Below are positions 1 through 64,000 of a DNA stretch of 64,000 nucleotides, piece after piece. The translations under genes and the position numbers were made by a program. Numbering within the stretch: position 1 is the first letter of the stretch; each line of letters begins with the position of its first letter. The notes under the pieces are model-generated. The model saw only the letters and a program-made list of their open reading frames with translations. It did not search any database and had not been told where the DNA came from. Source of the stretch: Lachnospiraceae bacterium P6B14 (GTDB lineage: Bacteria; Bacillota; Clostridia; Lachnospirales; Lachnospiraceae); contig JHWZ01000003.1 in the NCBI GenBank assembly GCA_000687695.1, positions 62,001 through 126,000 on the forward strand. The letters run 5' to 3'.

Positions 1-2
1 CG

Positions 3-1067
3 TTGTACAGTGTAAGAGATTCGGTGGTGGATTCGATAGTTGCGATGAATGATGACGGGTACATCACATTTGATAAGCGTCTTCGTTATCTGGGATGTAT
101 CGGAAATGCGGAGAGGGTTTATCCGGATTTAAAGAAAACCCGTGTTGATAAAAAAGTAAAAAAGAGCGAGTTTATGAAGTCGGAATTTTTGCCGCTGATA
201 AATGATTTCAGACAAAACGGCCACTCCGTGCCAACGCATATCAGACGTGGTGAGACTATTTATCAGTTAACGGTTATCCCGCTTTTTACAGGAAAAAGAC
301 GCGCCGGATATCAGATTAGAATCGTCGATGATACCGTGGAACGCAGACAGATCGATATGCTTGACAAGTTCAACGATTATCTTCAGGAAAAGGTTGAGGA
401 AAAGACACATAACCTGAATGTGATGCACGACAACCTGATACTTTCGATGGCGACCGTAGTCGAGTCGAGGGATAACTCTACGGGCGGTCATGTACGCAGA
501 TCCAGTGATTGCGTGAGGATACTAATCGATGAGATGAAAAATGATCCGGAGTGCGAGGTTGTAAAGGACGAAATGTTCTGTAAGAATATAATTAAGGCTG
601 CGCCTATGCATGACCTCGGAAAGATCGCCGTGCCGGATGCTATCCTGCAAAAGCCGGGCAAGTTCGAGGATTGGGAGTTCGAGAAAATGAAAGCTCATGC
701 GGCCGAGGGTGCGAGGATCGTTCATGAGATATTAAAGGATCTTGATAAATCAGACAACAAAGAATACAGGGCGTTCCATGAGCTGGCTGAGAACGTGGCT
801 CATTATCATCACGAGCGTATGGATGGTTCGGGTTATCCGGAGGGACTTGTCGGTGATCGGATCCCGATAGAGGCCAGGATAATGGCTATCGCTGATGTGT
901 ATGACGCACTTGTGAGTAAGCGTGTTTATAAAGAGAGGATGTCCTTTGAAAAGGCGGATGGCATCATGATGGACAGCTTTGGTAAGCATTTTGATCCGGA
1001 GCTTGAGAAGTATTATGTGGCTGCCAGACCAAGACTTGAGGCGTACTATCTTGCAGAAGATGAATGA
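3..1067 (+). CDS. HD-GYP domain cyclic-di-GMP phosphodiesterase-like protein (5' partial)
   Basis: The reading frame is already open at the window edge (first possible codon is TTG at base 3), so the true start lies upstream. About 115 N-terminal residues look PAS-like and lead through a helical stretch into an HD-GYP domain. Visible motifs are HDLGK near residue 203 and HHERMDGSGYP near 269-279, the hallmark of HD-GYP hydrolases that degrade cyclic-di-GMP to GMP. An upstream receiver or sensor domain may be missing from view. It is one of several c-di-GMP proteins in the window. Family assignment is firm; the signal it senses is unknown. Confidence 0.88.
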   Translation: MYSVRDSVVDSIVAMNDDGYITFDKRLRYLGCIGNAERVYPDLKKTRVDKKVKKSEFMKSEFLPLINDFRQNGHSVPTHIRRGETIYQLTVIPLFTGKRRAGYQIRIVDDTVERRQIDMLDKFNDYLQEKVEEKTHNLNVMHDNLILSMATVVESRDNSTGGHVRRSSDCVRILIDEMKNDPECEVVKDEMFCKNIIKAAPMHDLGKIAVPDAILQKPGKFEDWEFEKMKAHAAEGARIVHEILKDLDKSDNKEYRAFHELAENVAHYHHERMDGSGYPEGLVGDRIPIEARIMAIADVYDALVSKRVYKERMSFEKADGIMMDSFGKHFDPELEKYYVAARPRLEAYYLAEDE

Positions 1068-1071
1068 TAAG

Positions 1072-1123
1072 CATAGGCGGCTCTGATTTGATGGGCAACT
1101 ATACAGGCAGGCGGTTCTGATTT
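1072..1123. repeat. Tandem half-copies of a repeat-element end
   Basis: The intergenic stretch before the response regulator carries AGGCGG-TCTGATTT twice (1075 and 1109, spaced 34 bp, one base different). The same AGGCGG...TGATTTAT string forms one end of the hairpin elements at 8741 and 39644. I read this as degenerate or solo element ends; it could also be a regulatory direct repeat. Confidence 0.4.
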
Positions 1124-1156
1124 ATTGTGGGTTACCCTGAATTGTTGGAGGAAATC

Positions 1157-1909
1157 ATGGAGCAGTATAAGGTTCTTATCATAGATGATGACGAAGTTAT
1201 CGCCAGCTCGACAGCGGAGTACTTTAACATGTTTGATGTCAAAAGTGCGTTTGTTACGAGCTATGATGACGCTGTCGATTTTCTGGATAATAACCTTGTA
1301 AGTTTGTTGCTTCTCGATATCAATCTCGGTGACAAGTCGGGCTTTGATCTGTGTAAAAAAGTCAGAGAAAACTACGACATGCCGATCCTTTTTATCAGCG
1401 CGAGAACGAGTGATGATGATGTACTTATCGCACTTAATATCGGTGGTGATGATTACATAAAAAAACCGTTTTCATTGAATATATTATTAGCGAAGGTTAA
1501 GGCAATACTAGACAGATATGAAAAGGCTAAGGAGGCCGCTATCTCGGCAGTAACCGAAGGTGATAAAACTGTAAAAGAGGCGACAGATAAAACTGATAAA
1601 GATGTAGAGATTAGCCTTATGGATGATATTATTCTTGATACACGTTCTCATCAGCTAAAGAGAGATAAAGAGGATATAGCTCTGAAAGCAATGGAGTATA
1701 AGCTCCTGGAATATTTGTGTGTAAACAGAGGCAGAGTTATAACTAAGGATGAGCTATTAAAGGATGTTTGGAACGATGAGTTTATCGGCGAAGGAACGCT
1801 TGCTGTCCATATCAGACATCTGCGTGAAAAGATAGAAAAAGACCCGAAAAATCCGGTGCTTATTAAAACTATTTGGGGCGTTGGATATATGATGGAACAG
1901 GAATTGTAA
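1157..1909 (+). CDS. OmpR/PhoB-family response regulator
   Basis: A 250-residue regulator. The N-terminal receiver shows the acidic pocket (IIDDDE), phosphoacceptor Asp near residue 54 (LLLLDINLG), the switch Ser in FISAR and the conserved Lys in KKPF. A charged linker longer than usual (about residues 118-150) leads to a winged-helix Trans_reg_C domain ending in IWGVGYMM. ATG 1157 is chosen because TTGGAGG lies 6-10 bases upstream; a GTG ten codons earlier has no such site. The histidine kinase starts 15 bases downstream. It probably controls the ABC genes at 3330-6646, whose promoter has OmpR-type direct repeats. Confidence 0.93.
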   Translation: MEQYKVLIIDDDEVIASSTAEYFNMFDVKSAFVTSYDDAVDFLDNNLVSLLLLDINLGDKSGFDLCKKVRENYDMPILFISARTSDDDVLIALNIGGDDYIKKPFSLNILLAKVKAILDRYEKAKEAAISAVTEGDKTVKEATDKTDKDVEISLMDDIILDTRSHQLKRDKEDIALKAMEYKLLEYLCVNRGRVITKDELLKDVWNDEFIGEGTLAVHIRHLREKIEKDPKNPVLIKTIWGVGYMMEQEL

Positions 1910-1924
1910 AAGGAAAGGATCACT

Positions 1925-3226
1925 ATGAACAGCTATAAAAATAAGGTGATCATACTCGGCATCATTTATTTTGTTGCCGTGATTTTTTTTGCCGTTTTTA
2001 CAGGACTTGTCGGAGAGGATTCCGATAGAGAAGTCGATGTGATAAAGCTTAACGGTATTTCTTATGATGCGGGTAAATGCTGGGATGATATAAGTGAGCT
2101 TGGGAAAAAGGATTATGATGTAAACTATTTCATATTCGATACGATGGGAAAAGAGTTGTATTCTTCTGTCGCCGATAATGCGGACAAAGAAAATGTGTCT
2201 GTTGTAAACGCAATAAAGAAAGGGTATCCGTACAGAGATGTAACCGTGGGAGGCAGGCTTTTAGGGTATGTAGTTATAGTTCCGGATGGTATGAGTGGCT
2301 ATGATAGCATGAGGTTATGGATTACCATAGGACTTATACTTATCGGCATTATTATCATCGTGGCAATGATTGTTTTCGGAGCGTATGTCAAACGGAGTAT
2401 TTATACTCCTTTCCAAAACATGGAGAGATTCGCCGGACGTATAGCAGAGGGCGATCTCGATGATCCTCTCACCATGGATAAAAATAACATGTTCGGAGCA
2501 TTCACGGAAAGCTTCGATATCATGAGGGAGGAACTGAAGGCGTCTAAGGAGCGTGAGACTGCTCTTCAGAAACGTGAAAAGGAGCTTGTGGCATCGCTTA
2601 GTCATGATCTGAAGACGCCTATTACAGGAATCAAGCTGACTTGCGAGCTTCTGGAAGCAAAGCTTGCGGCAGCGGATGGATCAGAGGATGTGACAGGCAA
2701 GATTGATACCATATATAAAAAGGCCGACCAGATAGATGCGCTGGTTAATGATCTGTTTTCGTCAGCGCTTGAGGATCTCGGAGAGTTTAAGGTGAACTGT
2801 ACGGATGAAAGCTCGAGCATTCTTTCCGATATAATTAAAAAATACGATGATAAAAATTATGTCCAAATAGGGCCTGTTCCCGAGGTGCTGATACATGTTG
2901 ATAATAAGAGGATGGGTCAGGTGATAGGAAACATCATCGCAAACTCATATAAATACGCGGGTACGCAGATAGATGTGAACTATAGAATAGTAGATGATTA
3001 TCTGGAGATGAGCATAGCTGACCACGGTCCGGGCGTAGAGGAGGATGAGCTGGAGCTGATAACAAACAAGTTTTATCGTGGCAAAAGATGGAAGGAAAGT
3101 AAGGCGGAAGGCAGCGGCCTCGGCCTGTACATAGCAAAGACTCTGATGGAGAAAATGGATGGTGAGCTGATACCTGAAAGTGACGGTGACGGATTTACGG
3201 TTATCCTCATGATCCCACTCAGTTAA
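1925..3226 (+). CDS. Membrane sensor histidine kinase (HAMP-HisKA-HATPase)
   Basis: A 433-residue kinase with TM1 at about residues 8-28, an extracellular sensor of about 100 residues, TM2 at about 132-153, then HAMP. The phosphoacceptor box reads SLSHDLKTPITG. The ATP-binding domain shows the N box (GNIIANSYKYA), G1 (DHGPGVEEDE) and G2 (GSGLGLYIAK). It is cotranscribed with the regulator just upstream. The sizeable extracellular domain separates it from intramembrane-sensing BceS-type kinases, although the downstream ABC/FtsX genes are reminiscent of peptide-stress modules. The ligand is unknown. Confidence 0.93.
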   Translation: MNSYKNKVIILGIIYFVAVIFFAVFTGLVGEDSDREVDVIKLNGISYDAGKCWDDISELGKKDYDVNYFIFDTMGKELYSSVADNADKENVSVVNAIKKGYPYRDVTVGGRLLGYVVIVPDGMSGYDSMRLWITIGLILIGIIIIVAMIVFGAYVKRSIYTPFQNMERFAGRIAEGDLDDPLTMDKNNMFGAFTESFDIMREELKASKERETALQKREKELVASLSHDLKTPITGIKLTCELLEAKLAAADGSEDVTGKIDTIYKKADQIDALVNDLFSSALEDLGEFKVNCTDESSSILSDIIKKYDDKNYVQIGPVPEVLIHVDNKRMGQVIGNIIANSYKYAGTQIDVNYRIVDDYLEMSIADHGPGVEEDELELITNKFYRGKRWKESKAEGSGLGLYIAKTLMEKMDGELIPESDGDGFTVILMIPLS

Positions 3227-3229
3227 TAA

Positions 3230-3287
3230 TTTGATAAGAATTTGATAAGACTCTGACAAAGATGTTTCTTTGGAAGTCATATATAAT
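3230..3287 (+). promoter_or_regulatory. Direct repeats and -10 box upstream of the ABC operon
   Basis: TTTGATAAGA occurs at 3230-3239 and again at 3241-3250, followed by the diverged TCTGACAAAG at 3252-3261, all 11 bp apart and therefore on one DNA face. A good -10 (TATAAT, 3282-3287) lacks a recognisable -35 at 17 bp. This is the layout expected of an OmpR-family activated promoter. The regulator 1.3 kb upstream is the natural candidate. Confidence 0.6.
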
Positions 3288-3329
3288 ACAAACTGTAACA
3301 TGGTAATTTAGTTTACGGGGGTATTATAT

Positions 3330-4091
3330 ATGGCTTCTTCTATTTTAAAAACCGAAAAGCTATGCAAATCTTTTTCAAACGGTGGAGTACAGCAGCACGT
3401 GATCAAAAATCTTGACTTAGAGATCATAGACGGAGATTTCACCGTGGTCATGGGAGCTTCGGGATCGGGCAAATCCACACTATTATATGCGCTTTCAGGC
3501 ATGGACAAGCCGAGCATGGGAAAGGTAAAGTTTTCCGATACCGAGATCCAGGATTACTCCAACGATGAGCTCGCAAAGTTCAGACGCGGTAACTGCGGAT
3601 TTGTTTTCCAGAGCTTGTATCTGCTTGATAATCAGACAGTGCTTGACAATGTATTAACTGCCGCACTGATCGTTCAGAAGAACTCGCCCGAGCTTGTAAA
3701 AAAAGCAAAGGAGCTTCTTATCAAGGTGGGTATTGCAGAGGAAATGTGGAAAAAGTATCCGAACCAGTTATCAGGTGGTGAGGCTCAGAGAGTAGGCATA
3801 GTAAGGGCAATAATAAATGATCCGAAGATACTTTTCGCGGACGAGCCTACCGGTCAGTTGAACTCCGCATCGAGTAAGGACGTGCTTGACATCTTTTCGG
3901 AGATACATAAAAACGGCCAGTCGATAGTGATGGTCACACATGACCTAAAAACAGCGCTTCGGGGAACCAGAGTCCTTTTTTTAAGAGACGGCGGTGTTGA
4001 GGGTGAGTACAAGATGAATCCTTATGGAAGTGATGATATGAAGGAGCGCCGTGCAGGTCTTCAGAACTTCCTTGATGAGATGGGATGGTAG
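3330..4091 (+). CDS. ABC transporter ATP-binding protein (LolD/MacB/BceA type)
   Basis: A 253-residue ATPase with Walker A GASGSGKST, Q-loop (FVFQS), signature LSGGEAQR, Walker B ILFADEPT and H-loop (VMVTHD), all intact. This subfamily pairs with FtsX-type permeases, and such a permease begins 33 bases downstream. The pair is likely a mechanotransmission or export system for a peptide, lipoprotein or cell-wall process rather than an importer; no solute-binding protein is present. It lies behind a candidate regulator-controlled promoter. The substrate cannot be told. Confidence 0.92.
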   Translation: MASSILKTEKLCKSFSNGGVQQHVIKNLDLEIIDGDFTVVMGASGSGKSTLLYALSGMDKPSMGKVKFSDTEIQDYSNDELAKFRRGNCGFVFQSLYLLDNQTVLDNVLTAALIVQKNSPELVKKAKELLIKVGIAEEMWKKYPNQLSGGEAQRVGIVRAIINDPKILFADEPTGQLNSASSKDVLDIFSEIHKNGQSIVMVTHDLKTALRGTRVLFLRDGGVEGEYKMNPYGSDDMKERRAGLQNFLDEMGW

Positions 4092-4123
4092 TCACTGCTT
4101 AATTATAAAACCGGAGGAAAACC

Positions 4124-6646
4124 ATGAATAAAAAGAGTCTGAGATTATCATTTTTTAATCTTAAAAAGAATAAAAGAGAATGCTTTGGGATATTGTTTAT
4201 GACGCTGGTCACGGCAATGATGCTTTCGATCGTTCTCGTGAATAAAGAAAAGATCGATACTTCCTTTGATGAGAGTTTCAGATCGTCAGGATCGGCGGGA
4301 AAATCAGTTGCGATAAAAAAGGATAAGTATCGAAACATTTTTAAAGACGTTCTTACTGAGAACTATGATGTGAAAAATCTGTCGGAAGGTACGCTCATCT
4401 ATGCTTTGACGACCGATACGATCACGCCGGACGGCGATACGGTTTCATACAATTTTGCGTTCACAAACGAAAAAACCGAAAGAAAGATCGAATCCTTTAC
4501 AAAGCATGACAAGCTTCCTGATGAAAAGATCGCAGCTTTGGAACATCCGATATGGCTTCCCGAGCCGTTTCAGATCGTAAAGGGATATGAGGTCGGTTCT
4601 GACTTTACCGTACTGGATGCCGGAAGGGAGTATAAGTTTACCATAGCAGGATTCTATGAAACAGGACTGTATTGTAGTGACGGATATACCTATAAGCTTA
4701 TCTTATCTGATGAAGATTACGCTTTGTTTGCCAATCTCTTTGGCGCGAAGGTGTTGTGTGGTGAGTATAAAGTATTGTGTTTTGATGCCGGGGAGGATTT
4801 TGATTACGAAGAGTATATGGAGAAATGCAGCAAGGAGGCATCAGAAGACATCAACTTCAACTCGATGTATGCTTGTTATGAATATGAAAAGTCAAATGAG
4901 TCACAGTTTTTGGAAATATTCATGTTTATGCTGATATTCTTAAGCCTGGTGACTATGGTGGCTGCACTGTTTATGATCCGTCACAAGATCACCGGCGATA
5001 TAGAGGACCAGATGCAGAGGATAGGTGTTCTTGAAGCATTGGGATACCGTTCGCGTGAGATATCTTTGGCTTATCTGTATGAGTACGTAATACTGGGAGG
5101 TCTCGGAGCTGTCATCGGTACGGTCATTGCGATCTTGATCACTCCGTATATCAATATGATGATAGAATCGATGCTCGGTAGAAAAGTGGTCGGAGCAGGA
5201 AGCATATTGGGTGCTTTTATTGCGGCGGTAATAGTGTTGATATTAGTTATATTATTTGCACTTATGAAGGCGCGTACTATCAAAAAATATCCGCCTGTTA
5301 TTGCACTCAGAAAAGGTATAAAATCACATCATTTCAGGAAGAATATCATGCCTCTTGAAAAGATGAAAACAGGCGTAAATACAGGACTCGGGATAAAGGG
5401 ATTCTTCGGAAACATTAAGGCTTCTATCGGGATATGTATATGTATAATAGCTTCCGGAACAGCGATACTTTTTGCGACCATGACATTTGACTTTTTCAAA
5501 AATGGCGCAGACCGGCTTTTGGGCATGATGGTAATGGATTATAATGCGCTTGAAGTCTCGCTCATAAGTGGCATTGATAATGAGGAAATAGCAGAGGAAA
5601 TGCGAAAGTTGCCTCAAGTGAGGAAGGTATTAAAATCGTATTTATATGAAACGGTATCGGTAAAGAATTCATCTGATTCGGCAGCGCTTATAACATACGA
5701 TGATTTTAATGATTCCGATGTGATAAAACCGTTTACGGGAGTACTTCCCAAACGTGATAATGAGGTTATGATCGGGATGAGGAGAAGCAAGGAAGAAAAC
5801 AGAAAGTTAGGTGACAGTATCATCCTCAGTCATGACGGTCTGGAAAAAAGCTATGTCATCACGGGAATAGTAGGTACCATGATGAACGGCGGATCGATAA
5901 TCTATATGACAAATGACGGATATGAAAGACTGAATATCAATGCGAGCGAGGATGCTTTAAAGGTCTATCCTACGGAGGGTGTGAGTCACGAGGAGCTGGA
6001 GAAAGCCATAAAGGAACATTTCGGCGGGACAGCAAAGGAGGTTGCCGATGCAGGAGACGGTATGGACGACGAGGCAAAGATAAGAGAGGCAGCAGCGGAA
6101 AAGATTGGTGTTCTTTTGAATCAATACGGAGTGACAAATGTTGATTATGCGGTTCAGATAGGAGATAAGCTGATCAAAGGGAACAGCCGCGGGATAGCAA
6201 TAAAGGATATCATTTCTTATGACGGAATCACAAAAACACAGATGGATCCTATCGCGAAGGCAACAAAAACGTTCACGATCATTGCTTTGATTTTGATCGC
6301 TGTTATAGTTGCAGTCCTTCTTATGATCATCACATCGAATGACGTGAGGAGACAGAGGCAGGACCTCGGTATCATGAAAGCTATCGGATACTCATCGAAG
6401 GATCTGATGAAGCAGCTGGCTATCAAGTATCTTCCGGTGATCATATTCGGAACGGTTGTCGCTACTGTATGTGCCATAAAGTTCAATCAGGCATTCTGGG
6501 CGGGGGCATTTGCGACAATCGCGGAAACCAGCATTCCCGTGATAATAATAACGGATGTTTTGATAGTTTTATTCTGCTATATCGTGACTTATATATCGGC
6601 AGGCAAGGTCAGAAAGATATCAGTTACTGAGCTTATGACAGAGTAA
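4124..6646 (+). CDS. FtsX-like ABC transporter permease
   Basis: An 840-residue membrane protein with a duplicated FtsX layout: an N-terminal TM, a soluble extracellular segment (about residues 55-260), a three-TM FtsX block (about 262-385), another TM near 435, a second extracellular segment, and a final FtsX block from about 720 to the C-terminus. The cytoplasmic turns read RIGVLEALGYRSREI and DLGIMKAIGYSSKDL, typical of contacts with the ATPase. The start has a clean GGAGG upstream. It pairs with the ATP-binding protein immediately before it. Confidence 0.92.
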   Translation: MNKKSLRLSFFNLKKNKRECFGILFMTLVTAMMLSIVLVNKEKIDTSFDESFRSSGSAGKSVAIKKDKYRNIFKDVLTENYDVKNLSEGTLIYALTTDTITPDGDTVSYNFAFTNEKTERKIESFTKHDKLPDEKIAALEHPIWLPEPFQIVKGYEVGSDFTVLDAGREYKFTIAGFYETGLYCSDGYTYKLILSDEDYALFANLFGAKVLCGEYKVLCFDAGEDFDYEEYMEKCSKEASEDINFNSMYACYEYEKSNESQFLEIFMFMLIFLSLVTMVAALFMIRHKITGDIEDQMQRIGVLEALGYRSREISLAYLYEYVILGGLGAVIGTVIAILITPYINMMIESMLGRKVVGAGSILGAFIAAVIVLILVILFALMKARTIKKYPPVIALRKGIKSHHFRKNIMPLEKMKTGVNTGLGIKGFFGNIKASIGICICIIASGTAILFATMTFDFFKNGADRLLGMMVMDYNALEVSLISGIDNEEIAEEMRKLPQVRKVLKSYLYETVSVKNSSDSAALITYDDFNDSDVIKPFTGVLPKRDNEVMIGMRRSKEENRKLGDSIILSHDGLEKSYVITGIVGTMMNGGSIIYMTNDGYERLNINASEDALKVYPTEGVSHEELEKAIKEHFGGTAKEVADAGDGMDDEAKIREAAAEKIGVLLNQYGVTNVDYAVQIGDKLIKGNSRGIAIKDIISYDGITKTQMDPIAKATKTFTIIALILIAVIVAVLLMIITSNDVRRQRQDLGIMKAIGYSSKDLMKQLAIKYLPVIIFGTVVATVCAIKFNQAFWAGAFATIAETSIPVIIITDVLIVLFCYIVTYISAGKVRKISVTELMTE

Positions 6647-6693
6647 TATTGATTAGAAAAAGTGTCTGTATAATTACAAAATGGAGGGATTCC

Positions 6694-8739
6694 ATGAAAA
6701 GGAAGAGCATTAAAAAATGTGTAAAATATTCCGGATTTGCCGTGGCACTTGGGGCTGTGTGTATGCTTGGTGCGTGGTATTTTTCAGGAACGAGTGAGGC
6801 GGAAACCGTTACGGAAAAAACGGAAAGTACGGCTGGCGAAACAGCCATAGACGGTTGGAAGGCAGCTGATGCGGACAGGGAGTACATGTACTGCGTGGCG
6901 TCTGTCAGCAAGATCTACTCCACTGCTGCGGTGATGAAGCTTGCAGAAGAGGGTAAGGTAAGCCTTGATAGCCCTGTCACCGATTATATCCCGGAGTTTA
7001 AGATGGCAGATCCGAGGTACAAGGATATCACGGTTCGCATGTTGATGAATCACACTTCGGGGATCATGGGCACGAGCACAAAGGGAATGCTACTTTATAA
7101 TGATGATGACAGCCTGCATCAGGACGAGTTTTTGAAGAATCTCTCGACACAGCGACTTAAGGCTGATCCCGGTAAGTATGCTTCGTACTGTAATGACGGA
7201 TTTGACCTCCTGGGGATCATAGCTGAAAGAGTATCCGGTTTGAACTTCGCGGATTTCATAAAGAAATATCTCGTTACTCCTACCGGTGGAAGCTCGACTG
7301 AAACCGGATTTACCGTACTTGGTAACAAGGATCTTGTGCCGGGGTATACGGCGGGTCATACACTCTATGAAAATGGCTTGTCTACGTCAATTGGAGCAGG
7401 AGGTGTTTTCTCTACGGCATCTGATGTGGCGAAGTTCGGCTCGGGATTTTTCTACGGTAATAACGCTCTTTTTTCCGACTTCTACAAGAAGGCCATGGCA
7501 AAGAGGTGGGATGATAAGGATGAGTTTACGGACGGATGCGGTCTCGGATGGGACAGTGTCAGTGTGGATGAGTTTAAGGAGGCAGGAGTCGACGTTCTCG
7601 GAAAGGGCGGAGATGACGGCTTGAATCATTCTTATCTTCTTGTGGCACCGGATAACAAGATAAGTGTATCGGTTCTTGCAAATGGCGGAAGCAGTGCTCT
7701 GAACGGGCTTGTGGCGCAGGAAATCCTGAAGGTCTGCCTTGAGGAAAAAGGCATATCGGTTACCGAGAAAAGTAAAAATGTTCCGGAGATAGTGACTGAG
7801 ATTCCCGAGAAGTACGATGCTTATGCGGGATCATATATTGTTGCGAGCTCCACGGGAGAGGTGATTGACAGGATTTCTTTCCCGGATCACAGATATATGC
7901 ATGTAGAAGAGATCAGTCCGTATAACACCACTTACGCAGATTATGCTTTGACAAGTGACGGAAGATTTACGGAGCTTGCTTACGAGGTTTCGGATAGCGG
8001 TATTGATGATATCAAGCTTGCGGTGAATCCTCAGTCAGTTTCGTTCACTGACGCAGCCGACGGAAAGGTTTTGCTTAACGGTATGAAGATTAATTCTTTT
8101 CCGGAGATAGGCAGTTATGAAGACAAATCCTATGTGGGTGAAAGGATGGAGGAAAACCCGGTAAGTGAGGAGGTTTTATCCTCATGGCAGGCGATGAATG
8201 GAGCGGAGTTATGCCTGACGGGAGATATTTATTCTTCCAGTTTGTATGATACCGCGAATGGGTATATCATCCTTCCGAAGGATTATCCGGGATATGTTTT
8301 TGTAGTCCACGGACTGGGAACAAGACTCTTAAAGATCGTAGATGAAAGGCATCTCGTGGCGTTCCAGACGATACCATCCTCCAGAAGCAGGGATCTGATA
8401 GATGCGGAGATCGTGGCGGTTGATAACGAGATGCAGATTCATCTGAGTAATAACAGTGAGTGTATTTTTGCTGCGGAGTTGCCGGTGTTTGACGGGAGCG
8501 AAAAGGAGATCAGCCTTTCGACCGGGCAGGCGAAGTGGTATAGGATAGGTGATGCAGTTTCGAACAGTGAGGTGCAGATCGAGGAGAGACCGGAGAAGAG
8601 CGCGGTTTATGTTTATAACAAGTTCGGCGATGTGGTGTATACGTCGCATGTTGTGGGGATCACTGATGTGGTGCCGATGCCGGAAGGGGGTAAAATCGTG
8701 TTCCTTGGGGAGACCGGCGGCGTGGTTAAAATCAAATGA
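6694..8739 (+). CDS. Membrane-anchored serine hydrolase (beta-lactamase/DD-peptidase fold)
   Basis: A 681-residue protein. The N-terminus has a basic stretch and a single hydrophobic segment (about residues 13-30), so the rest is extracellular. Class C beta-lactamase-family motifs are visible: SxxK as SVSK (residues 70-73), YxN as YCN (165-167) and a KGG triad near 307. The first motif lies closer to the N-terminus than usual, so the first part of the fold is short. About 300 further residues after the catalytic domain look beta-rich. ATG 6694 has GGAGGG seven bases before it. It follows the FtsX permease closely and may be cotranscribed. It may act on peptidoglycan or a D-amino-acid peptide; the substrate is unknown. 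Confidence 0.85.
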   Translation: MKRKSIKKCVKYSGFAVALGAVCMLGAWYFSGTSEAETVTEKTESTAGETAIDGWKAADADREYMYCVASVSKIYSTAAVMKLAEEGKVSLDSPVTDYIPEFKMADPRYKDITVRMLMNHTSGIMGTSTKGMLLYNDDDSLHQDEFLKNLSTQRLKADPGKYASYCNDGFDLLGIIAERVSGLNFADFIKKYLVTPTGGSSTETGFTVLGNKDLVPGYTAGHTLYENGLSTSIGAGGVFSTASDVAKFGSGFFYGNNALFSDFYKKAMAKRWDDKDEFTDGCGLGWDSVSVDEFKEAGVDVLGKGGDDGLNHSYLLVAPDNKISVSVLANGGSSALNGLVAQEILKVCLEEKGISVTEKSKNVPEIVTEIPEKYDAYAGSYIVASSTGEVIDRISFPDHRYMHVEEISPYNTTYADYALTSDGRFTELAYEVSDSGIDDIKLAVNPQSVSFTDAADGKVLLNGMKINSFPEIGSYEDKSYVGERMEENPVSEEVLSSWQAMNGAELCLTGDIYSSSLYDTANGYIILPKDYPGYVFVVHGLGTRLLKIVDERHLVAFQTIPSSRSRDLIDAEIVAVDNEMQIHLSNNSECIFAAELPVFDGSEKEISLSTGQAKWYRIGDAVSNSEVQIEERPEKSAVYVYNKFGDVVYTSHVVGITDVVPMPEGGKIVFLGETGGVVKIK

Positions 8740-8740
8740 C

Positions 8741-8976
8741 GGCTGCATAGGCGGTCGGTTATGATTTATCTGTGAAGGGACAGCCCTATCTCGGATGTTT
8801 TGATTGTCCGCGATGGCACGCTTTCGCTTTTTTCTCGACCGTCACGTTGCACGCACGGAAAAGACCCGTGCTGCGCAACGACGCTCGAGACACATCCATC
8901 GCGGTGACAATTCAAAGCCATCCTCGAAGGGCTTTGCCCTGCTTATGCAGCGAATCAAACCTGCCCTATTGTGGCC
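8741..8976 (-). repeat. Long covarying hairpin element, copy 1 (minus orientation)
   Basis: An intergenic imperfect palindrome. Its ends match copy 2 near rpmE: bases 8953-8976 are the exact reverse complement of 39491-39514, and 8746-8772 match the other end with one difference. Inside are nested stems: CGCGATGG/CCATCGCG, TCTCGA/TCGAGA, CGTTGC/GCAACG and an apical GCACGG/CCGTGC closing a 7-base loop (core 8833-8890). Short reading frames through it are structure artefacts. Confidence 0.8.
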
Positions 8977-9002
8977 TGTTGCTTGAAACAATTATTAAAA
9001 TA

Positions 9003-9027
9003 ATAAGCCTTGCGGATGCAGGGCTTT
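9003..9027 (+). terminator. Rho-independent terminator
   Basis: GCCTTGC-GGAT-GCAGGGC followed by TTTTT. It would end transcription coming from the serine hydrolase side. The -35 box of the next promoter lies within its stem. Confidence 0.7.
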
Positions 9028-9036
9028 TTCGTTATA
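9008..9036 (+). promoter_or_regulatory. SigA-type promoter for gatCAB overlapping a terminator
   Basis: TTGCGG (9008-9013), 17-bp spacer, TATAAT (9031-9036). The -35 is part of the terminator stem and the spacer contains its T-run. The same geometry recurs at 32556-32584. Confidence 0.7.
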
Positions 9037-9090
9037 ATGGATACATATCAGTACGCTAAGCGGGCCTGTGTGGAGAAGAAAGGACTTATT

Positions 9091-9288
9091 ATGGATAGAA
9101 TAATTGAGTATTTTAATAAGATCAGCGAGGTCGATACCGATGGGGTTGAGCCGATGGTTCAGCCGGTTTTTGATGGGGCTAATAAATTAAGGGATGATGT
9201 TGTGACGAATGGTGAAAGGCGTGAGGAATTGATGAAATCCGCTCCCGTGGCCTGCGGAGAGTATTATCGGGTGCCCAGGAGTATATGA
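9091..9288 (+). CDS. gatC: Asp/Glu-tRNA amidotransferase subunit C, short form
   Basis: A 65-residue protein whose whole length matches the C-terminal two thirds of GatC: a helix, then VDTDGVEPM, then LRDDVV and the C-terminal YYRVPRSI. GatC is usually about 95 residues; the first roughly 30, which pack on GatA, are missing, and the in-frame codons upstream do not resemble them. ATG 9091 has AAAGGA seven bases before it. GatC stabilises GatA in the complex that converts Glu-tRNA(Gln) and Asp-tRNA(Asn). gatA follows. Identity is firm by context; whether the short form is functional is open. Confidence 0.82.
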   Translation: MDRIIEYFNKISEVDTDGVEPMVQPVFDGANKLRDDVVTNGERREELMKSAPVACGEYYRVPRSI

Positions 9289-9337
9289 ATCGGGAGTTAC
9301 CGTTAATTCGGATGAAGCAGATGGCATGGAGTTAAAA

Positions 9338-10747
9338 ATGACAGGGATTGAGATAGCAAAGAAGATAAAAAATGGAGAGATATCGGTTGAGGAAGTGGCG
9401 CTTGAGGCTCTGGAGAGGGCTGAGGGTGATTCTTGTAATGCATTTATCACGATCTGTGAGCGTGAACAGGTGATAGATAGGGCGAGAGAGGTGCAGGCTC
9501 AGATTGACAGCGGAGAGCTCGGTGAGAGTGCTCTGGCAGGTGTGCCGATCGCGGTCAAGGATAACATCTGTACCGAGGGTATCAGGACTACCTGCGGGTC
9601 GAGGATGCTTGAGAACTACGTTCCGGCGTATTCGGCGACAGCTGTAGAAAGAATTAATGAAGCCGGATTGGTTATCATCGGTAAAACAAATATGGATGAG
9701 TTTGGGATGGGCTCCACGACGGAGACATCTTTTTTTGGAGCGGTGACGAATCCACATGATCCTTCGCGTGTAGCGGGAGGGTCTTCGGGCGGATCGGCTG
9801 CGGCTGTGGCAGCGGGTATCGTGCCTATTGCCTTAGGAAGTGATACCGGAGGGTCGATCAGACAGCCCGCGGCTCACTGTGGCGTGATGGGTCTGAAGCC
9901 TACCTATGGGACTGTGTCCAGGTACGGACTGGTGGCGTATGCGTCATCGATGGATCAGATTGGTCCGATCGCAACGGATGAAGATGACCTGATCGCCCTT
10001 TATGATATCATAAAGGGACCGGATAAGAGAGACTCGACGAGCATCAGCATCCGAAAAGATATTTCACTAAGTGGATTGAAGGTCGGTGTTCTGAGAGAAA
10101 CTATGACCCTTTTTACAGGGTATTCTAAAGAAACAGGTTCCGATCAGGCAGTGACCGATGCATTTTCTGAATATGTTCGAAAACTAAAAGAGCAGGGTGC
10201 TGTCGTAGAGGAGTTCAATCTGAAACTGCTTGACTACGCGGTTCCTGCCTACTATATCATCGCATGTGCGGAGGCGAGCTCGAATCTGGCCAGGTTTGAC
10301 GGTGTGAAGTACGGATTCAGAGCAAACGAGTATGATGACCTGCGCGATATGTATGCAAAAACTCGAAGTGAGGGCTTCGGCGAGGAGGTCAGAAGGCGAA
10401 TAGAGCTGGGTGAGTTTACACTTTCCCATGGCTTTTATGATCAGTATTATCTGAAGGCATGCAAGGTGAGAAGACTTATTCATGATGAGTTTAAAAAGGC
10501 TTTTGAAAAGTATGATGTTATACTGATGCCAACTACAACAGGTATCGCGCCGAAACTCGGCGAGTCTCTATCTGATCCGATAAGTATGTACAAGTCAGAT
10601 CTTTTCACGGTGCCGATAAATCTGGTCGGTATTCCGGCGGTGAGTGTACCGAGTGGAACCAAGGATGGATTGTCTACCGGGATTCAAATAGTGGGGGATC
10701 ATTTTTCGGAAAAAATGCTGCTACGTGCAGCCGGAGCCATACGATAG
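9338..10747 (+). CDS. gatA: Asp/Glu-tRNA amidotransferase subunit A
   Basis: An amidase-signature protein that releases ammonia from glutamine for GatB. The Ser-cisSer-Lys triad is visible: Lys in VAVKDNI, the Gly/Ser-rich signature GGSSGGSAAAVAAG and the nucleophile in ALGSDTGGSIRQPA. ATG 9338 has GGAG six bases upstream; ATG 9326 is an in-frame alternative. The protein ends at LLRAAGAIR, about a dozen residues earlier than most GatA proteins, which continue past this helix. Confidence 0.95.
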   Translation: MTGIEIAKKIKNGEISVEEVALEALERAEGDSCNAFITICEREQVIDRAREVQAQIDSGELGESALAGVPIAVKDNICTEGIRTTCGSRMLENYVPAYSATAVERINEAGLVIIGKTNMDEFGMGSTTETSFFGAVTNPHDPSRVAGGSSGGSAAAVAAGIVPIALGSDTGGSIRQPAAHCGVMGLKPTYGTVSRYGLVAYASSMDQIGPIATDEDDLIALYDIIKGPDKRDSTSISIRKDISLSGLKVGVLRETMTLFTGYSKETGSDQAVTDAFSEYVRKLKEQGAVVEEFNLKLLDYAVPAYYIIACAEASSNLARFDGVKYGFRANEYDDLRDMYAKTRSEGFGEEVRRRIELGEFTLSHGFYDQYYLKACKVRRLIHDEFKKAFEKYDVILMPTTTGIAPKLGESLSDPISMYKSDLFTVPINLVGIPAVSVPSGTKDGLSTGIQIVGDHFSEKMLLRAAGAIR

Positions 10748-10856
10748 ACAAATCTTATTATAAAGCAGTATCAATAAGAAAATTATAACAGGAAAACAAC
10801 TGAAATAATAACAGAAAAACTATATGATAAGATAAGAAAAGGAATATATCGACAGT

Positions 10857-12497
10857 ATGATTTCAGATTATGAAACAATAATAGGGCTTGAGGTGCATGT
10901 CGAGTTGTCCACGAAAACGAAGATTTTTTGTGGCTGTTCGACTGCTTTCGGTGCGCCGGCAAATACGAATACCTGCCCTGTGTGTCTGGGTATGCCGGGT
11001 GCTCTTCCAGTATTAAATAAAGCAGTTGTGGATTGTGCGATCATGATCGGACTCGCACTGAATTGTAACATAAATAATAATACCAGGTTTGACAGGAAGA
11101 ATTATTATTATCCTGATAATCCTCAGAACTATCAGATATCACAGTTATATGTTCCGATAGGTGTGAATGGATATCTGTCAATAGGTGGGGCCGAAACAGA
11201 AGTTGAAATAGAAGTTGGAACAGAAGTTGAAACATACTCTGAGGGTAGTGTTGCATCGGGTTTTCCAAACAGGAACAGAAAAAAGATCCGTATCCACGAG
11301 ATACATATGGAAGAGGATGCGGGAAAGCTGATACATGACGATGCTACAGGAGATACTTTAGTTGATAATAACAGAGCAGGAGTGCCACTCATAGAGATAG
11401 TGACGGAGCCTGATATGCGAAGTGCTGAGGAAGCTGTGGAGTTCCTTACAAAGCTTCGAACTATTCTTTTATATATGGGAGTATCCGACTGCAGGATGAA
11501 TGAGGGTTCGATACGCGCAGATGTTAACCTATCCGTAAGAAAAACAGATGCGTCAGGCGGATGCGATCAGCCGGAAGGAGTCTCTCAGGGGCCCGATGGG
11601 AAAGCTTCATCGGCAGTGCCGGGCACATATGCAGGCGATGATAAGGGTGCTTTTGGTACCAGGACGGAGATGAAGAATCTTAATTCGTTTAAAGCTATAA
11701 CCCGTGCTATAGAAGCCGAATCAAAAAGGCAGATCGGGCTTATCGAAAAAGGTGGAGAGGTAGACCAGGAGACACGCAGATGGGATGATGATAAGGGAAC
11801 TTCCTTTGTGATGAGATCAAAAGAAGATGCGCAGGACTACAGGTATTTTCCTGATCCGGACCTGCCGCCCGTACGAATCGATGATGAATGGATAGAAATG
11901 ATCAAAGCCGGGCTTCCCGAGTTTCCCGATGAGAAGGCGATCAGGTATAAGAAGGATTATGCACTTTCTGATTATGATATAGGCATACTTACATCGGAGA
12001 AAAAGCTTTGTGATATTTTTGAAAATACAGTGGGATTCGGAGCGGATCCGAAGAAAACTGCGAACTGGCTTCTCGGTGAAACCTTACGAATATTAAATGA
12101 AAGAGGAATGGATCCGATCGATATAACTCTCGATCCGAAAGATTTAGCCGACCTGATCTCATTAACTGATAATAATACTATCAATTCCACTACTGCAAAG
12201 GAAATCTTCGGGGTTATTTTTGATAAAAATAATAAAGATAAAAAATCCGACGACATACCATCAGGGGATTCTTTTGTAAAAAAATATGTTGATGAGCATG
12301 GCCTGGGTATGGTCAGTGATTCTTCAGAGCTTGAGGGAATCATTATCAAAGTAATAGAGGATAATCCCAAATCAGTAAGTGATTATAATGCAGGTAAAAT
12401 TAAAGCTATAGGTTTTCTTATCGGTCAGGTTATGAAAGAGACTAAAGGGAAAGCTGATCCCGAGCTTGTAAAGAAGCTGCTGGAAGAAAAACTTTGA
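10857..12497 (+). CDS. gatB: Asp/Glu-tRNA amidotransferase subunit B, with insertions
   Basis: The tRNA-binding kinase/transamidase subunit. It shows the GLEVHVEL start, zinc-ligand cysteines (CGCS and CPVCLGMPG), HMEEDAGKL, GVPLIEIVTEPD and the YqeY-like tail. It is 546 residues against a usual 475-480. The excess lies in two low-complexity insertions, about residues 110-140 (Glu/Val-rich) and 231-263 (Gly/Asp-rich), each breaking an otherwise conserved block. About 110 AT-rich bases separate it from gatA. Confidence 0.95.
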   Translation: MISDYETIIGLEVHVELSTKTKIFCGCSTAFGAPANTNTCPVCLGMPGALPVLNKAVVDCAIMIGLALNCNINNNTRFDRKNYYYPDNPQNYQISQLYVPIGVNGYLSIGGAETEVEIEVGTEVETYSEGSVASGFPNRNRKKIRIHEIHMEEDAGKLIHDDATGDTLVDNNRAGVPLIEIVTEPDMRSAEEAVEFLTKLRTILLYMGVSDCRMNEGSIRADVNLSVRKTDASGGCDQPEGVSQGPDGKASSAVPGTYAGDDKGAFGTRTEMKNLNSFKAITRAIEAESKRQIGLIEKGGEVDQETRRWDDDKGTSFVMRSKEDAQDYRYFPDPDLPPVRIDDEWIEMIKAGLPEFPDEKAIRYKKDYALSDYDIGILTSEKKLCDIFENTVGFGADPKKTANWLLGETLRILNERGMDPIDITLDPKDLADLISLTDNNTINSTTAKEIFGVIFDKNNKDKKSDDIPSGDSFVKKYVDEHGLGMVSDSSELEGIIIKVIEDNPKSVSDYNAGKIKAIGFLIGQVMKETKGKADPELVKKLLEEKL

Positions 12498-12663
12498 TGG
12501 CAAAAGGACGGTTTTTCGGCATCTGCGATGAATTAAACGACCTGCTTGAGATTTTTTTTTATGAAATATGTCACTTTTTAAGGGTGCCATGCATATTATA
12601 AGTGAAAAGGATCCTGAAAGGAACGATCGCGAGAGTCCAAAAGATCATGAAAGGAGAAGGCGC

Positions 12664-13164
12664 ATGTACGACAGAAATGCCGATCTGGAAGCAGTAATAC
12701 ATACGTACAGTGATATGCTGTATAAAATATGCTTCGTAATCCTTAAAAACGAGCATGACACCAAAGATGTGTTGCAGGATACATTTATGATCTACTACAC
12801 AAAAAGCCATAAGTTTGTGAGTGAAGAGCATAAAAAAGCCTGGCTCATACGGGTGTCTCAGAACAAATGTAAAGAGTTTTTGAGATTTCATAAGAAGCAT
12901 GCTTCCGTATCGCTGGACAAGATTGATGAGTCGGAGATCATCACGGGAAGCTTGAATGAATATGAGAAGGAATTGTTGTCAATGATTTGGGACATGAACC
13001 TGAAACTCAAGTCGGTAGTGATCCTCCACTACATCGTCGGGTATTCAGTCGATGAGACTGCGGATATCCTGAAGATCTCATCTGCTGCCGTTAAAAAAAG
13101 ACTGCAGCGGGCCAGGGAACAGTTAAGATCAGACTATGAAGGAGGATTGGTATATGAGAAATGA
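12664..13164 (+). CDS. ECF-type RNA polymerase sigma factor
   Basis: A 166-residue sigma-70-family protein. Region 2 is visible in DMLYKICFVILKNEHDTKDVLQDTFMIYY, and region 4 in VVILHYIVGYSVDETADILKISSAAVKKRLQRAR. ATG 12664 is preceded by AAGGAGAAGG; the upstream in-frame extension is polar and unlike sigma factors. The 3' end overlaps the next gene, an anti-sigma-like membrane protein, by 11 bases, the usual sigma/anti-sigma coupling. Target promoters are not identifiable here. Confidence 0.9.
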   Translation: MYDRNADLEAVIHTYSDMLYKICFVILKNEHDTKDVLQDTFMIYYTKSHKFVSEEHKKAWLIRVSQNKCKEFLRFHKKHASVSLDKIDESEIITGSLNEYEKELLSMIWDMNLKLKSVVILHYIVGYSVDETADILKISSAAVKKRLQRAREQLRSDYEGGLVYEK

Positions 13165-14005
13165 AATAAATAAGGATCTTTTATCCGGTATTGAAATATC
13201 CGAGGAAATGAAAAATGACCTCTATCAGGGTTGTAAGGTAGGAAAGCGTACATCAGACTTTAGGTTCCGTCATTCAGGAGCGCTTATGGCAGCTCTTATC
13301 ATAGGGGCGGTTGCTTTTACCGGAGCAGGTGCTAGCGCAGCAGCTATCTTTACGTTTGCAGATCGTATTGAGCAGATGCCTGCGGTCGAAAAGAAAGCCT
13401 ACAAAGAGGAGGTTAAAAAGGATACATTTGTATCTATCGACGAGGGCTTCTCCAGAGAGCTTACTGATGATGAGATCGAAAGAAGCATAAAGCTCGAGCG
13501 TGACTACTATGACAAGGGTGTTTTCCCGAAGCAGGAGATGGCTCACTACGATAAGGCTTCAGAGAGAAAAGCTGACGAGCTTGCCTATGTAGCTGAAGAT
13601 AATATCGTTTACATGCCGGATCAGATGAGCGATGAGCAGATACTCCAGTATATCGATCACGATGCAAAGAAGCGTGCCGTAAATATCGAACAGCTCAAAA
13701 AGAAAGGTGATGAGCCGGGACGCGGTATGGCACTTGAGTCCACACCTGTCAAGGAAGGCAGCAAGGAGAGCAAGGCTGTTGACGCGGCAAAGAAGGCAGT
13801 AAAGAAGCAATTCGGTGTTGATATAACAGATAAATGGATCACGCTTGTTGATTTCTTCGAGAATGACACTTTTAAGAGCGAAAAGAAGATAGATACTTTT
13901 AACGTATTTTTCTATCAGCTCGGACTCGGATATGCAGATCAGTACCAGGTGCTCTTAAATGCCAAAGATATGTCAGTACTTATGGCAAACAAGCAGGGCA
14001 GATAA
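13154..14005 (+). CDS. Anti-sigma-like single-pass membrane protein
   Basis: A 283-residue protein with a cytoplasmic N-terminus of about 40 residues, one TM (about residues 43-65, ALMAALIIGAVAF...AAAIF) and a charged extracellular domain with a C-terminal segment rich in beta character. ATG 13154 has GGAGG at 13141-13145. It is translationally coupled to the ECF sigma factor, which points to sigma sequestration, but no zinc-binding HxxxCxxC motif is visible. It is not a recognised named family, so function is inferred from context. Confidence 0.65.
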   Translation: MRNEINKDLLSGIEISEEMKNDLYQGCKVGKRTSDFRFRHSGALMAALIIGAVAFTGAGASAAAIFTFADRIEQMPAVEKKAYKEEVKKDTFVSIDEGFSRELTDDEIERSIKLERDYYDKGVFPKQEMAHYDKASERKADELAYVAEDNIVYMPDQMSDEQILQYIDHDAKKRAVNIEQLKKKGDEPGRGMALESTPVKEGSKESKAVDAAKKAVKKQFGVDITDKWITLVDFFENDTFKSEKKIDTFNVFFYQLGLGYADQYQVLLNAKDMSVLMANKQGR

Positions 14006-14066
14006 GACGAGCTAAAGGAGAAAAAAGTAATTAGATAAATATGCGCTGATGGCGCGTAAGAGTCAA

Positions 14067-14111
14067 AAAAAAGTTAGCCTGGGCGGAGACGTCCCGGCTG
14101 ACTTTTTTTGT
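14067..14111. terminator. Bidirectional rho-independent terminator
   Basis: An A-run, a stem pairing GTTAGCC-GGG with CCC-GGCTGAC, then seven Ts. It closes the sigma/anti-sigma operon. Confidence 0.8.
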
Positions 14112-14124
14112 AAAAACAGCGGTA

Positions 14125-14152
14125 TAAATATATGGCAAAAATATGCCGATAT
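14125..14152 (+). promoter_or_regulatory. Sigma28 (SigD/FliA) motility promoter
   Basis: TAAA at 14125-14128 and GCCGATAT at 14145-14152, spacer 16, close to the consensus TAAA-N15/16-GCCGATAA. It lies 157 bases upstream of the next gene; the interval otherwise holds no convincing gene. Confidence 0.7.
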
Positions 14153-14308
14153 ATACTCTGTAACAACATGTTTCTGCAGAAGGATGGGCAGATTTGACAC
14201 GGGGATGTACACGGATGTTTTCCTGAGCGTGTACATACTGACCGTGTTATTTTTGTACTCATTTTTTTGCAGCGTGATCTACAATTTCATACATGGAGGT
14301 GAGTCGCA

Positions 14309-15382
14309 ATGGTGATTCAATCAAGTGGAGTCGCGATGGGTTCGGGCAGAACTTATCAGCGACAGACACGTGAACGTTCATCTAACCGAGGCTGGGGCGA
14401 GGTCTTGGATTCTACGACATCGCCTACAGCTAAGGAGGGCCGGACGATCACGAAAAATGAATCGGTAACAGAAGTCGTGCAGTTGTACCAAAACTACACT
14501 TCTTCGGGACGGAAAGTGGCAAATGCATCGGATGGTGCGTCGGAAAAGGCAAATGAGAATCTCATCAGGCCACTCAGTGTAAGGGAACTCTTTTCTCTTT
14601 TGCTGAAGTTACGAAAGGATGCTTTTGACAAGTTTCTTGAGAACTACCGAATTGGCATCGGAGTGATGCGGGAGTACAGAGTGGAATCGACGATTTCAAC
14701 TGACGATGTCATGCGAGATGAGGACTCTTCGTACGAATACGAGTCGGAGATCACTGATTTCGGTGCATCGGGAAAGGTAACCACAACTGACGGAAGAGAG
14801 ATTGACTTTGATGTCTCGCTTGCGTTAGGCAGAAGCTACGAAAGGCGTTCCGAACCAAGGAGATTATCGATGGGTGGAGGTTTTGTGGATCCTCTGGTGA
14901 TCAACTTCGGTACGGGAAGTGCCGACCTTACGGGAAGGACCTTTGACTTCGATCTGGATGCTGATGGAGAACTCGACAACATCGCGGTACTCGGTCAGGC
15001 GTGTGGATTCTTGGCATATGATAAGAACGGAGACGGGATTATCAACGATGGAAATGAGCTTTTCGGCGCGAAGTCAGGAGATGGATTCGAAGATCTGTCA
15101 GTATACGATGCGGACGGAAACGGATGGATCGATGAGACGGATCCGATCTTTGACAGACTGAAGATCTGGTCAAAGGACGAATCAGGCAAAGATCAGCTCG
15201 TGGGTCTCGGTGTCAGAGGAATCGGCGCCATATTTCTGGGTCATGCTCCGACGGAGTTCTCTTTAAAAGACCTTGCAAATGAGACCGACGGAGTGATCCG
15301 TTCCACCGGCGTATTTTTGCGCGAGGATGGAAGCGCGGGAACGATCCAGCAGGTTGACTTTGCAAAAAAGAAGGCGGTTTAG
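14309..15382 (+). CDS. Protein with EF-hand-like Ca-binding repeats, sigma28-controlled
   Basis: A 357-residue protein. The C-terminal half has acidic loops of the type DLDADGELDN, DKNGDGIINDGNELFG and DADGNGWIDETDPIFDRLKIW, seen in bacterial calcium-binding surface proteins. The N-terminal half is Ser/Thr/Arg-rich with no Sec signal peptide or TM. ATG 14309 has GGAGGTGAG upstream. The motility-type promoter suggests coexpression with flagella and possibly non-Sec export, which is inference. I do not recognise a named function. Confidence 0.7.
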   Translation: MVIQSSGVAMGSGRTYQRQTRERSSNRGWGEVLDSTTSPTAKEGRTITKNESVTEVVQLYQNYTSSGRKVANASDGASEKANENLIRPLSVRELFSLLLKLRKDAFDKFLENYRIGIGVMREYRVESTISTDDVMRDEDSSYEYESEITDFGASGKVTTTDGREIDFDVSLALGRSYERRSEPRRLSMGGGFVDPLVINFGTGSADLTGRTFDFDLDADGELDNIAVLGQACGFLAYDKNGDGIINDGNELFGAKSGDGFEDLSVYDADGNGWIDETDPIFDRLKIWSKDESGKDQLVGLGVRGIGAIFLGHAPTEFSLKDLANETDGVIRSTGVFLREDGSAGTIQQVDFAKKKAV

Positions 15383-15406
15383 CAAGCGAAAGAAATGAAG
15401 AATCTA

Positions 15407-15440
15407 AAAAAGAGAGCAGCTATTTGACTGCTCTCTTTTT
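15407..15440. terminator. Bidirectional terminator
   Basis: AAAAAAGAGAGCAG / CTGCTCTCTTTTT stem-loop. It serves the gene ending at 15382 and would also serve the minus-strand remnant ending at 15460. Confidence 0.85.
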
Positions 15441-15459
15441 ATGAACTATTCTTCAGTAA

Positions 15460-15534
15460 TCATTTTACCGTTACCTTGATGGTTTTGGAAGCACCGTTGG
15501 CTTTTACGGTAATTGTTTTACTTGCGGAAAGAAA
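15460..15534 (-). pseudogene. 3' remnant of a Big/adhesin-type surface protein gene
   Basis: The minus strand encodes ...SASKTITVKANGASKTIKVTVK followed by a stop at 15462-15460, a typical end of bacterial Ig-like surface proteins. The frame has no start or upstream body; the Fic promoter occupies the sequence where it should continue. The terminator at 15407-15440 sits correctly downstream. I read it as the tail of a gene lost by replacement. Confidence 0.45.
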
Positions 15535-15550
15535 TGGCGTGGTGTATAAT
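15522..15550 (+). promoter_or_regulatory. SigA-type promoter for the Fic gene
   Basis: TTGCGG (15522-15527), 17-bp spacer, TATAAT (15545-15550), followed by AAGGAGGTG and the start codon at 15579. Confidence 0.7.
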
Positions 15551-15578
15551 GATGTATGTTAAGGAGGTGTAGGAAACT

Positions 15579-16217
15579 ATGACTCAAGAAGAAGCGGTGT
15601 TTCTGGCAAAAAGAGATATCGTTGATCTTATCTATGCATCAGCTAAAATTGAGGGAATCGGCGTAACGTACCCTGATACGAATGAGATTTACGAGGGACG
15701 TTCCGTAGCAGGGCTCTCTGTTGACGACGTGCTAAAGATCAACAACCTTAAGCATGCATGGAAGTACGTCCTTGATGACGTAAATAAAGCTGTGAATCTT
15801 GAATATATCAAAACACTTCATAACGTTCTTGGGAGTCATGAGATTGTTAACTCCGGGTTTCTCCGACGTGACGATGTCTATATAGGTGGGACTGATTGGC
15901 GTCCTGAAAAGCCGGATGAAGAAAACGCATCTGAGAACGTTAAAGAGATTGTAGAGATTGGCGATCCTCTTGACAGTGCTCTCTCGATGTTCTGCTATCT
16001 GTGCAGGGCGCAACTTTTCTACGACGGAAACAAGCGTATCGCCCAGCTGGTGGCTAACAAGATACTTATAGCCGGTGGAGTGGGAGTTCTCCGCGTCCCC
16101 GACGATAAACAGAAATCATTTCTTGAGTTGCTGGTTCGCTATTATGAAACGGATGATCCATCTGAGTTGAAAACATTTCTGGCAGATAATGCGATCCGAA
16201 GCCAGAGGTTCTCGTGA
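15579..16217 (+). CDS. Fic/DOC family protein with glutamine in place of catalytic histidine
   Basis: A 212-residue Fic-fold protein. The active-site loop reads AQLFYDGNKRIAQ (canonical HPFxDGNGR), so the nucleotide-binding DGNKR is kept but the His position is Gln. An N-terminal SAKIEG fits the inhibitory-helix motif (S/T)xxxE(G/N) that blocks ATP binding in class II Fic proteins. Canonical members AMPylate proteins. I recall some Bacteroidetes and Firmicutes Fic proteins with QLFxDGNKR, so this is probably a subfamily, not a fresh mutation. It has its own promoter and converges on the toxin-antitoxin pair with a 6-base gap. Confidence 0.85.
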   Translation: MTQEEAVFLAKRDIVDLIYASAKIEGIGVTYPDTNEIYEGRSVAGLSVDDVLKINNLKHAWKYVLDDVNKAVNLEYIKTLHNVLGSHEIVNSGFLRRDDVYIGGTDWRPEKPDEENASENVKEIVEIGDPLDSALSMFCYLCRAQLFYDGNKRIAQLVANKILIAGGVGVLRVPDDKQKSFLELLVRYYETDDPSELKTFLADNAIRSQRFS

Positions 16218-16223
16218 TGAATT

Positions 16224-16514
16224 CTATATATGTTGGTTTTCTAGCGGGACTACTTTAAGTGTTTTCCCCAATGATGCGAGTACTTTGAGTATTGTGTCAA
16301 TCTTAGCGTTGGTATCGCCACTTTCCATGCGAGCGATTACCGGTTGCTTTACTCCACTCATTTTTTCGAGTTGTTTTTGGGTTATCCCTTGCTCGCGTCT
16401 GGCTTTTACCAGTTCCCCTATAAGAGCGACTCTAAGATCACTTTCTGCGATTTCCTCAGCAGAAAACAGCTCGCTACGGACATTTTCCCATTTTTTTAGT
16501 TTATTCATGTTCAT
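16224..16514 (-). CDS. XRE-family antitoxin (HigA-like)
   Basis: A 96-residue protein with a helix-turn-helix (GITQKQLEKMSGVKQPVIARMESG) typical of HigA-type antitoxins. Of three in-frame ATGs, 16514 has GGAGGT at the proper 6-base distance. Its start overlaps the end of the toxin gene by 14 bases. It should neutralise the toxin and repress the shared promoter at 16886-16914. Confidence 0.88.
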   Translation of the reverse strand: MNMNKLKKWENVRSELFSAEEIAESDLRVALIGELVKARREQGITQKQLEKMSGVKQPVIARMESGDTNAKIDTILKVLASLGKTLKVVPLENQHI

Positions 16515-16866
16515 TTCCATACCTCCGCTTGAAGTCAGAATACTCGTTCTTTGCTTTTTTGATTTCTCGGGTTGGTGTTTTCTGTGTTTTCTTTTTGAAA
16601 TGATGCAAAAGAATAAAACTGTCACCATCCCATGCGGCAAAGAGGATTCTATCCTGTAGCGGTCTTAACTCCCATATTTCACCATCAAGATGTTTTATAT
16701 AGGGTTCGCCGATCCATGTGCCATACCTGCTGAGCGCTTGGATATAATCCTGAATTTTGTTTGCCTTTATCCTGCTATCTTTGTTGTCTGTAGATTTAAG
16801 CTTGGATAAGTAATCATAAACCGGAGAGGTTCCTTTTTTGTCTTCATAGAAAATGATTTCAAACAA
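16501..16866 (-). CDS. Gp49/HigB-like type II toxin (RelE/ParE superfamily)
   Basis: A 121-residue basic protein matching the phage-derived Gp49-like family: FYEDKKGTSPVYDYL, then GEPYIKHLDGEIWELRP, then RILFAAWDGDSFILLHHFKKKTQKTP. The toxin-before-antitoxin order and this family are characteristic of HigBA, whose toxins cleave mRNA on ribosomes. The start is TTG at 16866 with AGGAGG six bases before it; the upstream in-frame extension crosses the promoter and is rejected. Confidence 0.87.
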   Translation of the reverse strand: MFEIIFYEDKKGTSPVYDYLSKLKSTDNKDSRIKANKIQDYIQALSRYGTWIGEPYIKHLDGEIWELRPLQDRILFAAWDGDSFILLHHFKKKTQKTPTREIKKAKNEYSDFKRRYGNEHE

Positions 16867-16885
16867 TGTATTCCTCCTATCAAAG

Positions 16886-16914
16886 ATTATAACTCTAAAG
16901 TTATATTTTGTCAA
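16886..16914 (-). promoter_or_regulatory. Toxin-antitoxin promoter with palindromic operator
   Basis: On the minus strand: TTGACA, 17 bp, TATAAT, a near-consensus promoter. The palindrome TATAACTTTAGAGTTATA (16888-16905) fills the spacer and -10, the place for autorepression. A close match to this operator recurs at 17351-17366. Confidence 0.82.
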
Positions 16915-17070
16915 GAAATTCTGAAATGATAGTAGATTGATTATGAGTGTAGGTGTTGCGAGGATGATAGCACATACCTTTGGTTTTGTAAATTGGTCAC
17001 ACTGCATAAACGAGAGAGGCAAATTTGTGAAAAGTGCATAAAACTTGCAAAAATGGTGCCGTTCAGACAT

Positions 17071-17098
17071 AAAAATAGGGCGCGATGCGCCCTATTTT
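17071..17098. terminator. Bidirectional terminator
   Basis: AAAATAGGGCGC-GAT-GCGCCCTATTTT, a perfect palindrome placed 50 bases beyond the stop codon of the minus-strand small gene. Confidence 0.75.
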
Positions 17099-17148
17099 CG
17101 GCGTATTCCGCCGGTTAGATTTTTTGATATTCTGCGTTCGGCAGTCAA

Positions 17149-17331
17149 TCAGTCATCTTCTGTGTATGCGTTACGGTATAGACTGTCAATTTCATTGTTG
17201 CAGTCATCATCAAACCTTGAAAGAGTCTTGTTTAGGTGTATTTTTGACTCATATTTGTAAACACCTATGCCTATACCTATTGCACCGGCTATCATGAGAA
17301 ATGTTCGGGTGTTTTCAAGTATTCTGTCCAT
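17149..17331 (-). CDS. Small single-pass membrane protein
   Basis: A 60-residue protein with one TM (about residues 11-28, FLMIAGAIGIGIGVYKY) and a charged C-terminal tail (FDDDCNNEIDSLYRN). ATG 17331 is preceded by GGGAGGAAAC. It resembles no family I know. Its promoter region carries the same operator as the adjacent toxin-antitoxin operon in the same register to the -10, so it may belong to that unit. A proper start site and a downstream terminator make it a credible gene despite its size. Confidence 0.65.
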   Translation of the reverse strand: MDRILENTRTFLMIAGAIGIGIGVYKYESKIHLNKTLSRFDDDCNNEIDSLYRNAYTEDD

Positions 17332-17348
17332 GTTTCCTCCCTCAAAAA

Positions 17349-17377
17349 AGTATAATTCTAAAGTAACCTATTAAAAG
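17349..17377 (-). promoter_or_regulatory. Weak promoter with toxin-antitoxin-like operator
   Basis: Plus-strand TATAATTCTAAAGTAA (17351-17366) matches the toxin-antitoxin operator TATAACTCTAAAGTTA at 14 of 16 positions. On the minus strand it overlaps a -10 (TATACT) exactly as in the toxin promoter. The -35 is poor. Confidence 0.55.
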
Positions 17378-17517
17378 CTATTATATAAATATATATAAAG
17401 TCAAGGGTTTTTTCATGATAGCGGTAAATGCGACTGCCTGAAATACCGGAAGCTAACAACGCTTGCCCTGCCTTGATGAGCTAAACCATTTTTTTATCCG
17501 ATTTAGAAAATTTTTGC

Positions 17518-17546
17518 TTGAAATTCACCTCGAAAAATGGTAAAAT
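17518..17546 (+). promoter_or_regulatory. SigA-type promoter for the PilZ gene
   Basis: TTGAAA (17518-17523), 17-bp spacer, TAAAAT (17541-17546). The rest of the gap from 17380 to here shows nothing recognisable. Confidence 0.65.
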
Positions 17547-17588
17547 ATGTCTATCTTTTCTTTTTTACCAAGGAGGTTATAGGATATT

Positions 17589-17933
17589 ATGATCGATATG
17601 AGAAGAGAGCGCCGTTGGCCGGCGAGTTTGAAACTCGAGATTTCGTCGCTATTTAAACAGGACAATGAAAAAATAGAGAACGTCGATGCTCCGATCGAGA
17701 TCGTCGATGTGTCACATGCAGGTATCGGATTCCGTACCGAGAGTGTTCTTCCGGTGGGATACTATTTCAATGCTCGTCTGGTATTCGGCGAGAAGGATGC
17801 GCTTAACTGCGTAGTACGTATCCTCAGAAAGCAGGAAGACGGCGACGGATTTATCTATGGTTGCGAGATCGTGGGTGCTGCTTCTATCATGGATTATGTT
17901 GTAAATGATTATGCGGCATCATTGAACGAGTGA
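17589..17933 (+). CDS. PilZ-domain cyclic-di-GMP receptor
   Basis: A 114-residue stand-alone PilZ protein. Both c-di-GMP-binding motifs are present: RxxxR near the N-terminus (RRERRW) and DxSxxG as DVSHAGIGF, followed by the beta-barrel strands. AAGGAGG lies upstream; ATG 17598 is an alternative start. Such proteins transmit c-di-GMP levels to motility, secretion or envelope machinery. A stem-loop separates it from the RND transporter gene, so a functional link between them is possible but unproven. Confidence 0.88.
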   Translation: MIDMRRERRWPASLKLEISSLFKQDNEKIENVDAPIEIVDVSHAGIGFRTESVLPVGYYFNARLVFGEKDALNCVVRILRKQEDGDGFIYGCEIVGAASIMDYVVNDYAASLNE

Positions 17934-17952
17934 GCAGAAAACAGATTGTATA

Positions 17953-17990
17953 GGCAAGTTGTCGCCGAGAGGTGATGACTTGCCTTTGTT
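17953..17990 (+). terminator. Likely terminator or attenuator
   Basis: GGCAAGT ... ACTTGCC stem with an imperfect inner stem, then TTTGTTTT, between the PilZ gene and the RND transporter. Confidence 0.55.
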
Positions 17991-18013
17991 TTACAAAGGG
18001 GAAAGAAAAAACA

Positions 18014-21000
18014 ATGTCAAAATTCAGTGTAAGAAAACCGTATACGGTCCTGGTCGGAGTCGTGATCGTGCTGGTGCTCGGATATCTGTCGTTCACCAAC
18101 ATGAGCATGGATTTTTTGCCAAGCATGGAAATGCCGTACGCGATAGTAATGACGCAGTATCCGGGCGCGAGTCCGGAGGAGGTCGAGATGGCCGTAACAT
18201 CGCCTGTAGAGTCGGCGATGGCGCGTATCAGTAACGTCAAAGAAATATCATCCATATCGAATCCGAACATGTCCATCGTTATCATGGAGTTCGAGGACGG
18301 CACGGACATGAACGGAACGTCCATCGATATGAGGGAGAGTCTCGACACCATACGCTCGTACTGGGATGATTCGATCGGTAATCCGACCATCATGAAGATC
18401 AATCCGGATATGATGCCGATACTCGTTGCGGCGATACGCTTCAATGGCAAGGATGCTATTGAGGTTTCAAAAAGAGCAAACGACGATATTATCCCTGAGA
18501 TCGAAAGCGTCGGCGGAGTCGCATCCGTGCAGTCCGTCGGTCAGATCGAGGAAAAGATCGAGGTCGTTCTCAGACAGGACAAGATAGACCAGGTGAATCA
18601 GAGGGTGATAAACGCTCTCGACAAGAAGTTTGAAAAGGCCGAGAAAAAGATAGACAAAGGCCAGAAAAAGATCGATGACGGCAAGTCTACACTCAAGTCT
18701 AAAAAAGACGAAGCTGCCGGCAAGATCGCACAGGGCGGAGCGAAGCTCAATCAGGCCAGCTCTGAGATAACTGAGGGTCTTAACAAGATTGACGAACAGA
18801 TACAAAAGATAAAGACCCAGCAGAAAAAGCTTCTGAAGTCGGAAAAGGAAGCAAAAAAGGGAAAGACAGCCATAGCTGCGGCAAAGAAGGAGCTCGAGTC
18901 TACCATAACCAATCTGAAAAATGCTAAAACCGCTCTTTCCGCTGCAAAGGATACACTTGCAAACTTAAAGACTCAGATAGATGCACTCGAGGCGAAGTTA
19001 AAGACTGCGGATGCCGACGAGAAGCAGGAGATCGAGACACAGCTTAACTCGCTTAAAACAATGCGGGATAAAATCCTCGAAGAGATGAAAAAATACGACG
19101 TCGAGGAGAGTGAGATCGATGACAAGCTCACTGAGATCGACGAAGGTCTCACACAGGCTGAGGCAGGCCTCGCCGAGGTAAAGACAAAGGAGAAAGACCT
19201 TAACAAAGGACTCAAGCAAATCTCGACTGCAAAGAAAAAAATAAAGGCCGGACTTTCAAAGCTTACAGCCATGAAAAGTCAGCTTTCTACCGGGAAGCTT
19301 TCCACCGCAAAGGCTATGGAGCAGCTGAACAAACAGCAGATACTCGCAGGTATAGAGATGAGTGTTGCTCAGGCAGGACTTAACAGCGGTGCGAGCGAGC
19401 TTAAGAAGGCAAAGACTGAGTTTAACAAGACCAAAAAGACCACGAAAGAGAACATGGATCTCAACAAGCTCCTCACAAAGGAGATGCTCGAAGGAATACT
19501 CAGGGCTGAGAACTTCGAGATGCCGGCAGGAAATGTTAACGAGGATGATGCAACTTACCTGGTTAAGGTCGGAAACAAGATAACATCCGATACGGATATA
19601 AAGGATCTCGTACTACTTGATTTCGATATGGATGAGCTCGATCCGATCAGGCTCGGAGATGTTTGCGATGTATCGGTTACAAACAATGCCGATGATGTAT
19701 ACACTGTCGTAAACGGTGAGCCCGCTGTGGCTGTTATCCTTCAGAAGCAGTCCGGATACTCCACGGGAGATGTCACGGATGCGGTTTTGGAGAGATTTGA
19801 AACTCTTAAAAAAGAATACTCCGATCTCGATATCACCGTAATGATGGATCAGGGTATTTATATAGATCTCGTCGTTGGAGCGGTGGGACAGAACCTTTTG
19901 TTCGGTGGTGTTCTCGCCATAGTTATCCTGCTTCTCTTCCTTTGGGATCTCAGACCTACCTTTATCGTTGCCTGCTCGATCCCATTGAGTTTGGTGGGCG
20001 CAGTGGTTGCGATGTATTTTTCGGGAGTAACACTGAACATCATCTCACTTTCGGGACTGGCGCTCGGTGTAGGAATGCTTGTCGATAACTCTGTCGTAGT
20101 TATAGAGAATATTTACAGAATGAGGCATGCCGGCCTCAATATAAGGAGTGCCGCCATACTCGGAGCCAAGCAGGTTGCCGGGGCGATAGTCGCGTCTACG
20201 CTCACTACGGTCTGCGTGTTTGCTCCGATCGTTTTTACGGAGGGTATAACAAGGCAGCTCTTCTCTGATCTGGGACTGACTCTGGCATACACGCTTTTGG
20301 CGTCCCTCATCATAGCGATGACCCTGGTACCGGCGATGTCATCCGGAATGCTCAGGAGAGCAAAGGAAAAGGAGCCGCGTCTGATCCGCGCTCTTCAGAA
20401 CGGATACGCGAGGATACTTCGTCCGATGCTCAGAGTCAAGTTCCTTGTATTGTTGGTTGCTTTCGGACTTCTCGGACTTTTTGCATATCTGGCAGTTCAG
20501 AGCGGAACTACCATGATCCCTGATATGGAGAGCCCGCAGATGACGATAAATCTGTCCGTGGATGAGGAAAAGGATTTCTCCGAGCTGAGAGAGATTTCCG
20601 ATGAGGTGCTCGAAAGACTTCAGACTGTCCCGGATATTGACAAGATAGGAGCCTTTGCAGGTGGAAACTCGTTTATGTCTCTGATGAACTCCAGATCGGG
20701 AGGTAGTAACTCCATCTCCATGTACGGACTTCTCAAGGATGAGCGTACCATGTCGAACGATGAGATCCGAGACATGATAGAGGAAAAAACAAAGGATATC
20801 GATGCCGAGGTCAAGGTGAACATGCAGGCTATGGATATGTCATCTCTTACCGGAGAGGGTATCCGTATTGATATAAAAGGACGAAACTTGGATACTCTTC
20901 GCGAGATATCGGAAGAGCTTATGGAAAGGGTAAAATCAGTAAAGGGAACCATAGATGTCACCAACGAGCTTGAGAACTCCGGAAAAGAGTTCAGGGTCCA

Positions 21001-22087
21001 GGTTGACAAGGCGAAGGCGATGAGGTATTCGCTCACCGTTGCGCAGGTGTTCTCAGAGGTCAAGAAAAAGGTCGCTGAGGCCACTTCGTCTTCAAAGATA
21101 TCCACGGATACAAACGATTATAATGTGTTTATAAAATCCCAGAATGATGAGGATCTGACCAGAGATCTCCTTCGCAGTATGAAGATAGATTACACAGATG
21201 CTCAGACACAGAAAAAGAAGTCGGTAACTCTTTCAAAAATAGCCTCATTCGAGACCGTACCATCGCCTGTTGCCATAAAGCATCACGGCCAGTCCAGAAC
21301 CGTATCCGTCAAAGGAGCGGTGGATGAAGGTTATATCACATCGGAGGTATCCGCTGAGGTTGAAAAGGCGGTATCCGCATATGAGCCGCCGGCAGGCTAT
21401 ACCGTAGAACTTAACGGTGAAAATGAGACAACACAGGAATCTCTCAAGCAGGTAGGACTGATGATGGTACTGGCTGTGCTTCTGATGTACCTGATCATGG
21501 TCGCTCAGTTCCAGGGACTCTTGTCACCGTTTATCATCATGTTCACGATACCTTTGGCGTTTACGGGAGGCTTTATCGGACTGTGGATCTCCGGAAGCGA
21601 GGTCAGCGTGATCTCGATGATCGGATTCGTAATGCTGTCAGGTATCATCGTAAACAACGGTATCGTACTTGTCGACTATACAAACCAGCTTCGTACCATC
21701 GGAAAGGGTATGGAGAAGAGAGAGGCTATCGTGGAGGCCGGACGTACACGTCTGCGCCCGATACTCATGACAGCCATAACAACCGTCCTCGGCCTCGTCC
21801 CGATGGTCGTAGGAAAGCAGATGGGATCGGATATGTCCAGACCGATGGCCATAGTCGTTATCGGTGGACTTGTCTACGGTACCCTCTTGACCCTGTTCGT
21901 GGTACCATGTATGTATGACCTGTTTGCGAGAAAGCATATGAAATCACAGGCTGAGATCGAGGCTTTGGAGGAACAGATCTCGGATTCAGAGCTCAAGAGG
22001 ATAGAGATGAGCGGATTCAGGGATGCTGACGCCCCCGTAGAAGCAGAGGCAGAAGACAAAGGAGAAGCAATAGAAGATGGTGAGTAA
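18014..22087 (+). CDS. RND-family efflux transporter with a long coiled-coil insertion
   Basis: A 1357-residue protein, about 300 longer than typical AcrB/HAE1 permeases. TM1 (KPYTVLVGVVIVLVLGYLSF), the TM2-TM6 block (from NLLFGGVLAIVILLLFLWD) and the C-terminal TM7-TM12 block are recognisable. The proton-relay position reads GMLVDNSVVVIENIY, keeping the first Asp. Inside the first porter domain, about residues 197-490 form a Lys/Glu/Ala-rich heptad coiled coil. No membrane-fusion or outer-membrane partner is encoded nearby, as expected for a one-membrane cell. ATG 18014 follows AAAGGGGAAAG. The substrate is unknown. Confidence 0.88.
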   Translation: MSKFSVRKPYTVLVGVVIVLVLGYLSFTNMSMDFLPSMEMPYAIVMTQYPGASPEEVEMAVTSPVESAMARISNVKEISSISNPNMSIVIMEFEDGTDMNGTSIDMRESLDTIRSYWDDSIGNPTIMKINPDMMPILVAAIRFNGKDAIEVSKRANDDIIPEIESVGGVASVQSVGQIEEKIEVVLRQDKIDQVNQRVINALDKKFEKAEKKIDKGQKKIDDGKSTLKSKKDEAAGKIAQGGAKLNQASSEITEGLNKIDEQIQKIKTQQKKLLKSEKEAKKGKTAIAAAKKELESTITNLKNAKTALSAAKDTLANLKTQIDALEAKLKTADADEKQEIETQLNSLKTMRDKILEEMKKYDVEESEIDDKLTEIDEGLTQAEAGLAEVKTKEKDLNKGLKQISTAKKKIKAGLSKLTAMKSQLSTGKLSTAKAMEQLNKQQILAGIEMSVAQAGLNSGASELKKAKTEFNKTKKTTKENMDLNKLLTKEMLEGILRAENFEMPAGNVNEDDATYLVKVGNKITSDTDIKDLVLLDFDMDELDPIRLGDVCDVSVTNNADDVYTVVNGEPAVAVILQKQSGYSTGDVTDAVLERFETLKKEYSDLDITVMMDQGIYIDLVVGAVGQNLLFGGVLAIVILLLFLWDLRPTFIVACSIPLSLVGAVVAMYFSGVTLNIISLSGLALGVGMLVDNSVVVIENIYRMRHAGLNIRSAAILGAKQVAGAIVASTLTTVCVFAPIVFTEGITRQLFSDLGLTLAYTLLASLIIAMTLVPAMSSGMLRRAKEKEPRLIRALQNGYARILRPMLRVKFLVLLVAFGLLGLFAYLAVQSGTTMIPDMESPQMTINLSVDEEKDFSELREISDEVLERLQTVPDIDKIGAFAGGNSFMSLMNSRSGGSNSISMYGLLKDERTMSNDEIRDMIEEKTKDIDAEVKVNMQAMDMSSLTGEGIRIDIKGRNLDTLREISEELMERVKSVKGTIDVTNELENSGKEFRVQVDKAKAMRYSLTVAQVFSEVKKKVAEATSSSKISTDTNDYNVFIKSQNDEDLTRDLLRSMKIDYTDAQTQKKKSVTLSKIASFETVPSPVAIKHHGQSRTVSVKGAVDEGYITSEVSAEVEKAVSAYEPPAGYTVELNGENETTQESLKQVGLMMVLAVLLMYLIMVAQFQGLLSPFIIMFTIPLAFTGGFIGLWISGSEVSVISMIGFVMLSGIIVNNGIVLVDYTNQLRTIGKGMEKREAIVEAGRTRLRPILMTAITTVLGLVPMVVGKQMGSDMSRPMAIVVIGGLVYGTLLTLFVVPCMYDLFARKHMKSQAEIEALEEQISDSELKRIEMSGFRDADAPVEAEAEDKGEAIEDGE

Positions 22088-22766
22088 AAATACTCCGGGC
22101 TACATCAGCCGTTACAGAAGGACTAATCTTATATGGCTTACCGTATGGGTTTTAATAGGTGTGGCCATATTCGTTACGGGTATACTTATCTGGACTACCA
22201 GAGCGAATATCCTTACCGTGCTGGCCGTGCTCATGGTGCTGCCGGGAGCAAAACGGATAGTGGCTCTTATCGCCGTGGGAAAGAAAAAGTCGGTCGCTGC
22301 GGAACGCTGTAAGAAAATAGAAGAAGCGACAGATCCGTATATCTACGGTGGGACGCTCGATACTCATGAGTATGAGCCCGAAGAGCCCGATGAAGATGAT
22401 GAGCAGGATAAGGAGGACGCTGATTCTACAAAAGAAGAACGCGGTTCCTTCGATGAGAAAGAGATCCCCTGGAATGTGATCTTTACCGATTACATCTTTA
22501 CCTCTACGGAAAAGATAATGATGCTTGATTTTTTGATTATCACGTATGGGACCATTTTTATACTACCATCGTCGACTAATCAGGATCAGGAGTATGTGAA
22601 GAAATACCTGACCGAAGGTATAACCAGGTGGTCTTCGGCATTTGACATCAGATTTGTCTGGGATGATGACAAGCTGGTGTCTGAGATGAAGGAGAGAAAT
22701 GAAAAGGATGCGCCTCTCAGAGACAGGAGAGAGGTCATCGCCTATCTGCAGTCATTGGCTATGTAA
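22077..22766 (+). CDS. Two-TM membrane protein coupled to the RND transporter
   Basis: A 229-residue protein starting inside the last codons of the RND gene (11-base overlap), which implies translational coupling. Two adjacent TMs (about residues 17-38 and 42-60) are followed by an acidic linker rich in Glu/Asp (about 98-122) and a soluble C-terminal domain. I recognise no family. A role with the transporter is suggested only by the overlap. Confidence 0.7.
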   Translation: MVSKNTPGYISRYRRTNLIWLTVWVLIGVAIFVTGILIWTTRANILTVLAVLMVLPGAKRIVALIAVGKKKSVAAERCKKIEEATDPYIYGGTLDTHEYEPEEPDEDDEQDKEDADSTKEERGSFDEKEIPWNVIFTDYIFTSTEKIMMLDFLIITYGTIFILPSSTNQDQEYVKKYLTEGITRWSSAFDIRFVWDDDKLVSEMKERNEKDAPLRDRREVIAYLQSLAM

Positions 22767-22783
22767 GATAAAGAGAGGAAATC

Positions 22784-23833
22784 ATGCGCGAGCTAAAGAT
22801 CGGATCAAATGATGCCGGGCAGCGGTTTGACAAATACCTTCGGAAATATCTGAAGGAGGCGTCAGGCGGCTTCATCTACAAGATGCTCCGCAAAAAGAAT
22901 ATAAAGCTTAATGATGCAAGGGCGGATGGTCGCGAGATCCTCAGAGAGGGAGACGTGGTGAAGCTATGGCTTGGTGAGGATACGATAGAGAAGTTCAGGG
23001 GGAATCTATCGGTATCGTGGGATGAGGTCCCGCCTTTAAAGCCGGAGGATATCCTGTATGAGGATAAAGATATCCTGGTGATAAAAAAGGCTGTCGGTGA
23101 GCTGTCTCAAAAGGCAGGTCCCAAGGATATAAGTATAAACGAGAGGATGCTCTCTTATCTGTATAAAAACGGGAGTTGGGATCCGTCAGGAACCTTTACG
23201 CCCGGTATCTGTAACCGTCTTGACAGAAACACCTCCGGGATAGTGCTTGCCGGAAAGTCACTTCTCGGGACGCAGGTTCTGTCCGAGCTTATCAAAAACA
23301 GACGGATCCGAAAGTTTTATCATACAATAGTAGAAAACGACGCTTCCAAGGATCTATCCCCGAAAGACAACGGAAAAAACTCTGAGTCGTCTCTTTTGTA
23401 CTTGCAAGCAGAAGACACTCGTGGTATAATTAAAAATGGCGCTTCTGAGGAAGAAATGGATGAGGGATGGTATTTGATCCATGCATATCTGAAGAAGGAT
23501 GAAAAAACAAATCGTGTCGCATTGTATGATGAGCCCGGAGAAGGACTGAGCGAGATCCGCACGGCGTACAGGATCATCGATGTGTTTTTCGATGAGAGCT
23601 CCGGACGAACTCTCTCGAAGCTTGAGGTCGAGCTGATCACCGGAAAGACTCATCAGATAAGAGCACACCTGGCTTCGATAGGACATCCGCTCGCAGGAGA
23701 CAAAAAATACGGTGGACACGGAGCTTTGGGATATTATCTCGATGCGTATAAGGTGGTTTTTCCTGAGGATGACCGTCTGTCATCGGATATATCAGGGAAA
23801 GAGGTGACAGCTGTCACCGGAGATACGTTTTAA
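22784..23833 (+). CDS. RluA-family 23S rRNA pseudouridine synthase
   Basis: A 349-residue protein with an N-terminal S4 RNA-binding domain (GQRFDKYLRKYL ... REGDVVKLWL) and a pseudouridine synthase domain containing the catalytic Asp in CNRLDRNTSG and the C-terminal GKTHQIRAHLASIGHPLAGDKKYG. The domain order matches RluC/RluD-like enzymes that isomerise uridines in large-subunit rRNA. The exact target base cannot be read from sequence. It starts 17 bases after the preceding gene. Confidence 0.93.
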   Translation: MRELKIGSNDAGQRFDKYLRKYLKEASGGFIYKMLRKKNIKLNDARADGREILREGDVVKLWLGEDTIEKFRGNLSVSWDEVPPLKPEDILYEDKDILVIKKAVGELSQKAGPKDISINERMLSYLYKNGSWDPSGTFTPGICNRLDRNTSGIVLAGKSLLGTQVLSELIKNRRIRKFYHTIVENDASKDLSPKDNGKNSESSLLYLQAEDTRGIIKNGASEEEMDEGWYLIHAYLKKDEKTNRVALYDEPGEGLSEIRTAYRIIDVFFDESSGRTLSKLEVELITGKTHQIRAHLASIGHPLAGDKKYGGHGALGYYLDAYKVVFPEDDRLSSDISGKEVTAVTGDTF

Positions 23834-23866
23834 TACTTGACATTTATTCAGACTGGAGGAATGAAA

Positions 23867-24412
23867 ATGGGAAAGGCTTTAATGGTTTTTGCAGATGGCT
23901 TTGAGACAGTTGAGGCATTGATGACAGTTGATATCCTAAGACGCGGGGGCGTCGAGGTGACTATGGCATCAATTTACGACAGTGTAGAGGTTACAAGCTC
24001 GCAGGATGTCACGATAAAGACTGATTCCCTTCTGAAAAATGAAAACATAATGGAGTACGATATCATCATACTTCCGGGAGGACAGCCCGGGACTACCAAT
24101 CTCGGACAGAGTAATGATGTCAAGCTTGCAGTGATGGCCATGAACGGCGTAAAGAAGTGGATCGCTGCTATATGTGCGGCTCCCACCGTGTTCGGTATGT
24201 ATGGCATCCTGAACGGGAAAAAAGCCTGTTGTTATCCGGGGCTCGAGGAAAGTCTCACGGGTGCCGAGGTGACATACGATAACGTTACTATAGACGGGAA
24301 CATCATTACGAGCAGAGGTCTGGGGACAGCGCTTGACTTCGCGCTCGCGATCCTTGAGCAGCTCACAAGTACAGCTAAATCAGCTATGATAAGAAAGTCG
24401 GTTGTTGCCTGA
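23867..24412 (+). CDS. DJ-1/PfpI (ThiJ/YajL-like) family protein
   Basis: A 181-residue protein of the DJ-1 superfamily: FADGFETVEALMTVDILRRGG at the N-terminus, IILPGG and the nucleophile-elbow Cys in AAICAAPTVFG, with SRGLGTALDFALAILE at the end. The conserved Glu (FADGFE) that tunes the Cys is present. Members act as stress-protective chaperones or deglycases; activity here is unproven. ATG 23867 has GGAGG seven bases upstream. Its stop overlaps the recU start (TGATG). Confidence 0.92.
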   Translation: MGKALMVFADGFETVEALMTVDILRRGGVEVTMASIYDSVEVTSSQDVTIKTDSLLKNENIMEYDIIILPGGQPGTTNLGQSNDVKLAVMAMNGVKKWIAAICAAPTVFGMYGILNGKKACCYPGLEESLTGAEVTYDNVTIDGNIITSRGLGTALDFALAILEQLTSTAKSAMIRKSVVA

Positions 24413-24945
24413 TGGGTACATGGAACTCGAGGGGGCTTAGGGGTTCATATCTTGAGGAACTCATAAACCTCACCATAGAAAAATATCGCGAAAAGAACCT
24501 GGCCCTGATACAGAAGGTTCCGACGCCCATCACGCCCATGAAGATAGACAAACAGACGCGTCATATAACACTCGCTTATTTCGATCAAAAAAGTACCGTC
24601 GACTATATCGGCGTTGTACAGGGAGTGCCGGTTTGCTTTGACGCAAAGGAGTGCCAAAAGGATTCTTTTCCTCTGGCCAATATTCACGAGCATCAGTATC
24701 GTTTCATGGAGGATTTTGAGTCTCAGGATGGGATATCCTTTCTGGTGATCTATTTCAAAGATCGTGACTCTTTTTATTATCTTCCGTTTTCTGCCCTGAA
24801 AAGCTTTTGGACCCGTATGGAATCAGGTGGTCTGAAGCATTTCAAATACTCTGAACTTGACCCCGCATACGAGATATCGGATTGCTCGGGAACGTTCGTG
24901 CATTTTCTCGAACCATTGCAGCGGGATCTGTCCTCGCGCCCTTGA
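24412..24945 (+). CDS. recU: Holliday junction resolvase RecU
   Basis: A 177-residue RecU, the Gram-positive junction-resolving nuclease acting with RuvAB. The family N-terminus (NSRGLRGSYLEELINLT), the metal-site region with Asp and Glu in GVPVCFDAKEC, and FPLANIHEHQYRFMEDFE are all evident. The length fits the family (about 170-200). It overlaps the preceding gene by one base. Its stop codon lies within the -35 of the tRNA-Gly promoter. Confidence 0.95.
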   Translation: MGTWNSRGLRGSYLEELINLTIEKYREKNLALIQKVPTPITPMKIDKQTRHITLAYFDQKSTVDYIGVVQGVPVCFDAKECQKDSFPLANIHEHQYRFMEDFESQDGISFLVIYFKDRDSFYYLPFSALKSFWTRMESGGLKHFKYSELDPAYEISDCSGTFVHFLEPLQRDLSSRP

Positions 24946-24970
24946 CAAAATCGGCGTTTTATCGTAAAAT
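24942..24970 (+). promoter_or_regulatory. SigA-type promoter for tRNA-Gly
   Basis: TTGACA (24942-24947), 17-bp spacer, TAAAAT (24965-24970), 11 bases before the tRNA. Confidence 0.8.
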
Positions 24971-24980
24971 ATTGATTGTT

Positions 24981-25050
24981 GCAGGATTAGTACATCGGTA
25001 GTATGCCAGCTTCCCAAGCTGGAGAGGCGAGTTCGATTCTCGTATCCTGC
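24981..25050 (+). tRNA. tRNA-Gly (anticodon CCC)
   Basis: A 70-nt cloverleaf with a 7-bp acceptor stem GCAGGAT/ATCCTGC, D-arm with CGGTA, anticodon stem CCAGC/GCTGG around TTCCCAA (anticodon CCC, reads GGG), and T-loop TTCGATT. No CCA is encoded. A run of eight Ts follows directly, so it probably ends transcription in part before the next gene. Confidence 0.95.
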
Positions 25051-25076
25051 TTTTTTTTATATACAGGAGGTGCTTT

Positions 25077-25859
25077 ATGAAATCATCACCCGAAATTCTT
25101 TCATCATACGCCACGACTGCGAAGGCGAAGACCACGCTTCCGATATGGAAGCTGATCCTTTCCGGAGTATTCGCAGGCTTTTTTATCGCCCTTGGCGGAC
25201 TCGGATCTCAGGTGGCTGCTACGGCGGTAGGAGGAACGGCAGGAAAGCTTGTAGGAGCCTGCGTGTTCCCGGTCGGACTGTTTTTGGTCGTGACGGTAGG
25301 CGTTGAGCTCTTTACGGGCAACTGTCTTTTGGTCGCACCGTGGTTCAGGGAATCAGGCAGCACACAAAGAACGGTGAAGGGTGTTGGCATCCTGAAGAAC
25401 TGGTTGTTTGTATATCTGGGAAACTTTGTCGGTGGATTTTTGCTGGCACTGGCAGTAGTCAATTCAAATATGGACAAGATGTTTGACGGAGCACTGGGGC
25501 AGGCCATGATGTCCGCAGCTGCATCAAAGATGGCGATCGATCCTGTAGAGGCGGTGATCAAGGCCATCCTTTGTAATATTCTGGTATGCCTTGCAGTATG
25601 GGTGGCTATGGGCTCGACGAGTCTCGGAGGAAAAGCGATAGCGGTATTTGCGCCGGTCATGCTTTTCGTACTCTGCGGGTTTGAGCATAGCGTTGCGAAT
25701 ATGTATTTTATTCCGACAGGCCTGTTCCTTGGAGCAGAAGGCAGTGTCGGTTCATTTTTGATAAACAATCTTCTTCCGGTAACGATAGGTAACATATTCG
25801 GCGGAGCCGTTATCGTCGGCGGAGGAGTGTGGGCACTTTATGCGAAGCATGAGAAATGA
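25077..25859 (+). CDS. Formate/nitrite transporter family channel
   Basis: A 260-residue FNT protein with six TM segments. It shows the pore features GGLGSQVAATAVGG, VVTVGVELFTGNCLL, LVCLAVWVAMGS and the central-histidine segment CGFEHSVANMYFIPTG. Pentameric channels of this family carry formate, nitrite, hydrosulfide or lactate with protons; in a fermentative anaerobe formate export is likeliest, but this is inferred. CAGGAGG precedes ATG 25077. It follows the tRNA by 26 bases. Confidence 0.92.
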   Translation: MKSSPEILSSYATTAKAKTTLPIWKLILSGVFAGFFIALGGLGSQVAATAVGGTAGKLVGACVFPVGLFLVVTVGVELFTGNCLLVAPWFRESGSTQRTVKGVGILKNWLFVYLGNFVGGFLLALAVVNSNMDKMFDGALGQAMMSAAASKMAIDPVEAVIKAILCNILVCLAVWVAMGSTSLGGKAIAVFAPVMLFVLCGFEHSVANMYFIPTGLFLGAEGSVGSFLINNLLPVTIGNIFGGAVIVGGGVWALYAKHEK

Positions 25860-25924
25860 GATTATGTCGGTGTGTGATCTGATGCATGAAAAAAAGGAGC
25901 CGGCGCTCCGGAATGGTGGTAGAT

Positions 25925-27535
25925 ATGAACAGACAGCTGAATGAAGACGAGATCGTAGACGGCATAGATGAGGCCATGAGAGAGGGCCGGATCTATGCGG
26001 TACTGCAGCCACAGATCAATCATTCTACAGGCAGAATGGTCGGTGCTGAGGCTCTTATGCGTTGGAATGATCCGGAGAACGGACTTCAGATGCCGGGAAA
26101 CTTCATCCCCATACTTGAGTCTTATGATATGATCTACGAGGCGGACCTTTGTCTGTTTGAGGATGTATGTAAGTTTATCCGCAGCTGTTTGGATGAAAAG
26201 ATCCCGGTAGTTCCCATATCATGCAATGTTTCGAGATATGATGTGTATCAGCATGATTATGTGGAGCAGGTTGAAAAGATCAGAAAAAAATACGATATTC
26301 CGGTCAGATATCTTCGATTCGAGATCACGGAGTCATCCGCGATGGGCGGACTTGAGCTCGTGTTACAGGTGTTAAAGGATCTTCACAAATACGGATATCT
26401 GGTGGAGATGGATGATTTCGGCAGCGGGTATTCTTCCCTGAATGTCCTAAAGGATCTGGATGTCGATATCATTAAGCTTGATATGCGATTTTTGAGAGGC
26501 GGATTTGGAGGTCGTGGTGGTACCATAGTGAGCTCCATAGTTCAGATGACAAGGTGGTTAAATACCCAGATAATCGCCGAAGGAGTAGAGACTGCTGAGC
26601 AGGCTGACTTCATGGAGAGTCTGGGCTGTTATTATATTCAGGGATATTATTATTCCGAGCCACTTCTCAAGGAGACATTCCTAAAAAAGCTGAAGCAGAC
26701 AAATCACGAACCGCTGTCACCTGCGTTAAATCTGATAAGGACTATAGATGCAGGGAAGTTCTGGGAGCCTGAGTCGTTAGAGACGCTGATCTTCAGCAAT
26801 TTTGTCGGAGCAGCGGCCATATTTACGTATAAAGACGGGAAACCGGAGATATTAAGAATTAATAAAAAATATATCAAAGAGCTCGGTATGAACCTTGATG
26901 AGAGAGCTATCATCGGGACCGATCCATGGGAAGGGATAGATGATAATAACAGAGCCATCTATGACGCCACGGTAAAAAGAGCTATCGAGTCCGGTGAAGA
27001 GGAGACCTGTGAGACGTGCAGGATCCTGTGTTCGGACAGCTGCGGGAATGCCAGGATATGGATACGTACGGATCTCAGAGTCATAGGTAACGCGGGAGAT
27101 CAGTATCTGATCTATGCCATGATCCAAAACATCACAACCGAAAAAGAGATCATGATAAAAGCGATGGGCAATGAAAAGCTCTTCAAAAACGCATTTGATC
27201 AGATCAATGTTTTCGCGTGGGAATATATCTTTGAGAACAGAGAGATGCATCCTTGTTTCAGATGTATGAGAGAATTGGGACTTCCGCCGGTGGTGGAGAA
27301 CTATCCGGACCCTGTATTTGAGAGCGGGCTTTTCCCGATGGATTACAAGGATATGTATTATGACATGTTGAAAAAGCTTGAAGAGGGTGAGAAGGAGATG
27401 GAAGCAGTCATTCCTCTCACTGCCGGGAGGATTCCATTCCGCGTCAAATATACGACAGAATTTGATGAAAACGGAAAACCGTTAAAAGCATACGGATCGG
27501 CAGTTATGGTCACGGATGAAGGAGGGCAATCATGA
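25925..27535 (+). CDS. EAL-domain c-di-GMP phosphodiesterase with C-terminal PAS-like domains
   Basis: The N-terminal EAL domain (about residues 10-260) has a complete catalytic set: GAEALMRW, the Asn in ISCNVS, FEITESS, MDDFGSGYSS, IIKLD, AEGVE and QGYYYSEP, so it should hydrolyse c-di-GMP to pGpG. Two PAS-like segments follow (about 275-400 and 405-535), a reversed order compared with most sensor-EAL proteins. No TM. ATG 25925 has GGTGG six bases upstream; ATGs at 25913 and 25886 are alternatives. Its stop overlaps the GGDEF gene start (ATGA). Confidence 0.9.
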   Translation: MNRQLNEDEIVDGIDEAMREGRIYAVLQPQINHSTGRMVGAEALMRWNDPENGLQMPGNFIPILESYDMIYEADLCLFEDVCKFIRSCLDEKIPVVPISCNVSRYDVYQHDYVEQVEKIRKKYDIPVRYLRFEITESSAMGGLELVLQVLKDLHKYGYLVEMDDFGSGYSSLNVLKDLDVDIIKLDMRFLRGGFGGRGGTIVSSIVQMTRWLNTQIIAEGVETAEQADFMESLGCYYIQGYYYSEPLLKETFLKKLKQTNHEPLSPALNLIRTIDAGKFWEPESLETLIFSNFVGAAAIFTYKDGKPEILRINKKYIKELGMNLDERAIIGTDPWEGIDDNNRAIYDATVKRAIESGEEETCETCRILCSDSCGNARIWIRTDLRVIGNAGDQYLIYAMIQNITTEKEIMIKAMGNEKLFKNAFDQINVFAWEYIFENREMHPCFRCMRELGLPPVVENYPDPVFESGLFPMDYKDMYYDMLKKLEEGEKEMEAVIPLTAGRIPFRVKYTTEFDENGKPLKAYGSAVMVTDEGGQS

Positions 27536-29139
27536 AGAATAAGAGTTCACATGGGTTGATGTTCAAGTTTTCCATGGTGTTTGTTATTTTTGCATTGGTT
27601 ATCCTTTCCGTAACAGGTTTTGCGACGTATTTGTCACAGATGAAAAGCTACAAAGTTGAGTGCGAGAATAACATCAGAAATATCGGAGAGTATCTCGCTG
27701 CTCTTATGAAAAATGACGGCACTGATTTCATAAAATATCAGGATTATTTTATGAATAATTATAAAGATATGAAGATCGATTTTGACTTCAACAGTTTCGA
27801 GGAAGCAAGGCAGGTTTTCATCAAGGCTTTCTCAGAAAAATACCCGGGAAAAGCCCTTGGGATCGATGTTCAGATCGAGGAGACACCGAAAGATATACAG
27901 GAAAAATACTTTACTTATTTTCATGAATACTGGCTTCTGACATTTGAAAAAGCACGTACTATTTTTCATCTTCCTTACACTTATTATCTTGTTATGGGCG
28001 ATGATCGTGCGAGACTTGACAGTCTCAAGGAAGGTCAGGATACAAGATACAATGTATGCTACATGATCGATGGTGAACGTACTCAGGATGAGGAAAGGAG
28101 TACGGAATCAGAAAAGTTCCTTTACCTTGGAGACACTTATTACAATGCCCGTGAGGAAAATGAGCTTGAATGGAACACATGGGAAACAGGCAAAAGACAG
28201 GATGGATTCAGAGAGTGGGATAATGACTGGGGACACACCTACAGCTGCTATACTCCGCTTATCATCGAGGGCAAAAAGCTCGGTATAATCGGTACCGAGA
28301 TAGAGGTCGAGACGGTGAATAAGGGCATCCTTATGAACACCCTCGAGCAGACAGGGATCATCGCAGCCATACTTGTTGTCGGGCTGATCGTGATGCTCGT
28401 GATAGTAAGGCAGAGATTTATTCGAAAGATGACAAAGCTGGAGAGTGCCATGTCGAGGTACTCAAATACCAAAGATGTGTCAATAGCCGATGAGGTTGAA
28501 AAGGCATTATCGGGACGTGACGAGATAGATTCGCTCGGGAAGGAATTCGCACTGATGGTACGCGAGGTGGCTGAATACATGCAAAAGATGATCCGAGCCA
28601 ACCGTCAGCTGGAGGTATCGAGAAAACGTGAGCATGAGATGAGTGAACTCGCGATCAGGGATTCTCTCACAGGCATCAGAAACAAGACAGCATATGATCG
28701 TGAAGTGTTTAAGATAGAACGCGAGATAGAGGAAGGCGAAACCATATTCGGTGTAGCCATGTGTGATCTGAATTTCCTGAAAAAGATCAACGATACTTAC
28801 GGTCATGAAAAGGGTGATATGGCGATTCAGAAGCTCTGCCGCGTTATCTGTGTGACGTTTGCACATTCACCGGTATTCCGTATCGGCGGTGACGAGTTCG
28901 CCATTATTCTTAAAAACAATGATTATGCATCAGTCGACAGCCTGATCGAGAAGTTCAATGCCGAACTGAAGGCGTTGTCCTATGACGGAACAGCCGAGAT
29001 GTGGGAGGCTCCGTCTGCAGCGATAGGCTACGCGCTCTATGACGAGAAACTCGATCACGGTTCGTATGAATCGGTATTCAAGCGTGCTGATGGCGAGATG
29101 TACAGGAAAAAGGAAGAAATGAAGGCGGTGAGAGAATGA
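27532..29139 (+). CDS. Membrane GGDEF diguanylate cyclase
   Basis: A 535-residue protein: TM1 at about residues 12-30, a large extracellular sensor (about 31-275), TM2 at about 280-300, a HAMP-like linker, then a GGDEF domain with RDSLTGIRNKTAYD and the intact active site RIGGDEFAI. The RxxD inhibitory site is not visible. It synthesises c-di-GMP from GTP. It is encoded directly after the EAL gene with a 4-base overlap, so synthesis and breakdown are produced together, and its own stop overlaps hypB. Confidence 0.92.
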   Translation: MKNKSSHGLMFKFSMVFVIFALVILSVTGFATYLSQMKSYKVECENNIRNIGEYLAALMKNDGTDFIKYQDYFMNNYKDMKIDFDFNSFEEARQVFIKAFSEKYPGKALGIDVQIEETPKDIQEKYFTYFHEYWLLTFEKARTIFHLPYTYYLVMGDDRARLDSLKEGQDTRYNVCYMIDGERTQDEERSTESEKFLYLGDTYYNAREENELEWNTWETGKRQDGFREWDNDWGHTYSCYTPLIIEGKKLGIIGTEIEVETVNKGILMNTLEQTGIIAAILVVGLIVMLVIVRQRFIRKMTKLESAMSRYSNTKDVSIADEVEKALSGRDEIDSLGKEFALMVREVAEYMQKMIRANRQLEVSRKREHEMSELAIRDSLTGIRNKTAYDREVFKIEREIEEGETIFGVAMCDLNFLKKINDTYGHEKGDMAIQKLCRVICVTFAHSPVFRIGGDEFAIILKNNDYASVDSLIEKFNAELKALSYDGTAEMWEAPSAAIGYALYDEKLDHGSYESVFKRADGEMYRKKEEMKAVRE

Positions 29140-29816
29140 GCGACAGTGTAAGGATTATTGATATAAAAAGCAATGTTCTGGAGGACAATGACGCTGAGGC
29201 AGATCGACTTAGAAGTGAGCTTAAGGACAGAGGGATATTTCTTCTGAACCTGATGTCATCTCCGGGCTCCGGCAAAACCACAACGTTAGGTCGTACCGTG
29301 ACCAAACTCAAGGATAAATACAGTATCGGAGTTATGGAAGCGGATATCGATTCCGATGTGGACGCGAAGACGATCGCTAACCTTGGAGTACATGCTATCC
29401 AGCTTCACACAGGCGGAATGTGCCATCTGGATGCGAGCATGACAAAGCAGGGTGTCGATGAGTTGACCGAAAAAAAGGTCGAGCTCGCCATCTTAGAGAA
29501 TGTCGGAAACCTGGTTTGTCCCGCGGAGTTTGATACGGGCGCCTGCAAAAATGTAATGATACTCTCAGTGCCTGAGGGTGATGATAAGCCACTCAAATAC
29601 CCGCTCATGTTCTCTATCTGTGACGTGGTTCTCATCAACAAAACAGACGTGATGCCTTACTTTGATTTCGACATGGATGCGGCAAAGGAAAACATCAAAA
29701 AAAGAAATCCTGACGCGAAGGTGATCCCGATTTGCGCGAAAACAGGTGAGGGTATCGACGAATGGTGTGAGTGGTTGAGTTCACAGGTGGATGCATGGCT
29801 GCAAACAGAAAAATAG
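29136..29816 (+). CDS. hypB: Hydrogenase/urease nickel-insertion GTPase HypB
   Basis: A 226-residue SIMIBI GTPase with P-loop SSPGSGKTT, the metal-binding Cys-His of GGMCHLDASM, the conserved ENVGNLVCPAEFDTGA and NKTD. HypB loads nickel for [NiFe]-hydrogenase maturation. The His-rich N-terminal extension of some orthologues is absent. It overlaps the GGDEF gene by four bases and has no hypA or hydrogenase genes around it, so its client is encoded elsewhere. Confidence 0.94.
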   Translation: MSDSVRIIDIKSNVLEDNDAEADRLRSELKDRGIFLLNLMSSPGSGKTTTLGRTVTKLKDKYSIGVMEADIDSDVDAKTIANLGVHAIQLHTGGMCHLDASMTKQGVDELTEKKVELAILENVGNLVCPAEFDTGACKNVMILSVPEGDDKPLKYPLMFSICDVVLINKTDVMPYFDFDMDAAKENIKKRNPDAKVIPICAKTGEGIDEWCEWLSSQVDAWLQTEK

Positions 29817-30622
29817 TCATAAAAGATGATCTGGATCTCGAGAAGATAAGAGTGTCCGGCCAGGCGTTTCGGATCCGGGCGATGGATGACGGAACTTATC
29901 GGTTTATCACCGGTGAGGATGTTTTGTACATCAGAAATACAAATGATGATGAGTATGAGATATCCTGTTCCGAAGAAGAGTTTAAAGCTGTTTGGCATGA
30001 CTATTTTGATCTGGACAGAAGCTATTCGCTTATCAGAAAAGAGTTCAGAGGGCGTCATGGATTTATTGACGAATCCATGGATAACGGTAAGGGTATAAGG
30101 ATATTGAGACAGGATCCTTTTGAGATGCTTATCACCTTTATTATTTCCCAGCGTAAAAATATCCCGGCGATCTCAGCATCGGTGGAGAAGCTGTGTGAAA
30201 GATACGGTCATAGTATAGATACAGACCGGGAGAAGCTTTATTCTTTTCCTTCGCCTGAGGCGCTTTTTGGTGTATCGGATACGGAGCTGCGCGAGTGCAG
30301 CCTCGGATACAGAGCGCCGTATGTTGCGGATGCGGCATACAGGGTTGCAACAGGAAAAACAGATTTGGAAGGACTCAAAGAGCTCCCCGATGAGGAGCTT
30401 TTTAATGAGTTAATAAAGGTTCATGGTGTCGGGAAAAAGGTGGCGAATTGTATTTGCCTTTTTGCATATTCCAGAGTGGGTATGGTACCCGTCGATGTAT
30501 GGATACAAAGAGCGATAGAAGAAAGGTGTGACGGAGTATCTCCGTTTGAGCTTTTCGGCGAGTATGCCGGTATCATGCAACAGTATATTTTTTATAATAT
30601 GCGTGAGTATAGTCGGGGGTGA
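29795..30622 (+). CDS. 8-oxoguanine DNA glycosylase/AP lyase (OGG1 type)
   Basis: A 275-residue HhH-GPD glycosylase. The helix-hairpin-helix and catalytic Lys are in HGVGKKVANCICLF, followed by the conserved catalytic Asp in VPVDVWIQRA, closely matching OGG1 (GVGTKVADC ... PVDV). The N-terminal domain and DPFEMLITFIISQRKNI also fit. It excises oxidised guanine from DNA. ATG 29795 has AGGTGG four bases before it and overlaps the hypB end by 22 bases. Confidence 0.9.
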   Translation: MAANRKIVIKDDLDLEKIRVSGQAFRIRAMDDGTYRFITGEDVLYIRNTNDDEYEISCSEEEFKAVWHDYFDLDRSYSLIRKEFRGRHGFIDESMDNGKGIRILRQDPFEMLITFIISQRKNIPAISASVEKLCERYGHSIDTDREKLYSFPSPEALFGVSDTELRECSLGYRAPYVADAAYRVATGKTDLEGLKELPDEELFNELIKVHGVGKKVANCICLFAYSRVGMVPVDVWIQRAIEERCDGVSPFELFGEYAGIMQQYIFYNMREYSRG

Positions 30623-30626
30623 TCGG

Positions 30627-31391
30627 GTGGATTATCGCAGAGAACAGTTCTACAAGGACTTTGTCCAGCGCGAGGAAAACTTCTTACGTGCGCCCTACAA
30701 CCCTGAGATAGAGTTTTATAATACGATAAAAACAGGTGACGTAAAGCGTACTAAGGAGCTTTGTGAGGAGAAGCTGGAGGACAAGCCCGGACTCGGAAAA
30801 CTGTCGGATAATACTCTACAGAACTTAAAGTATCACTTTGTCATCACGACCGCTCAGGTGGCCAGATACTGCATTGAGGGAGGTATGGATCTTTCCGAGG
30901 CGTATTCACTCAGTGATTTTTATATCCAGAAGGCTGACAGATGTAACAAAACACAGCAGATCACGGAGCTGCATCCCGTGATGGCACTCGATTACGCGAC
31001 GCGTATGAGGAAGCTCAGAAGGAACTCGATCTGTTCCAAGCAGATAGCGCTTTGCATCGATTATATTTTTGACAATCTGCACGAGAGGATAACGGTGGAT
31101 GAGCTCGCTGACTATGTGAATCTGAATCCGAGTTATCTGTCGAGGCTTTTTAAATCCGAGGTCGGGACCTCGATCAGTGATTATATCAGACAGAAAAAGA
31201 TAGAGACTGCAAAAAATATGCTGATATATTCGGACTATAAGCCTGCGGAAATATCGTCGATTTTGGCGTTTCCGAACCAGAGCTATTTTACTGAGGTATT
31301 CAGAAAGCTTACGGGTCTTACTCCGGCAAAATATAAAAAGCAATACTTCAGGACGACACATCAGGACGGCACTTATGACGAGAATATGTGA
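30627..31391 (+). CDS. AraC-family transcriptional regulator
   Basis: A 254-residue regulator. Residues about 150-250 hold the double helix-turn-helix: ITVDELADYVNLNPSYLSRLFKSEVGTSISDYI and ISSILAFPNQSYFTEVFRKLTGLTPAKYKK. The N-terminal 145 residues are helical and resemble no sugar-binding cupin. The start is GTG 30627, after GGGGGTGAT. It lies upstream of the GH5 gene, which it may control, as is common for carbohydrate genes in this group. Confidence 0.88.
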   Translation: MDYRREQFYKDFVQREENFLRAPYNPEIEFYNTIKTGDVKRTKELCEEKLEDKPGLGKLSDNTLQNLKYHFVITTAQVARYCIEGGMDLSEAYSLSDFYIQKADRCNKTQQITELHPVMALDYATRMRKLRRNSICSKQIALCIDYIFDNLHERITVDELADYVNLNPSYLSRLFKSEVGTSISDYIRQKKIETAKNMLIYSDYKPAEISSILAFPNQSYFTEVFRKLTGLTPAKYKKQYFRTTHQDGTYDENM

Positions 31392-31502
31392 TACCCGTCA
31401 TGATTCCGATATTTAGGTCATTATACAGATATACCATTTTCCTTAATAGAGTTAGTATTATTGAAGGGTAATGTAAACAGGTAATTGAAATGGAGGGTGT
31501 TT

Positions 31503-32531
31503 ATGAAACGTTGGGAAGGTTATGAAAAAGGTGTGAATGTAGGCGGATGGTTATCTCAGTGCGACCATACCAAGGATACGTATGAGAACTTCGTGGTTCA
31601 GGATGATTTCAAGACGATAGCAGGTTGGGGTCTTGATCATGTCCGTGTTCCCGTGGATTACGATCTGGTTGAGGACAAGGAAGGAAACACTCTGCCCGAC
31701 GGTTATAAATACATAGATAATGCGATCACATGGTGTCAGGAAAACAATCTTAATATGATACTCGATCTGCACAAGACGTTCGGATTCTCCTTTGATGACG
31801 GAGAGGGCGAGGACGGATTTTTCGATAATCCTGATTATCAGGAACGTTTTTATAAGCTGTGGGAGATGTTTGCCACCAAATACGGAAAGTATTCCGATAT
31901 GCTCGCATTCGAGCTTCTCAACGAGGTTACGAAAAAGGAGTATATGGACAAATGGAATGAGATCGCGGATACCTGTATAAAAAGGATCAGAAAGATCGCT
32001 CCGAACGTATACATCCTCGTCGGCGGATACTATAACAACAGTATCGAGTCTCTGCCCGCGCTGCGTCCGCCTGTAGATGATCATATCATCTATACATTCC
32101 ATTGCTATGAGCCGTTGATCTTTACACACCAGGGTGCGTACTGGGCACCGGGCATGGATACTTCCTTCAGACTTTCTCTCGACTCCACTTACGGAGATAT
32201 GAATGAGGATTCAAAAAAGCAGCTCTCACAGGTGACAGTCGGATTCGCAGGCTTTGACCCGAATGAGAAGTTCGGACCGGAGTATTTTGAAAAGCTGTTT
32301 TCCGAGGCTGTAGGTGTCGCTGAGGAGAGAGATGTTCCGCTTTACTGCGGTGAGTACGGAGTTATCAATCTCGCCGATGCAGGGGAGAGCCTGGCTTGGT
32401 ACAAGATCATAAATGCGGCCTTTAGAAAGCATGGCATCGGAAGAGCGGCATGGAACTTCCGCCAGAAGGATTTCGGGCTTGTCGATGAGCATTTGAAGCC
32501 TGTTATCGATGAACTTTTGAATTATTTATAA
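31503..32531 (+). CDS. Glycoside hydrolase family 5 enzyme, cytoplasmic
   Basis: A 342-residue (beta/alpha)8 hydrolase with GVNVGGWLSQC at the N-terminus, the acid/base Glu in FELLNEV and the nucleophile Glu in LYCGEYGVI, plus the FHCYEP strand. There is no signal peptide, so it probably acts inside the cell on imported beta-linked oligosaccharides rather than on polymer. GGAGGG precedes ATG 31503. The exact substrate (glucan, mannan or other) cannot be decided from sequence. Confidence 0.9.
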   Translation: MKRWEGYEKGVNVGGWLSQCDHTKDTYENFVVQDDFKTIAGWGLDHVRVPVDYDLVEDKEGNTLPDGYKYIDNAITWCQENNLNMILDLHKTFGFSFDDGEGEDGFFDNPDYQERFYKLWEMFATKYGKYSDMLAFELLNEVTKKEYMDKWNEIADTCIKRIRKIAPNVYILVGGYYNNSIESLPALRPPVDDHIIYTFHCYEPLIFTHQGAYWAPGMDTSFRLSLDSTYGDMNEDSKKQLSQVTVGFAGFDPNEKFGPEYFEKLFSEAVGVAEERDVPLYCGEYGVINLADAGESLAWYKIINAAFRKHGIGRAAWNFRQKDFGLVDEHLKPVIDELLNYL

Positions 32532-32546
32532 AAAGCTTCACATAGC

Positions 32547-32575
32547 AAAAAAGCCTTGCTTAGTCAAGGCTTTTT
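32547..32575 (+). terminator. Rho-independent terminator after the GH5 gene
   Basis: AAAAAAGCCTTG-CTTAGT-CAAGGC-TTTTT stem-loop. Confidence 0.85.
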
Positions 32576-32584
32576 GTGTATAAT
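32556..32584 (+). promoter_or_regulatory. SigA-type promoter overlapping the terminator
   Basis: TTGCTT (32556-32561) inside the terminator stem, 17-bp spacer containing the T-run, TATAAT (32579-32584). It would drive the phosphatase gene. Confidence 0.65.
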
Positions 32585-32656
32585 AGCATAAGGATTATAT
32601 GGATTACGATTAGGATTTAATGGATTACAAAAAAGGATTACAGGAAGGAACTGAAT

Positions 32657-33115
32657 ATGCTTAGAATTCTATTTATCTGCCACGGCAACGTGTGCAGGTC
32701 CAGTTGTGCTGAGTATGTTTTTAAGGATATGCTCAAAAAAGAGGACCGTTCGGATGATTTTTATGTGGAGTCCAAGGCAACATCTACCGAGGAACTCGGA
32801 AACGGGGTTTACCCGCCGATGGAGAGAGTTCTGATCTCTCACGGCATCACCTGCAGCGGACACAGAGCACGCCAGATGAAAAAAGATGACTATGATGATT
32901 TTGATCTGATCATCGGTATGGATTCCGAAAACATGTTTTACATGAAGAGGCTTTGGCCTGATGATCCGGGCGAAAAGCTGAAGTTGTTACTTGACTATAC
33001 GGATAATCCGAGAGAGATTTCGGATCCGTGGTATACCAGGGATTTTGAAAAGGCTTTCAAAGAGATAGAGGAGGGGTGTACGGCACTCCTTGAGGAGCTG
33101 TCTCAAAAAATATAA
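32657..33115 (+). CDS. Low-molecular-weight protein tyrosine phosphatase
   Basis: A 152-residue protein with the P-loop CHGNVCRS (CX5R) at the N-terminus and the general-acid segment DPWYTRDFE near the C-terminus, both at their usual positions. Members dephosphorylate tyrosine on proteins, often bacterial tyrosine kinases of capsule synthesis; no kinase is encoded nearby. AGGAAGG precedes ATG 32657. Confidence 0.93.
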   Translation: MLRILFICHGNVCRSSCAEYVFKDMLKKEDRSDDFYVESKATSTEELGNGVYPPMERVLISHGITCSGHRARQMKKDDYDDFDLIIGMDSENMFYMKRLWPDDPGEKLKLLLDYTDNPREISDPWYTRDFEKAFKEIEEGCTALLEELSQKI

Positions 33116-33153
33116 CATGTACGTGGAATACACGTGTGAAAGGCGGTTAGGAC

Positions 33154-34530
33154 ATGAAACTGTGGGGCGGACGATTTACCAAGGAGACTGATGAGCTGGT
33201 AAACAGCTTTAATGCGTCCATCAGCTTTGATAGAAGATTTTATAAACAGGATATACTCGGGAGCATAGCGCATGTTACCATGCTTGAAAAGCAGGGGATC
33301 CTCACATGTGATGAGAAGGATGCGATAGTTGCCGGACTGAAGGGAATCCTTGATGATATCGATAGCGGAGCGCTCGTGATCGATGAGAGTGCCGAGGATA
33401 TCCACAGCTTTGTGGAGGGAACCCTCATTGAGCGTATCGGTGATCCCGGCAAAAAGCTTCATACGGGTCGCAGCCGAAACGATCAGGTGGCCCTTGATAT
33501 GCGCCTTTATACGCGTGATGAGATCATCGCAATAAATGATCTCGTAAAGGAGCTTATGGCTGTTGTTCACAGGCTTATGAAGGAAAACATAGATACATAT
33601 ATGCCGGGCTTTACCCACATGCAAAAGGCACAGCCCGTCACATTTGCTCACCATATGGGAGCATACTTTGAGATGTTCAGACGTGACCGCAGCAGACTGA
33701 GAGATATATACGACAGGATGAATTATTGTCCTTTGGGTGCGGGAGCTCTCGCAGGTACCACTTATCCTTTGGATCGTACTGATACCGCGTCACTCCTTCA
33801 GTTTGACGGTCCTACGTTCAACAGCATGGATTCGGTTTCCGACAGGGATTATCTGATCGAGCTGATGAGTGCTTTGTCCACCATCATGATGCATCTGAGC
33901 CGTCTGTGCGAGGAGATCATCATGTGGAACTCAGATGAGTACAGGTTTGTCGAGATGGATGACACATACTCAACAGGTTCATCTATCATGCCTCAGAAAA
34001 AGAATCCCGATATCGCCGAGCTTATCCGCGGAAAGACGGGACGCGTGTACGGTGCGCTCACATCTATTCTTACGACGATGAAAGGGCTTCCTTTAGCATA
34101 TAACAAAGATATGCAGGAGGATAAGGAGCTTTGCTTCGATGCGATAGATACCGTAAAGGGATGCCTCGCTCTGTGCACCGGGATGATCGATACTATGAAG
34201 ATAAATCCCGAGGCGATGGCAGAGAGCGCGAAGAGAGGCTTTACGAATGCGACGGATGCTGCAGACTATCTGGTGAACCACGGAGTTCCGTTCCGTGACG
34301 CGCATGGTATCATCGGACAGCTCGTGCTCATGTGTATTGACAGAGGCATATCATTGGATGAGTTGCCTCTAGCTGAATACAAGAAAATCTCACCTGTGTT
34401 CGAGGAGGATATCTTTGATGCCATCTCTATGAAGACATGTGTAGAACGCCGAAATATCATAGGTGCTCCCGGACCGACTGCGATGAAGGCTGTCATCGCA
34501 ACGAATGAGGAATATCTCGAGGAAACCTAA
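33154..34530 (+). CDS. argH: Argininosuccinate lyase
   Basis: A 458-residue member of the fumarase/aspartase superfamily. The ArgH N-terminus KLWGGRFTKETDELVNSFNAS, HTGRSRNDQVALD, THMQKAQPVTFAHH and the superfamily signature SSIMPQKKNPD are all present. It splits argininosuccinate into arginine and fumarate. argG is not adjacent here, so the arginine pathway is dispersed. Confidence 0.97.
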   Translation: MKLWGGRFTKETDELVNSFNASISFDRRFYKQDILGSIAHVTMLEKQGILTCDEKDAIVAGLKGILDDIDSGALVIDESAEDIHSFVEGTLIERIGDPGKKLHTGRSRNDQVALDMRLYTRDEIIAINDLVKELMAVVHRLMKENIDTYMPGFTHMQKAQPVTFAHHMGAYFEMFRRDRSRLRDIYDRMNYCPLGAGALAGTTYPLDRTDTASLLQFDGPTFNSMDSVSDRDYLIELMSALSTIMMHLSRLCEEIIMWNSDEYRFVEMDDTYSTGSSIMPQKKNPDIAELIRGKTGRVYGALTSILTTMKGLPLAYNKDMQEDKELCFDAIDTVKGCLALCTGMIDTMKINPEAMAESAKRGFTNATDAADYLVNHGVPFRDAHGIIGQLVLMCIDRGISLDELPLAEYKKISPVFEEDIFDAISMKTCVERRNIIGAPGPTAMKAVIATNEEYLEET

Positions 34531-34560
34531 ACAGACAGCGGTAGATTTTTCAAAATTGAC

Positions 34561-34589
34561 TTGATTATTTCACATTTTGAGTTTAAAAT
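34561..34589 (+). promoter_or_regulatory. SigA-type promoter for the lytic transglycosylase gene
   Basis: TTGATT (34561-34566), 17-bp spacer, TAAAAT (34584-34589). Confidence 0.6.
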
Positions 34590-34623
34590 AGAGTCAAACC
34601 ATAGGAAAGGATAGGTGGTTCCT

Positions 34624-35520
34624 ATGTCTATGTCGACGATGGTCGTGACTGATGTCATGAGTGCTCCCGCCAGTGGTTCTGCGGTAGCGTATTCAGGTTT
34701 GGTTCAGACTGATGAAGATACGACCATAACCCCATTTAAAACTGTTTTGAAACAAGCGACTTCTGCCAAACAGGCTCAGAAGTCTTCTTCTGATACTTCC
34801 GCAAAATCAGTTCAGAAAGCGGAGTCGGTAAAGGCTACGCAGGAGAGCTCTGCTACGGGTACTACCAAACTCGAGAATATTTTTAAAAGAGCGTCGGAGA
34901 AGTACGGCGTTTCGTATGATTTTCTGGTAGCTGTAGCGAAGGCTGAAAGTGATTTCAATCCCAAGTGTGTTTCGAGTGCGGGCGCGATGGGGATCATGCA
35001 GCTGATGCCGGATGAGGTAAAGGACATGAATGTTTCCGATCCGTATGATGCGGAGCAGAACATCATGGCATCAACGAGACTTCTTGCCGCTCACTTAAAG
35101 AAGTTTGACGGGGATTATACACTGGCAGCTGCGGCGTATAACGCGGGAAGCGGCGCGGTCAAAAAGTATGGGGGAGTGCCTCCGTATAAAGAGACTCAGA
35201 ATTATGTTAAAAAGATAAATCAGTACATGAAGGAAGGTGTAAAGGTACCGGACAAGGATATAAAGGTGTCTTATGACTATTCCGCATATGAGGGGAAGGA
35301 AGTCAAGCATACCGGCGCGTCCGATGCGAAGAGTTCGTCATCATCGGGAACGAATACCGATACGACGAATCAGGCAGAGGGCTTCGATCAGGGTGTGATG
35401 GCAACAGATGAGGATTGGGACAAGGTCCGTATCACGGTAGGCACCGGAAATGAAGCGGTGACGATGACGTATGGAGCTTATCAAAAATACAAGGAGCTTG
35501 GATCGTTAGGTGTAGGCTGA
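34624..35520 (+). CDS. Lytic transglycosylase (SLT domain), possibly flagellum-associated
   Basis: A 298-residue protein. A Ser/Thr/Lys-rich N-terminal region (about residues 1-80) precedes an SLT domain with the catalytic Glu in AKAESDFNP, then GAMGIMQLMP and AAAYNAGSGAV. The C-terminal 85 residues are polar. There is no Sec signal peptide, which would be odd for a wall-cleaving enzyme unless export is by the flagellar apparatus. The next gene encodes a YvyF-like flagellar-region protein, supporting that idea. AGGTGG precedes ATG 34624. Confidence 0.87.
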   Translation: MSMSTMVVTDVMSAPASGSAVAYSGLVQTDEDTTITPFKTVLKQATSAKQAQKSSSDTSAKSVQKAESVKATQESSATGTTKLENIFKRASEKYGVSYDFLVAVAKAESDFNPKCVSSAGAMGIMQLMPDEVKDMNVSDPYDAEQNIMASTRLLAAHLKKFDGDYTLAAAAYNAGSGAVKKYGGVPPYKETQNYVKKINQYMKEGVKVPDKDIKVSYDYSAYEGKEVKHTGASDAKSSSSSGTNTDTTNQAEGFDQGVMATDEDWDKVRITVGTGNEAVTMTYGAYQKYKELGSLGVG

Positions 35521-35533
35521 AAGGACTTATAAT

Positions 35534-35962
35534 ATGGCAGAAGAAGGGATTCCGATTAAGCACTCCACAGTTGTTTGTTCTGAGTGTTCCGGCGTGATGA
35601 GATACAAGGGCGCGGGGACTTATATTTGTGATGATTGCGGTCATGAAGAACTGGATGATTATGGTACGGTTCGCCGATTTTTGGAAAAAAGAGGTCCGAG
35701 TAATATTTTCGAGATAGCGGAGGGGACAGGGCTTCCGAGAAACGTTATCAGCGGACTTTTTAAAGAGGGCAGACTCGAGGTGGCAAAGTCTTCGCCTGTA
35801 AGCGTTTACTGCAAGCGTTGCGGTATGCCGATCAGAACCGGTGAGTACTGCTTCAATTGTCAGGAAGAGATTGATAAGCTCGGAGAGCGCAAAAAAGGAA
35901 CCTACAATGCTCTCAAGGGTATGGGTGGAGATGACGGTTCTATGCGTTTCTTAGATAAGTAG
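35534..35962 (+). CDS. YvyF-like flagellar-region zinc-ribbon protein
   Basis: A 142-residue protein with two CxxC-type zinc ribbons (CSECSG...CDDCG and CKRCGMP...CFNC) flanking a winged-helix-like middle (IFEIAEGTGLPRNVISGLFKEGRLEV). The layout matches the YvyF family encoded next to flgM in Bacillus and Clostridia. Function is not established; a regulatory role in flagellar gene expression is assumed. It lies 14 bases after the transglycosylase gene. The 3' end overlaps the convergent DUF4364 gene by 12 bases. Confidence 0.75.
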   Translation: MAEEGIPIKHSTVVCSECSGVMRYKGAGTYICDDCGHEELDDYGTVRRFLEKRGPSNIFEIAEGTGLPRNVISGLFKEGRLEVAKSSPVSVYCKRCGMPIRTGEYCFNCQEEIDKLGERKKGTYNALKGMGGDDGSMRFLDK

Positions 35963-36466
35963 AGTTTTCAGAGCCTGTGAATACAGCTCCTCGCTGTGTT
36001 TTTCCCATGAATTACAGACACGGATGGCGTCCTCCTCGGAGGATACCTCCAGATTGATCTCATAAAGAATATGTGCTCCGTCACGAATGGAGCAGGTCGC
36101 GGTATACATACCGTCTTTCGTCAATTTATAATCACTGACCAATGAGGTTTCGTCAAGAGTTTCCACATGATTTTTCTTAAGATATTCATCGACTTCTTTA
36201 CGGATATCCTGTGACAGATCATTTTCAAAAGCCAATCTTGTCTGCTCACCTGTTTCAGTCAGTGTGACGTAACTGCGGTGGTAGGTATTTTTCTCTGTGA
36301 CTAAACCGGACTCGATGAGCTCGCCCAAAGCCGACTGGGCGTGGATGTAATCAGTGTAACCGAGAGTTGTGATGACATCCAAAACGACACCCTGCGTCAG
36401 AGAGGTTGACGCACGATGGAGTATATGAAGAATGGTCTGTTTGTAGATATTTACAGGCTCTCCCAT
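35951..36466 (-). CDS. DUF4364 family winged-helix protein
   Basis: A 171-residue protein with an N-terminal winged helix (IYKQTILHILHRA...YTDYIHAQSALGELIESGLVTE...YVTLTETGEQT) and a C-terminal domain of strands and a final helix, as in the DUF4364 family common in Lachnospiraceae. It is probably a PadR-like DNA-binding regulator, target unknown. ATG 36466 has GGGGGT seven bases upstream; 36469 is also possible. It is divergent from the malic enzyme gene, with about 100 AT-rich bases between. Confidence 0.82.
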   Translation of the reverse strand: MGEPVNIYKQTILHILHRASTSLTQGVVLDVITTLGYTDYIHAQSALGELIESGLVTEKNTYHRSYVTLTETGEQTRLAFENDLSQDIRKEVDEYLKKNHVETLDETSLVSDYKLTKDGMYTATCSIRDGAHILYEINLEVSSEEDAIRVCNSWEKHSEELYSQALKTLLI

Positions 36467-36570
36467 CATTTTTACCCCCTTGTGGTGTTCGTTTTTGCTA
36501 CTATTACATTGTAACCATTTTTTTAAAAAATACAAGTAAAAAATAAAAATACTTTGAATGGAGGATTACC

Positions 36571-37719
36571 ATGGATACGAATGAAAAAGCACTAATGTTA
36601 CACGAGCAGTGGAAAGGAAAAATAAACACTACTCCGAAATGCGAGGTGAATACTTCAGAGGATCTCGCACTCGCGTACACACCGGGAGTTGCCGAGCCTT
36701 GCAAGGTTATTGCCAAGGATAAGGAGGCTGCTTATAAATATACGATCAAGCAGAACACGGTAGCTGTCGTTTCCGACGGTAGTGCTGTCCTTGGTCTCGG
36801 AAACATCGGACCGGAGGCCGCGATGCCTGTTATGGAGGGTAAGGCAGTTCTTTTCAAGGAGTTCGGTGGAGTGAATGCTTTTCCGATCTGTCTTGACACA
36901 CAGGATACGGATGAGATCATAGAGACCGTGGTTCGTATCGCGCCCGGATTCGGAGGAATAAATCTTGAGGACATCTCGGCACCGAGATGCTTTACAATCG
37001 AGCAGGAGCTGAAAAAGAGACTGCATATCCCGGTATTTCACGATGATCAGCATGGAACCGCGATCGTTGTTTTGTCGGGTATCATAAATGCTTTAAAGAT
37101 CGTGAATAAGAAAAAGGAAGATTGCCGTATCGTTGTGAACGGTTCGGGGGCAGCGGGTATCGCTATCAGCAAGCTCCTTCTTCGCTACGGTTTTAAGCAT
37201 ATCATCCTTTGCGACAGTGCGGGTATCGTACACAGGGATTCTGACAGATTAAACGATGTAAAAAGAGAGATGCTTGAGGTTACTAACCTTGAGAATAAAA
37301 AGGGAAATCTTGCCGATGCCATGGTAGGTTCGGATATTTTTATCGGAGTAAGTGCACCGGGTGTTGTTACCGAGGAGATGGTGTGCTCGATGAACAGGGA
37401 TGCGATCATTTTTGCTATGGCTAATCCTGTTCCCGAGATCATGCCGGATCTTGCTAAGAAGGCGGGAGCGAAGGTTATAGGTACAGGAAGAAGCGATTTC
37501 CCGAACCAGGTAAACAATGTGCTCGCGTTCCCGGGCCTTTTCAGAGGAGCTTTGGAGGGAAGAGCCGAGCAGATAACGGAGGAAATGAAGCTCGCTACTG
37601 CGGAAGCAATCGCATCGCTCATCTCGGATGACGAGCTGGATGCGGACCATATCATACCGGAGGCGTTTGACCCGCGGGTATCGGATGTTGTAAGTGAGGC
37701 AGTTAAAAAGCTGATTTAA
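36571..37719 (+). CDS. NAD(P)-dependent malic enzyme
   Basis: A 382-residue short-form malic enzyme: LAYTPGVAEPCK, the Lys/Tyr active-site region, NLEDISAPRCF, HDDQHGTAIVVLSGI and a Rossmann fold with NGSGAAGIAISKLLL. It decarboxylates malate to pyruvate with NAD(P) reduction. The length fits the bacterial malic-enzyme class without the phosphotransacetylase extension. GGAGG precedes ATG 36571. Confidence 0.94.
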   Translation: MDTNEKALMLHEQWKGKINTTPKCEVNTSEDLALAYTPGVAEPCKVIAKDKEAAYKYTIKQNTVAVVSDGSAVLGLGNIGPEAAMPVMEGKAVLFKEFGGVNAFPICLDTQDTDEIIETVVRIAPGFGGINLEDISAPRCFTIEQELKKRLHIPVFHDDQHGTAIVVLSGIINALKIVNKKKEDCRIVVNGSGAAGIAISKLLLRYGFKHIILCDSAGIVHRDSDRLNDVKREMLEVTNLENKKGNLADAMVGSDIFIGVSAPGVVTEEMVCSMNRDAIIFAMANPVPEIMPDLAKKAGAKVIGTGRSDFPNQVNNVLAFPGLFRGALEGRAEQITEEMKLATAEAIASLISDDELDADHIIPEAFDPRVSDVVSEAVKKLI

Positions 37720-37757
37720 AGGGATAAGTGGAGCCTGGCTCCCGAACGGAGGTAAGA

Positions 37758-39242
37758 ATGGATTTAGAAAGCAAAACACTACAGGAACTCAGAGAGATGG
37801 CCAAGGAAAAGGGTATCGAAAAATACTCTTCCATGCGAAAGGCCGATCTGATAAAGAGGCTTGGCGGAGGCCAGGCTGCTCCTGCAACTGATAGCGCTAA
37901 AAATGACAAGCAGGAGACTAAGAAGCCTGAGAGAAAGCCCGCTCAGTCTGAGAAGCGTCATGAGAAGCCTGAGCAGCGTGACCAGCAGGCTGACCGCAGG
38001 CAGAACTATCATAACGGGAATACCAGAAGTCGTTATCATGACGGGTCTGACGGTGTGATCAGTGTTCAGAAGGAGAGGCAGATCGAGGAGGTAGCTCCAA
38101 CGGAGCTTAAGGATCTCGACAGTGGCATCACCAAAAACGGAATACTGGAGATCATGACAGAGGGATACGGTTTTATCCGTTGTGACAACTATCTTCCGGG
38201 TGAGGATGATGTATATGTATCGCCTCAGTTTATCCGCAGATTCGGTCTGCGTACGGGAGATATCATAACCGGTAATCTCCGTCGCAGAACTCAGAATGAA
38301 AAGTTTTCCGCACTTCTTTATATGAAGAAGGTTAACGGTCTGCCGACGAGCTATCTGTATGACAGAAAGAAGTTTGAAAACCTGACGCCGATCTTTCCGG
38401 ATGAGAGGATCAGACTTGAGACACCTGGAGCAGCTGTCTCCATGAGGATGCTGGATCTGATATCTCCGATAGGTAAGGGACAGCGTGGTATGATCGTGTC
38501 TCAGCCGAAGACGGGAAAGACGACGCTTATCAAGCAGGTCGCAAAGTCCGTCACGAAAAATCATCCCGATATGAAGATGATAATCCTTCTTATCGATGAG
38601 CGACCGGAGGAGGTTACTGACATCAAGGAGTCTATCGAGGGCAACCAGGTTGAGGTCATCTACTCGACCTTTGATGAGCTTCCTGAGAATCACAAACGTG
38701 TTTCCGAGATGGTCATTGAGCGTGCCAAGCGTCTCGTAGAGTGCGGAGAGGATGTTATGATCCTGCTTGATTCGATCACGAGACTTGCAAGAGCTTATAA
38801 CCTTACAGTCACTCCCAGCGGACGTACTCTTTCGGGTGGTCTGGATCCTGCAGCATTGCATATGCCGAAGAGATTTTTCGGTGCTGCGAGAAACATGCGT
38901 GAGGGTGGAAGTCTGACTATCCTTGCAACAGCGTTGGTTGATACCGGTAGCCGTATGGATGATGTCGTTTTCGAGGAGTTCAAGGGTACCGGTAACATGG
39001 AGCTTATGCTGGATAGGTCGTTGTCAGAGAAGAGGATATTCCCGGCGATCGATATCACGAAGTCGAGTACCAGACGTGAGGACCTGCTTTTGGATGAGGA
39101 GGAGCAGGAGTGCGTCGTGAAGATCAGAAGGATGCTCGGCGGGATGAGGCCGGATCAGGCCATGGAGCAGGTGATGGATATATTCAGACGTACGAAGGAC
39201 AATCGGGAATTTATCGAGATGGTCAAAAAGATCAGGGTTTGA
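37758..39242 (+). CDS. rho: Transcription termination factor Rho
   Basis: A 494-residue Rho. An N-terminal SAP-like helix ([25 protein letters not shown]) is followed by a polar, Lys/Arg/Gln-rich disordered insertion (about residues 45-100). Then come the cold-shock RNA-binding domain ([12 protein letters not shown]), the P-loop SQPKTGKTT and [12 protein letters not shown]. It is an RNA-dependent helicase that ends transcripts. ATG 37758 has ACGGAGG upstream. Its stop codon lies within the left arm of a 19-bp inverted repeat. Confidence 0.97.
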
Positions 39243-39250
39243 TTATTCAG

Positions 39251-39487
39251 TAGCATATGCTGCCTTATGAGATATCATCCACGGGCAACGGGCACGAGCT
39301 TATCGATTCACAGCACCTTTTGATAATCTTGGATGCCCCTGCGGAACTCGCTTGTTTCGTGCGCACTATGTGCTTCGAAACTACGCTCAAACAAGTCCTC
39401 GGGTCATCCATCAAAAGGCACTGTTTATCAGATAAGCTCGGCTAATGTTGCCCTTAGTATGATTCTCATATCGGCAGCAGCTTGCTA
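39251..39487. repeat. Giant hairpin 1 within the rho-rpmE unit
   Basis: Nested stems, outside to inside: TAGCA/TGCTA with GCTGCC/GGCAGC; TATGAGA/TCTCATA; GGGCAAC (39283) / GTTGCCC (39447); CGAGCTTATC (39295) / GATAAGCTCG (39431); CCTTTTGAT/ATCAAAAGG; GGATG/CATCC; CTTGTTT/AAACAAG near the apex. About 237 bases fold on themselves. I see no second copy of this arm in the window. Confidence 0.75.
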
Positions 39488-39490
39488 TCA

Positions 39491-39644
39491 GGCCACAATA
39501 GGGCAGGTTTGATTTATCGTGCGAGGGACCTCGGGAAAACGTCGGTGCGTAGGCGCCGTATTTTGGCGCCATGCACCGCTACGTTTTTCCATGACGCAAG
39601 TGGAGTCCCGAGCAGATAAATCACAACCGACCGCCTATGTGGCC
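39491..39644 (+). repeat. Long covarying hairpin element, copy 2
   Basis: The ends GGCCACA and TGTGGCC pair, as do GATTTATC/GATAAATC. The core (39533-39590) has an outer stem GGAAAACGT/ACGTTTTTCC, CGGTGC/GCACCG and an apical GGCGCC/GGCGCC around the loop GTATTTT. Both ends match copy 1 and the core matches copy 3. Confidence 0.85.
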
Positions 39645-39696
39645 GTACGTGATGCTACTGAATAATCAAAATTAGGGTTTTTTTTAAAAAAAGTGC

Positions 39697-39725
39697 TTGC
39701 ATTTTGTTTTTATATATGATAGAAT
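39697..39725 (+). promoter_or_regulatory. SigA-type promoter for rpmE with about 75-nt leader
   Basis: TTGCAT (39697-39702), 17-bp spacer, TAGAAT (39720-39725). The leader to 39807 contains GTCTTTTAAGAC and could hold an L31 autoregulatory structure, but I cannot recognise one. Confidence 0.65.
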
Positions 39726-39807
39726 AAGCAAGCGTTTGTATGAAAACACTGAAAATTCGTCTTTTAAGACTTGTTTTTACGTAAAGCAACATGTCAGGAG
39801 GTGTATC

Positions 39808-40008
39808 ATGAGAGAAGGAATTCATCCGGAGTACTACCAGGCAAAGGTAGTATGTAACTGCGGAAATGAATTTGTGACAGGCTCGACCAAGGAGGATATC
39901 CATGTCGAGGTTTGCTCAAAGTGCCATCCGTTCTATACAGGACAGCAGAAGGCTGCCCAGGCACGTGGCGCGATCGAGAAGTTCAACCGCAGATACGGCT
40001 TAAAATAG
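39808..40008 (+). CDS. rpmE: 50S ribosomal protein L31, zinc-binding form
   Basis: A 66-residue L31 with the four zinc-ligand cysteines (CNC at residues 16 and 18; [10 protein letters not shown] at 36 and 39), the C+ form rather than the zinc-independent paralogue. AGGAGG precedes ATG 39808. It is followed by a terminator, then the DUF1385-prmC-prfA genes, the standard Clostridia order. Confidence 0.97.
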
Positions 40009-40029
40009 CATAATATTACGAATACTCAG

Positions 40030-40060
40030 GAGACCAAGTTTATCTTGGTCTCTTTGTCTT
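40030..40060 (+). terminator. Rho-independent terminator after rpmE
   Basis: GAGACCAAG-TTTAT-CTTGGTCTC followed by TTTGTCTT. Confidence 0.75.
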
Positions 40061-40095
40061 ATTCTGTGGTTTTATTTGAAGAGAGGAGTATGCAC

Positions 40096-41283
40096 ATGGC
40101 TAAATACTCGGGAATCGGCGGACAGGCCGTGATAGAGGGCGTAATGATGAAGAACAAGGATAATTACGCCGTTGCAGTCAGAAAGCCTAACGGAGAGATC
40201 GAAGTCCAAAAGAAAAAGAGCACGAGCCTCAGGGACAGATACAAGGCTTTTGATCTTCCTATCATACGTGGTGTAGTGACTTTCATCGAGTCCTTTACTA
40301 TGGGAATGGGAGTACTTAACTACTCCGCGTCCTTTTATGAGGATGACGGCAAAAAGGACATGACTGAGGAAGAAAAGAAAAAAGCGGAGAAAAAGGAAAA
40401 TGTCCTTACCGTGCTCATCATGATCCTTGCCATAGTGCTTGCCATAGGTATTTTTGTGCTGGCACCTTTTTTTGCTATGGAAGCCCTGAAAAAGGTGATC
40501 CCTTCAGAGATGCTCAGAGGTTTTTTGGAGGGTGTTCTCAGAGTTGTGATCTTTATAGCATATGTAAAGCTTATCACACTGGTTGATGATATCAAAAGAC
40601 TTTTTATGTATCACGGTGCCGAGCACAAATCGATCAACTGTGTTGAGAATGGAGAGGACCTGACCGTCGAGAACGTGAGAAAGCAGTCTACCGAGCACAG
40701 ACGTTGCGGTACGAGCTTCCTTCTTTTCGTCATGGTGGTTTCAATCCTGTTTTTCATGTTTATCATAGTCGGAGCGGTATGGCTTCGTATGCTGTTAAGA
40801 ATACTTCTGATACCAGTGATAGCAGGTTTGTCATACGAGCTTATCCGTTTTCTTGGCAGTCATGAGGGAACGGCGGTATACATCATCTCCCGTCCGGGAA
40901 TGTGGCTGCAGAGGCTGACTACGGCTGAGCCTAACGATGATATGATCGCGGTGGCTATCGCGTCCGTAAACTCGGTATTTGACTGGAGAGAGTTCCAGGG
41001 CAAGGAGCCGCTTCCGAGTGAGATAGAGAGCGAGGAGGAGCCGGAAGAGGCTGCTTCTGAGGCGGACGAGACAGAGGATGCTGCTGCTGGTACTGCAGAA
41101 GGTGCTGCTGTTGCTACAGAAGCTGCCACTGGTACTACAGAGGATACAGTTGATGCGGCATCAGAGGATGCAGCAGATGGCGAATCGGTAATGAAGCATT
41201 CCGACATGCCGTGGGTAAAGGTGGCCGAGGAAGTTCTCAAGGGCGAGGCCGGTACAGAGGATATCGAAGTTGAAGACTTTTAA
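40096..41283 (+). CDS. DUF1385 (YqhQ-like) membrane protein
   Basis: A 395-residue protein of the DUF1385 family: GIGGQAVIEGVMMKN at the N-terminus, RGVVTFIES, MYHGAEHKSINCVENG and RRCGTSFLLFV, with about five TM segments between residues 100 and 265. The C-terminal roughly 80 residues are a low-complexity Ala/Glu/Thr tail not shared by the family core. ATG 40096 has GGAG seven bases before it. Function is unknown. It overlaps prmC by 14 bases and sits in the conserved rpmE-prmC-prfA neighbourhood. Confidence 0.9.
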   Translation: MAKYSGIGGQAVIEGVMMKNKDNYAVAVRKPNGEIEVQKKKSTSLRDRYKAFDLPIIRGVVTFIESFTMGMGVLNYSASFYEDDGKKDMTEEEKKKAEKKENVLTVLIMILAIVLAIGIFVLAPFFAMEALKKVIPSEMLRGFLEGVLRVVIFIAYVKLITLVDDIKRLFMYHGAEHKSINCVENGEDLTVENVRKQSTEHRRCGTSFLLFVMVVSILFFMFIIVGAVWLRMLLRILLIPVIAGLSYELIRFLGSHEGTAVYIISRPGMWLQRLTTAEPNDDMIAVAIASVNSVFDWREFQGKEPLPSEIESEEEPEEAASEADETEDAAAGTAEGAAVATEAATGTTEDTVDAASEDAADGESVMKHSDMPWVKVAEEVLKGEAGTEDIEVEDF

Positions 41284-42232
41284 TGAACTACTGAGTGAGA
41301 CGACTGAGGACCTAAGGCTGGCAGGGGTACCTGAGCCTGATCTGAACGCGTGGTATCTGATGGCGTGGTCGGTGGCTCTGAGTCATGAGGATAGTGATGA
41401 TAGAGCAGATGAGGTCGACTTTGTTCTGAGAATATCAGAGAGTATGCCGGATCGTTCATGGCTGCTGTTGCATGGTTCAGATGAAACATCCGAAAAAATA
41501 ACGAGCACATTATCTACGCTTGTAGAGCATAGAAAAAAGAGGGTTCCTCTGGAGTATATAACGCATATCACCGAGTTTATGGGACTGCCGATTTACGTAG
41601 ATCCTTCGGTACTGATCCCCCGACAGGACACGGAATGCGTGGTGGAGACCGCGCTGGATATCATGAAAAAGGAGTACTCCGAAAAGGGTGCGGATGTGCT
41701 TGATCTGTGCACCGGTTCGGGGTGTATCGCCATAAGTCTTGCGAAGCTGGGAAAAGCGAAGAGTGTGACCGCTACGGATAAGTCAGCTGAGGCGATCGGT
41801 GTAGCGAAGAAGAATGCAGGACTGAACGATGTGAATGTGAGATTCCTGCAGGGAGATATGTGGGGAGCGCTGACCGGTAAAGAGAATATAGGACGGTTGG
41901 ATGCAGACGAAACAGAGGCGCCAAAATTCGATCTGATAATAAGTAACCCACCGTATATCAGACATGATGTGATGCCTGAGCTTATGGAAGAGGTCAGGGA
42001 CTACGAGCCGGTGATGGCTTTGGACGGTGGTGAGGACGGACTTTTGTTCTACAGAAGTATCGTTGCGAGAGTCGGTACATTTTTGCGGAAGGGTGGTAGT
42101 CTGATCTTCGAGATAGGATATGATCAGGGCGAGGCTGTGGCCGGGCTTATGAGAGAGGCCGGGTTGGTTGATATAGAAGTGAAGAAGGATTATGCGGGGT
42201 GTGACAGAGTAGTAAGCGCTCGATTGATATGA
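41270..42232 (+). CDS. prmC: Release-factor glutamine methyltransferase PrmC
   Basis: A 320-residue SAM-dependent methyltransferase with the catalytic NPPY (ISNPPYIRHDVM), the SAM loop LDLCTGSGCIAISLA and PRQDTE in the middle. The N-terminal helical domain (FNELLSETTEDLRLAGV) requires the TTG start at 41270, inside the preceding gene, with GAGG upstream. It methylates the GGQ glutamine of release factors; its substrate gene prfA is next. Confidence 0.94.
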   Translation: MKTFNELLSETTEDLRLAGVPEPDLNAWYLMAWSVALSHEDSDDRADEVDFVLRISESMPDRSWLLLHGSDETSEKITSTLSTLVEHRKKRVPLEYITHITEFMGLPIYVDPSVLIPRQDTECVVETALDIMKKEYSEKGADVLDLCTGSGCIAISLAKLGKAKSVTATDKSAEAIGVAKKNAGLNDVNVRFLQGDMWGALTGKENIGRLDADETEAPKFDLIISNPPYIRHDVMPELMEEVRDYEPVMALDGGEDGLLFYRSIVARVGTFLRKGGSLIFEIGYDQGEAVAGLMREAGLVDIEVKKDYAGCDRVVSARLI

Positions 42233-42303
42233 TCTGTGAATCGAGCGGATGAAGGCTTGAAAAAGACCATGAAAAAAGATTTAAGTCATGGAGGATGATA
42301 AAA

Positions 42304-43374
42304 ATGTTTGAACATGTAGAGGATATTTCCTTACGATATGAAGAGGTGCTGGCTGAGCTGTCATCGCCTGAGGTGATGAACGATGCCGAGGTCTATCGAA
42401 TGAGGATGCAGGAGCAGGCTGAGCTAGAGCCAATCGTGATGAAGTATCGTGAGTATAAGGAAACCACCCGGGGCATCGAGGATTCGAAAATGATGCTCGA
42501 GGAGGAATCCGACGAGGAACTCAGGGAGATGGCGAAGGAGGAACTCTCCGAGCTGAAGGAACGTCTCGAGGTTATCGAAAAAGAGATGAAGATACTGCTT
42601 CTGCCAAAGGATCCCAATGACGATAAAAACGTCATCGTCGAGATCAGAGCGGGTGCGGGCGGTGATGAGGCGGCACTCTTTGCTGCCGATCTTTTCCGTA
42701 TGTACGCGAAGTACGCTGAGCGTGAACACTGGAAAGTGGATACGATGAACTCCAATGAAAACGGTATCGGCGGGTTCAAGGAAATCGTGTTTATGATAAA
42801 CGGCAACGGCGCCTATTCCAAGCTTAAATACGAGAGTGGCGTGCATCGTGTGCAGAGGATACCCGTGACCGAATCCGGCGGGAGGATCCACACTTCGACT
42901 GCTACTGTGGCGATCATGCCTGAGGTCGAGGATGTCGAGGTGGAGATCGATATGAACGACTGCAAATTTGACGTGTTCCGTGCGTCAGGAAACGGAGGAC
43001 AGTGCGTCAATACGACGGATTCGGCGGTCAGACTTACACATATCCCGTCAGGAATTGTCGTATCATGTCAGGATGAAAAATCCCAGTTGAAAAATAAAGA
43101 CAAAGCGCTGAAGGTACTGAGAGCCCGTCTGTATGAGCTGGAGCAGGAGAAGGCACACTCTGAGGAGGCGGAAAAACGCAGATCCCAGATAGGAACCGGA
43201 GACCGATCGGAGAAGATAAGGACGTACAATTTCCCTCAGGGAAGAGTTACCGATCACAGGATAAAGCTCACGCTCCATCAGCTGGACTCCGTTATAAACG
43301 GTGACCTTGACGAGGTTATAGACAGTCTGATCGCTGCGGACCAGAGCGCAAAACTTGCAAAGCTTGAGAATTGA
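42304..43374 (+). CDS. prfA: Peptide chain release factor 1
   Basis: A 356-residue class I release factor. [20 protein letters not shown] carries the GGQ that triggers peptide release, and the stop-codon recognition segment reads [18 protein letters not shown] (the PxT form typical of RF1, reading UAA/UAG). The Lys/Glu-rich N-terminal domain is normal. ATG 42304 has GGAGG nine bases upstream. Confidence 0.97.
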
Positions 43375-43399
43375 CTTAATCCGAAAAAAGGTGTAAAAT
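43371..43399 (+). promoter_or_regulatory. SigA-type promoter for the membrane EAL gene
   Basis: TTGACT (43371-43376, overlapping the prfA stop), 17-bp spacer, TAAAAT (43394-43399). Confidence 0.75.
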
Positions 43400-43436
43400 A
43401 ATATTCCGACCATTGAAGCGAAAGGAGGGACGGCCC

Positions 43437-45338
43437 ATGAATATAGAGATACAGTGTTGTGGTCTGGTTCTTATGATCATCATTTTGGTCATGAATATCC
43501 TGTCAGGGAAAGGGCGTCTCGTCCTCTATACATCGAAGCTCTTTGTTACGGTCCTCACCGTGTCGATCGTAGCCATCTGCTTTGATATCACCTCGATGGT
43601 TGCACTTTATTATATCAATGATATTCCCGAATGGGTGACTGCACTTGCATGTAAGGCGTATATTATCTGCCTGACATATGAGGCGACGTCGGCATTGATA
43701 TACTCGATGTATGATTGTTTCGCCTATAAGACGTACAGAAAGTTTGCTTATATTTTGCTCGGGATCGATGCGGCAGTCTCTGTCATCATAGCGTTTATTC
43801 CCATTTATTTCAATGTCACAGACCCCTCGCACGCCTTTACCGAGGGACCTGCGGTACTAATGACTTACGGTGCATGCCTGGCAGTGCTTTTTACAACGCT
43901 GCTTTTGTTGATCAGATACAGAAAAAGGATGAACGCTCAGCGTCATTCGGCAGTGCTTCTGTGGATGCTCAGCTGGGTAGTGGCAGCCGGGATACAGTTT
44001 TTCAATAACAGAGTTCTGCTGGTAGGATTTGCGACAGCGCTCGGAATGACGATCCTTTTTTCCGTGCTCGAGAATCCGATCGCAGGTATAGACCGTGTGA
44101 CAGGTGTATTCAATCTGCCCATGCTTCACGACTATATGAGCCAGGAGTTCAAAAGAGGCAAAAGGTTTTCTCTGATAAGTATTTCTCTTTCTTCACAGGC
44201 AGGTCTTATCGAGTCGGATCAGGAGTTAAGAGAGTCGCTTATCAGGTATTTCAAAGAGATCGCTCATGAGTTGGTATTCCGAAATACCAGATCGGGTGTC
44301 GTACTCGCGTTCAAGTATGGAAAACAGGATATCCCCTCGATAGTGAGCAGGATAAAATCCGATTTTATGTCTGATTGGAAATATGGTCCCAGAGGCGAAA
44401 AAACACATCTTTTAACACCGACATTTTTGATCATGGAAGACAGTGATGTTCTCGGTTCCGCAAGCGCCATTTTTGAGTATTCCAATTATGCATTTAATAC
44501 CAGTCCGGATACTGCCGGAACAGTGATATCTCTGGATGAAAACAAGATCAACGAAGCTGATGAATTTGAGAAAACAAAAAAAGAAATTGTCTCCGCAATG
44601 AAAGAGGACAGAGTTGTTGTTTTCTATCAGCCGATATGGTCAATAGAAGAGAACAGGTTCGTGTCTGCAGAGGCACTTGTCCGTATCAGAAAAAAGGATG
44701 GAAATATCCTTCCTCCGGGAGTGTTTATCCCTGTTGCCGAGGCTACGGGACATATCCTTGAACTCGGCCAGATAGTATTTGAAAAAGTATGTGGATTTAT
44801 CAAGAAAAATGATCCGAGAAAAATCGGTATCAATTATATAGAGGTAAACCTTTCCGTAAAACAGTGTGAGCAGAGAGAGCTTTCTGCGATGTACAGAGGT
44901 ATTATTAAAGGCTATGATATTGACCCTTCATATATCAACCTTGAGATCACCGAATCATCATCAATAGATATCAGACAGAATGTTATTGATAACATGAATG
45001 ACCTGATCAGATTCGGGCTTAATTTCTCTTTGGATGATTTTGGAAAAGGTAATTCAAACCTTGATTACATCATCGATATGCCGGTGGCTATCGTTAAGTT
45101 TGACAGGCAGATGGTACAGGCATATTTTTCATCAAATAACAAAGCTAAACATGTCATGAGTTCCATAGTAAAAATGGTCCATGATATGAACTTGAGAATA
45201 GTTGCCGAGGGAGTTGAGACCAAGGAAGAACTTGATGAATTAAAAGCGATGGAAGTGGAATATATTCAGGGATTCTATTTCTCGAAACCTATTCCCGAAG
45301 ATGAATTTTTATCATTTGTAAAGGAAAATAGTAAATAG
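43437..45338 (+). CDS. Membrane EAL-domain c-di-GMP phosphodiesterase with degenerate GGDEF
   Basis: A 633-residue protein. The first about 215 residues hold roughly seven TM segments. Next is a GGDEF-like region (about 218-370) lacking the GGDEF motif. The C-terminal EAL domain (about 385-630) has all catalytic motifs: SAEALVRI, VNLSVKQ, LEITESS, LDDFGKGNSN, IVKFD, AEGVE and QGFYFSKP. It should hydrolyse c-di-GMP, with the degenerate domain possibly sensing GTP. GGAGGG precedes ATG 43437. Confidence 0.9.
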   Translation: MNIEIQCCGLVLMIIILVMNILSGKGRLVLYTSKLFVTVLTVSIVAICFDITSMVALYYINDIPEWVTALACKAYIICLTYEATSALIYSMYDCFAYKTYRKFAYILLGIDAAVSVIIAFIPIYFNVTDPSHAFTEGPAVLMTYGACLAVLFTTLLLLIRYRKRMNAQRHSAVLLWMLSWVVAAGIQFFNNRVLLVGFATALGMTILFSVLENPIAGIDRVTGVFNLPMLHDYMSQEFKRGKRFSLISISLSSQAGLIESDQELRESLIRYFKEIAHELVFRNTRSGVVLAFKYGKQDIPSIVSRIKSDFMSDWKYGPRGEKTHLLTPTFLIMEDSDVLGSASAIFEYSNYAFNTSPDTAGTVISLDENKINEADEFEKTKKEIVSAMKEDRVVVFYQPIWSIEENRFVSAEALVRIRKKDGNILPPGVFIPVAEATGHILELGQIVFEKVCGFIKKNDPRKIGINYIEVNLSVKQCEQRELSAMYRGIIKGYDIDPSYINLEITESSSIDIRQNVIDNMNDLIRFGLNFSLDDFGKGNSNLDYIIDMPVAIVKFDRQMVQAYFSSNNKAKHVMSSIVKMVHDMNLRIVAEGVETKEELDELKAMEVEYIQGFYFSKPIPEDEFLSFVKENSK

Positions 45339-45365
45339 AGTAATATAACTCGAATGGAGGAAAAA

Positions 45366-45965
45366 ATGACTATCACATGTTTAGACTTGGAAGGTGTTTT
45401 GGTACCTGAGATCTGGATCGCTTTCGCCGAGGCTACGGGGCTTCCGGAGTTAAAGAGGACGACTAGGGACGAGCCTGACTACGATAAGCTGATGAAGTAT
45501 CGTATTGATATTTTACATAAAAACAATCTCGGATTAAAAGAGATTCAGGATACGATAGCAAAGATCGATCCGCTCCCGGGAGCAAAAGAGTTTCTCGATA
45601 AGCTGAGAGCCGAGTGTCAGGTGATCATCTTATCAGACACCTTTACACAGTTCGCCGGTCCTCTGATGGCGAAGCTCGGATATCCGACGATCTTCTGTAA
45701 CACTCTTGAGGTAGCGGATGACGGAACCATCACAGGATACAAAATGAGAGTCGAGAAGTCTAAATATGCAACGGTAAAGGCTCTGCAGTCAATCGGGTTC
45801 GATACGATCGCGAGCGGTGACAGCTTCAACGATCTCGGGATGATCGAAGCAAGCAAGGCAGGATTTTTATTCCGCTCGACAGAGGCGATACAGAAGGAAC
45901 ATCCGGAGCTGCCGGCGTATGAGGAGTACGATGAACTGCTCGCGGCAATACTGAAGGAAATATGA
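45366..45965 (+). CDS. thrH: ThrH-like HAD phosphatase (phosphoserine/homoserine)
   Basis: A 199-residue HAD-family protein beginning MTITCLDLEGVLVPEIWIAFAE, almost the textbook ThrH start, with ILSDTFTQF and GDSFNDLGMI supplying the other HAD motifs. In Pseudomonas ThrH has phosphoserine phosphatase and phosphoserine:homoserine phosphotransferase activity; either is possible here. ATG 45366 has GGAGG five bases upstream. A terminator follows at once. Confidence 0.88.
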   Translation: MTITCLDLEGVLVPEIWIAFAEATGLPELKRTTRDEPDYDKLMKYRIDILHKNNLGLKEIQDTIAKIDPLPGAKEFLDKLRAECQVIILSDTFTQFAGPLMAKLGYPTIFCNTLEVADDGTITGYKMRVEKSKYATVKALQSIGFDTIASGDSFNDLGMIEASKAGFLFRSTEAIQKEHPELPAYEEYDELLAAILKEI

Positions 45966-45996
45966 TAAAAAGCCTTGCGAAAGCAGGGCTTTTTTT
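45966..45996 (+). terminator. Rho-independent terminator after thrH
   Basis: AAAAAGCCTTGC-GAAA-GCAGGGC-TTTTTTT. Confidence 0.85.
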
Positions 45997-46020
45997 GGGT
46001 AAGAAGGAGCAAAGAGTGCT

Positions 46021-46908
46021 GTGAGATTTTTTAGAAAGAACCGTGAAGGATATATAGAAAAAAAGACGCTGATTATCGTACTGCTCATCGTGTGCGTGCT
46101 CATTTTGGGAGAGGCGATATTCCTCTTTGCAATATCGCGAAAGGGTTCGACGCCTGAGCAAACGATAGTGGAGGCGACGGAAGCGCCAACGCCGGAGCCG
46201 ACACCTGAGGATCAGGCCGCCTTCAATCCTGCTGATGATGCAGAAGAAGAGCCAACATCGACCCCTGAGGATGAAGGTAACGGTTTTATGGTGGCAATCG
46301 ATGCCGGTCATCAGAGTCACGGAAACAGCGACACAGAGCCGGTTGGTCCGGGCTCATCCACGAAAAAAGCAAAGGTTTCTGACGGGGCGACGGGATGTTC
46401 CACGGGGGTTCCCGAGTACAAGCTGAATCTCGATGTGGCGAAAAAACTTGAGAGTGAGTTGGTACGCCGGGGCTACAAGGTTTACATGATCCGAAAGAAA
46501 AATGATGTCAACATCTCAAATGTAGAAAGAGCGCAGGCGGCAAACGACAGCGGAGCAGATATCTGCATCCGACTTCACGCTGACGGAGTAGATGACGGCA
46601 GCGCCAGGGGTGCGAGCGCGCTTCATCATTCCGCGGACAATCCGTACAATCCGGAGCTCAGTAAAAAATCAAAGAAGCTGTCTCAGTGTGTTCTCGACGC
46701 GTATTGTGCATTGACCGGGTTTAAAAATCGAGGCCTTTCGGAGAGAGATGATCTGACAGGTACAAACTGGAGTGAGATACCGGTAACACTTTTGGAGATG
46801 GGCTTTATGAGCAACGCGTCCGAGGATGAAAAAATGCAGGATGTCGATTTTCAGTATACTATGGCAAAGGGAATAGCAGATGGTATAGATGCTTATTTCG
46901 GCATCTAA
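46021..46908 (+). CDS. N-acetylmuramoyl-L-alanine amidase (Amidase_3), membrane-anchored
   Basis: A 295-residue protein with one N-terminal TM (about residues 18-40), a Pro/Glu/Thr-rich linker (about 42-85) and an Amidase_3 domain. The zinc ligands sit in IDAGHQ, VPEYKLNL and IRLHADG, and the catalytic Glu in LLEMGFMSN. It cleaves the bond between MurNAc and L-Ala in peptidoglycan outside the cell. The start is GTG 46021, with AAGGAG somewhat distant; no better start is visible. Confidence 0.9.
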   Translation: MRFFRKNREGYIEKKTLIIVLLIVCVLILGEAIFLFAISRKGSTPEQTIVEATEAPTPEPTPEDQAAFNPADDAEEEPTSTPEDEGNGFMVAIDAGHQSHGNSDTEPVGPGSSTKKAKVSDGATGCSTGVPEYKLNLDVAKKLESELVRRGYKVYMIRKKNDVNISNVERAQAANDSGADICIRLHADGVDDGSARGASALHHSADNPYNPELSKKSKKLSQCVLDAYCALTGFKNRGLSERDDLTGTNWSEIPVTLLEMGFMSNASEDEKMQDVDFQYTMAKGIADGIDAYFGI

Positions 46909-46924
46909 AAAATGAGGGGAAAAG

Positions 46925-48913
46925 ATGAAAAAAAGACTAGCTTGTTTTATATCCGTTATGATGGTGTCGGTGATGACACTTTCGGCGTGCGGTTCAGATG
47001 GTATCATCGAGTTTAATCCGGATGCTCCTGCGGACGAAAAAGTATCGGAAGCAGAGGAACAGGAAGAAAAAAGCGACGGAAGCTGGGCTGTATACTGGTA
47101 CCTCTGCGGGTCGGATCTGGAGTCGGAGTACGGATGCGCGACGGACGACATGAATGAAATGATGAGCGTGAAGCTTCCGGAAAATGTAAAGTTCGTTATC
47201 CAGACCGGAGGGGCCTCCACATGGCAAAACGAGGTTATAAGCGGTAAAAAGATCGGTCGTTATGAGTATTCTGGAGAGGAACTGACGCAGATAGAAGAGA
47301 TAAAGCAGGCAAATATGGGAAAGAGCTCCACACTCAGCGACTTCCTTTCCTTCTGCAACGAGAACTATCCTGCCGATCACAAGATAGTCCTGTTTTGGGA
47401 TCACGGTGGCGGGTCCACAATGGGTGTTGCCCAGGATGAAAACTTTGATCTGGATATGCTGTCTTTACCGGAGATGAGAAAGGCATTTGAGGAGACCTGT
47501 GAGGTCAGCGCGGAGAATCCGCCATATGACATGGTGGCGTTTGATACCTGTCTGATGGCGACTGTCGACGTCGCGAATATTTTTAAGGATGTAGCGAAAT
47601 ACCTGGTCGCAAGTGAGGAGACCGAGCCTGAAATCGGATGGAGTTATGACGGTTGGATACAGGCTTTGGCGGATGATACTACGATCTCACTTCCCGAGCT
47701 CGGGAAGGTTATCTGTGATACATATTATAAGGCTTGTGAGGAGAGAGATTATGATGACGAGGCTACATTGTCAGTGACTGATCTTTCAAAGACCGATACG
47801 CTACTGGCGGCCTATAATAAGCTTGGTGATGAGGCGCTGGTCAACGTGGTAAGCGACGAATCTTTTGCGGGTAAGTTTTCGCGTGCAGCGAAGAAAACGG
47901 AAAACTACGGCGGCAATACAAAGAACAGCGGATACTCGGACATGGCTGACATGGGGGATCTCGTGAAGCATGCGAAGGAAATACTTCCGAACAGTTCGCA
48001 GGAGGTTTTGGATGCGATTAAGGATGCTGTGGTCTATCAGGTAAAAGGAAAGTTCAAGTCGCATGCGAACGGGCTTTCATGCTACATCAGCTACTCCAAC
48101 GACAAAGATAAGCTGAAGGATTACATAAAAGCATCCGGAACAGAGGCGTTTAACCATTTTTATACCTACAAGGTAACTGACGATCTGAGCCAAAAAGGTT
48201 ACGAGTACGTGTCCGCTCTTCTGGGCGGCGAGGACTTCGAAATAGAGGAGCATTTCGACATCAGCTCACTCGAGGACAAGGCATTAAAAATAGTCGACGG
48301 CAGCACTGCCGTATTAAAGATCGGCAAGAAAAATGCCGAGCAGTTGGCTGATGTAAGCTACGAACTTCTCATGGCGCTCGATGACGGTGAGACATTCGTG
48401 AGCCTCGGGGCAGCGGGAACTCCGGATGATATTGATGCCGACTGGGAAAAGGGTATTTTTAAGGACAATTTCAGAGGCATGTGGGGAGCCATCGACGGCA
48501 ATCTGGTCTTCATGGAGCTGGTAGTTTGCAACGATGATTATACACTGTATCAGGTTCCGATCAAGTTAAACGGTGAGGAGACATTTTTAGCGGTTGCATG
48601 TGACAACGCGTCACATGAGTTCGCGATACTGGGAGCGCATGATGAGCTGGAACACGGAGTCGCGCCGAAGTCTGTTACAAAGCTTAAGGCCGGAGATAAG
48701 GTGACACCGATACTTTTTATGATGAATAAGGATGATGTTCAGGAGTTCGAGATGGACACATTTAAGGTGACGGAGGATACGACCTTTGCGGAGGAGGAGC
48801 TTGGTGACGGCAAATACGCGATCCTATTCGAGATGACGGGGACGGATGGGAAGTACGCCATGTCGGATGTGGAAGTATTTGAGGTCAAAAACGGCGTGAT
48901 GGAATATCTGTGA
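46925..48913 (+). CDS. Clostripain-family (C11) cysteine peptidase lipoprotein
   Basis: A 662-residue secreted protein. The signal peptide ends in a lipobox (LSACGSD), so it is probably lipid-anchored. The catalytic dyad is visible: His in VLFWDHGGGS and Cys in VAFDTCLMA, the arrangement of C11 peptidases, which cut after Arg/Lys or act in processing. The C-terminal half (about residues 420-662) is beta-rich and not recognised. It follows the amidase gene by 16 bases, probably in one operon. Confidence 0.9.
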   Translation: MKKRLACFISVMMVSVMTLSACGSDGIIEFNPDAPADEKVSEAEEQEEKSDGSWAVYWYLCGSDLESEYGCATDDMNEMMSVKLPENVKFVIQTGGASTWQNEVISGKKIGRYEYSGEELTQIEEIKQANMGKSSTLSDFLSFCNENYPADHKIVLFWDHGGGSTMGVAQDENFDLDMLSLPEMRKAFEETCEVSAENPPYDMVAFDTCLMATVDVANIFKDVAKYLVASEETEPEIGWSYDGWIQALADDTTISLPELGKVICDTYYKACEERDYDDEATLSVTDLSKTDTLLAAYNKLGDEALVNVVSDESFAGKFSRAAKKTENYGGNTKNSGYSDMADMGDLVKHAKEILPNSSQEVLDAIKDAVVYQVKGKFKSHANGLSCYISYSNDKDKLKDYIKASGTEAFNHFYTYKVTDDLSQKGYEYVSALLGGEDFEIEEHFDISSLEDKALKIVDGSTAVLKIGKKNAEQLADVSYELLMALDDGETFVSLGAAGTPDDIDADWEKGIFKDNFRGMWGAIDGNLVFMELVVCNDDYTLYQVPIKLNGEETFLAVACDNASHEFAILGAHDELEHGVAPKSVTKLKAGDKVTPILFMMNKDDVQEFEMDTFKVTEDTTFAEEELGDGKYAILFEMTGTDGKYAMSDVEVFEVKNGVMEYL

Positions 48914-48940
48914 AAATAGTGTGAAAAATGAGATTTTTGC

Positions 48941-48969
48941 TTGCATAATACGAGAGTGTGTGGTATAGT
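48941..48969 (+). promoter_or_regulatory. SigA-type promoter for the small gene at 49031
   Basis: TTGCAT (48941-48946), 17-bp spacer, TATAGT (48964-48969). Confidence 0.7.
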
Positions 48970-49030
48970 TAGGGTGGAACTATAGGCAGGTCATGGATGA
49001 CCTAAGTACAATATCAAAGGAGTGATAGCT

Positions 49031-49360
49031 ATGGGACATGGAATGGATATCAGCTCACTGAATACGTTTAATCCGACCTCTGCTTTGTTCAGTTCGTCGA
49101 ACAGTGCATTGAAGAACTCTTCGAACAGTTGGATGACGGGACTCACTGATCTGAAGATGATCCAGAGCGGAACTTACAAAAGAGCTTTGCATAGTGTTTA
49201 TGACAAGCAGGATAAGGATACAGTAAAGAAGTCTGTATCGGATGCTATCTCGACAGATGCCGAGAAAACTATTCAGAGCTGGAAGGATGACGAGTTGGAT
49301 GCAAAAGAGATCGCTCGTCAGCTCAATTCGGCAGGCAGCAATTTTAACGAGCTGTTCTAG
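49031..49360 (+). CDS. Uncharacterised 109-residue soluble protein
   Basis: A small Ser/Asn-rich protein without signal peptide, TM or known motif: an N-terminal low-complexity region (about residues 1-35) then a helical part (LKMIQSGTYKRALHSVYDKQ...NSAGSNFNELF). It has its own good promoter, AAAGGAG before ATG 49031 and a strong stem-loop after it, so it is a real monocistronic gene. Function unknown. Confidence 0.75.
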   Translation: MGHGMDISSLNTFNPTSALFSSSNSALKNSSNSWMTGLTDLKMIQSGTYKRALHSVYDKQDKDTVKKSVSDAISTDAEKTIQSWKDDELDAKEIARQLNSAGSNFNELF

Positions 49361-49411
49361 CCTACATCTCTGCGGAACCGTAAACCGGGAGGAAAGTTTT
49401 TGAAACCTAGA

Positions 49412-49440
49412 TGTGAGGGCGCGTTTCTTACGCGCCCTCA
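49412..49440 (+). terminator. GC-rich stem-loop after the small gene
   Basis: TGAGGGCGCGT-TTCTT-ACGCGCCCTCA, very stable but without a T-run, so it may be an RNA-stabilising end or an imperfect terminator. Confidence 0.5.
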
Positions 49441-49460
49441 TGTAGCGTTCGGAGAGTATT

Positions 49461-50255
49461 ATGAGACGAGTTTTTGTACCGCCCGAGCAGGTCGGAGACG
49501 GACAGATCACCATTTACGGTGATGATGTCAAGCATATGCGGGATGTCCTTCGGATGAAGGAGGGGGATCATATCACCGCGACCTGTGGCCGTGGCACCGA
49601 CTATCACTGCGAGATATCGAAGATAGCGGATGACGAGATCACATTGTCCGTAATCGATCAGGAAGCAGATGCCTCGGAGCTTCCCGTAAGGATCAGCCTC
49701 TATCAGGCGCTCCCAAAGGGGGACAAGTTAGAACTTGTGATCCAAAAGGCGGTTGAACTCGGCGTGTACGAGGTGATCCCTGTGCGTACCGTCAGATGCG
49801 TCGTAAAGCTCGATGATGCCAAGGCTGCAAAAAAGCAGGCCCGCTGGCAAAAGATATCCGAGGAAGCAGCCAAGCAGAGCGGCAGGGGGATAGTCCCGGA
49901 GGTTCTGCCTGTGATGGATTTTAAGGACGCGTTAAAAAGGGCGTCAGCCTGCGAACATGTACTGATACCTTATGAGCTGTGTGATGACTACTCACTGACA
50001 GACAGATTGCGCGAGAGTATATGTGGAAAACCAGAGGGTCCTGATAAGCATGACGGAGCGGGTTCATCGGAAAAGAGTATAGCAGTATTCATCGGATCCG
50101 AGGGCGGATTTGAAAGAAGCGAGGTTGAACTCGTAAAGGAAAACGGTGGCGAGGAGATCTCACTCGGCCACAGGATACTTCGCACGGAGACAGCTGCCAT
50201 CGCAGTGCTTGCACACCTGATGTTGACCATAGAGGCGGCGGGCGTGAGTGTATGA
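49461..50255 (+). CDS. rsmE: 16S rRNA m3U1498 methyltransferase RsmE
   Basis: A 264-residue SPOUT methyltransferase: the N-terminal PUA-like domain (MRRVFVPPEQ...HMRDVLRMKEGD) and the knotted catalytic core with FIGSEGGFERSEVE and SLGHRILRTETAAIAVL. It methylates N3 of U1498 in 16S rRNA. A polar insertion (about residues 190-210) enlarges it slightly. The gene stands about 60 bases before the cysteine desulfurase. Confidence 0.95.
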   Translation: MRRVFVPPEQVGDGQITIYGDDVKHMRDVLRMKEGDHITATCGRGTDYHCEISKIADDEITLSVIDQEADASELPVRISLYQALPKGDKLELVIQKAVELGVYEVIPVRTVRCVVKLDDAKAAKKQARWQKISEEAAKQSGRGIVPEVLPVMDFKDALKRASACEHVLIPYELCDDYSLTDRLRESICGKPEGPDKHDGAGSSEKSIAVFIGSEGGFERSEVELVKENGGEEISLGHRILRTETAAIAVLAHLMLTIEAAGVSV

Positions 50256-50316
50256 AGCAGATAAGGTTATAAATCAGAAAAACAGAAAAGAATAGTTTTT
50301 GGGGTTTGAGAAACAA

Positions 50317-51486
50317 ATGGAAGCATATTTAGACAACGCGGCAACGACCAGAGTGCTGCTCGAGGTAGCTGAACTGGTTAAAAAGGTGATGACGGAGGAT
50401 TATGGAAATCCGTCATCGCTCCATACAAAGGGCTTTGCCGCTGAGCAGTATATCCGCGGGGCTTTGGATGATATATCACGCACACTGAAGGTGGATCCGT
50501 CGACCATTGTGTTTACTTCAGGCGGTACGGAGAGCAACAATCAGGCGCTCATCGGTTCAGCACTTGCCAACAAAAGAAGAGGCAAGCATATCATAACCAC
50601 GGCATTTGAGCACGCTTCCGTAGCGGAGCCTCTTATCTATCTCGAGCAGATGGGCTTCGAAGTGACATTTTTACCGGTTGAGAGTGACGGAAAAGTATCA
50701 CCGGAAACACTGAAGGATGCTCTCAGGAATGATACCATCTTGGTTTCAGTCATGATGGTAAACAATGAGATCGGAGTAGTGCAGGATCTGCAGACTCTGG
50801 TAAAGATTGTAAAATCATATAACCCCGAGATCATTTTTCATACGGATGCCATACAGGCATATGGAAAGCTGGAACTGCATCCGAAAAAACTCGGAGTCGA
50901 CTTGATGAGCGTGAGCGGTCACAAGCTTCATGGTCCGAAGGGTACGGGATTTCTTTATATCGCTGAGGCAAACACGAAACTTCACCCGTATATTCATGGC
51001 GGACATCAGCAAAAGAATCGTCGTTCGGGAACCGAAAACGTTCCCGGTATAGCAGGACTCGGTATGGCTGCGCAGCTTGCCTATGATGATTATCAGTATA
51101 AATATAAAAACGTTTCCGAGCTTAGTGAAGATTTCATTCGTGATCTGAAAAAGATCGAAGGTGTGGTCATAAACGCCAGACCGGAGGGTAAGTCGAAAAC
51201 GGAGTTCAGCCCGTATATCATCAGTGCCGGTATCGAAGGGATCAAGTCGGAGGTGCTGTTACATGCGCTTGAAGATAAGGGTGTTTATGTTTCATCAGGA
51301 TCTGCCTGTTCCTCGAACCATCCCGGTTTAAGTGACACGTTAAGTGCTATCGGTGTCGACAAATCGTTGCTTGATTCGACCATACGCTTCAGTCTCTCGC
51401 GATTTACCACCCGCGAGGAGATAGACTACACCATTGCCAGTTTGCAGACCTTGCTGCCGACGCTTCGGCGGTTTACCAAGAGGTGA
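50317..51486 (+). CDS. Cysteine desulfurase (NifS/IscS family), ThiI partner
   Basis: A 389-residue PLP enzyme: YLDNAATTRV, the PLP-Lys in SVSGHKLHGPKGTGFLYI, HGGHQQKNRRSGTEN and the sulfur-carrying Cys in SSGSACSSNHPG. It passes sulfur from cysteine to acceptors. Position just upstream of thiI suggests the NifZ role of feeding sulfur for tRNA 4-thiouridine. The start ATG 50317 has a weak site (GGGG at -20 to -17). Confidence 0.93.
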   Translation: MEAYLDNAATTRVLLEVAELVKKVMTEDYGNPSSLHTKGFAAEQYIRGALDDISRTLKVDPSTIVFTSGGTESNNQALIGSALANKRRGKHIITTAFEHASVAEPLIYLEQMGFEVTFLPVESDGKVSPETLKDALRNDTILVSVMMVNNEIGVVQDLQTLVKIVKSYNPEIIFHTDAIQAYGKLELHPKKLGVDLMSVSGHKLHGPKGTGFLYIAEANTKLHPYIHGGHQQKNRRSGTENVPGIAGLGMAAQLAYDDYQYKYKNVSELSEDFIRDLKKIEGVVINARPEGKSKTEFSPYIISAGIEGIKSEVLLHALEDKGVYVSSGSACSSNHPGLSDTLSAIGVDKSLLDSTIRFSLSRFTTREEIDYTIASLQTLLPTLRRFTKR

Positions 51487-51564
51487 CGAGACACATCCCT
51501 CACTGGACATGTTTAAACTACCCTCGCGCGACAGATAACCAAGATAGTATACAGCCGCGCGAGG
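51486..51564. repeat. Inverted repeats abutting hairpin copy 3
   Basis: CCTCGCGCG (51522-51530) pairs with CGCGCGAGG (51556-51564). Bases 51486-51501 (ACGAGACACATCCCTC) are nearly the reverse complement of 51583-51597 inside copy 3, so the two pairings compete. GAGACACATCC also occurs in copy 1, suggesting a truncated, oppositely oriented copy. Confidence 0.6.
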
Positions 51565-51690
51565 ACAGTTTGGTTTTCCAACGAGGGATGTGTCGTAAGC
51601 GTCGGTGCGTAGGCAGCGTATTTTGCTGCCATGCACCGCTACGCTTACGAAAAAAGCGAAAGCGTGCCCGAGTGGAAACCAAAGCTGTCC
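51563..51690 (+). repeat. Long covarying hairpin element, copy 3
   Basis: Outer arms GGACAG-TTTGG-TTTCCA and TGGAAACCAAAG-CTGTCC pair. The core (51593-51650) has TCGTAAGCGT/ACGCTTACGA, CGGTGC/GCACCG and an apical GGCAGC/GCTGCC around GTATTTT. It shares the unpaired strings GATGTGTC and AAAAAAGCGAAAGCGTGCC with copy 1. Confidence 0.85.
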
Positions 51691-51731
51691 GGGAGCGGCG
51701 GGTAACAAAGAGGCTAACAAAGGAGTTTATT

Positions 51732-52916
51732 ATGGCATCAACATACTTAGTAAAATACGCCGAGATCGGCATCAAGGGCAAGAACAGATATAAATTCGAG
51801 GACGCTCTGGTTCATCGCGTCATAGAGCGTTTGGATCGTGTAGACGGTAAGTTTCGCGTGCAAAAAGAGCAGGGAAGGATCCTCGTAGAGGCTCTTTCGG
51901 ATCATGACGAGGAGGAGGCCATCACCGCGCTTACTCACGTGTTCGGCGTGTCTCAGGTATGTCCGGTTTCGGAGATCGTCGACAGAGACTTTGGTCATAT
52001 CTGTGAAGCTTTGGTAGAGCATATCAAAGCGAGACTGGGTGATACACCGTTTACCTTCAAGGCATTTGCAAAAAGAAGTGACAAATCCTATCCGATGGAG
52101 AGTCCTGAGATAGCGATAGAAGCAGGTGACTATATCATCAATCACATCGATACGGCTAAGGTCGATCTGCATAATCCGGAGTATAAAGTCTTTATCGAGA
52201 TCAGACGTGCGGCGTACGTCTATATCTCGGGATACCCCGGAGTCGGCGGTATGCCTGTGGGCACCGCAGGAAAAGCGATGCTCCTTCTCTCAGGAGGTAT
52301 CGATTCACCGGTCGCAGGCTATCGCATAGCAAAGCGCGGTGTAAACATCGACGCGACATATTTCCATGCACCGCCGTATACATCGGAGCGTGCAAAACAG
52401 AAGGTAGTTGATCTCGCCCGTATAATCAGCGAGTACACCGGACCTATCACGCTTCACGTGGTGAACTTCACCGATATTCAGATGGCAATATATGAAAACT
52501 GTCCGCATGACGAGCTTACCATCATCATGCGCAGATATATGATGCAGATCGCTGAGACCATAGCAAGAAAAAGGGACTGTCTGGCGTTGGTTACAGGTGA
52601 GAGTATAGCGCAGGTGGCGAGTCAGACTTTACAGAGCCTGGCTGCAACGGATGCCGTGTGCGGTATGCCCGTGTTCAGGCCGCTCATCGCCATGGACAAA
52701 CAGGAGATAGTCGAGGAGTCACAGAGGATAGGCGCTTATGAAACCTCGATCCAGCCGTATGAGGACTGCTGCACGATCTTTGTCGCAAAGCATCCCGTGA
52801 CCAAGCCGAAAATAGATCAGATAGAAGAGAGTGAAAAAGCGCTTACAAAAATAATGCCCCCGCTTTTGGCAGAGGCATTAGATACTGTCGAAGTATTGAA
52901 AATCAATCCACGATGA
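51732..52916 (+). CDS. thiI: tRNA 4-thiouridine synthase ThiI
   Basis: A 394-residue protein: an N-terminal ferredoxin-like/THUMP domain (LVKYAEIGIKGKNRYKFEDALV...FKAFAKRSDKSYP) and an adenylating PP-loop domain with LLLSGGIDSPVAGY and EDCCTIFVAKHP. It installs sulfur at U8 of tRNA and supports thiamine synthesis. The rhodanese domain of enterobacterial ThiI is absent, as usual in Firmicutes, where a dedicated desulfurase (the upstream gene) supplies sulfur. AAAGGAG precedes ATG 51732. Confidence 0.96.
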   Translation: MASTYLVKYAEIGIKGKNRYKFEDALVHRVIERLDRVDGKFRVQKEQGRILVEALSDHDEEEAITALTHVFGVSQVCPVSEIVDRDFGHICEALVEHIKARLGDTPFTFKAFAKRSDKSYPMESPEIAIEAGDYIINHIDTAKVDLHNPEYKVFIEIRRAAYVYISGYPGVGGMPVGTAGKAMLLLSGGIDSPVAGYRIAKRGVNIDATYFHAPPYTSERAKQKVVDLARIISEYTGPITLHVVNFTDIQMAIYENCPHDELTIIMRRYMMQIAETIARKRDCLALVTGESIAQVASQTLQSLAATDAVCGMPVFRPLIAMDKQEIVEESQRIGAYETSIQPYEDCCTIFVAKHPVTKPKIDQIEESEKALTKIMPPLLAEALDTVEVLKINPR

Positions 52917-53139
52917 ATGGCTTCAGCTTTTCAACTATCTCATCGAGATTTCCGTCTTCGCTGTGGATATTAAGCTCGATCGGCTTAGAAAGATCCAGGC
53001 TGAAGATACCCATGATCGATTTAGCATCGATGACATAACGACCGGAAACCAGGTCAAACTCGGCATTGTACTTTGCAACCTCGTTGACGAAATCCTTTAC
53101 TTTGTCGATAGAATTCAGTGATACATTAACTGTCTTCAT
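52903..53139 (-). CDS. HPr-like protein lacking the phosphorylatable histidine
   Basis: A 78-residue protein aligned over its length with HPr. The His15 region (GIHARPA in HPr) reads SIDKVKD, so both His15 and Arg17 are lost and PTS phosphotransfer is not expected. The Ser46 site is kept (DAKSIMGIFSL). This pattern resembles Crh, which keeps only the regulatory serine for catabolite control. GGAGG precedes ATG 53139. The 3' end overlaps thiI by 14 bases, convergent. Confidence 0.82.
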   Translation of the reverse strand: MKTVNVSLNSIDKVKDFVNEVAKYNAEFDLVSGRYVIDAKSIMGIFSLDLSKPIELNIHSEDGNLDEIVEKLKPFIVD

Positions 53140-53182
53140 GTATAATCCCTCCTTGTGGGTTTGCTTTCATTAATACTGTTTA

Positions 53183-53211
53183 ATGATAGTAAAAACCGAA
53201 CGAAAAGTCAA
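53183..53211 (-). promoter_or_regulatory. SigA-type promoter for the HPr-like gene
   Basis: On the minus strand TTGACT, 17-bp spacer, TATCAT. Confidence 0.65.
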
Positions 53212-53240
53212 GGGGTAAAACGAAAAAAATGGAGTGAAAG

Positions 53241-54587
53241 ATGCAGATTGCGTTTCTGACCTTAGGCTGCAAGTCCAATTTTTATGAGACAGAGCAGATG
53301 ATAAAAGCATTCAGAGAACGAGGCTTTACGATCGTTGATTTCGACCGTAAGGCCGATGTTTACGTTATAAACACCTGCACCGTGACCAATATCGCCGACA
53401 GGAAGAGCCGTCAGATGATACATCGCGCCCGCAAAAATGCTCCGGACGCAATGATAGTAGCTACGGGGTGCTATGTCGACAGTGCCGAAAAAATAGAGGC
53501 GGATAACTCAGTCGATCTGGCACTCGGAAACAAGGATAAACCCGCGCTTGTAGACAGAGTTATAGAGGAACTGAAAAAACGTAACACATCGGAAACGGTT
53601 GATGTGACGGACACGGACAAAAAGCTCGCCACATCTCATGATATATGTCCGAATGATGTTGGGGTTGACCTTCACAAGCAGCGTACTCGCGCTTTTATCA
53701 AGGTTCAGGACGGATGCAATCAGTTCTGTTCCTACTGCCTGATCCCTTATGTCAGAGGCAGGGGAGAGTTAAACAGTACCCCCGAGGCAGAGGTCGTGAG
53801 TGAGGTCAGAGAAAGAGTAGAATCAGGCTGCAGGGAGGTAGTCCTCACCGGTATCCACCTTTCTTCCTACGGGGTTAGCGAAAAAGGAGCAAACGGCTTT
53901 GTCAATGAAAAGGGACTGCCCCTTTTAAATCTAATAAAAAGCGTAAATGAGATCGAAGGACTACAGAGAATCAGGCTTGGATCACTTGAGCCCCGTATCA
54001 TAACCGAAGACTGGTTAGAAGGGCTAAAGGACTGCAAAAAGCTCTGTCCGCATTTTCACCTGTCATTACAAAGCGGTTGCGATCAGACGTTAAAGAGGAT
54101 GAACAGGCATTATACATCTGATGAGTATCTGGAGAGAGTAGAGCTCATCAGGCAGTTTTACGAGCATCCTGCGATCACGACGGACGTGATAGTCGGGTTC
54201 CCGGGTGAAACCGATGAGGAGTTTGAGCAGACGCTGCATTTCCTCGAAAAAGTCGGTTTTGCGGATCTGCATATTTTTCAGTATTCAATGAGAGACGGTA
54301 CTGTTGCGGCAAAGATGCCTGATCAGGTGTCTCCCGAGATAAAGAAAAAAAGAAGCGAGATCCTGATCAAAGAAGCAGAAAAATGGCGTGATTTATATAT
54401 TCGCAGCCAGGCTCATGTGAAAGGCTCGGTGCTTTTTGAGGAATATGAGACCAGGGACGGCAAAGAGTATCTGTGTGGATTCAATGAGCGGTATGTCAGG
54501 TACGGAGCGAGCGCGGAAACAGTGGAAAAAGAGGGATTTAAGCCCGGAGAGGTGTATGAGAAAAGCGCGGATCTTGCCATTTTTTAA
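53241..54587 (+). CDS. mtaB: tRNA t6A37 methylthiotransferase MtaB
   Basis: A 448-residue radical-SAM methylthiotransferase. The N-terminal UPF0004 domain holds cluster-ligand cysteines (LGCKSN, INTCTVT, ATGCY), the radical-SAM cluster is CNQFCSYC, and a C-terminal TRAM domain follows. Start MQIAFLTLGCKSN is characteristic of MtaB rather than MiaB or RimO. It converts t6A to ms2t6A at position 37 of ANN-decoding tRNAs. Confidence 0.94.
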   Translation: MQIAFLTLGCKSNFYETEQMIKAFRERGFTIVDFDRKADVYVINTCTVTNIADRKSRQMIHRARKNAPDAMIVATGCYVDSAEKIEADNSVDLALGNKDKPALVDRVIEELKKRNTSETVDVTDTDKKLATSHDICPNDVGVDLHKQRTRAFIKVQDGCNQFCSYCLIPYVRGRGELNSTPEAEVVSEVRERVESGCREVVLTGIHLSSYGVSEKGANGFVNEKGLPLLNLIKSVNEIEGLQRIRLGSLEPRIITEDWLEGLKDCKKLCPHFHLSLQSGCDQTLKRMNRHYTSDEYLERVELIRQFYEHPAITTDVIVGFPGETDEEFEQTLHFLEKVGFADLHIFQYSMRDGTVAAKMPDQVSPEIKKKRSEILIKEAEKWRDLYIRSQAHVKGSVLFEEYETRDGKEYLCGFNERYVRYGASAETVEKEGFKPGEVYEKSADLAIF

Positions 54588-54595
54588 AAATACTC

Positions 54596-54624
54596 TTGAT
54601 AAAAACGTCCAAATAGTATAAAAT
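54596..54624 (+). promoter_or_regulatory. SigA-type promoter for the ireB operon
   Basis: TTGATA (54596-54601), 17-bp spacer, TAAAAT (54619-54624). Confidence 0.7.
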
Positions 54625-54660
54625 ATCTTTATCTTTACAGTTATATGATGAGGTTTTGAT

Positions 54661-54930
54661 ATGAACGAGATAAACAATACACAGTTTTTTAACGTTGATT
54701 ATGACGCAGATTACGATGTCAGGGACATCATAGCGGCCGTATATACAGCGTTGACCGAAAAAGGATATAATCCCGTAAATCAGATCGTCGGATACCTGAT
54801 GAGTGGCGATCCGACCTATATCACCAGCCACAAGGGTGCGAGGAGCCTGATCATGCGTGCTGAGCGCGACGAGATCATCGAGGTTTTCCTTGAGGACTAT
54901 ATCAGATTCAACCTTGAAGGGAAGAACTGA
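54661..54930 (+). CDS. ireB: IreB-family regulatory phosphoprotein (DUF965)
   Basis: An 89-residue protein matching IreB/YrzL: the N-terminal Thr site region (NNTQFF), [42 protein letters not shown] and the C-terminal [10 protein letters not shown]. In Enterococcus it is phosphorylated by the Ser/Thr kinase IreK and affects cephalosporin resistance. Its stop overlaps ruvX by one base (TGATG); the ireB-ruvX-DUF1292 order is conserved in Firmicutes. Confidence 0.95.
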
Positions 54931-55352
54931 TGCGCGTGATGGGACTGGATTACGGAAAGTCTACAGTGGGTGTTGCCATCAGCGACAGCATGGGACTGAC
55001 CGCTCAGCCGATAGAGACGATCACCAGAAAGGGTGAAAACAAATTAAGGACTACGTACGCGAGGATAAGAGAACTTATCAGTGAGTACGAGGTTGAAAAG
55101 ATAGTTGTGGGCCTGCCACTCCACATGAACGGTGAGAAGGGTGAGCGCGCGGTAAAAAGTGAGGAGTTCGCTCATGAGCTCGAAGCCAAGGTCGGACTTC
55201 CGGTCGAGCTTTACGATGAGAGGATGACCACCGTGGAGGCAAGCAGGGTTCTGACCGAGGGAAACATTAAAAAAGACAGACAGAAGGATTACGTGGATAA
55301 GCTGGCGGCGTCGCTTATCCTGAAGGGATATTTGGAGAGCAACATTGGATAA
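54930..55352 (+). CDS. ruvX: RuvX/YqgF family RNase H-fold nuclease
   Basis: A 140-residue protein: [16 protein letters not shown] with the first catalytic Asp, [15 protein letters not shown] with the usual RNase H-fold middle, and [10 protein letters not shown] then DKLAASLIL at the end. Assigned to pre-16S rRNA 5'-end maturation, and earlier proposed as a junction resolvase. It overlaps both neighbours. Confidence 0.95.
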
Positions 55353-55623
55353 TATGACAAAAGGACTTATTACACTGACTGATGATGAAGGCAGTGAGAT
55401 CGATTTTTATATTCTTGAACAGACTGAGCTGGGTGGACAGACCTATCTTCTGGTGACGGATTCTGCAGAGGATGAGGAGGAAGCCGAGGCTCTTATTTTA
55501 CGTGAAATCGTAACGGAAAACAATGAGGCTGTCTATGAGACGGTCGAGGATGAGACAGAATTAAACGCTCTATCAAAGCTCTTTGAGGAGCTTTTGGAGG
55601 ACGTGGATATAAAAACAGACTAA
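55345..55623 (+). CDS. DUF1292 (YrzB-like) protein
   Basis: A 92-residue acidic protein of the DUF1292 family ([31 protein letters not shown]). The start is TTG 55345 with GGAG about eight bases upstream; ATG 55354 is an alternative. Function is unknown. The operon position after ireB-ruvX is the usual one. It overlaps ruvX by 8 bases. Confidence 0.9.
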
Positions 55624-55640
55624 GGAGGTTTGAATTACAA

Positions 55641-57314
55641 TTGAAGAAAAAAGAGAATATGGAGAACGAGACGATACGCATCGTTCCCCTCGGAGGCCTC
55701 GAACAGATCGGGATGAATATAACGGCCTTCGAGACGGAGAGCAGTATCATCATCGTGGACTGCGGACTGGCGTTCCCCGAAGATGATATGCTTGGTGTCG
55801 ATCTCGTGATACCGGACATTTCGTACCTTATCGATAACAGAGATAAGGTTAAAGGTTTTGTCATCACACACGGACACGAGGATCATATCGGGTCTCTTCC
55901 GTATGTGTTGAAGCAGTTAAACGCACCGATCTATGCGACAAGGCTGACCATGGCCATTATCGAAAACAAGTTAAAGGAGCATAACCTTTTGGGAAATGTA
56001 AAGAGAAAGGTTGTGACCTACGGACAGTACATAAATCTCGGAGATTTTCGTATCGAGTTTATCTGTACGAATCACAGTATCGCTGACTCGGCGGCGCTTG
56101 CCATCTATACTCCGGCAGGTGTCATCGTGCACACGGGAGATTTTAAGGTTGATTATACTCCGGTTTACGGAGATACCATCGATCTGGCGAGATTCGGAGA
56201 GCTTGGCAAAAAGGGTGTGCTTGCTCTGATGTGTGACTCGACGAATGTTCTTAAGCCCGGATTTACCGAGTCGGAAAAAACAGTCGGAAAGACGTTTGAC
56301 ACTATTTTTGAGGAAAATGAAAAAAGCCGCATCATAGTGGCCACCTTTGCGTCGAATGTGGACCGTGTTCAGCAGATAATCAATTCCGCAAAAAGGCAGA
56401 AAAGGAAGGTCGTTATCGAAGGCCGATCCATGGTCAATATCGTAAATACAGCTATTGAACTCGGATATATACAGGTACCCGAGGGTATGATGATCTCACT
56501 CGAGGAGATGGGTAACTATACCGATGATCAGCTGGTACTGATAACCACAGGTTCTCAGGGAGAGTCGATGGCAGCGCTGTCAAGGATAGCTGCAAGTATC
56601 CATAAAAAGGTCACGATAAAGCCGGGAGACGTGGTAATCTTTTCATCGCGTCCGATACCGGGAAATGAAAAATCGGTATCAAAGGTGATGAACGAGCTCT
56701 CTATGAAGGGCGCAAAGGTTATCATCCAGGATACTCACGTATCGGGGCATGCCTGCGAGGAGGAGATCAAGCTTATCTACTCCCTCGTAAAACCGAAGTA
56801 TTCCATCCCGGTTCATGGAGAATACCGTCACCTCATCGGACAGGGCGAGGTCGCCAAAAAGATGGGTGTGAAAAAGGAAAACGTGGTCATCTTAAGATCC
56901 GGTGATGTACTTGAGATCGGAGAAAAGGTCGCGAAGGTCGTAGGACGCGTGCAGTCTGCGGGTATCATGGTTGACGGACTCGGTATCGGTGACGTGGGAA
57001 ATATCGTCCTGAGAGATCGCCAGCACCTGTCGGAGAACGGACTAATTGTAGTCGTATTGACACTGGAGCGCGGATCGAATATAGTACTTGCGGGACCCGA
57101 CATAGTATCAAGAGGATTTGTCTATGTCCGTGAGTCGGAGAACCTGATGGATGAGTGCAAAGAGGTTGTTAACATCGCACTCGACAGACTGTTTGACAGA
57201 GGTGTTACCGACTGGAGCAAGATGAAAACAGAGATCAAGGATGCGTTGACTGATTTCCTTTGGAAAAAGATGAAGAGAAATCCGATGATACTTCCGATCA
57301 TCACCGAGGTCTGA
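55641..57314 (+). CDS. rnj: Ribonuclease J
   Basis: A 557-residue metallo-beta-lactamase/beta-CASP nuclease: IVDCGLAFPEDDMLGVD, the zinc motif ITHGHEDHIGS, HTGDFKVDYTP, GSQGE and the C-terminal VHGEYRHL. It has both endonuclease and 5' exonuclease activity in mRNA decay and rRNA maturation. The start is TTG 55641 after AAGGAGG; ATG 55659 is possible. Whether it is J1 or J2 cannot be decided. trmR follows with one base between. Confidence 0.95.
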   Translation: MKKKENMENETIRIVPLGGLEQIGMNITAFETESSIIIVDCGLAFPEDDMLGVDLVIPDISYLIDNRDKVKGFVITHGHEDHIGSLPYVLKQLNAPIYATRLTMAIIENKLKEHNLLGNVKRKVVTYGQYINLGDFRIEFICTNHSIADSAALAIYTPAGVIVHTGDFKVDYTPVYGDTIDLARFGELGKKGVLALMCDSTNVLKPGFTESEKTVGKTFDTIFEENEKSRIIVATFASNVDRVQQIINSAKRQKRKVVIEGRSMVNIVNTAIELGYIQVPEGMMISLEEMGNYTDDQLVLITTGSQGESMAALSRIAASIHKKVTIKPGDVVIFSSRPIPGNEKSVSKVMNELSMKGAKVIIQDTHVSGHACEEEIKLIYSLVKPKYSIPVHGEYRHLIGQGEVAKKMGVKKENVVILRSGDVLEIGEKVAKVVGRVQSAGIMVDGLGIGDVGNIVLRDRQHLSENGLIVVVLTLERGSNIVLAGPDIVSRGFVYVRESENLMDECKEVVNIALDRLFDRGVTDWSKMKTEIKDALTDFLWKKMKRNPMILPIITEV

Positions 57315-57315
57315 G

Positions 57316-57960
57316 ATGGAAGAGCGTATCGATGTTTTTTTGGAATTATTTAGAGAACCATTACCCGATCATCTGGTTGAAATAGAAGCATACGCCCGCG
57401 AAAATAACGTCCCTGTTATCGGTCGCGGGACGGGTGATATCATAAGATATTATCTTAGAAGTGTAGCTCCCGAAAACGTTTTGGAAATAGGGACCGCGAT
57501 CGGGTATTCGGCTCTTTTTATGAGAGAATATTTAAGTGTGAATGCGCATATCACGACCATAGAAAAGATCGAGTCGAGATATACTCTGGCGGAAAATAAT
57601 TTCAAAAAATATGACAAAGATAATAAGATAACTCTTATAAAAGAGGATGCCGGTGATGCCATAGAAAAACTCCGTGATAATGGTAATAAGTATGGGGTTA
57701 TTTTTCTGGATGCGGCAAAGGGGCAGTACCCCGCATATCTGCCTGTTTTAGTTGATCTTTTGGAAACGGGTGGGGTAATAATAACTGATAATATTTTCCA
57801 TAACGGAGCAGTTATTAATTCGAGATATGCAGTCACACAGCGTGACCGCACCATACATGACAGGCTCAGGGAATATATGAAGGATATCTCTGAGCATGAA
57901 GGATTAAATACACTTATTCTTCCTGTGGAGGATGGAGTTGCAATTTGTCAAAAGAAGTAA
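57316..57960 (+). CDS. trmR: tRNA 5-hydroxyuridine methyltransferase TrmR (YrrM-like)
   Basis: A 214-residue class I methyltransferase of the catechol-O-methyltransferase-like family: VLEIGTAIGYSALFM for SAM, IFLDAAKGQYPAYL and ITDNIFHNGAV for metal binding. The neighbour is a U32 peptidase-family gene, as in the Bacillus yrrM-yrrN-yrrO set where TrmR makes 5-methoxyuridine at tRNA position 34 after the U32 proteins hydroxylate it. That context makes TrmR more likely than a generic O-methyltransferase. Confidence 0.86.
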   Translation: MEERIDVFLELFREPLPDHLVEIEAYARENNVPVIGRGTGDIIRYYLRSVAPENVLEIGTAIGYSALFMREYLSVNAHITTIEKIESRYTLAENNFKKYDKDNKITLIKEDAGDAIEKLRDNGNKYGVIFLDAAKGQYPAYLPVLVDLLETGGVIITDNIFHNGAVINSRYAVTQRDRTIHDRLREYMKDISEHEGLNTLILPVEDGVAICQKK

Positions 57961-57975
57961 TAAAAGAGGAGTCTC

Positions 57976-59244
57976 ATGAAGAAAAAACCTGAATTACTAT
58001 CTCCTGCATCATCTTTGGAGGTACTTCGTACCGCGTTTACTTTTGGCGCGGATGCGGTGTATATCGGAGGTGAGCAGTATGGCCTGAGAGCGAAGGCAAA
58101 GAACTTTTCCGAAGAGGAGATGAAGGAAGGGATAGAGTACGCCCACAGCCTCGGAAAAAAGGTTTATGTTACAGCAAATATAACCGCGCATGACCGGGAT
58201 CTGCCGGGAGTGCGCGATTACTTTGAGTGGATAGGATCGGTGAAACCGGATGCTCTGATAATATCAGACCCGGGTGTTTTTATGATTGCCCGCGAGGTGT
58301 GCCCGGATGTGGACATACATGTCAGCACTCAGGCGAACAACGTAAACTCGATGACCTGTAAGTTTTGGTATGAGCAGGGCGCGAAACGAGTTGTGACCGC
58401 GAGGGAGCTGTCGTTAAAGGAGATAGAAGGAATATGCGCGGATAAACCGGAAGGACTCGAGATAGAGACATTTGTTCATGGAGCCATGTGCATATCACAC
58501 AGCGGAAGATGTCTTCTCAGTCATTATTTTACGGGGAGAGACGCGAACCTGGGAGCGTGCACACATCCGTGCAGATGGCGTTATCATATAGTCGAGGAGA
58601 CCAGACCCGGTGAGTATCTGCCGATCGAGGAGAACGAGCGCGGTACCTATATTTTCAACTCAAAGGATCTGTGTATGATAGATCACATACCTGATCTGAT
58701 TAATTCGGGTATCGACAGTTTCAAGATCGAAGGACGCATGAAAACAGCGCTTTACGTGGCATCGGTGATCCGTGCGTACAGACAGGCCATCGATATGTAT
58801 TTTGAGGATGAAAAGGCTTATGAGGAACATTTGGATCACTTCAAAAATGAAGTTAAAAAATGTACCTACAGACAGTTTACAACGGGATTTTTTTACGGAT
58901 CGACCACACATGAATCCCAGATTTATGATGCGAACACCTATGATAAGGGTGCTGTTTATCTCGGGCAGATCGACGGTACCGATAAAGACGGTATGTGTCA
59001 TCTGATCCAGAAAAACAAGTTTTCTGTCGGTGATGAGATAGAGCTTATGAAGCCGGACGGATCTGACAAAAAGGTAGTGGTTGAGGCTATGATCGATGAT
59101 GACAGGAATCCGATGGAGTCCTGTCCGCATCCCGGTCAGAGTTTTTATATCAGGATAAACGCTGATGCTGATCCCGGAGATATTCTGCGTATAGATAAAA
59201 CTGTCAGTGAAATGACGGATGAGGAGGCGGACACCTGTGAGTGA
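57976..59244 (+). CDS. U32 peptidase-family tRNA hydroxylation protein (TrhP/YrrO-like)
   Basis: A 422-residue member of the peptidase U32 family with the signature ETFVHGAMCISHSGRCLLSHYFTGRDANLGACTHPCRW (residues about 164-201, conserved Cys set), ELLSPASSLEVLRTAFTFGADAVYIGG and SFKIEGRMKTALYVA. In Bacillus and E. coli homologues hydroxylate U34 of tRNA with prephenate and an iron-sulfur cluster, giving the substrate of the upstream TrmR. A single U32 gene is present here, not the yrrN/yrrO pair. Confidence 0.88.
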   Translation: MKKKPELLSPASSLEVLRTAFTFGADAVYIGGEQYGLRAKAKNFSEEEMKEGIEYAHSLGKKVYVTANITAHDRDLPGVRDYFEWIGSVKPDALIISDPGVFMIAREVCPDVDIHVSTQANNVNSMTCKFWYEQGAKRVVTARELSLKEIEGICADKPEGLEIETFVHGAMCISHSGRCLLSHYFTGRDANLGACTHPCRWRYHIVEETRPGEYLPIEENERGTYIFNSKDLCMIDHIPDLINSGIDSFKIEGRMKTALYVASVIRAYRQAIDMYFEDEKAYEEHLDHFKNEVKKCTYRQFTTGFFYGSTTHESQIYDANTYDKGAVYLGQIDGTDKDGMCHLIQKNKFSVGDEIELMKPDGSDKKVVVEAMIDDDRNPMESCPHPGQSFYIRINADADPGDILRIDKTVSEMTDEEADTCE

Positions 59245-60493
59245 AGTCGGTGCTCCTTTTGATACAGAGGAGCAAAAGGAAAAGGCAATACTTTTAGCGG
59301 TCGACATCGGAGACGGAAATGATGTTGACGCTTCGCTTGACGAGCTCGCAGAGTTGGCGGATACCGCTGATGCCGAGGTGGTTGGAAGACTGGTTCAGGC
59401 AAGGGAGGCCTTTCATCCTGCCACATATATAGGCAAGGGAAAGATAGATGAGGTCAGGGATATGGCCATGTTTACGGAGGCCGATACCCTTATCTGTGAT
59501 GATGAGCTTTCGCCTGCGCAAATGAAGAATCTGTCGGATACGCTGGGGATGAAGGTCATAGACAGGACTGTCCTCATACTTGATATTTTTGCGAAGCATG
59601 CGAGGACCGGAGAGGGAAAACTCCAGGTAGAGCTCGCACAGCTCCGTTACAGATCCTCGCATCTTATCGGAATGGGAAAGGTGCTCTCGAGACTCGGTGG
59701 AGGAATCGGAACCAGAGGTCCCGGTGAGACAAAGCTTGAGGTAGACAGAAGGCAGATCCGCGACAGGATTTCGAGCCTGAACTCAAAACTCAAGGATATG
59801 GTTAAAAACCGTGATGTCATGCGAGCCGGTAGGACGGAGGCACACGTACCGACTATCGCGATTGTAGGGTATACAAACGCGGGTAAATCCACCCTTATTA
59901 ATCGCCTTACTAATGCGGGTGTTTTATCTGAGGATAAGTTGTTTGCGACTTTGGATACTACTACCAGAGCACTTACTTTGGACAGCGGTCAGAAGCTACT
60001 TTTCACAGACACGGTCGGCTTTATCCACAAGCTTCCGCATACGCTTATAAAGGCGTTCAGGTCGACGCTTGAGGAGGCTGGATACGCGGATATATTGCTC
60101 CATGTCGTGGACGGGGCGAACCCCAGGCATGAGGAGCAGATGAAGGTCGTATACGAGACGCTGAAGGAACTTGATATCGAGGGGAAGCCGGTGATCACGG
60201 CGATAAATAAATGCGATGTTTCTCCGCTTGTTAAGGATATAAAGGATCCGATGGCGGATGAGAGAGTTTGTATCAGCGCGAGGACCGGTGAGGGGATAGA
60301 AGGACTTTTAAGCAAGCTCGAGGAGATGATCAATTCATCAATGATAGATATAGAAAAGGTATTTCCGTTTGATCAGGCAGGAAAGCTTCAGTACATCAGA
60401 ACGAAGGGAATGCTTATCGAGGAAACATACAGAGAGGATGGAATCTATGTGCGGGCAAAGGTGCCTGCCGAGGGACTCCATCTGCTTTCGTAA
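59237..60493 (+). CDS. hflX: Ribosome-associated GTPase HflX
   Basis: A 418-residue GTPase. An N-terminal HflX domain (ATYIGKGKIDEVRDM...DDELSPAQMKNL...VIDRTVLILDIFAKHARTGEGKLQVELAQL) precedes the glycine-rich GIGTRGPGETKLEVDRR and a G domain with P-loop VGYTNAGKST and DTVGFI. It splits stalled ribosomes under stress. The start GTG 59237 has GAGGAGG upstream within the preceding gene, giving an 8-base overlap. Confidence 0.93.
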   Translation: MSEVGAPFDTEEQKEKAILLAVDIGDGNDVDASLDELAELADTADAEVVGRLVQAREAFHPATYIGKGKIDEVRDMAMFTEADTLICDDELSPAQMKNLSDTLGMKVIDRTVLILDIFAKHARTGEGKLQVELAQLRYRSSHLIGMGKVLSRLGGGIGTRGPGETKLEVDRRQIRDRISSLNSKLKDMVKNRDVMRAGRTEAHVPTIAIVGYTNAGKSTLINRLTNAGVLSEDKLFATLDTTTRALTLDSGQKLLFTDTVGFIHKLPHTLIKAFRSTLEEAGYADILLHVVDGANPRHEEQMKVVYETLKELDIEGKPVITAINKCDVSPLVKDIKDPMADERVCISARTGEGIEGLLSKLEEMINSSMIDIEKVFPFDQAGKLQYIRTKGMLIEETYREDGIYVRAKVPAEGLHLLS

Positions 60494-60504
60494 GGTAGGA
60501 TAAA

Positions 60505-61521
60505 ATGAGTGTAAAAAGCGAGCTTTTAAAGCTTCTTGAAGCGAACAGGGATAAGGATCTTTCCGGTGAGCAGATAGCAAAAAGCCTTAATGTGACCAGG
60601 GCTGCCGTATGGAAGGCGGTGCAGGCTTTGCAGAGTGACGGTTATGAGATCGATGCGAAAAACAAGCTGGGTTATCGTCTGTCAGGAAAAAGTGACAGGT
60701 TGTCTGCCGAGGGGATCGGACTATATCTTGAAAAAAAGGATACGAAGGTTATAGTTTTGCCGGAGGTCGACTCGACTAATAATGAGTTAAAAAGGATAGC
60801 CATGTCCGCGCCTGATGATGAAGGTGCATCCGGAGGAATAGTCGTACTCAGTGAGCATCAGACGAGCGGTAAGGGCAGACGGGGAAGAGGTTTTTATTCA
60901 CCCGAAGGCTCAGGCATATATATGAGTATTTTATTTCGCCCGGACGAGGAGAGAGCATCGGATGTTGTTTTAGTGACTACTCAGGCGGCCGTGGCGGTTG
61001 CTCATGCAGTGAGCCTGGTATGTAAAAAAGAAACTAAAATTAAATGGGTAAATGATGTATATTCAGATGATAAAAAAATATGCGGAATACTCACTGAAGC
61101 GGTATCTGATTTTGAGAGTGGCGGGATAGAGCTTGTCATAGTAGGTATAGGAATCAACGTAAGAAGACCTGCAGATATTCCTGATGATATTAAGGATATA
61201 ATGGGTTTTATTTACGATGAAAATGAAGATGAAAATGTATCAAGAAATGAGATAGCTGCTACCGTTATTAATGAGTTACAAAAGTACTATGATGATCTGC
61301 CTGACAGGTCATTTATTAAGGAGTATAAAACCAGATCGAATGTGATAGGAAAAAGAATTCGTTTCGGAACTCCGGGCAGTATCCCGGGTGCGTCCGGAGA
61401 TGACTGGAGAGAGGGAATCGCCGAAGATATTGATGATTCGGGCGGGCTCATCGTCAGGCTTGAGGACGGATCGGTGGAGGTTCTTCGTACCGGAGAGATA
61501 TCACTTCGAGTAGGGGAGTAG
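60505..61521 (+). CDS. birA: BirA-type biotin-protein ligase and repressor
   Basis: A 338-residue bifunctional BirA: an N-terminal winged helix (LSGEQIAKSLNVTRAAVWKAVQALQSDGYEI), then the ligase with VDSTNNELK, the biotinyl-AMP loop GKGRRGRGF, KWVNDVY and VGIGINV, and the C-terminal SH3-like domain. It attaches biotin to carboxylases and, having the DNA-binding domain, probably represses biotin genes. hflX ends 11 bases before it. Confidence 0.94.
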   Translation: MSVKSELLKLLEANRDKDLSGEQIAKSLNVTRAAVWKAVQALQSDGYEIDAKNKLGYRLSGKSDRLSAEGIGLYLEKKDTKVIVLPEVDSTNNELKRIAMSAPDDEGASGGIVVLSEHQTSGKGRRGRGFYSPEGSGIYMSILFRPDEERASDVVLVTTQAAVAVAHAVSLVCKKETKIKWVNDVYSDDKKICGILTEAVSDFESGGIELVIVGIGINVRRPADIPDDIKDIMGFIYDENEDENVSRNEIAATVINELQKYYDDLPDRSFIKEYKTRSNVIGKRIRFGTPGSIPGASGDDWREGIAEDIDDSGGLIVRLEDGSVEVLRTGEISLRVGE

Positions 61522-61524
61522 GTT

Positions 61525-63279
61525 ATGAAGCATTACGGGAAATATATAAAACCTTATTTGTCGGCCTTTATTCTGGGGCCGTTGTTTATGATAGTTGAGG
61601 TTGTGGGCGAGGTTATCCTGCCGAAGTTCATGGCGCTGATCATAAACTACGGATGCGGACAGATGGAAGGCGTGGAAGCAAAGGGGTCAGGTTATATTAT
61701 TTTAATAGGAGCCGCGATGATAGGATCGGCTCTTCTTATGATGCTCGGAGGAATACTCGGAGCATATTTTGCTATCAAGGCATCGGTTAATTTTGCAGCT
61801 GATTTAAGAAGTGATATTTTTGTAAAAATACAGAAGTTTTCTTTTGCAAATATTGAAAAGTTTTCAACGGGATCACTTGTAACAAGACTTACAAATGATA
61901 TTACAAATGTTCAAAACATGATATCGATGGCGCTCAGAATGTGCCTGCGAGCTCCCGGTATGCTGATCGGCGGACTTATCATGGCATTTATATTAAATGC
62001 AAAGCTGGCGCTGGTCATGGTGGTGGTATTACCGTTACTCATGATAACGCTCGGCATAGTTATCAAGGTTGCATTTCCGAGATTCAACAGGATGCAGGAT
62101 GGTATAGATCATCTGAATACGAGGGTGCAGGAAAACATAACCAACCAAAGAGTCGTAAAATCCTTTGTCAGGGATGACCATGAAAGACAGACCTTCGACG
62201 AAGCGAATGAAGGATTGAAAAACAAAACATTAAAGGCTATTGGAGTTGTTATTTTTACTCTTCCTATTATGACACTCGCGATGAATGTAACAACTCTCGG
62301 AGTGGTATGGTTCGGGGGAAAACAGATAATAACAGGTGACATGCCGATAGGAGATCTGACAGCATTTACGACCTATGTTGTACAGATTCTCATGTCCCTT
62401 ATGATGCTTTCATTTGTTATAATACAGGGATCCAGAGCTATAGTTTCTTCGAAAAGAATCTGTGAAGTTTTGGACGAAGAAATAGATCTTTCGGATGAGA
62501 CGGCTGCTCATCCTGAGCTTAAGGTTGAAAGCGGAAAAATTGAGTTTAAAAATGTCGGTTTTAAATACTATAAAAAGCACAAGGATTACGTATTAAAGGA
62601 TATATCCTTTGTCATCAACCCGGGTGAGACTGTCGGGATCATAGGTTCCACCGGTTCGGGAAAAAGTACGATGGTGCAGCTGATACCTCGTCTGTATGAC
62701 TGTGATGAGGGACAGATATTAGTCGATGGTGTCGACGTAAAGGACTACTCGCTCTATAACCTCCGAGAGGGTGTATCGATGGTGCTTCAGAAAAATGTCC
62801 TGTTTTCGGGAAGCATTGCCGACAACCTCAGATGGGGTGATATGGATGCAAGTGATGATGAAGTTAAAAAGATGGCTGAGATAGCTCAGGCGGATCTGTT
62901 TATAAAGGATTTCGAGGATGGCTATGAGAGGGATCTCGGACAGGGAGGAGTAAACGTCTCAGGCGGACAGAAGCAGAGACTCTGTATCGCGAGAGCTCTT
63001 CTGAAAAATCCCAAGATTCTCATACTCGATGATTCTACCAGTGCGGTCGATACAGCTACCGAGGCGAAGATAAGGACTAACTTAAAAGATTATCTGCCTA
63101 TGGCAACCAAGCTTATCATAGCACAGCGTATTTCATCCGTTATGGATGCGGACAAGATAATAGTAATGGAGGAAGGAAACATCGTGGGTATGGGAACCCA
63201 CGCGGAGCTTTTAAAGAGCAATCAGACCTACAAAGAGATCTGCTTCTCCCAGCTTTCCGAGAAGGAGGTGGCGATCTGA
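61525..63279 (+). CDS. ABC exporter half-transporter, degenerate catalytic site
   Basis: A 584-residue type IV ABC exporter half: six TMs in residues 1-320, then an ATPase with Walker A STGSGKST, signature VSGGQKQR and Walker B ILILDDST. The residue after Walker B Asp is Asp, not the catalytic Glu, the mark of the weaker site in heterodimeric exporters such as TM287/288 or LmrCD. The partner half starts in its stop codon (ATGA). Likely a drug or lipid exporter; substrate unknown. Confidence 0.92.
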   Translation: MKHYGKYIKPYLSAFILGPLFMIVEVVGEVILPKFMALIINYGCGQMEGVEAKGSGYIILIGAAMIGSALLMMLGGILGAYFAIKASVNFAADLRSDIFVKIQKFSFANIEKFSTGSLVTRLTNDITNVQNMISMALRMCLRAPGMLIGGLIMAFILNAKLALVMVVVLPLLMITLGIVIKVAFPRFNRMQDGIDHLNTRVQENITNQRVVKSFVRDDHERQTFDEANEGLKNKTLKAIGVVIFTLPIMTLAMNVTTLGVVWFGGKQIITGDMPIGDLTAFTTYVVQILMSLMMLSFVIIQGSRAIVSSKRICEVLDEEIDLSDETAAHPELKVESGKIEFKNVGFKYYKKHKDYVLKDISFVINPGETVGIIGSTGSGKSTMVQLIPRLYDCDEGQILVDGVDVKDYSLYNLREGVSMVLQKNVLFSGSIADNLRWGDMDASDDEVKKMAEIAQADLFIKDFEDGYERDLGQGGVNVSGGQKQRLCIARALLKNPKILILDDSTSAVDTATEAKIRTNLKDYLPMATKLIIAQRISSVMDADKIIVMEEGNIVGMGTHAELLKSNQTYKEICFSQLSEKEVAI

Positions 63280-64000
63280 TGGCAGCGGTAAGAGGAAGCG
63301 TGGCAGCGGGCCCGGGAAGAAAATCAAGGGAAATGCAGATGCGAGGCGGAAAGCCGAAAAACTCGTCAGCCACCATAAAAAGAATAATATCATATCTCGC
63401 AGGGGATAAATATCTCATACTCGTGGCATTTTTGTTTGTAATAATCTTCTCTGTCGCGTCCATACTCGGTTCATATATGCTGAAACCAATCATGGACAGA
63501 CTTGCGGAGTGCGCTTCTGACATAGCGTCATCCACGGGTGATGTGACGGGAAAAATAGCGGATGCAGTGACAGAGCTGGCACGGATGTTACTTGTGATGG
63601 GTGCTATATACGGGGCGGCGATACTGACTCAGTATTTCCAGATGAGGATAATGGTCGGTGTGTCTCAGAGGACACTCATCCGCATAAGAAAGGATCTGTT
63701 TGATCATCTGCAGCGTATGCCGGTCAGGTATTTTGACACCAATACGGTCGGGGATATCATGTCCCGATTTACAAATGATGTGGATGCGATCGGTGAGATG
63801 CTGAATCAGACCGTGGTCCAGATGATAACCGGAATAATAAACATCGTGGGAGTCCTTATCATCATGCTGACCGAGAATATCTGGCTCTCATTGGTCACTA
63901 TCTTTATGACGCCGGTGATGTTTTTTGCGGCGATAAATGTCGCAAAAAAAAGCTCGAGCCACTTCCGTCATCAACAGGAGGCTCTCGGAAACCTGAACGG
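63279..64000 (+). CDS. ABC exporter half-transporter, partner subunit (3' partial)
   Basis: Starts at ATG 63279 (4-base overlap with the preceding half) and runs off the window after 240 codons. Visible are a Gly/Arg/Lys-rich N-terminal tail (about residues 1-35), TMs at about 42-62, 105-120 and a pair from about 182, and the exporter segment MPVRYFDTNTVGDIMSRFTNDVDAIGEML. A periplasm-side-type insertion (about 70-95) enlarges the first loop. The ATPase domain lies outside the window. Confidence 0.9.
   Translation, partial: MAAVRGSVAAGPGRKSREMQMRGGKPKNSSATIKRIISYLAGDKYLILVAFLFVIIFSVASILGSYMLKPIMDRLAECASDIASSTGDVTGKIADAVTELARMLLVMGAIYGAAILTQYFQMRIMVGVSQRTLIRIRKDLFDHLQRMPVRYFDTNTVGDIMSRFTNDVDAIGEMLNQTVVQMITGIINIVGVLIIMLTENIWLSLVTIFMTPVMFFAAINVAKKSSSHFRHQQEALGNLN

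What the first reader, a model, noticed from the sequence alone, without database searches (positions are those of the whole stretch)
39491..51690. Hairpin family whose three copies covary in sequence but keep one fold
Cores at 8833-8890 (minus), 39533-39590 and 51593-51650 share one architecture: outer stem, invariant CGT/ACG pairs, a 6-bp stem, a small internal loop (GTA or GCA opposite AT or GT), a 6-bp apical stem and a 7-nt loop GTNTTTT. The apical stems are GGCGCC/GGCGCC, GGCAGC/GCTGCC and GCACGG/CCGTGC; the middle stem is CGGTGC/GCACCG or CGTTGC/GCAACG; outer stems are also different yet complementary. Multiple compensatory changes among only three copies mean the fold itself is selected or is regenerated by the copying mechanism. 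It fits either a dispersed structured RNA or a single-strand-folded mobile palindrome. I cannot match it to a family I know.
Basis: seen in the sequence. Interest (0 to 1): 0.82.

Follow-up and report, generated by a model that had tools for sequence, protein, structure and literature searches.

The report
Mobile nested hairpin repeat, REP-like
The three hairpins belong to a repeat, absent from the standard RNA-family library, that this bacterium carries at about sixty places, mostly just behind genes; its stems differ from copy to copy but stay matched, apparently because whole hairpin pieces are exchanged together, and this matters because matched changes of this kind are normally read as proof of a working RNA.

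Summary
The three cores are copies of one structured repeat. A covariance model finds 65 copies in the window's 2.69-Mb genome, hits in 19 of 39 genomes of the genus and in 8 further genera of the same family. Rfam has no match. A tree-aware test finds 13 of 22 helix pairs covarying significantly and no others.

It is best described as a REP-like mobile palindrome: a core of about 110 nt plus matched outer arms. Near-identical 158-bp units sit at unrelated loci. The two window copies tested are absent from several relatives. One core lies in the loop of a hairpin that is a plain terminator in a relative. It fails three defining features of the described REP superfamilies, including a Y1 transposase.

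Covariation is block-like: helices reassort as whole modules, and inner hairpins can be replaced en bloc at orthologous sites. GNRA loops, tandem G.A mismatches, plus-strand stability and an excess of G.T over A.C among clean mismatches indicate that the plus-strand fold matters. Whether as RNA or single-stranded DNA, and what moves it, remain unknown.

The parts
39489..39646 (+). Complete mobile unit of the 'family A' form, 158 bp, CAGGCC...GGCCGT, between the rho gene and the ribosomal protein L31 gene
   Evidence: Of 14 family-A candidates 13 could be located: 158 bp in 8, 157 in 1, 176 in 2 (mini-hairpin in loop), 240 in 2 (nested core); a 99% identical copy lies on contig C14; genes.
39514..39625 (+). 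Core matched by covariance model R1 (type 1: tandem G.A, GNRA side hairpin, P3-P4-P5)
   Evidence: 111.8 bits, E 4e-33.
51574..51687 (+). Core of the second copy (type 2), between a class-V aminotransferase gene and thiI
   Evidence: 103.2 bits; gene families; outer arms 51563-51690 pair by eye.
8796..8909 (-). Core of the third copy (type 2), nested inside family-A outer arms
   Evidence: 94.7 bits; near-identical inner part at G000 C3:14864.
8739..8978 (-). Composite 240-bp unit: family-A ends around a type-2 core
   Evidence: Inverted repeats I2 and I4 against the 39.5-kb copy; unit length 240; same composite in relative G061 at another site.
39295..39440 (.). Copy of a second palindrome family of the same design, in the same insertion complex
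   Evidence: Junction motif also in G061 and G008 at another locus and at one more place in the own genome.
39238..39256 (+). Left arm of a 19-nt perfect inverted repeat enclosing both palindromes; contains the rho stop codon (39240-39242)
   Evidence: Repeat I23; sequence; kept in G061 with a short insertion before the right arm.
39652..39670 (+). Right arm of the same 19-nt inverted repeat
   Evidence: Repeat I23.

Best explanation
It is a REP-like mobile extragenic palindrome of Lachnospiraceae. Shown: dispersed copies, presence/absence among relatives, placement beside stop codons, a conserved multi-helix fold, and helices that differ between copies as whole modules. Inferred: the plus strand, folded as single-stranded DNA (or as RNA), is what the unknown mobility machinery recognises, so copies with a broken fold neither spread nor persist. 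New copies settle behind stop codons and sometimes in the loop of an existing hairpin such as a terminator, whose stem then becomes the outer arms. Inner hairpins are later overwritten from the centre outward by other copies, for example when a broken hairpin tip is repaired from an ectopic copy. That replaces both arms of a helix at once and gives covariation with few wobble intermediates.
For: Copy number: 65 in G000; 19 of 39 genomes of the genus, up to 64; 13 of 246 genomes of the order, all in one family. Near-identical units with sharp ends at unrelated loci. At the rho locus 8 of 11 relatives read (of 37 relatives with a hit) have no palindrome between the rho stop and the next gene's upstream sequence. 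At thiI, 3 relatives have 5-12 nt there, G061 has 55 nt without a core, G011 and G015 carry their own copies, G002 and G022 could not be placed. A core in a terminator loop in G061 where G000 has the bare hairpin (direction of change not polarised). Mini-hairpin present or absent in the apical loop of orthologues. Inner-block swaps with unchanged outer arms: L014/L063, L182/L061. Adjusted mutual information 0.95-1.00 between the two sides of a helix, 0.16-0.46 between helices. Arms pair in 142 of 144 distinct copies. Plus strand: GNRA in 88 of 89 copies with four kinds of paired closing stem; more stable in 54 of 63 copies; isolated G.T against A.C mismatches 37:14, p 0.002. Constraint: 7 of 13 orthologous pairs keep 97-100% identity while sequence beyond 150 nt is 74-95% identical. 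Placement: paired arm within 23 nt of an antisense gene's stop in 32 of 43 cases against 7 of 26 for sense genes.
Against: No mobilising gene was found; only Y1 transposase (PF01797) was searched, and 3 of 19 element carriers have it (G034, G030, G013) against 7 of 20 non-carriers. No target-site duplication. Only one clean case of a core in a hairpin loop that exists without it. Resident copies are more conserved than a purely selfish repeat needs, though near flanks (31-150 nt) are also fairly conserved, 76-97%. Unfiltered arm mismatches in G000 show no G.T excess (22 G.T, 34 A.C), and terminator-like hairpins show a similar bias to the filtered one (16:8). Centre-out conversion rests on two clear swaps. 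One-sided exchange also occurs (L081), and so does a single-pair compensatory change (L183/L138).
Confidence: 0.62

Rival explanations
1. A dispersed functional RNA (trans-acting or a 3'-end mRNA element) that spread by duplication; the fold is kept because the plus-strand RNA works.
For: GNRA tetraloop and tandem G.A motifs on one strand; G.T more frequent than A.C among clean mismatches; plus strand more stable; 7 of 13 orthologous pairs more conserved than sequence 151-1000 nt away.
Against: Wobble pairs are about 0.5% of pairs (1.0% in unfiltered G000 arms) against 19 of 213 in ten tRNAs of the same material. In 36 of 63 placements the plus strand is antisense to both flanking genes, so the sense mRNA would carry the less stable strand. 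No Rfam family. GNRA loops are stable in DNA as well (passage of PMC8794818). Whole-module swaps would be unusual for an RNA gene.
Confidence: 0.25
2. Intrinsic terminators, or a bidirectional terminator family.
For: Position just 3' of stop codons, 1 of 63 copies between divergent genes, one core inside a terminator.
Against: A T-run within 15 nt of the arms in only 5 of 63 copies; separate terminator-like hairpins remain nearby at L016 and L002; conserved bulges and a GNRA side hairpin are not needed for termination.
Confidence: 0.05
3. A true GTAG- or CGTC-tagged REP moved by a RAYT transposase.
For: Same placement, stem diversity, inverted doublets and occurrence within palindromes as described for REPs (PMC3733652).
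Against: No Y1_Tnp hit in G000, G061 or G002, the three genomes with most copies scored; CGYC lies inside paired helices, not as an unpaired end tag; the paired span is 127-208 nt, not 20-40.
Confidence: 0.05
4. Complementarity is made mainly by template switching within each palindrome (arm copied from arm). This is not exclusive of the best explanation, so the odds do not add to one.
For: Mechanism proposed to create and mend stems (PMC8794818 abstract and passages); double changes with few intermediates; one single-pair compensatory change between orthologues.
Against: It should tend to erase the one-sided bulges and internal loops that nearly all aligned copies keep. No loop inversion was seen, but the sets were gathered by loop orientation. 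A swapped inner module recurs in another copy of the same genome (C4:174907 and C15:44714, by eye).
Confidence: 0.15

Closest known systems
REP / BIME / REPIN elements (GTAG and CGTC superfamilies, RAYT-associated)
   Same: Dispersed intergenic palindromes, mostly close to the 3' end of ORFs, few between divergent genes, stems and loops differing by complementary changes, dimers, in some species inside longer palindromes (PMC3733652: sections 6, 7, 15 and part 1 of 17 read; passages).
   Different: Much longer and many-helixed, no unpaired terminal tag, no Y1 transposase in the richest carriers, G.T pairing rare, in Lachnospiraceae.
Larger bacterial palindromic repeats such as ERIC, YPAL, RUP, NEMIS, Bcr1 (listed in PMC2267715, passages only)
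   Same: Short intergenic or partly intergenic repeats, many predicted to fold.
   Different: Here stems are almost free in sequence and mainly junctions, bulges and loops are conserved. Direct sequence comparison with them was not run.
Palindromic candidate RNAs of human microbiomes (PMC8040213, passages only)
   Same: Covarying palindromic motifs; the authors note that some may be REP sequences.
   Different: Most (230 of 250) were predicted terminators; whether any of their motifs matches this element was not checked.
Double-hairpin and repetitive hairpin-forming elements of mitochondrial genomes (search listings and abstract starts only)
   Same: Families of mobile hairpin-forming repeats.
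   Different: Organelle genomes; no sequence or structure relation tested.
Template-switch-generated hairpins (Monttinen and Loytynoja 2022, PMC8794818; abstract and passages)
   Same: A DNA-level process that can create perfect stems and multi-base compensatory changes.
   Different: Studied there as local mutation in RNA genes, not as exchange of helix modules in a dispersed repeat family.

Membership tests
REP superfamilies (GTAG/CGTC) | Small palindrome, 20-40 bp | tested here: not met
   Paired span median 158 nt, range 127-208, in 63 copies.
REP superfamilies (GTAG/CGTC) | Unpaired terminal GTAG or CGTC tag | tested here: not met
   The CG[T/C]C stretch is conserved but its bases are helix-paired; the GTAG-like stretch before P5 varies to GCAG together with its partner.
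REP superfamilies (GTAG/CGTC) | Associated RAYT (Y1_Tnp) gene (GTAG type) | tested here: not met
   PF01797: no hit in G000, G061, G002, G015, G022, G023; 10 of 39 genus genomes have it, 3 of them element carriers.
REP superfamilies (GTAG/CGTC) | Intergenic, close to the 3' end of ORFs, rare between divergent genes | tested here: met
   1 divergent of 63; stop-codon adjacency; ORF calls were crude.
MITE | Terminal inverted repeats | tested here: met
   Ends GGCCAC/GTGGCC or close variants in the 13 located family-A units; the whole unit is palindromic.
MITE | Target-site duplication | tested here: not met
   Direct repeats at 13 units no longer than with swapped flanks (p 0.85).
MITE | Parent transposon with the same ends | not tested
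   Only PF01797 was searched.
Intrinsic terminator | T-tract after the hairpin | tested here: not met
   5 of 63 copies.
Rfam 15 families | Score at or above the gathering threshold | tested here: not met
   Window: only a tRNA. 12 loci at E<=1: an S10 leader and a group II intron away from the element; on the element only mir-71 twice at 25 bits, gathering score 50.
Integron attC site | Paired R/L core sites and an integron integrase | not tested
   No conserved GTTRRRY-type core noticed by eye (consensus recalled); no integrase search.

The most novel reading that the evidence does not exclude
A Russian-doll mobile DNA: palindromes that spread by entering the loops of other hairpins (terminators, each other, even their own apical loop) and that trade whole helices from the centre outward, so that strong covariation, normally the gold standard for a conserved RNA, is produced by DNA exchange and the palindrome's own mobility.
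Probability: 0.3. Interest if true: 0.82.

Novelty: new variant of a known kind. Interest (0 to 1): 0.58.

Why it matters
Covariation is routinely taken as evidence of a functional RNA. Here a repeat family with strong tree-aware covariation differs between copies by whole helix modules and moves between loci, so it is a natural test case for separating RNA selection from DNA-level production of matched stems (wobble share, G.T against A.C, module linkage). It also extends REP-like biology, with docking behind stop codons, to Lachnospiraceae, where no Y1 transposase was found in the richest carriers. The covariance model can be used to annotate copies across the family.

Tried and rejected
Two hand-written DNA patterns for the core were out of register and found nothing; they say nothing about the repeat.

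My first count of mismatch types suggested that G.T is no commoner than A.C: 6 and 8 in 71 cores, 22 and 34 in G000 arms. I took this at first as evidence against a single-strand fold. Many of those arm mismatches lie in poorly aligned arm ends; restricted to mismatches flanked by three Watson-Crick pairs on both sides the result is 19 G.T and 6 A.C, and in 147 distinct cores 18 and 8. Of the 8 core A.C cells, 4 sit at one pair beside an internal loop; they are counted. Two columns that are not helix pairs were dropped.

Rfam, phage, plasmid and viral-contig searches gave nothing for the element. Target-site duplication was tested and not seen. Family-A flanks are slightly palindromic (p 0.013, n 13), too weak to claim hairpin targeting. 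The L005/L059 and G061 rho differences look like deletions through short direct repeats, not empty sites. The L002 locus gave no clean empty site. With left and right arms swapped between copies, 22 of 63 still score 8 or more because P2 is partly shared (62 of 63 with true partners; medians 7 and 17.5).

Rows dropped: of 149 pattern matches 82 passed a fold-energy filter, 75 were kept as non-redundant with enough flank, and 4 of these lacking the architecture were removed by hand before A1. At least one real copy (in L073) fell just under the energy cut. Two of the 65 G000 hits lay outside held loci and were left out of context counts.
Full report
OBSERVATION. They fold far better than shuffled sequence and are the only strong window matches of a covariance model built from 71 copies that include these three. 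BLAST with a 172-nt stretch around the 39.5-kb copy found 33 matches at E<=0.01 in the window's own genome, G000. The covariance model found 65 at E<=0.01, with 150 of 336 first-look candidates scored.

DISTRIBUTION. The model hits 19 of 39 genomes of the genus at E<=1e-6, with 97 candidates scored per genome: 64 copies in G000, 58 in G061, 53 in G002, and none in 20 genomes. In an even sample of 246 genomes of the order 13 are hit at E<=1e-4, all in the same family; this is 9 of 116 genera including the own one, with stricter filters and 15 candidates scored per genome, and one of the genera rests on a single weak hit. An exact core pattern run over the 84,980-species collection gave 51 stretches in eight MAGs titled Lachnospiraceae, Eubacterium or Clostridiales, several of them from rumen. 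It gave none in viral contigs, and blastn of the 172-nt stretch found none in phage or plasmid records. Rfam has no matching family.

ANATOMY, plus strand. There are freely variable matched outer arms. P2 follows, often with a tandem G.A / A.G pair (type 1) or fully paired (type 2). P3 and P4 are separated by a two-base bulge on the 3' side; then come an internal loop, a six-pair P5, and the loop GTNTTTT. On the 3' side there is a two-pair side hairpin with a GNRA loop. GNRA holds in 88 of 89 distinct copies of one set and 68 of 71 of the other (the sets overlap), with closing stems GC/GC, GT/AC, AC/GT and CC/GG and one unpaired. In two orthologous pairs the loop itself changed and stayed within GNRA (GCAA/GAAA, GCAA/GCGA). 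Many copies carry an extra perfect mini-hairpin (GGAAACTC..GAGTTTCC type) inside the apical loop, and an orthologous pair with and without it is seen (L183/L138).

COVARIATION. On 71 copies 96.7% of the cells of 22 pairs are standard pairs, with 370 double changes (shuffles 109) and a covariation score of 0.61 (0.165 in shuffles, at most 0.147 when slid). A tree-based null that I wrote gives 13 of 22 helix pairs significant and no other pair among 6786. A1 was gathered with a pattern that fixes parts of P4 and the loop and with a fold-energy filter, and A2 and A3 were fitted to the model, so all sets lean towards paired copies; the outer arms and the side hairpin were neither in the pattern nor in the energy window, except for bases next to P3. 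Outer arms pair in 142 of 144 distinct copies with enough flank, with 4177 Watson-Crick pairs.

HOW THE STEMS CHANGE. In 147 distinct copies the two sides of a helix predict each other almost fully (adjusted mutual information 0.95-0.96; 0.97-1.00 in 58 G000 copies), while neighbouring helices do so weakly (0.22 for P3-P5, 0.46 for P3-P4). One P3 type in G000 occurs in 11 copies with eight different P5 stems. Thirteen orthologous pairs were found among the loci at hand (not a random sample; one G000 element is used twice). In 7 the element is 97-100% identical while sequence 151-1000 nt away is 74-95% identical and near flanks are 76-97%. In 6 it has changed, 68-85%: two clear inner-block swaps with the same outer arms (L014/L063; L182/L061), one loop insertion with arm changes (L183/L138), one one-sided recombinant (L109/L081), and two that I did not resolve. 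So resident copies look constrained and can change by blocks. Repair of a break at the hairpin tip from another copy would give centre-out blocks; that step is inferred.

WHICH STRAND. Isolated mismatches are 19 G.T and 6 A.C in the arms and 18 and 8 in the core, pooled p 0.002; without the filter the G000 arms have 22 and 34, and 57 terminator-like hairpins have 16 and 8. The plus strand is more stable in 54 of 63 copies with RNA parameters and 51 of 63 with DNA parameters. Together this favours a single-stranded plus-strand fold. Wobble is however rare, about 0.5% of pairs against 19 of 213 in ten tRNAs. GNRA loops are stable in DNA too (passage in PMC8794818). RNA and ssDNA cannot be told apart here.

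MOBILITY. The family-A unit has fixed ends, 158 bp in 8 of 13 located copies, the rest being 157, 176 (extra mini-hairpin) or 240 (nested core), at unrelated loci. At the rho locus, where the 39.5-kb copy sits before the gene for ribosomal protein L31, 37 relatives have a hit to the rho gene and 11 were read: eight have no palindrome between the rho stop codon and the promoter-like sequence of the next gene (judged by eye), G061 has the same palindrome complex with the unit collapsed to 30 bp, probably by deletion between short repeats, and G002 and G015 carry other palindromes. The same collapsed form stands elsewhere in G000 (L027). At the thiI locus G008, G026 and G007 have 5-12 nt of intergenic sequence, G061 has 55 nt without a core, G011 and G015 have their own copies, and G002 and G022 could not be placed. 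In one case G061 carries a core inside the loop of a hairpin that in G000 is a plain terminator-like stem; which state is older was not determined.

PLACEMENT. Of 63 G000 copies 36 lie between two genes antisense to the plus strand, 15 between two sense genes, 8 between convergent genes, 1 between divergent genes and 3 could not be classed (crude ORF calls). The paired arm lies within 23 nt of the stop codon for 32 of 43 antisense neighbours and 7 of 26 sense ones. Only 5 of 63 have a T-run beside the arms. Window neighbours are rho, L31, a class-V aminotransferase, thiI, a PF00144 protein and an amidase.

COMPARISON. REP families described in PMC3733652 share placement, stem diversity by complementary change, dimers and occurrence within palindromes (sections 6, 7, 15 and part 1 of 17 read). 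REPs within 15 nt of a stop codon are reported to stall ribosomes (passages of PMC12306157). Size, lack of an unpaired tag and absence of Y1_Tnp from the richest carriers exclude membership of the described superfamilies, not the analogy. My paper searches (open-access library only) listed no description of this family; I cannot say that none exists.

VERDICT. A REP-like repeat family, unusually elaborate and not in Rfam, whose covariation is real, is tied to the plus-strand fold, and is probably produced largely by module exchange. Function, if any, is probably at gene 3' ends, but this is untested. The odds given are those of the first version; no corrected fact required changing them.

Noticed in passing
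window 39295-39440; also loci L195 and L198, and G000 C12:46213: A second palindrome family of the same design (junction GGACYTGTYTGARCGWAG, variable matched arms); two pattern matches in the own genome and further ones in two relatives.
   Followed up: partly
window 39238-39256 and 39652-39670: A 19-nt perfect inverted repeat encloses both palindromes; its left arm includes the rho stop codon.
   Followed up: partly
apical loops of G000 copies, e.g. L183, L187, L190: A perfect mini-hairpin of about 20 nt (GGAAACTCGAAGAGTTTCC type) sits inside apical loops and a related one in the side-hairpin loop of L014; it may be a mobile hairpin of its own.
   Followed up: partly
L014, L017, L022, L075, L088, L104: Pairs of copies in inverted orientation with core edges 71-148 nt apart, like REP dimers.
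   Followed up: no
L081:1494-1605: One-sided recombinant of two copies: P5 matched, P3 mispaired, outer arms not paired (score 8).
   Followed up: no
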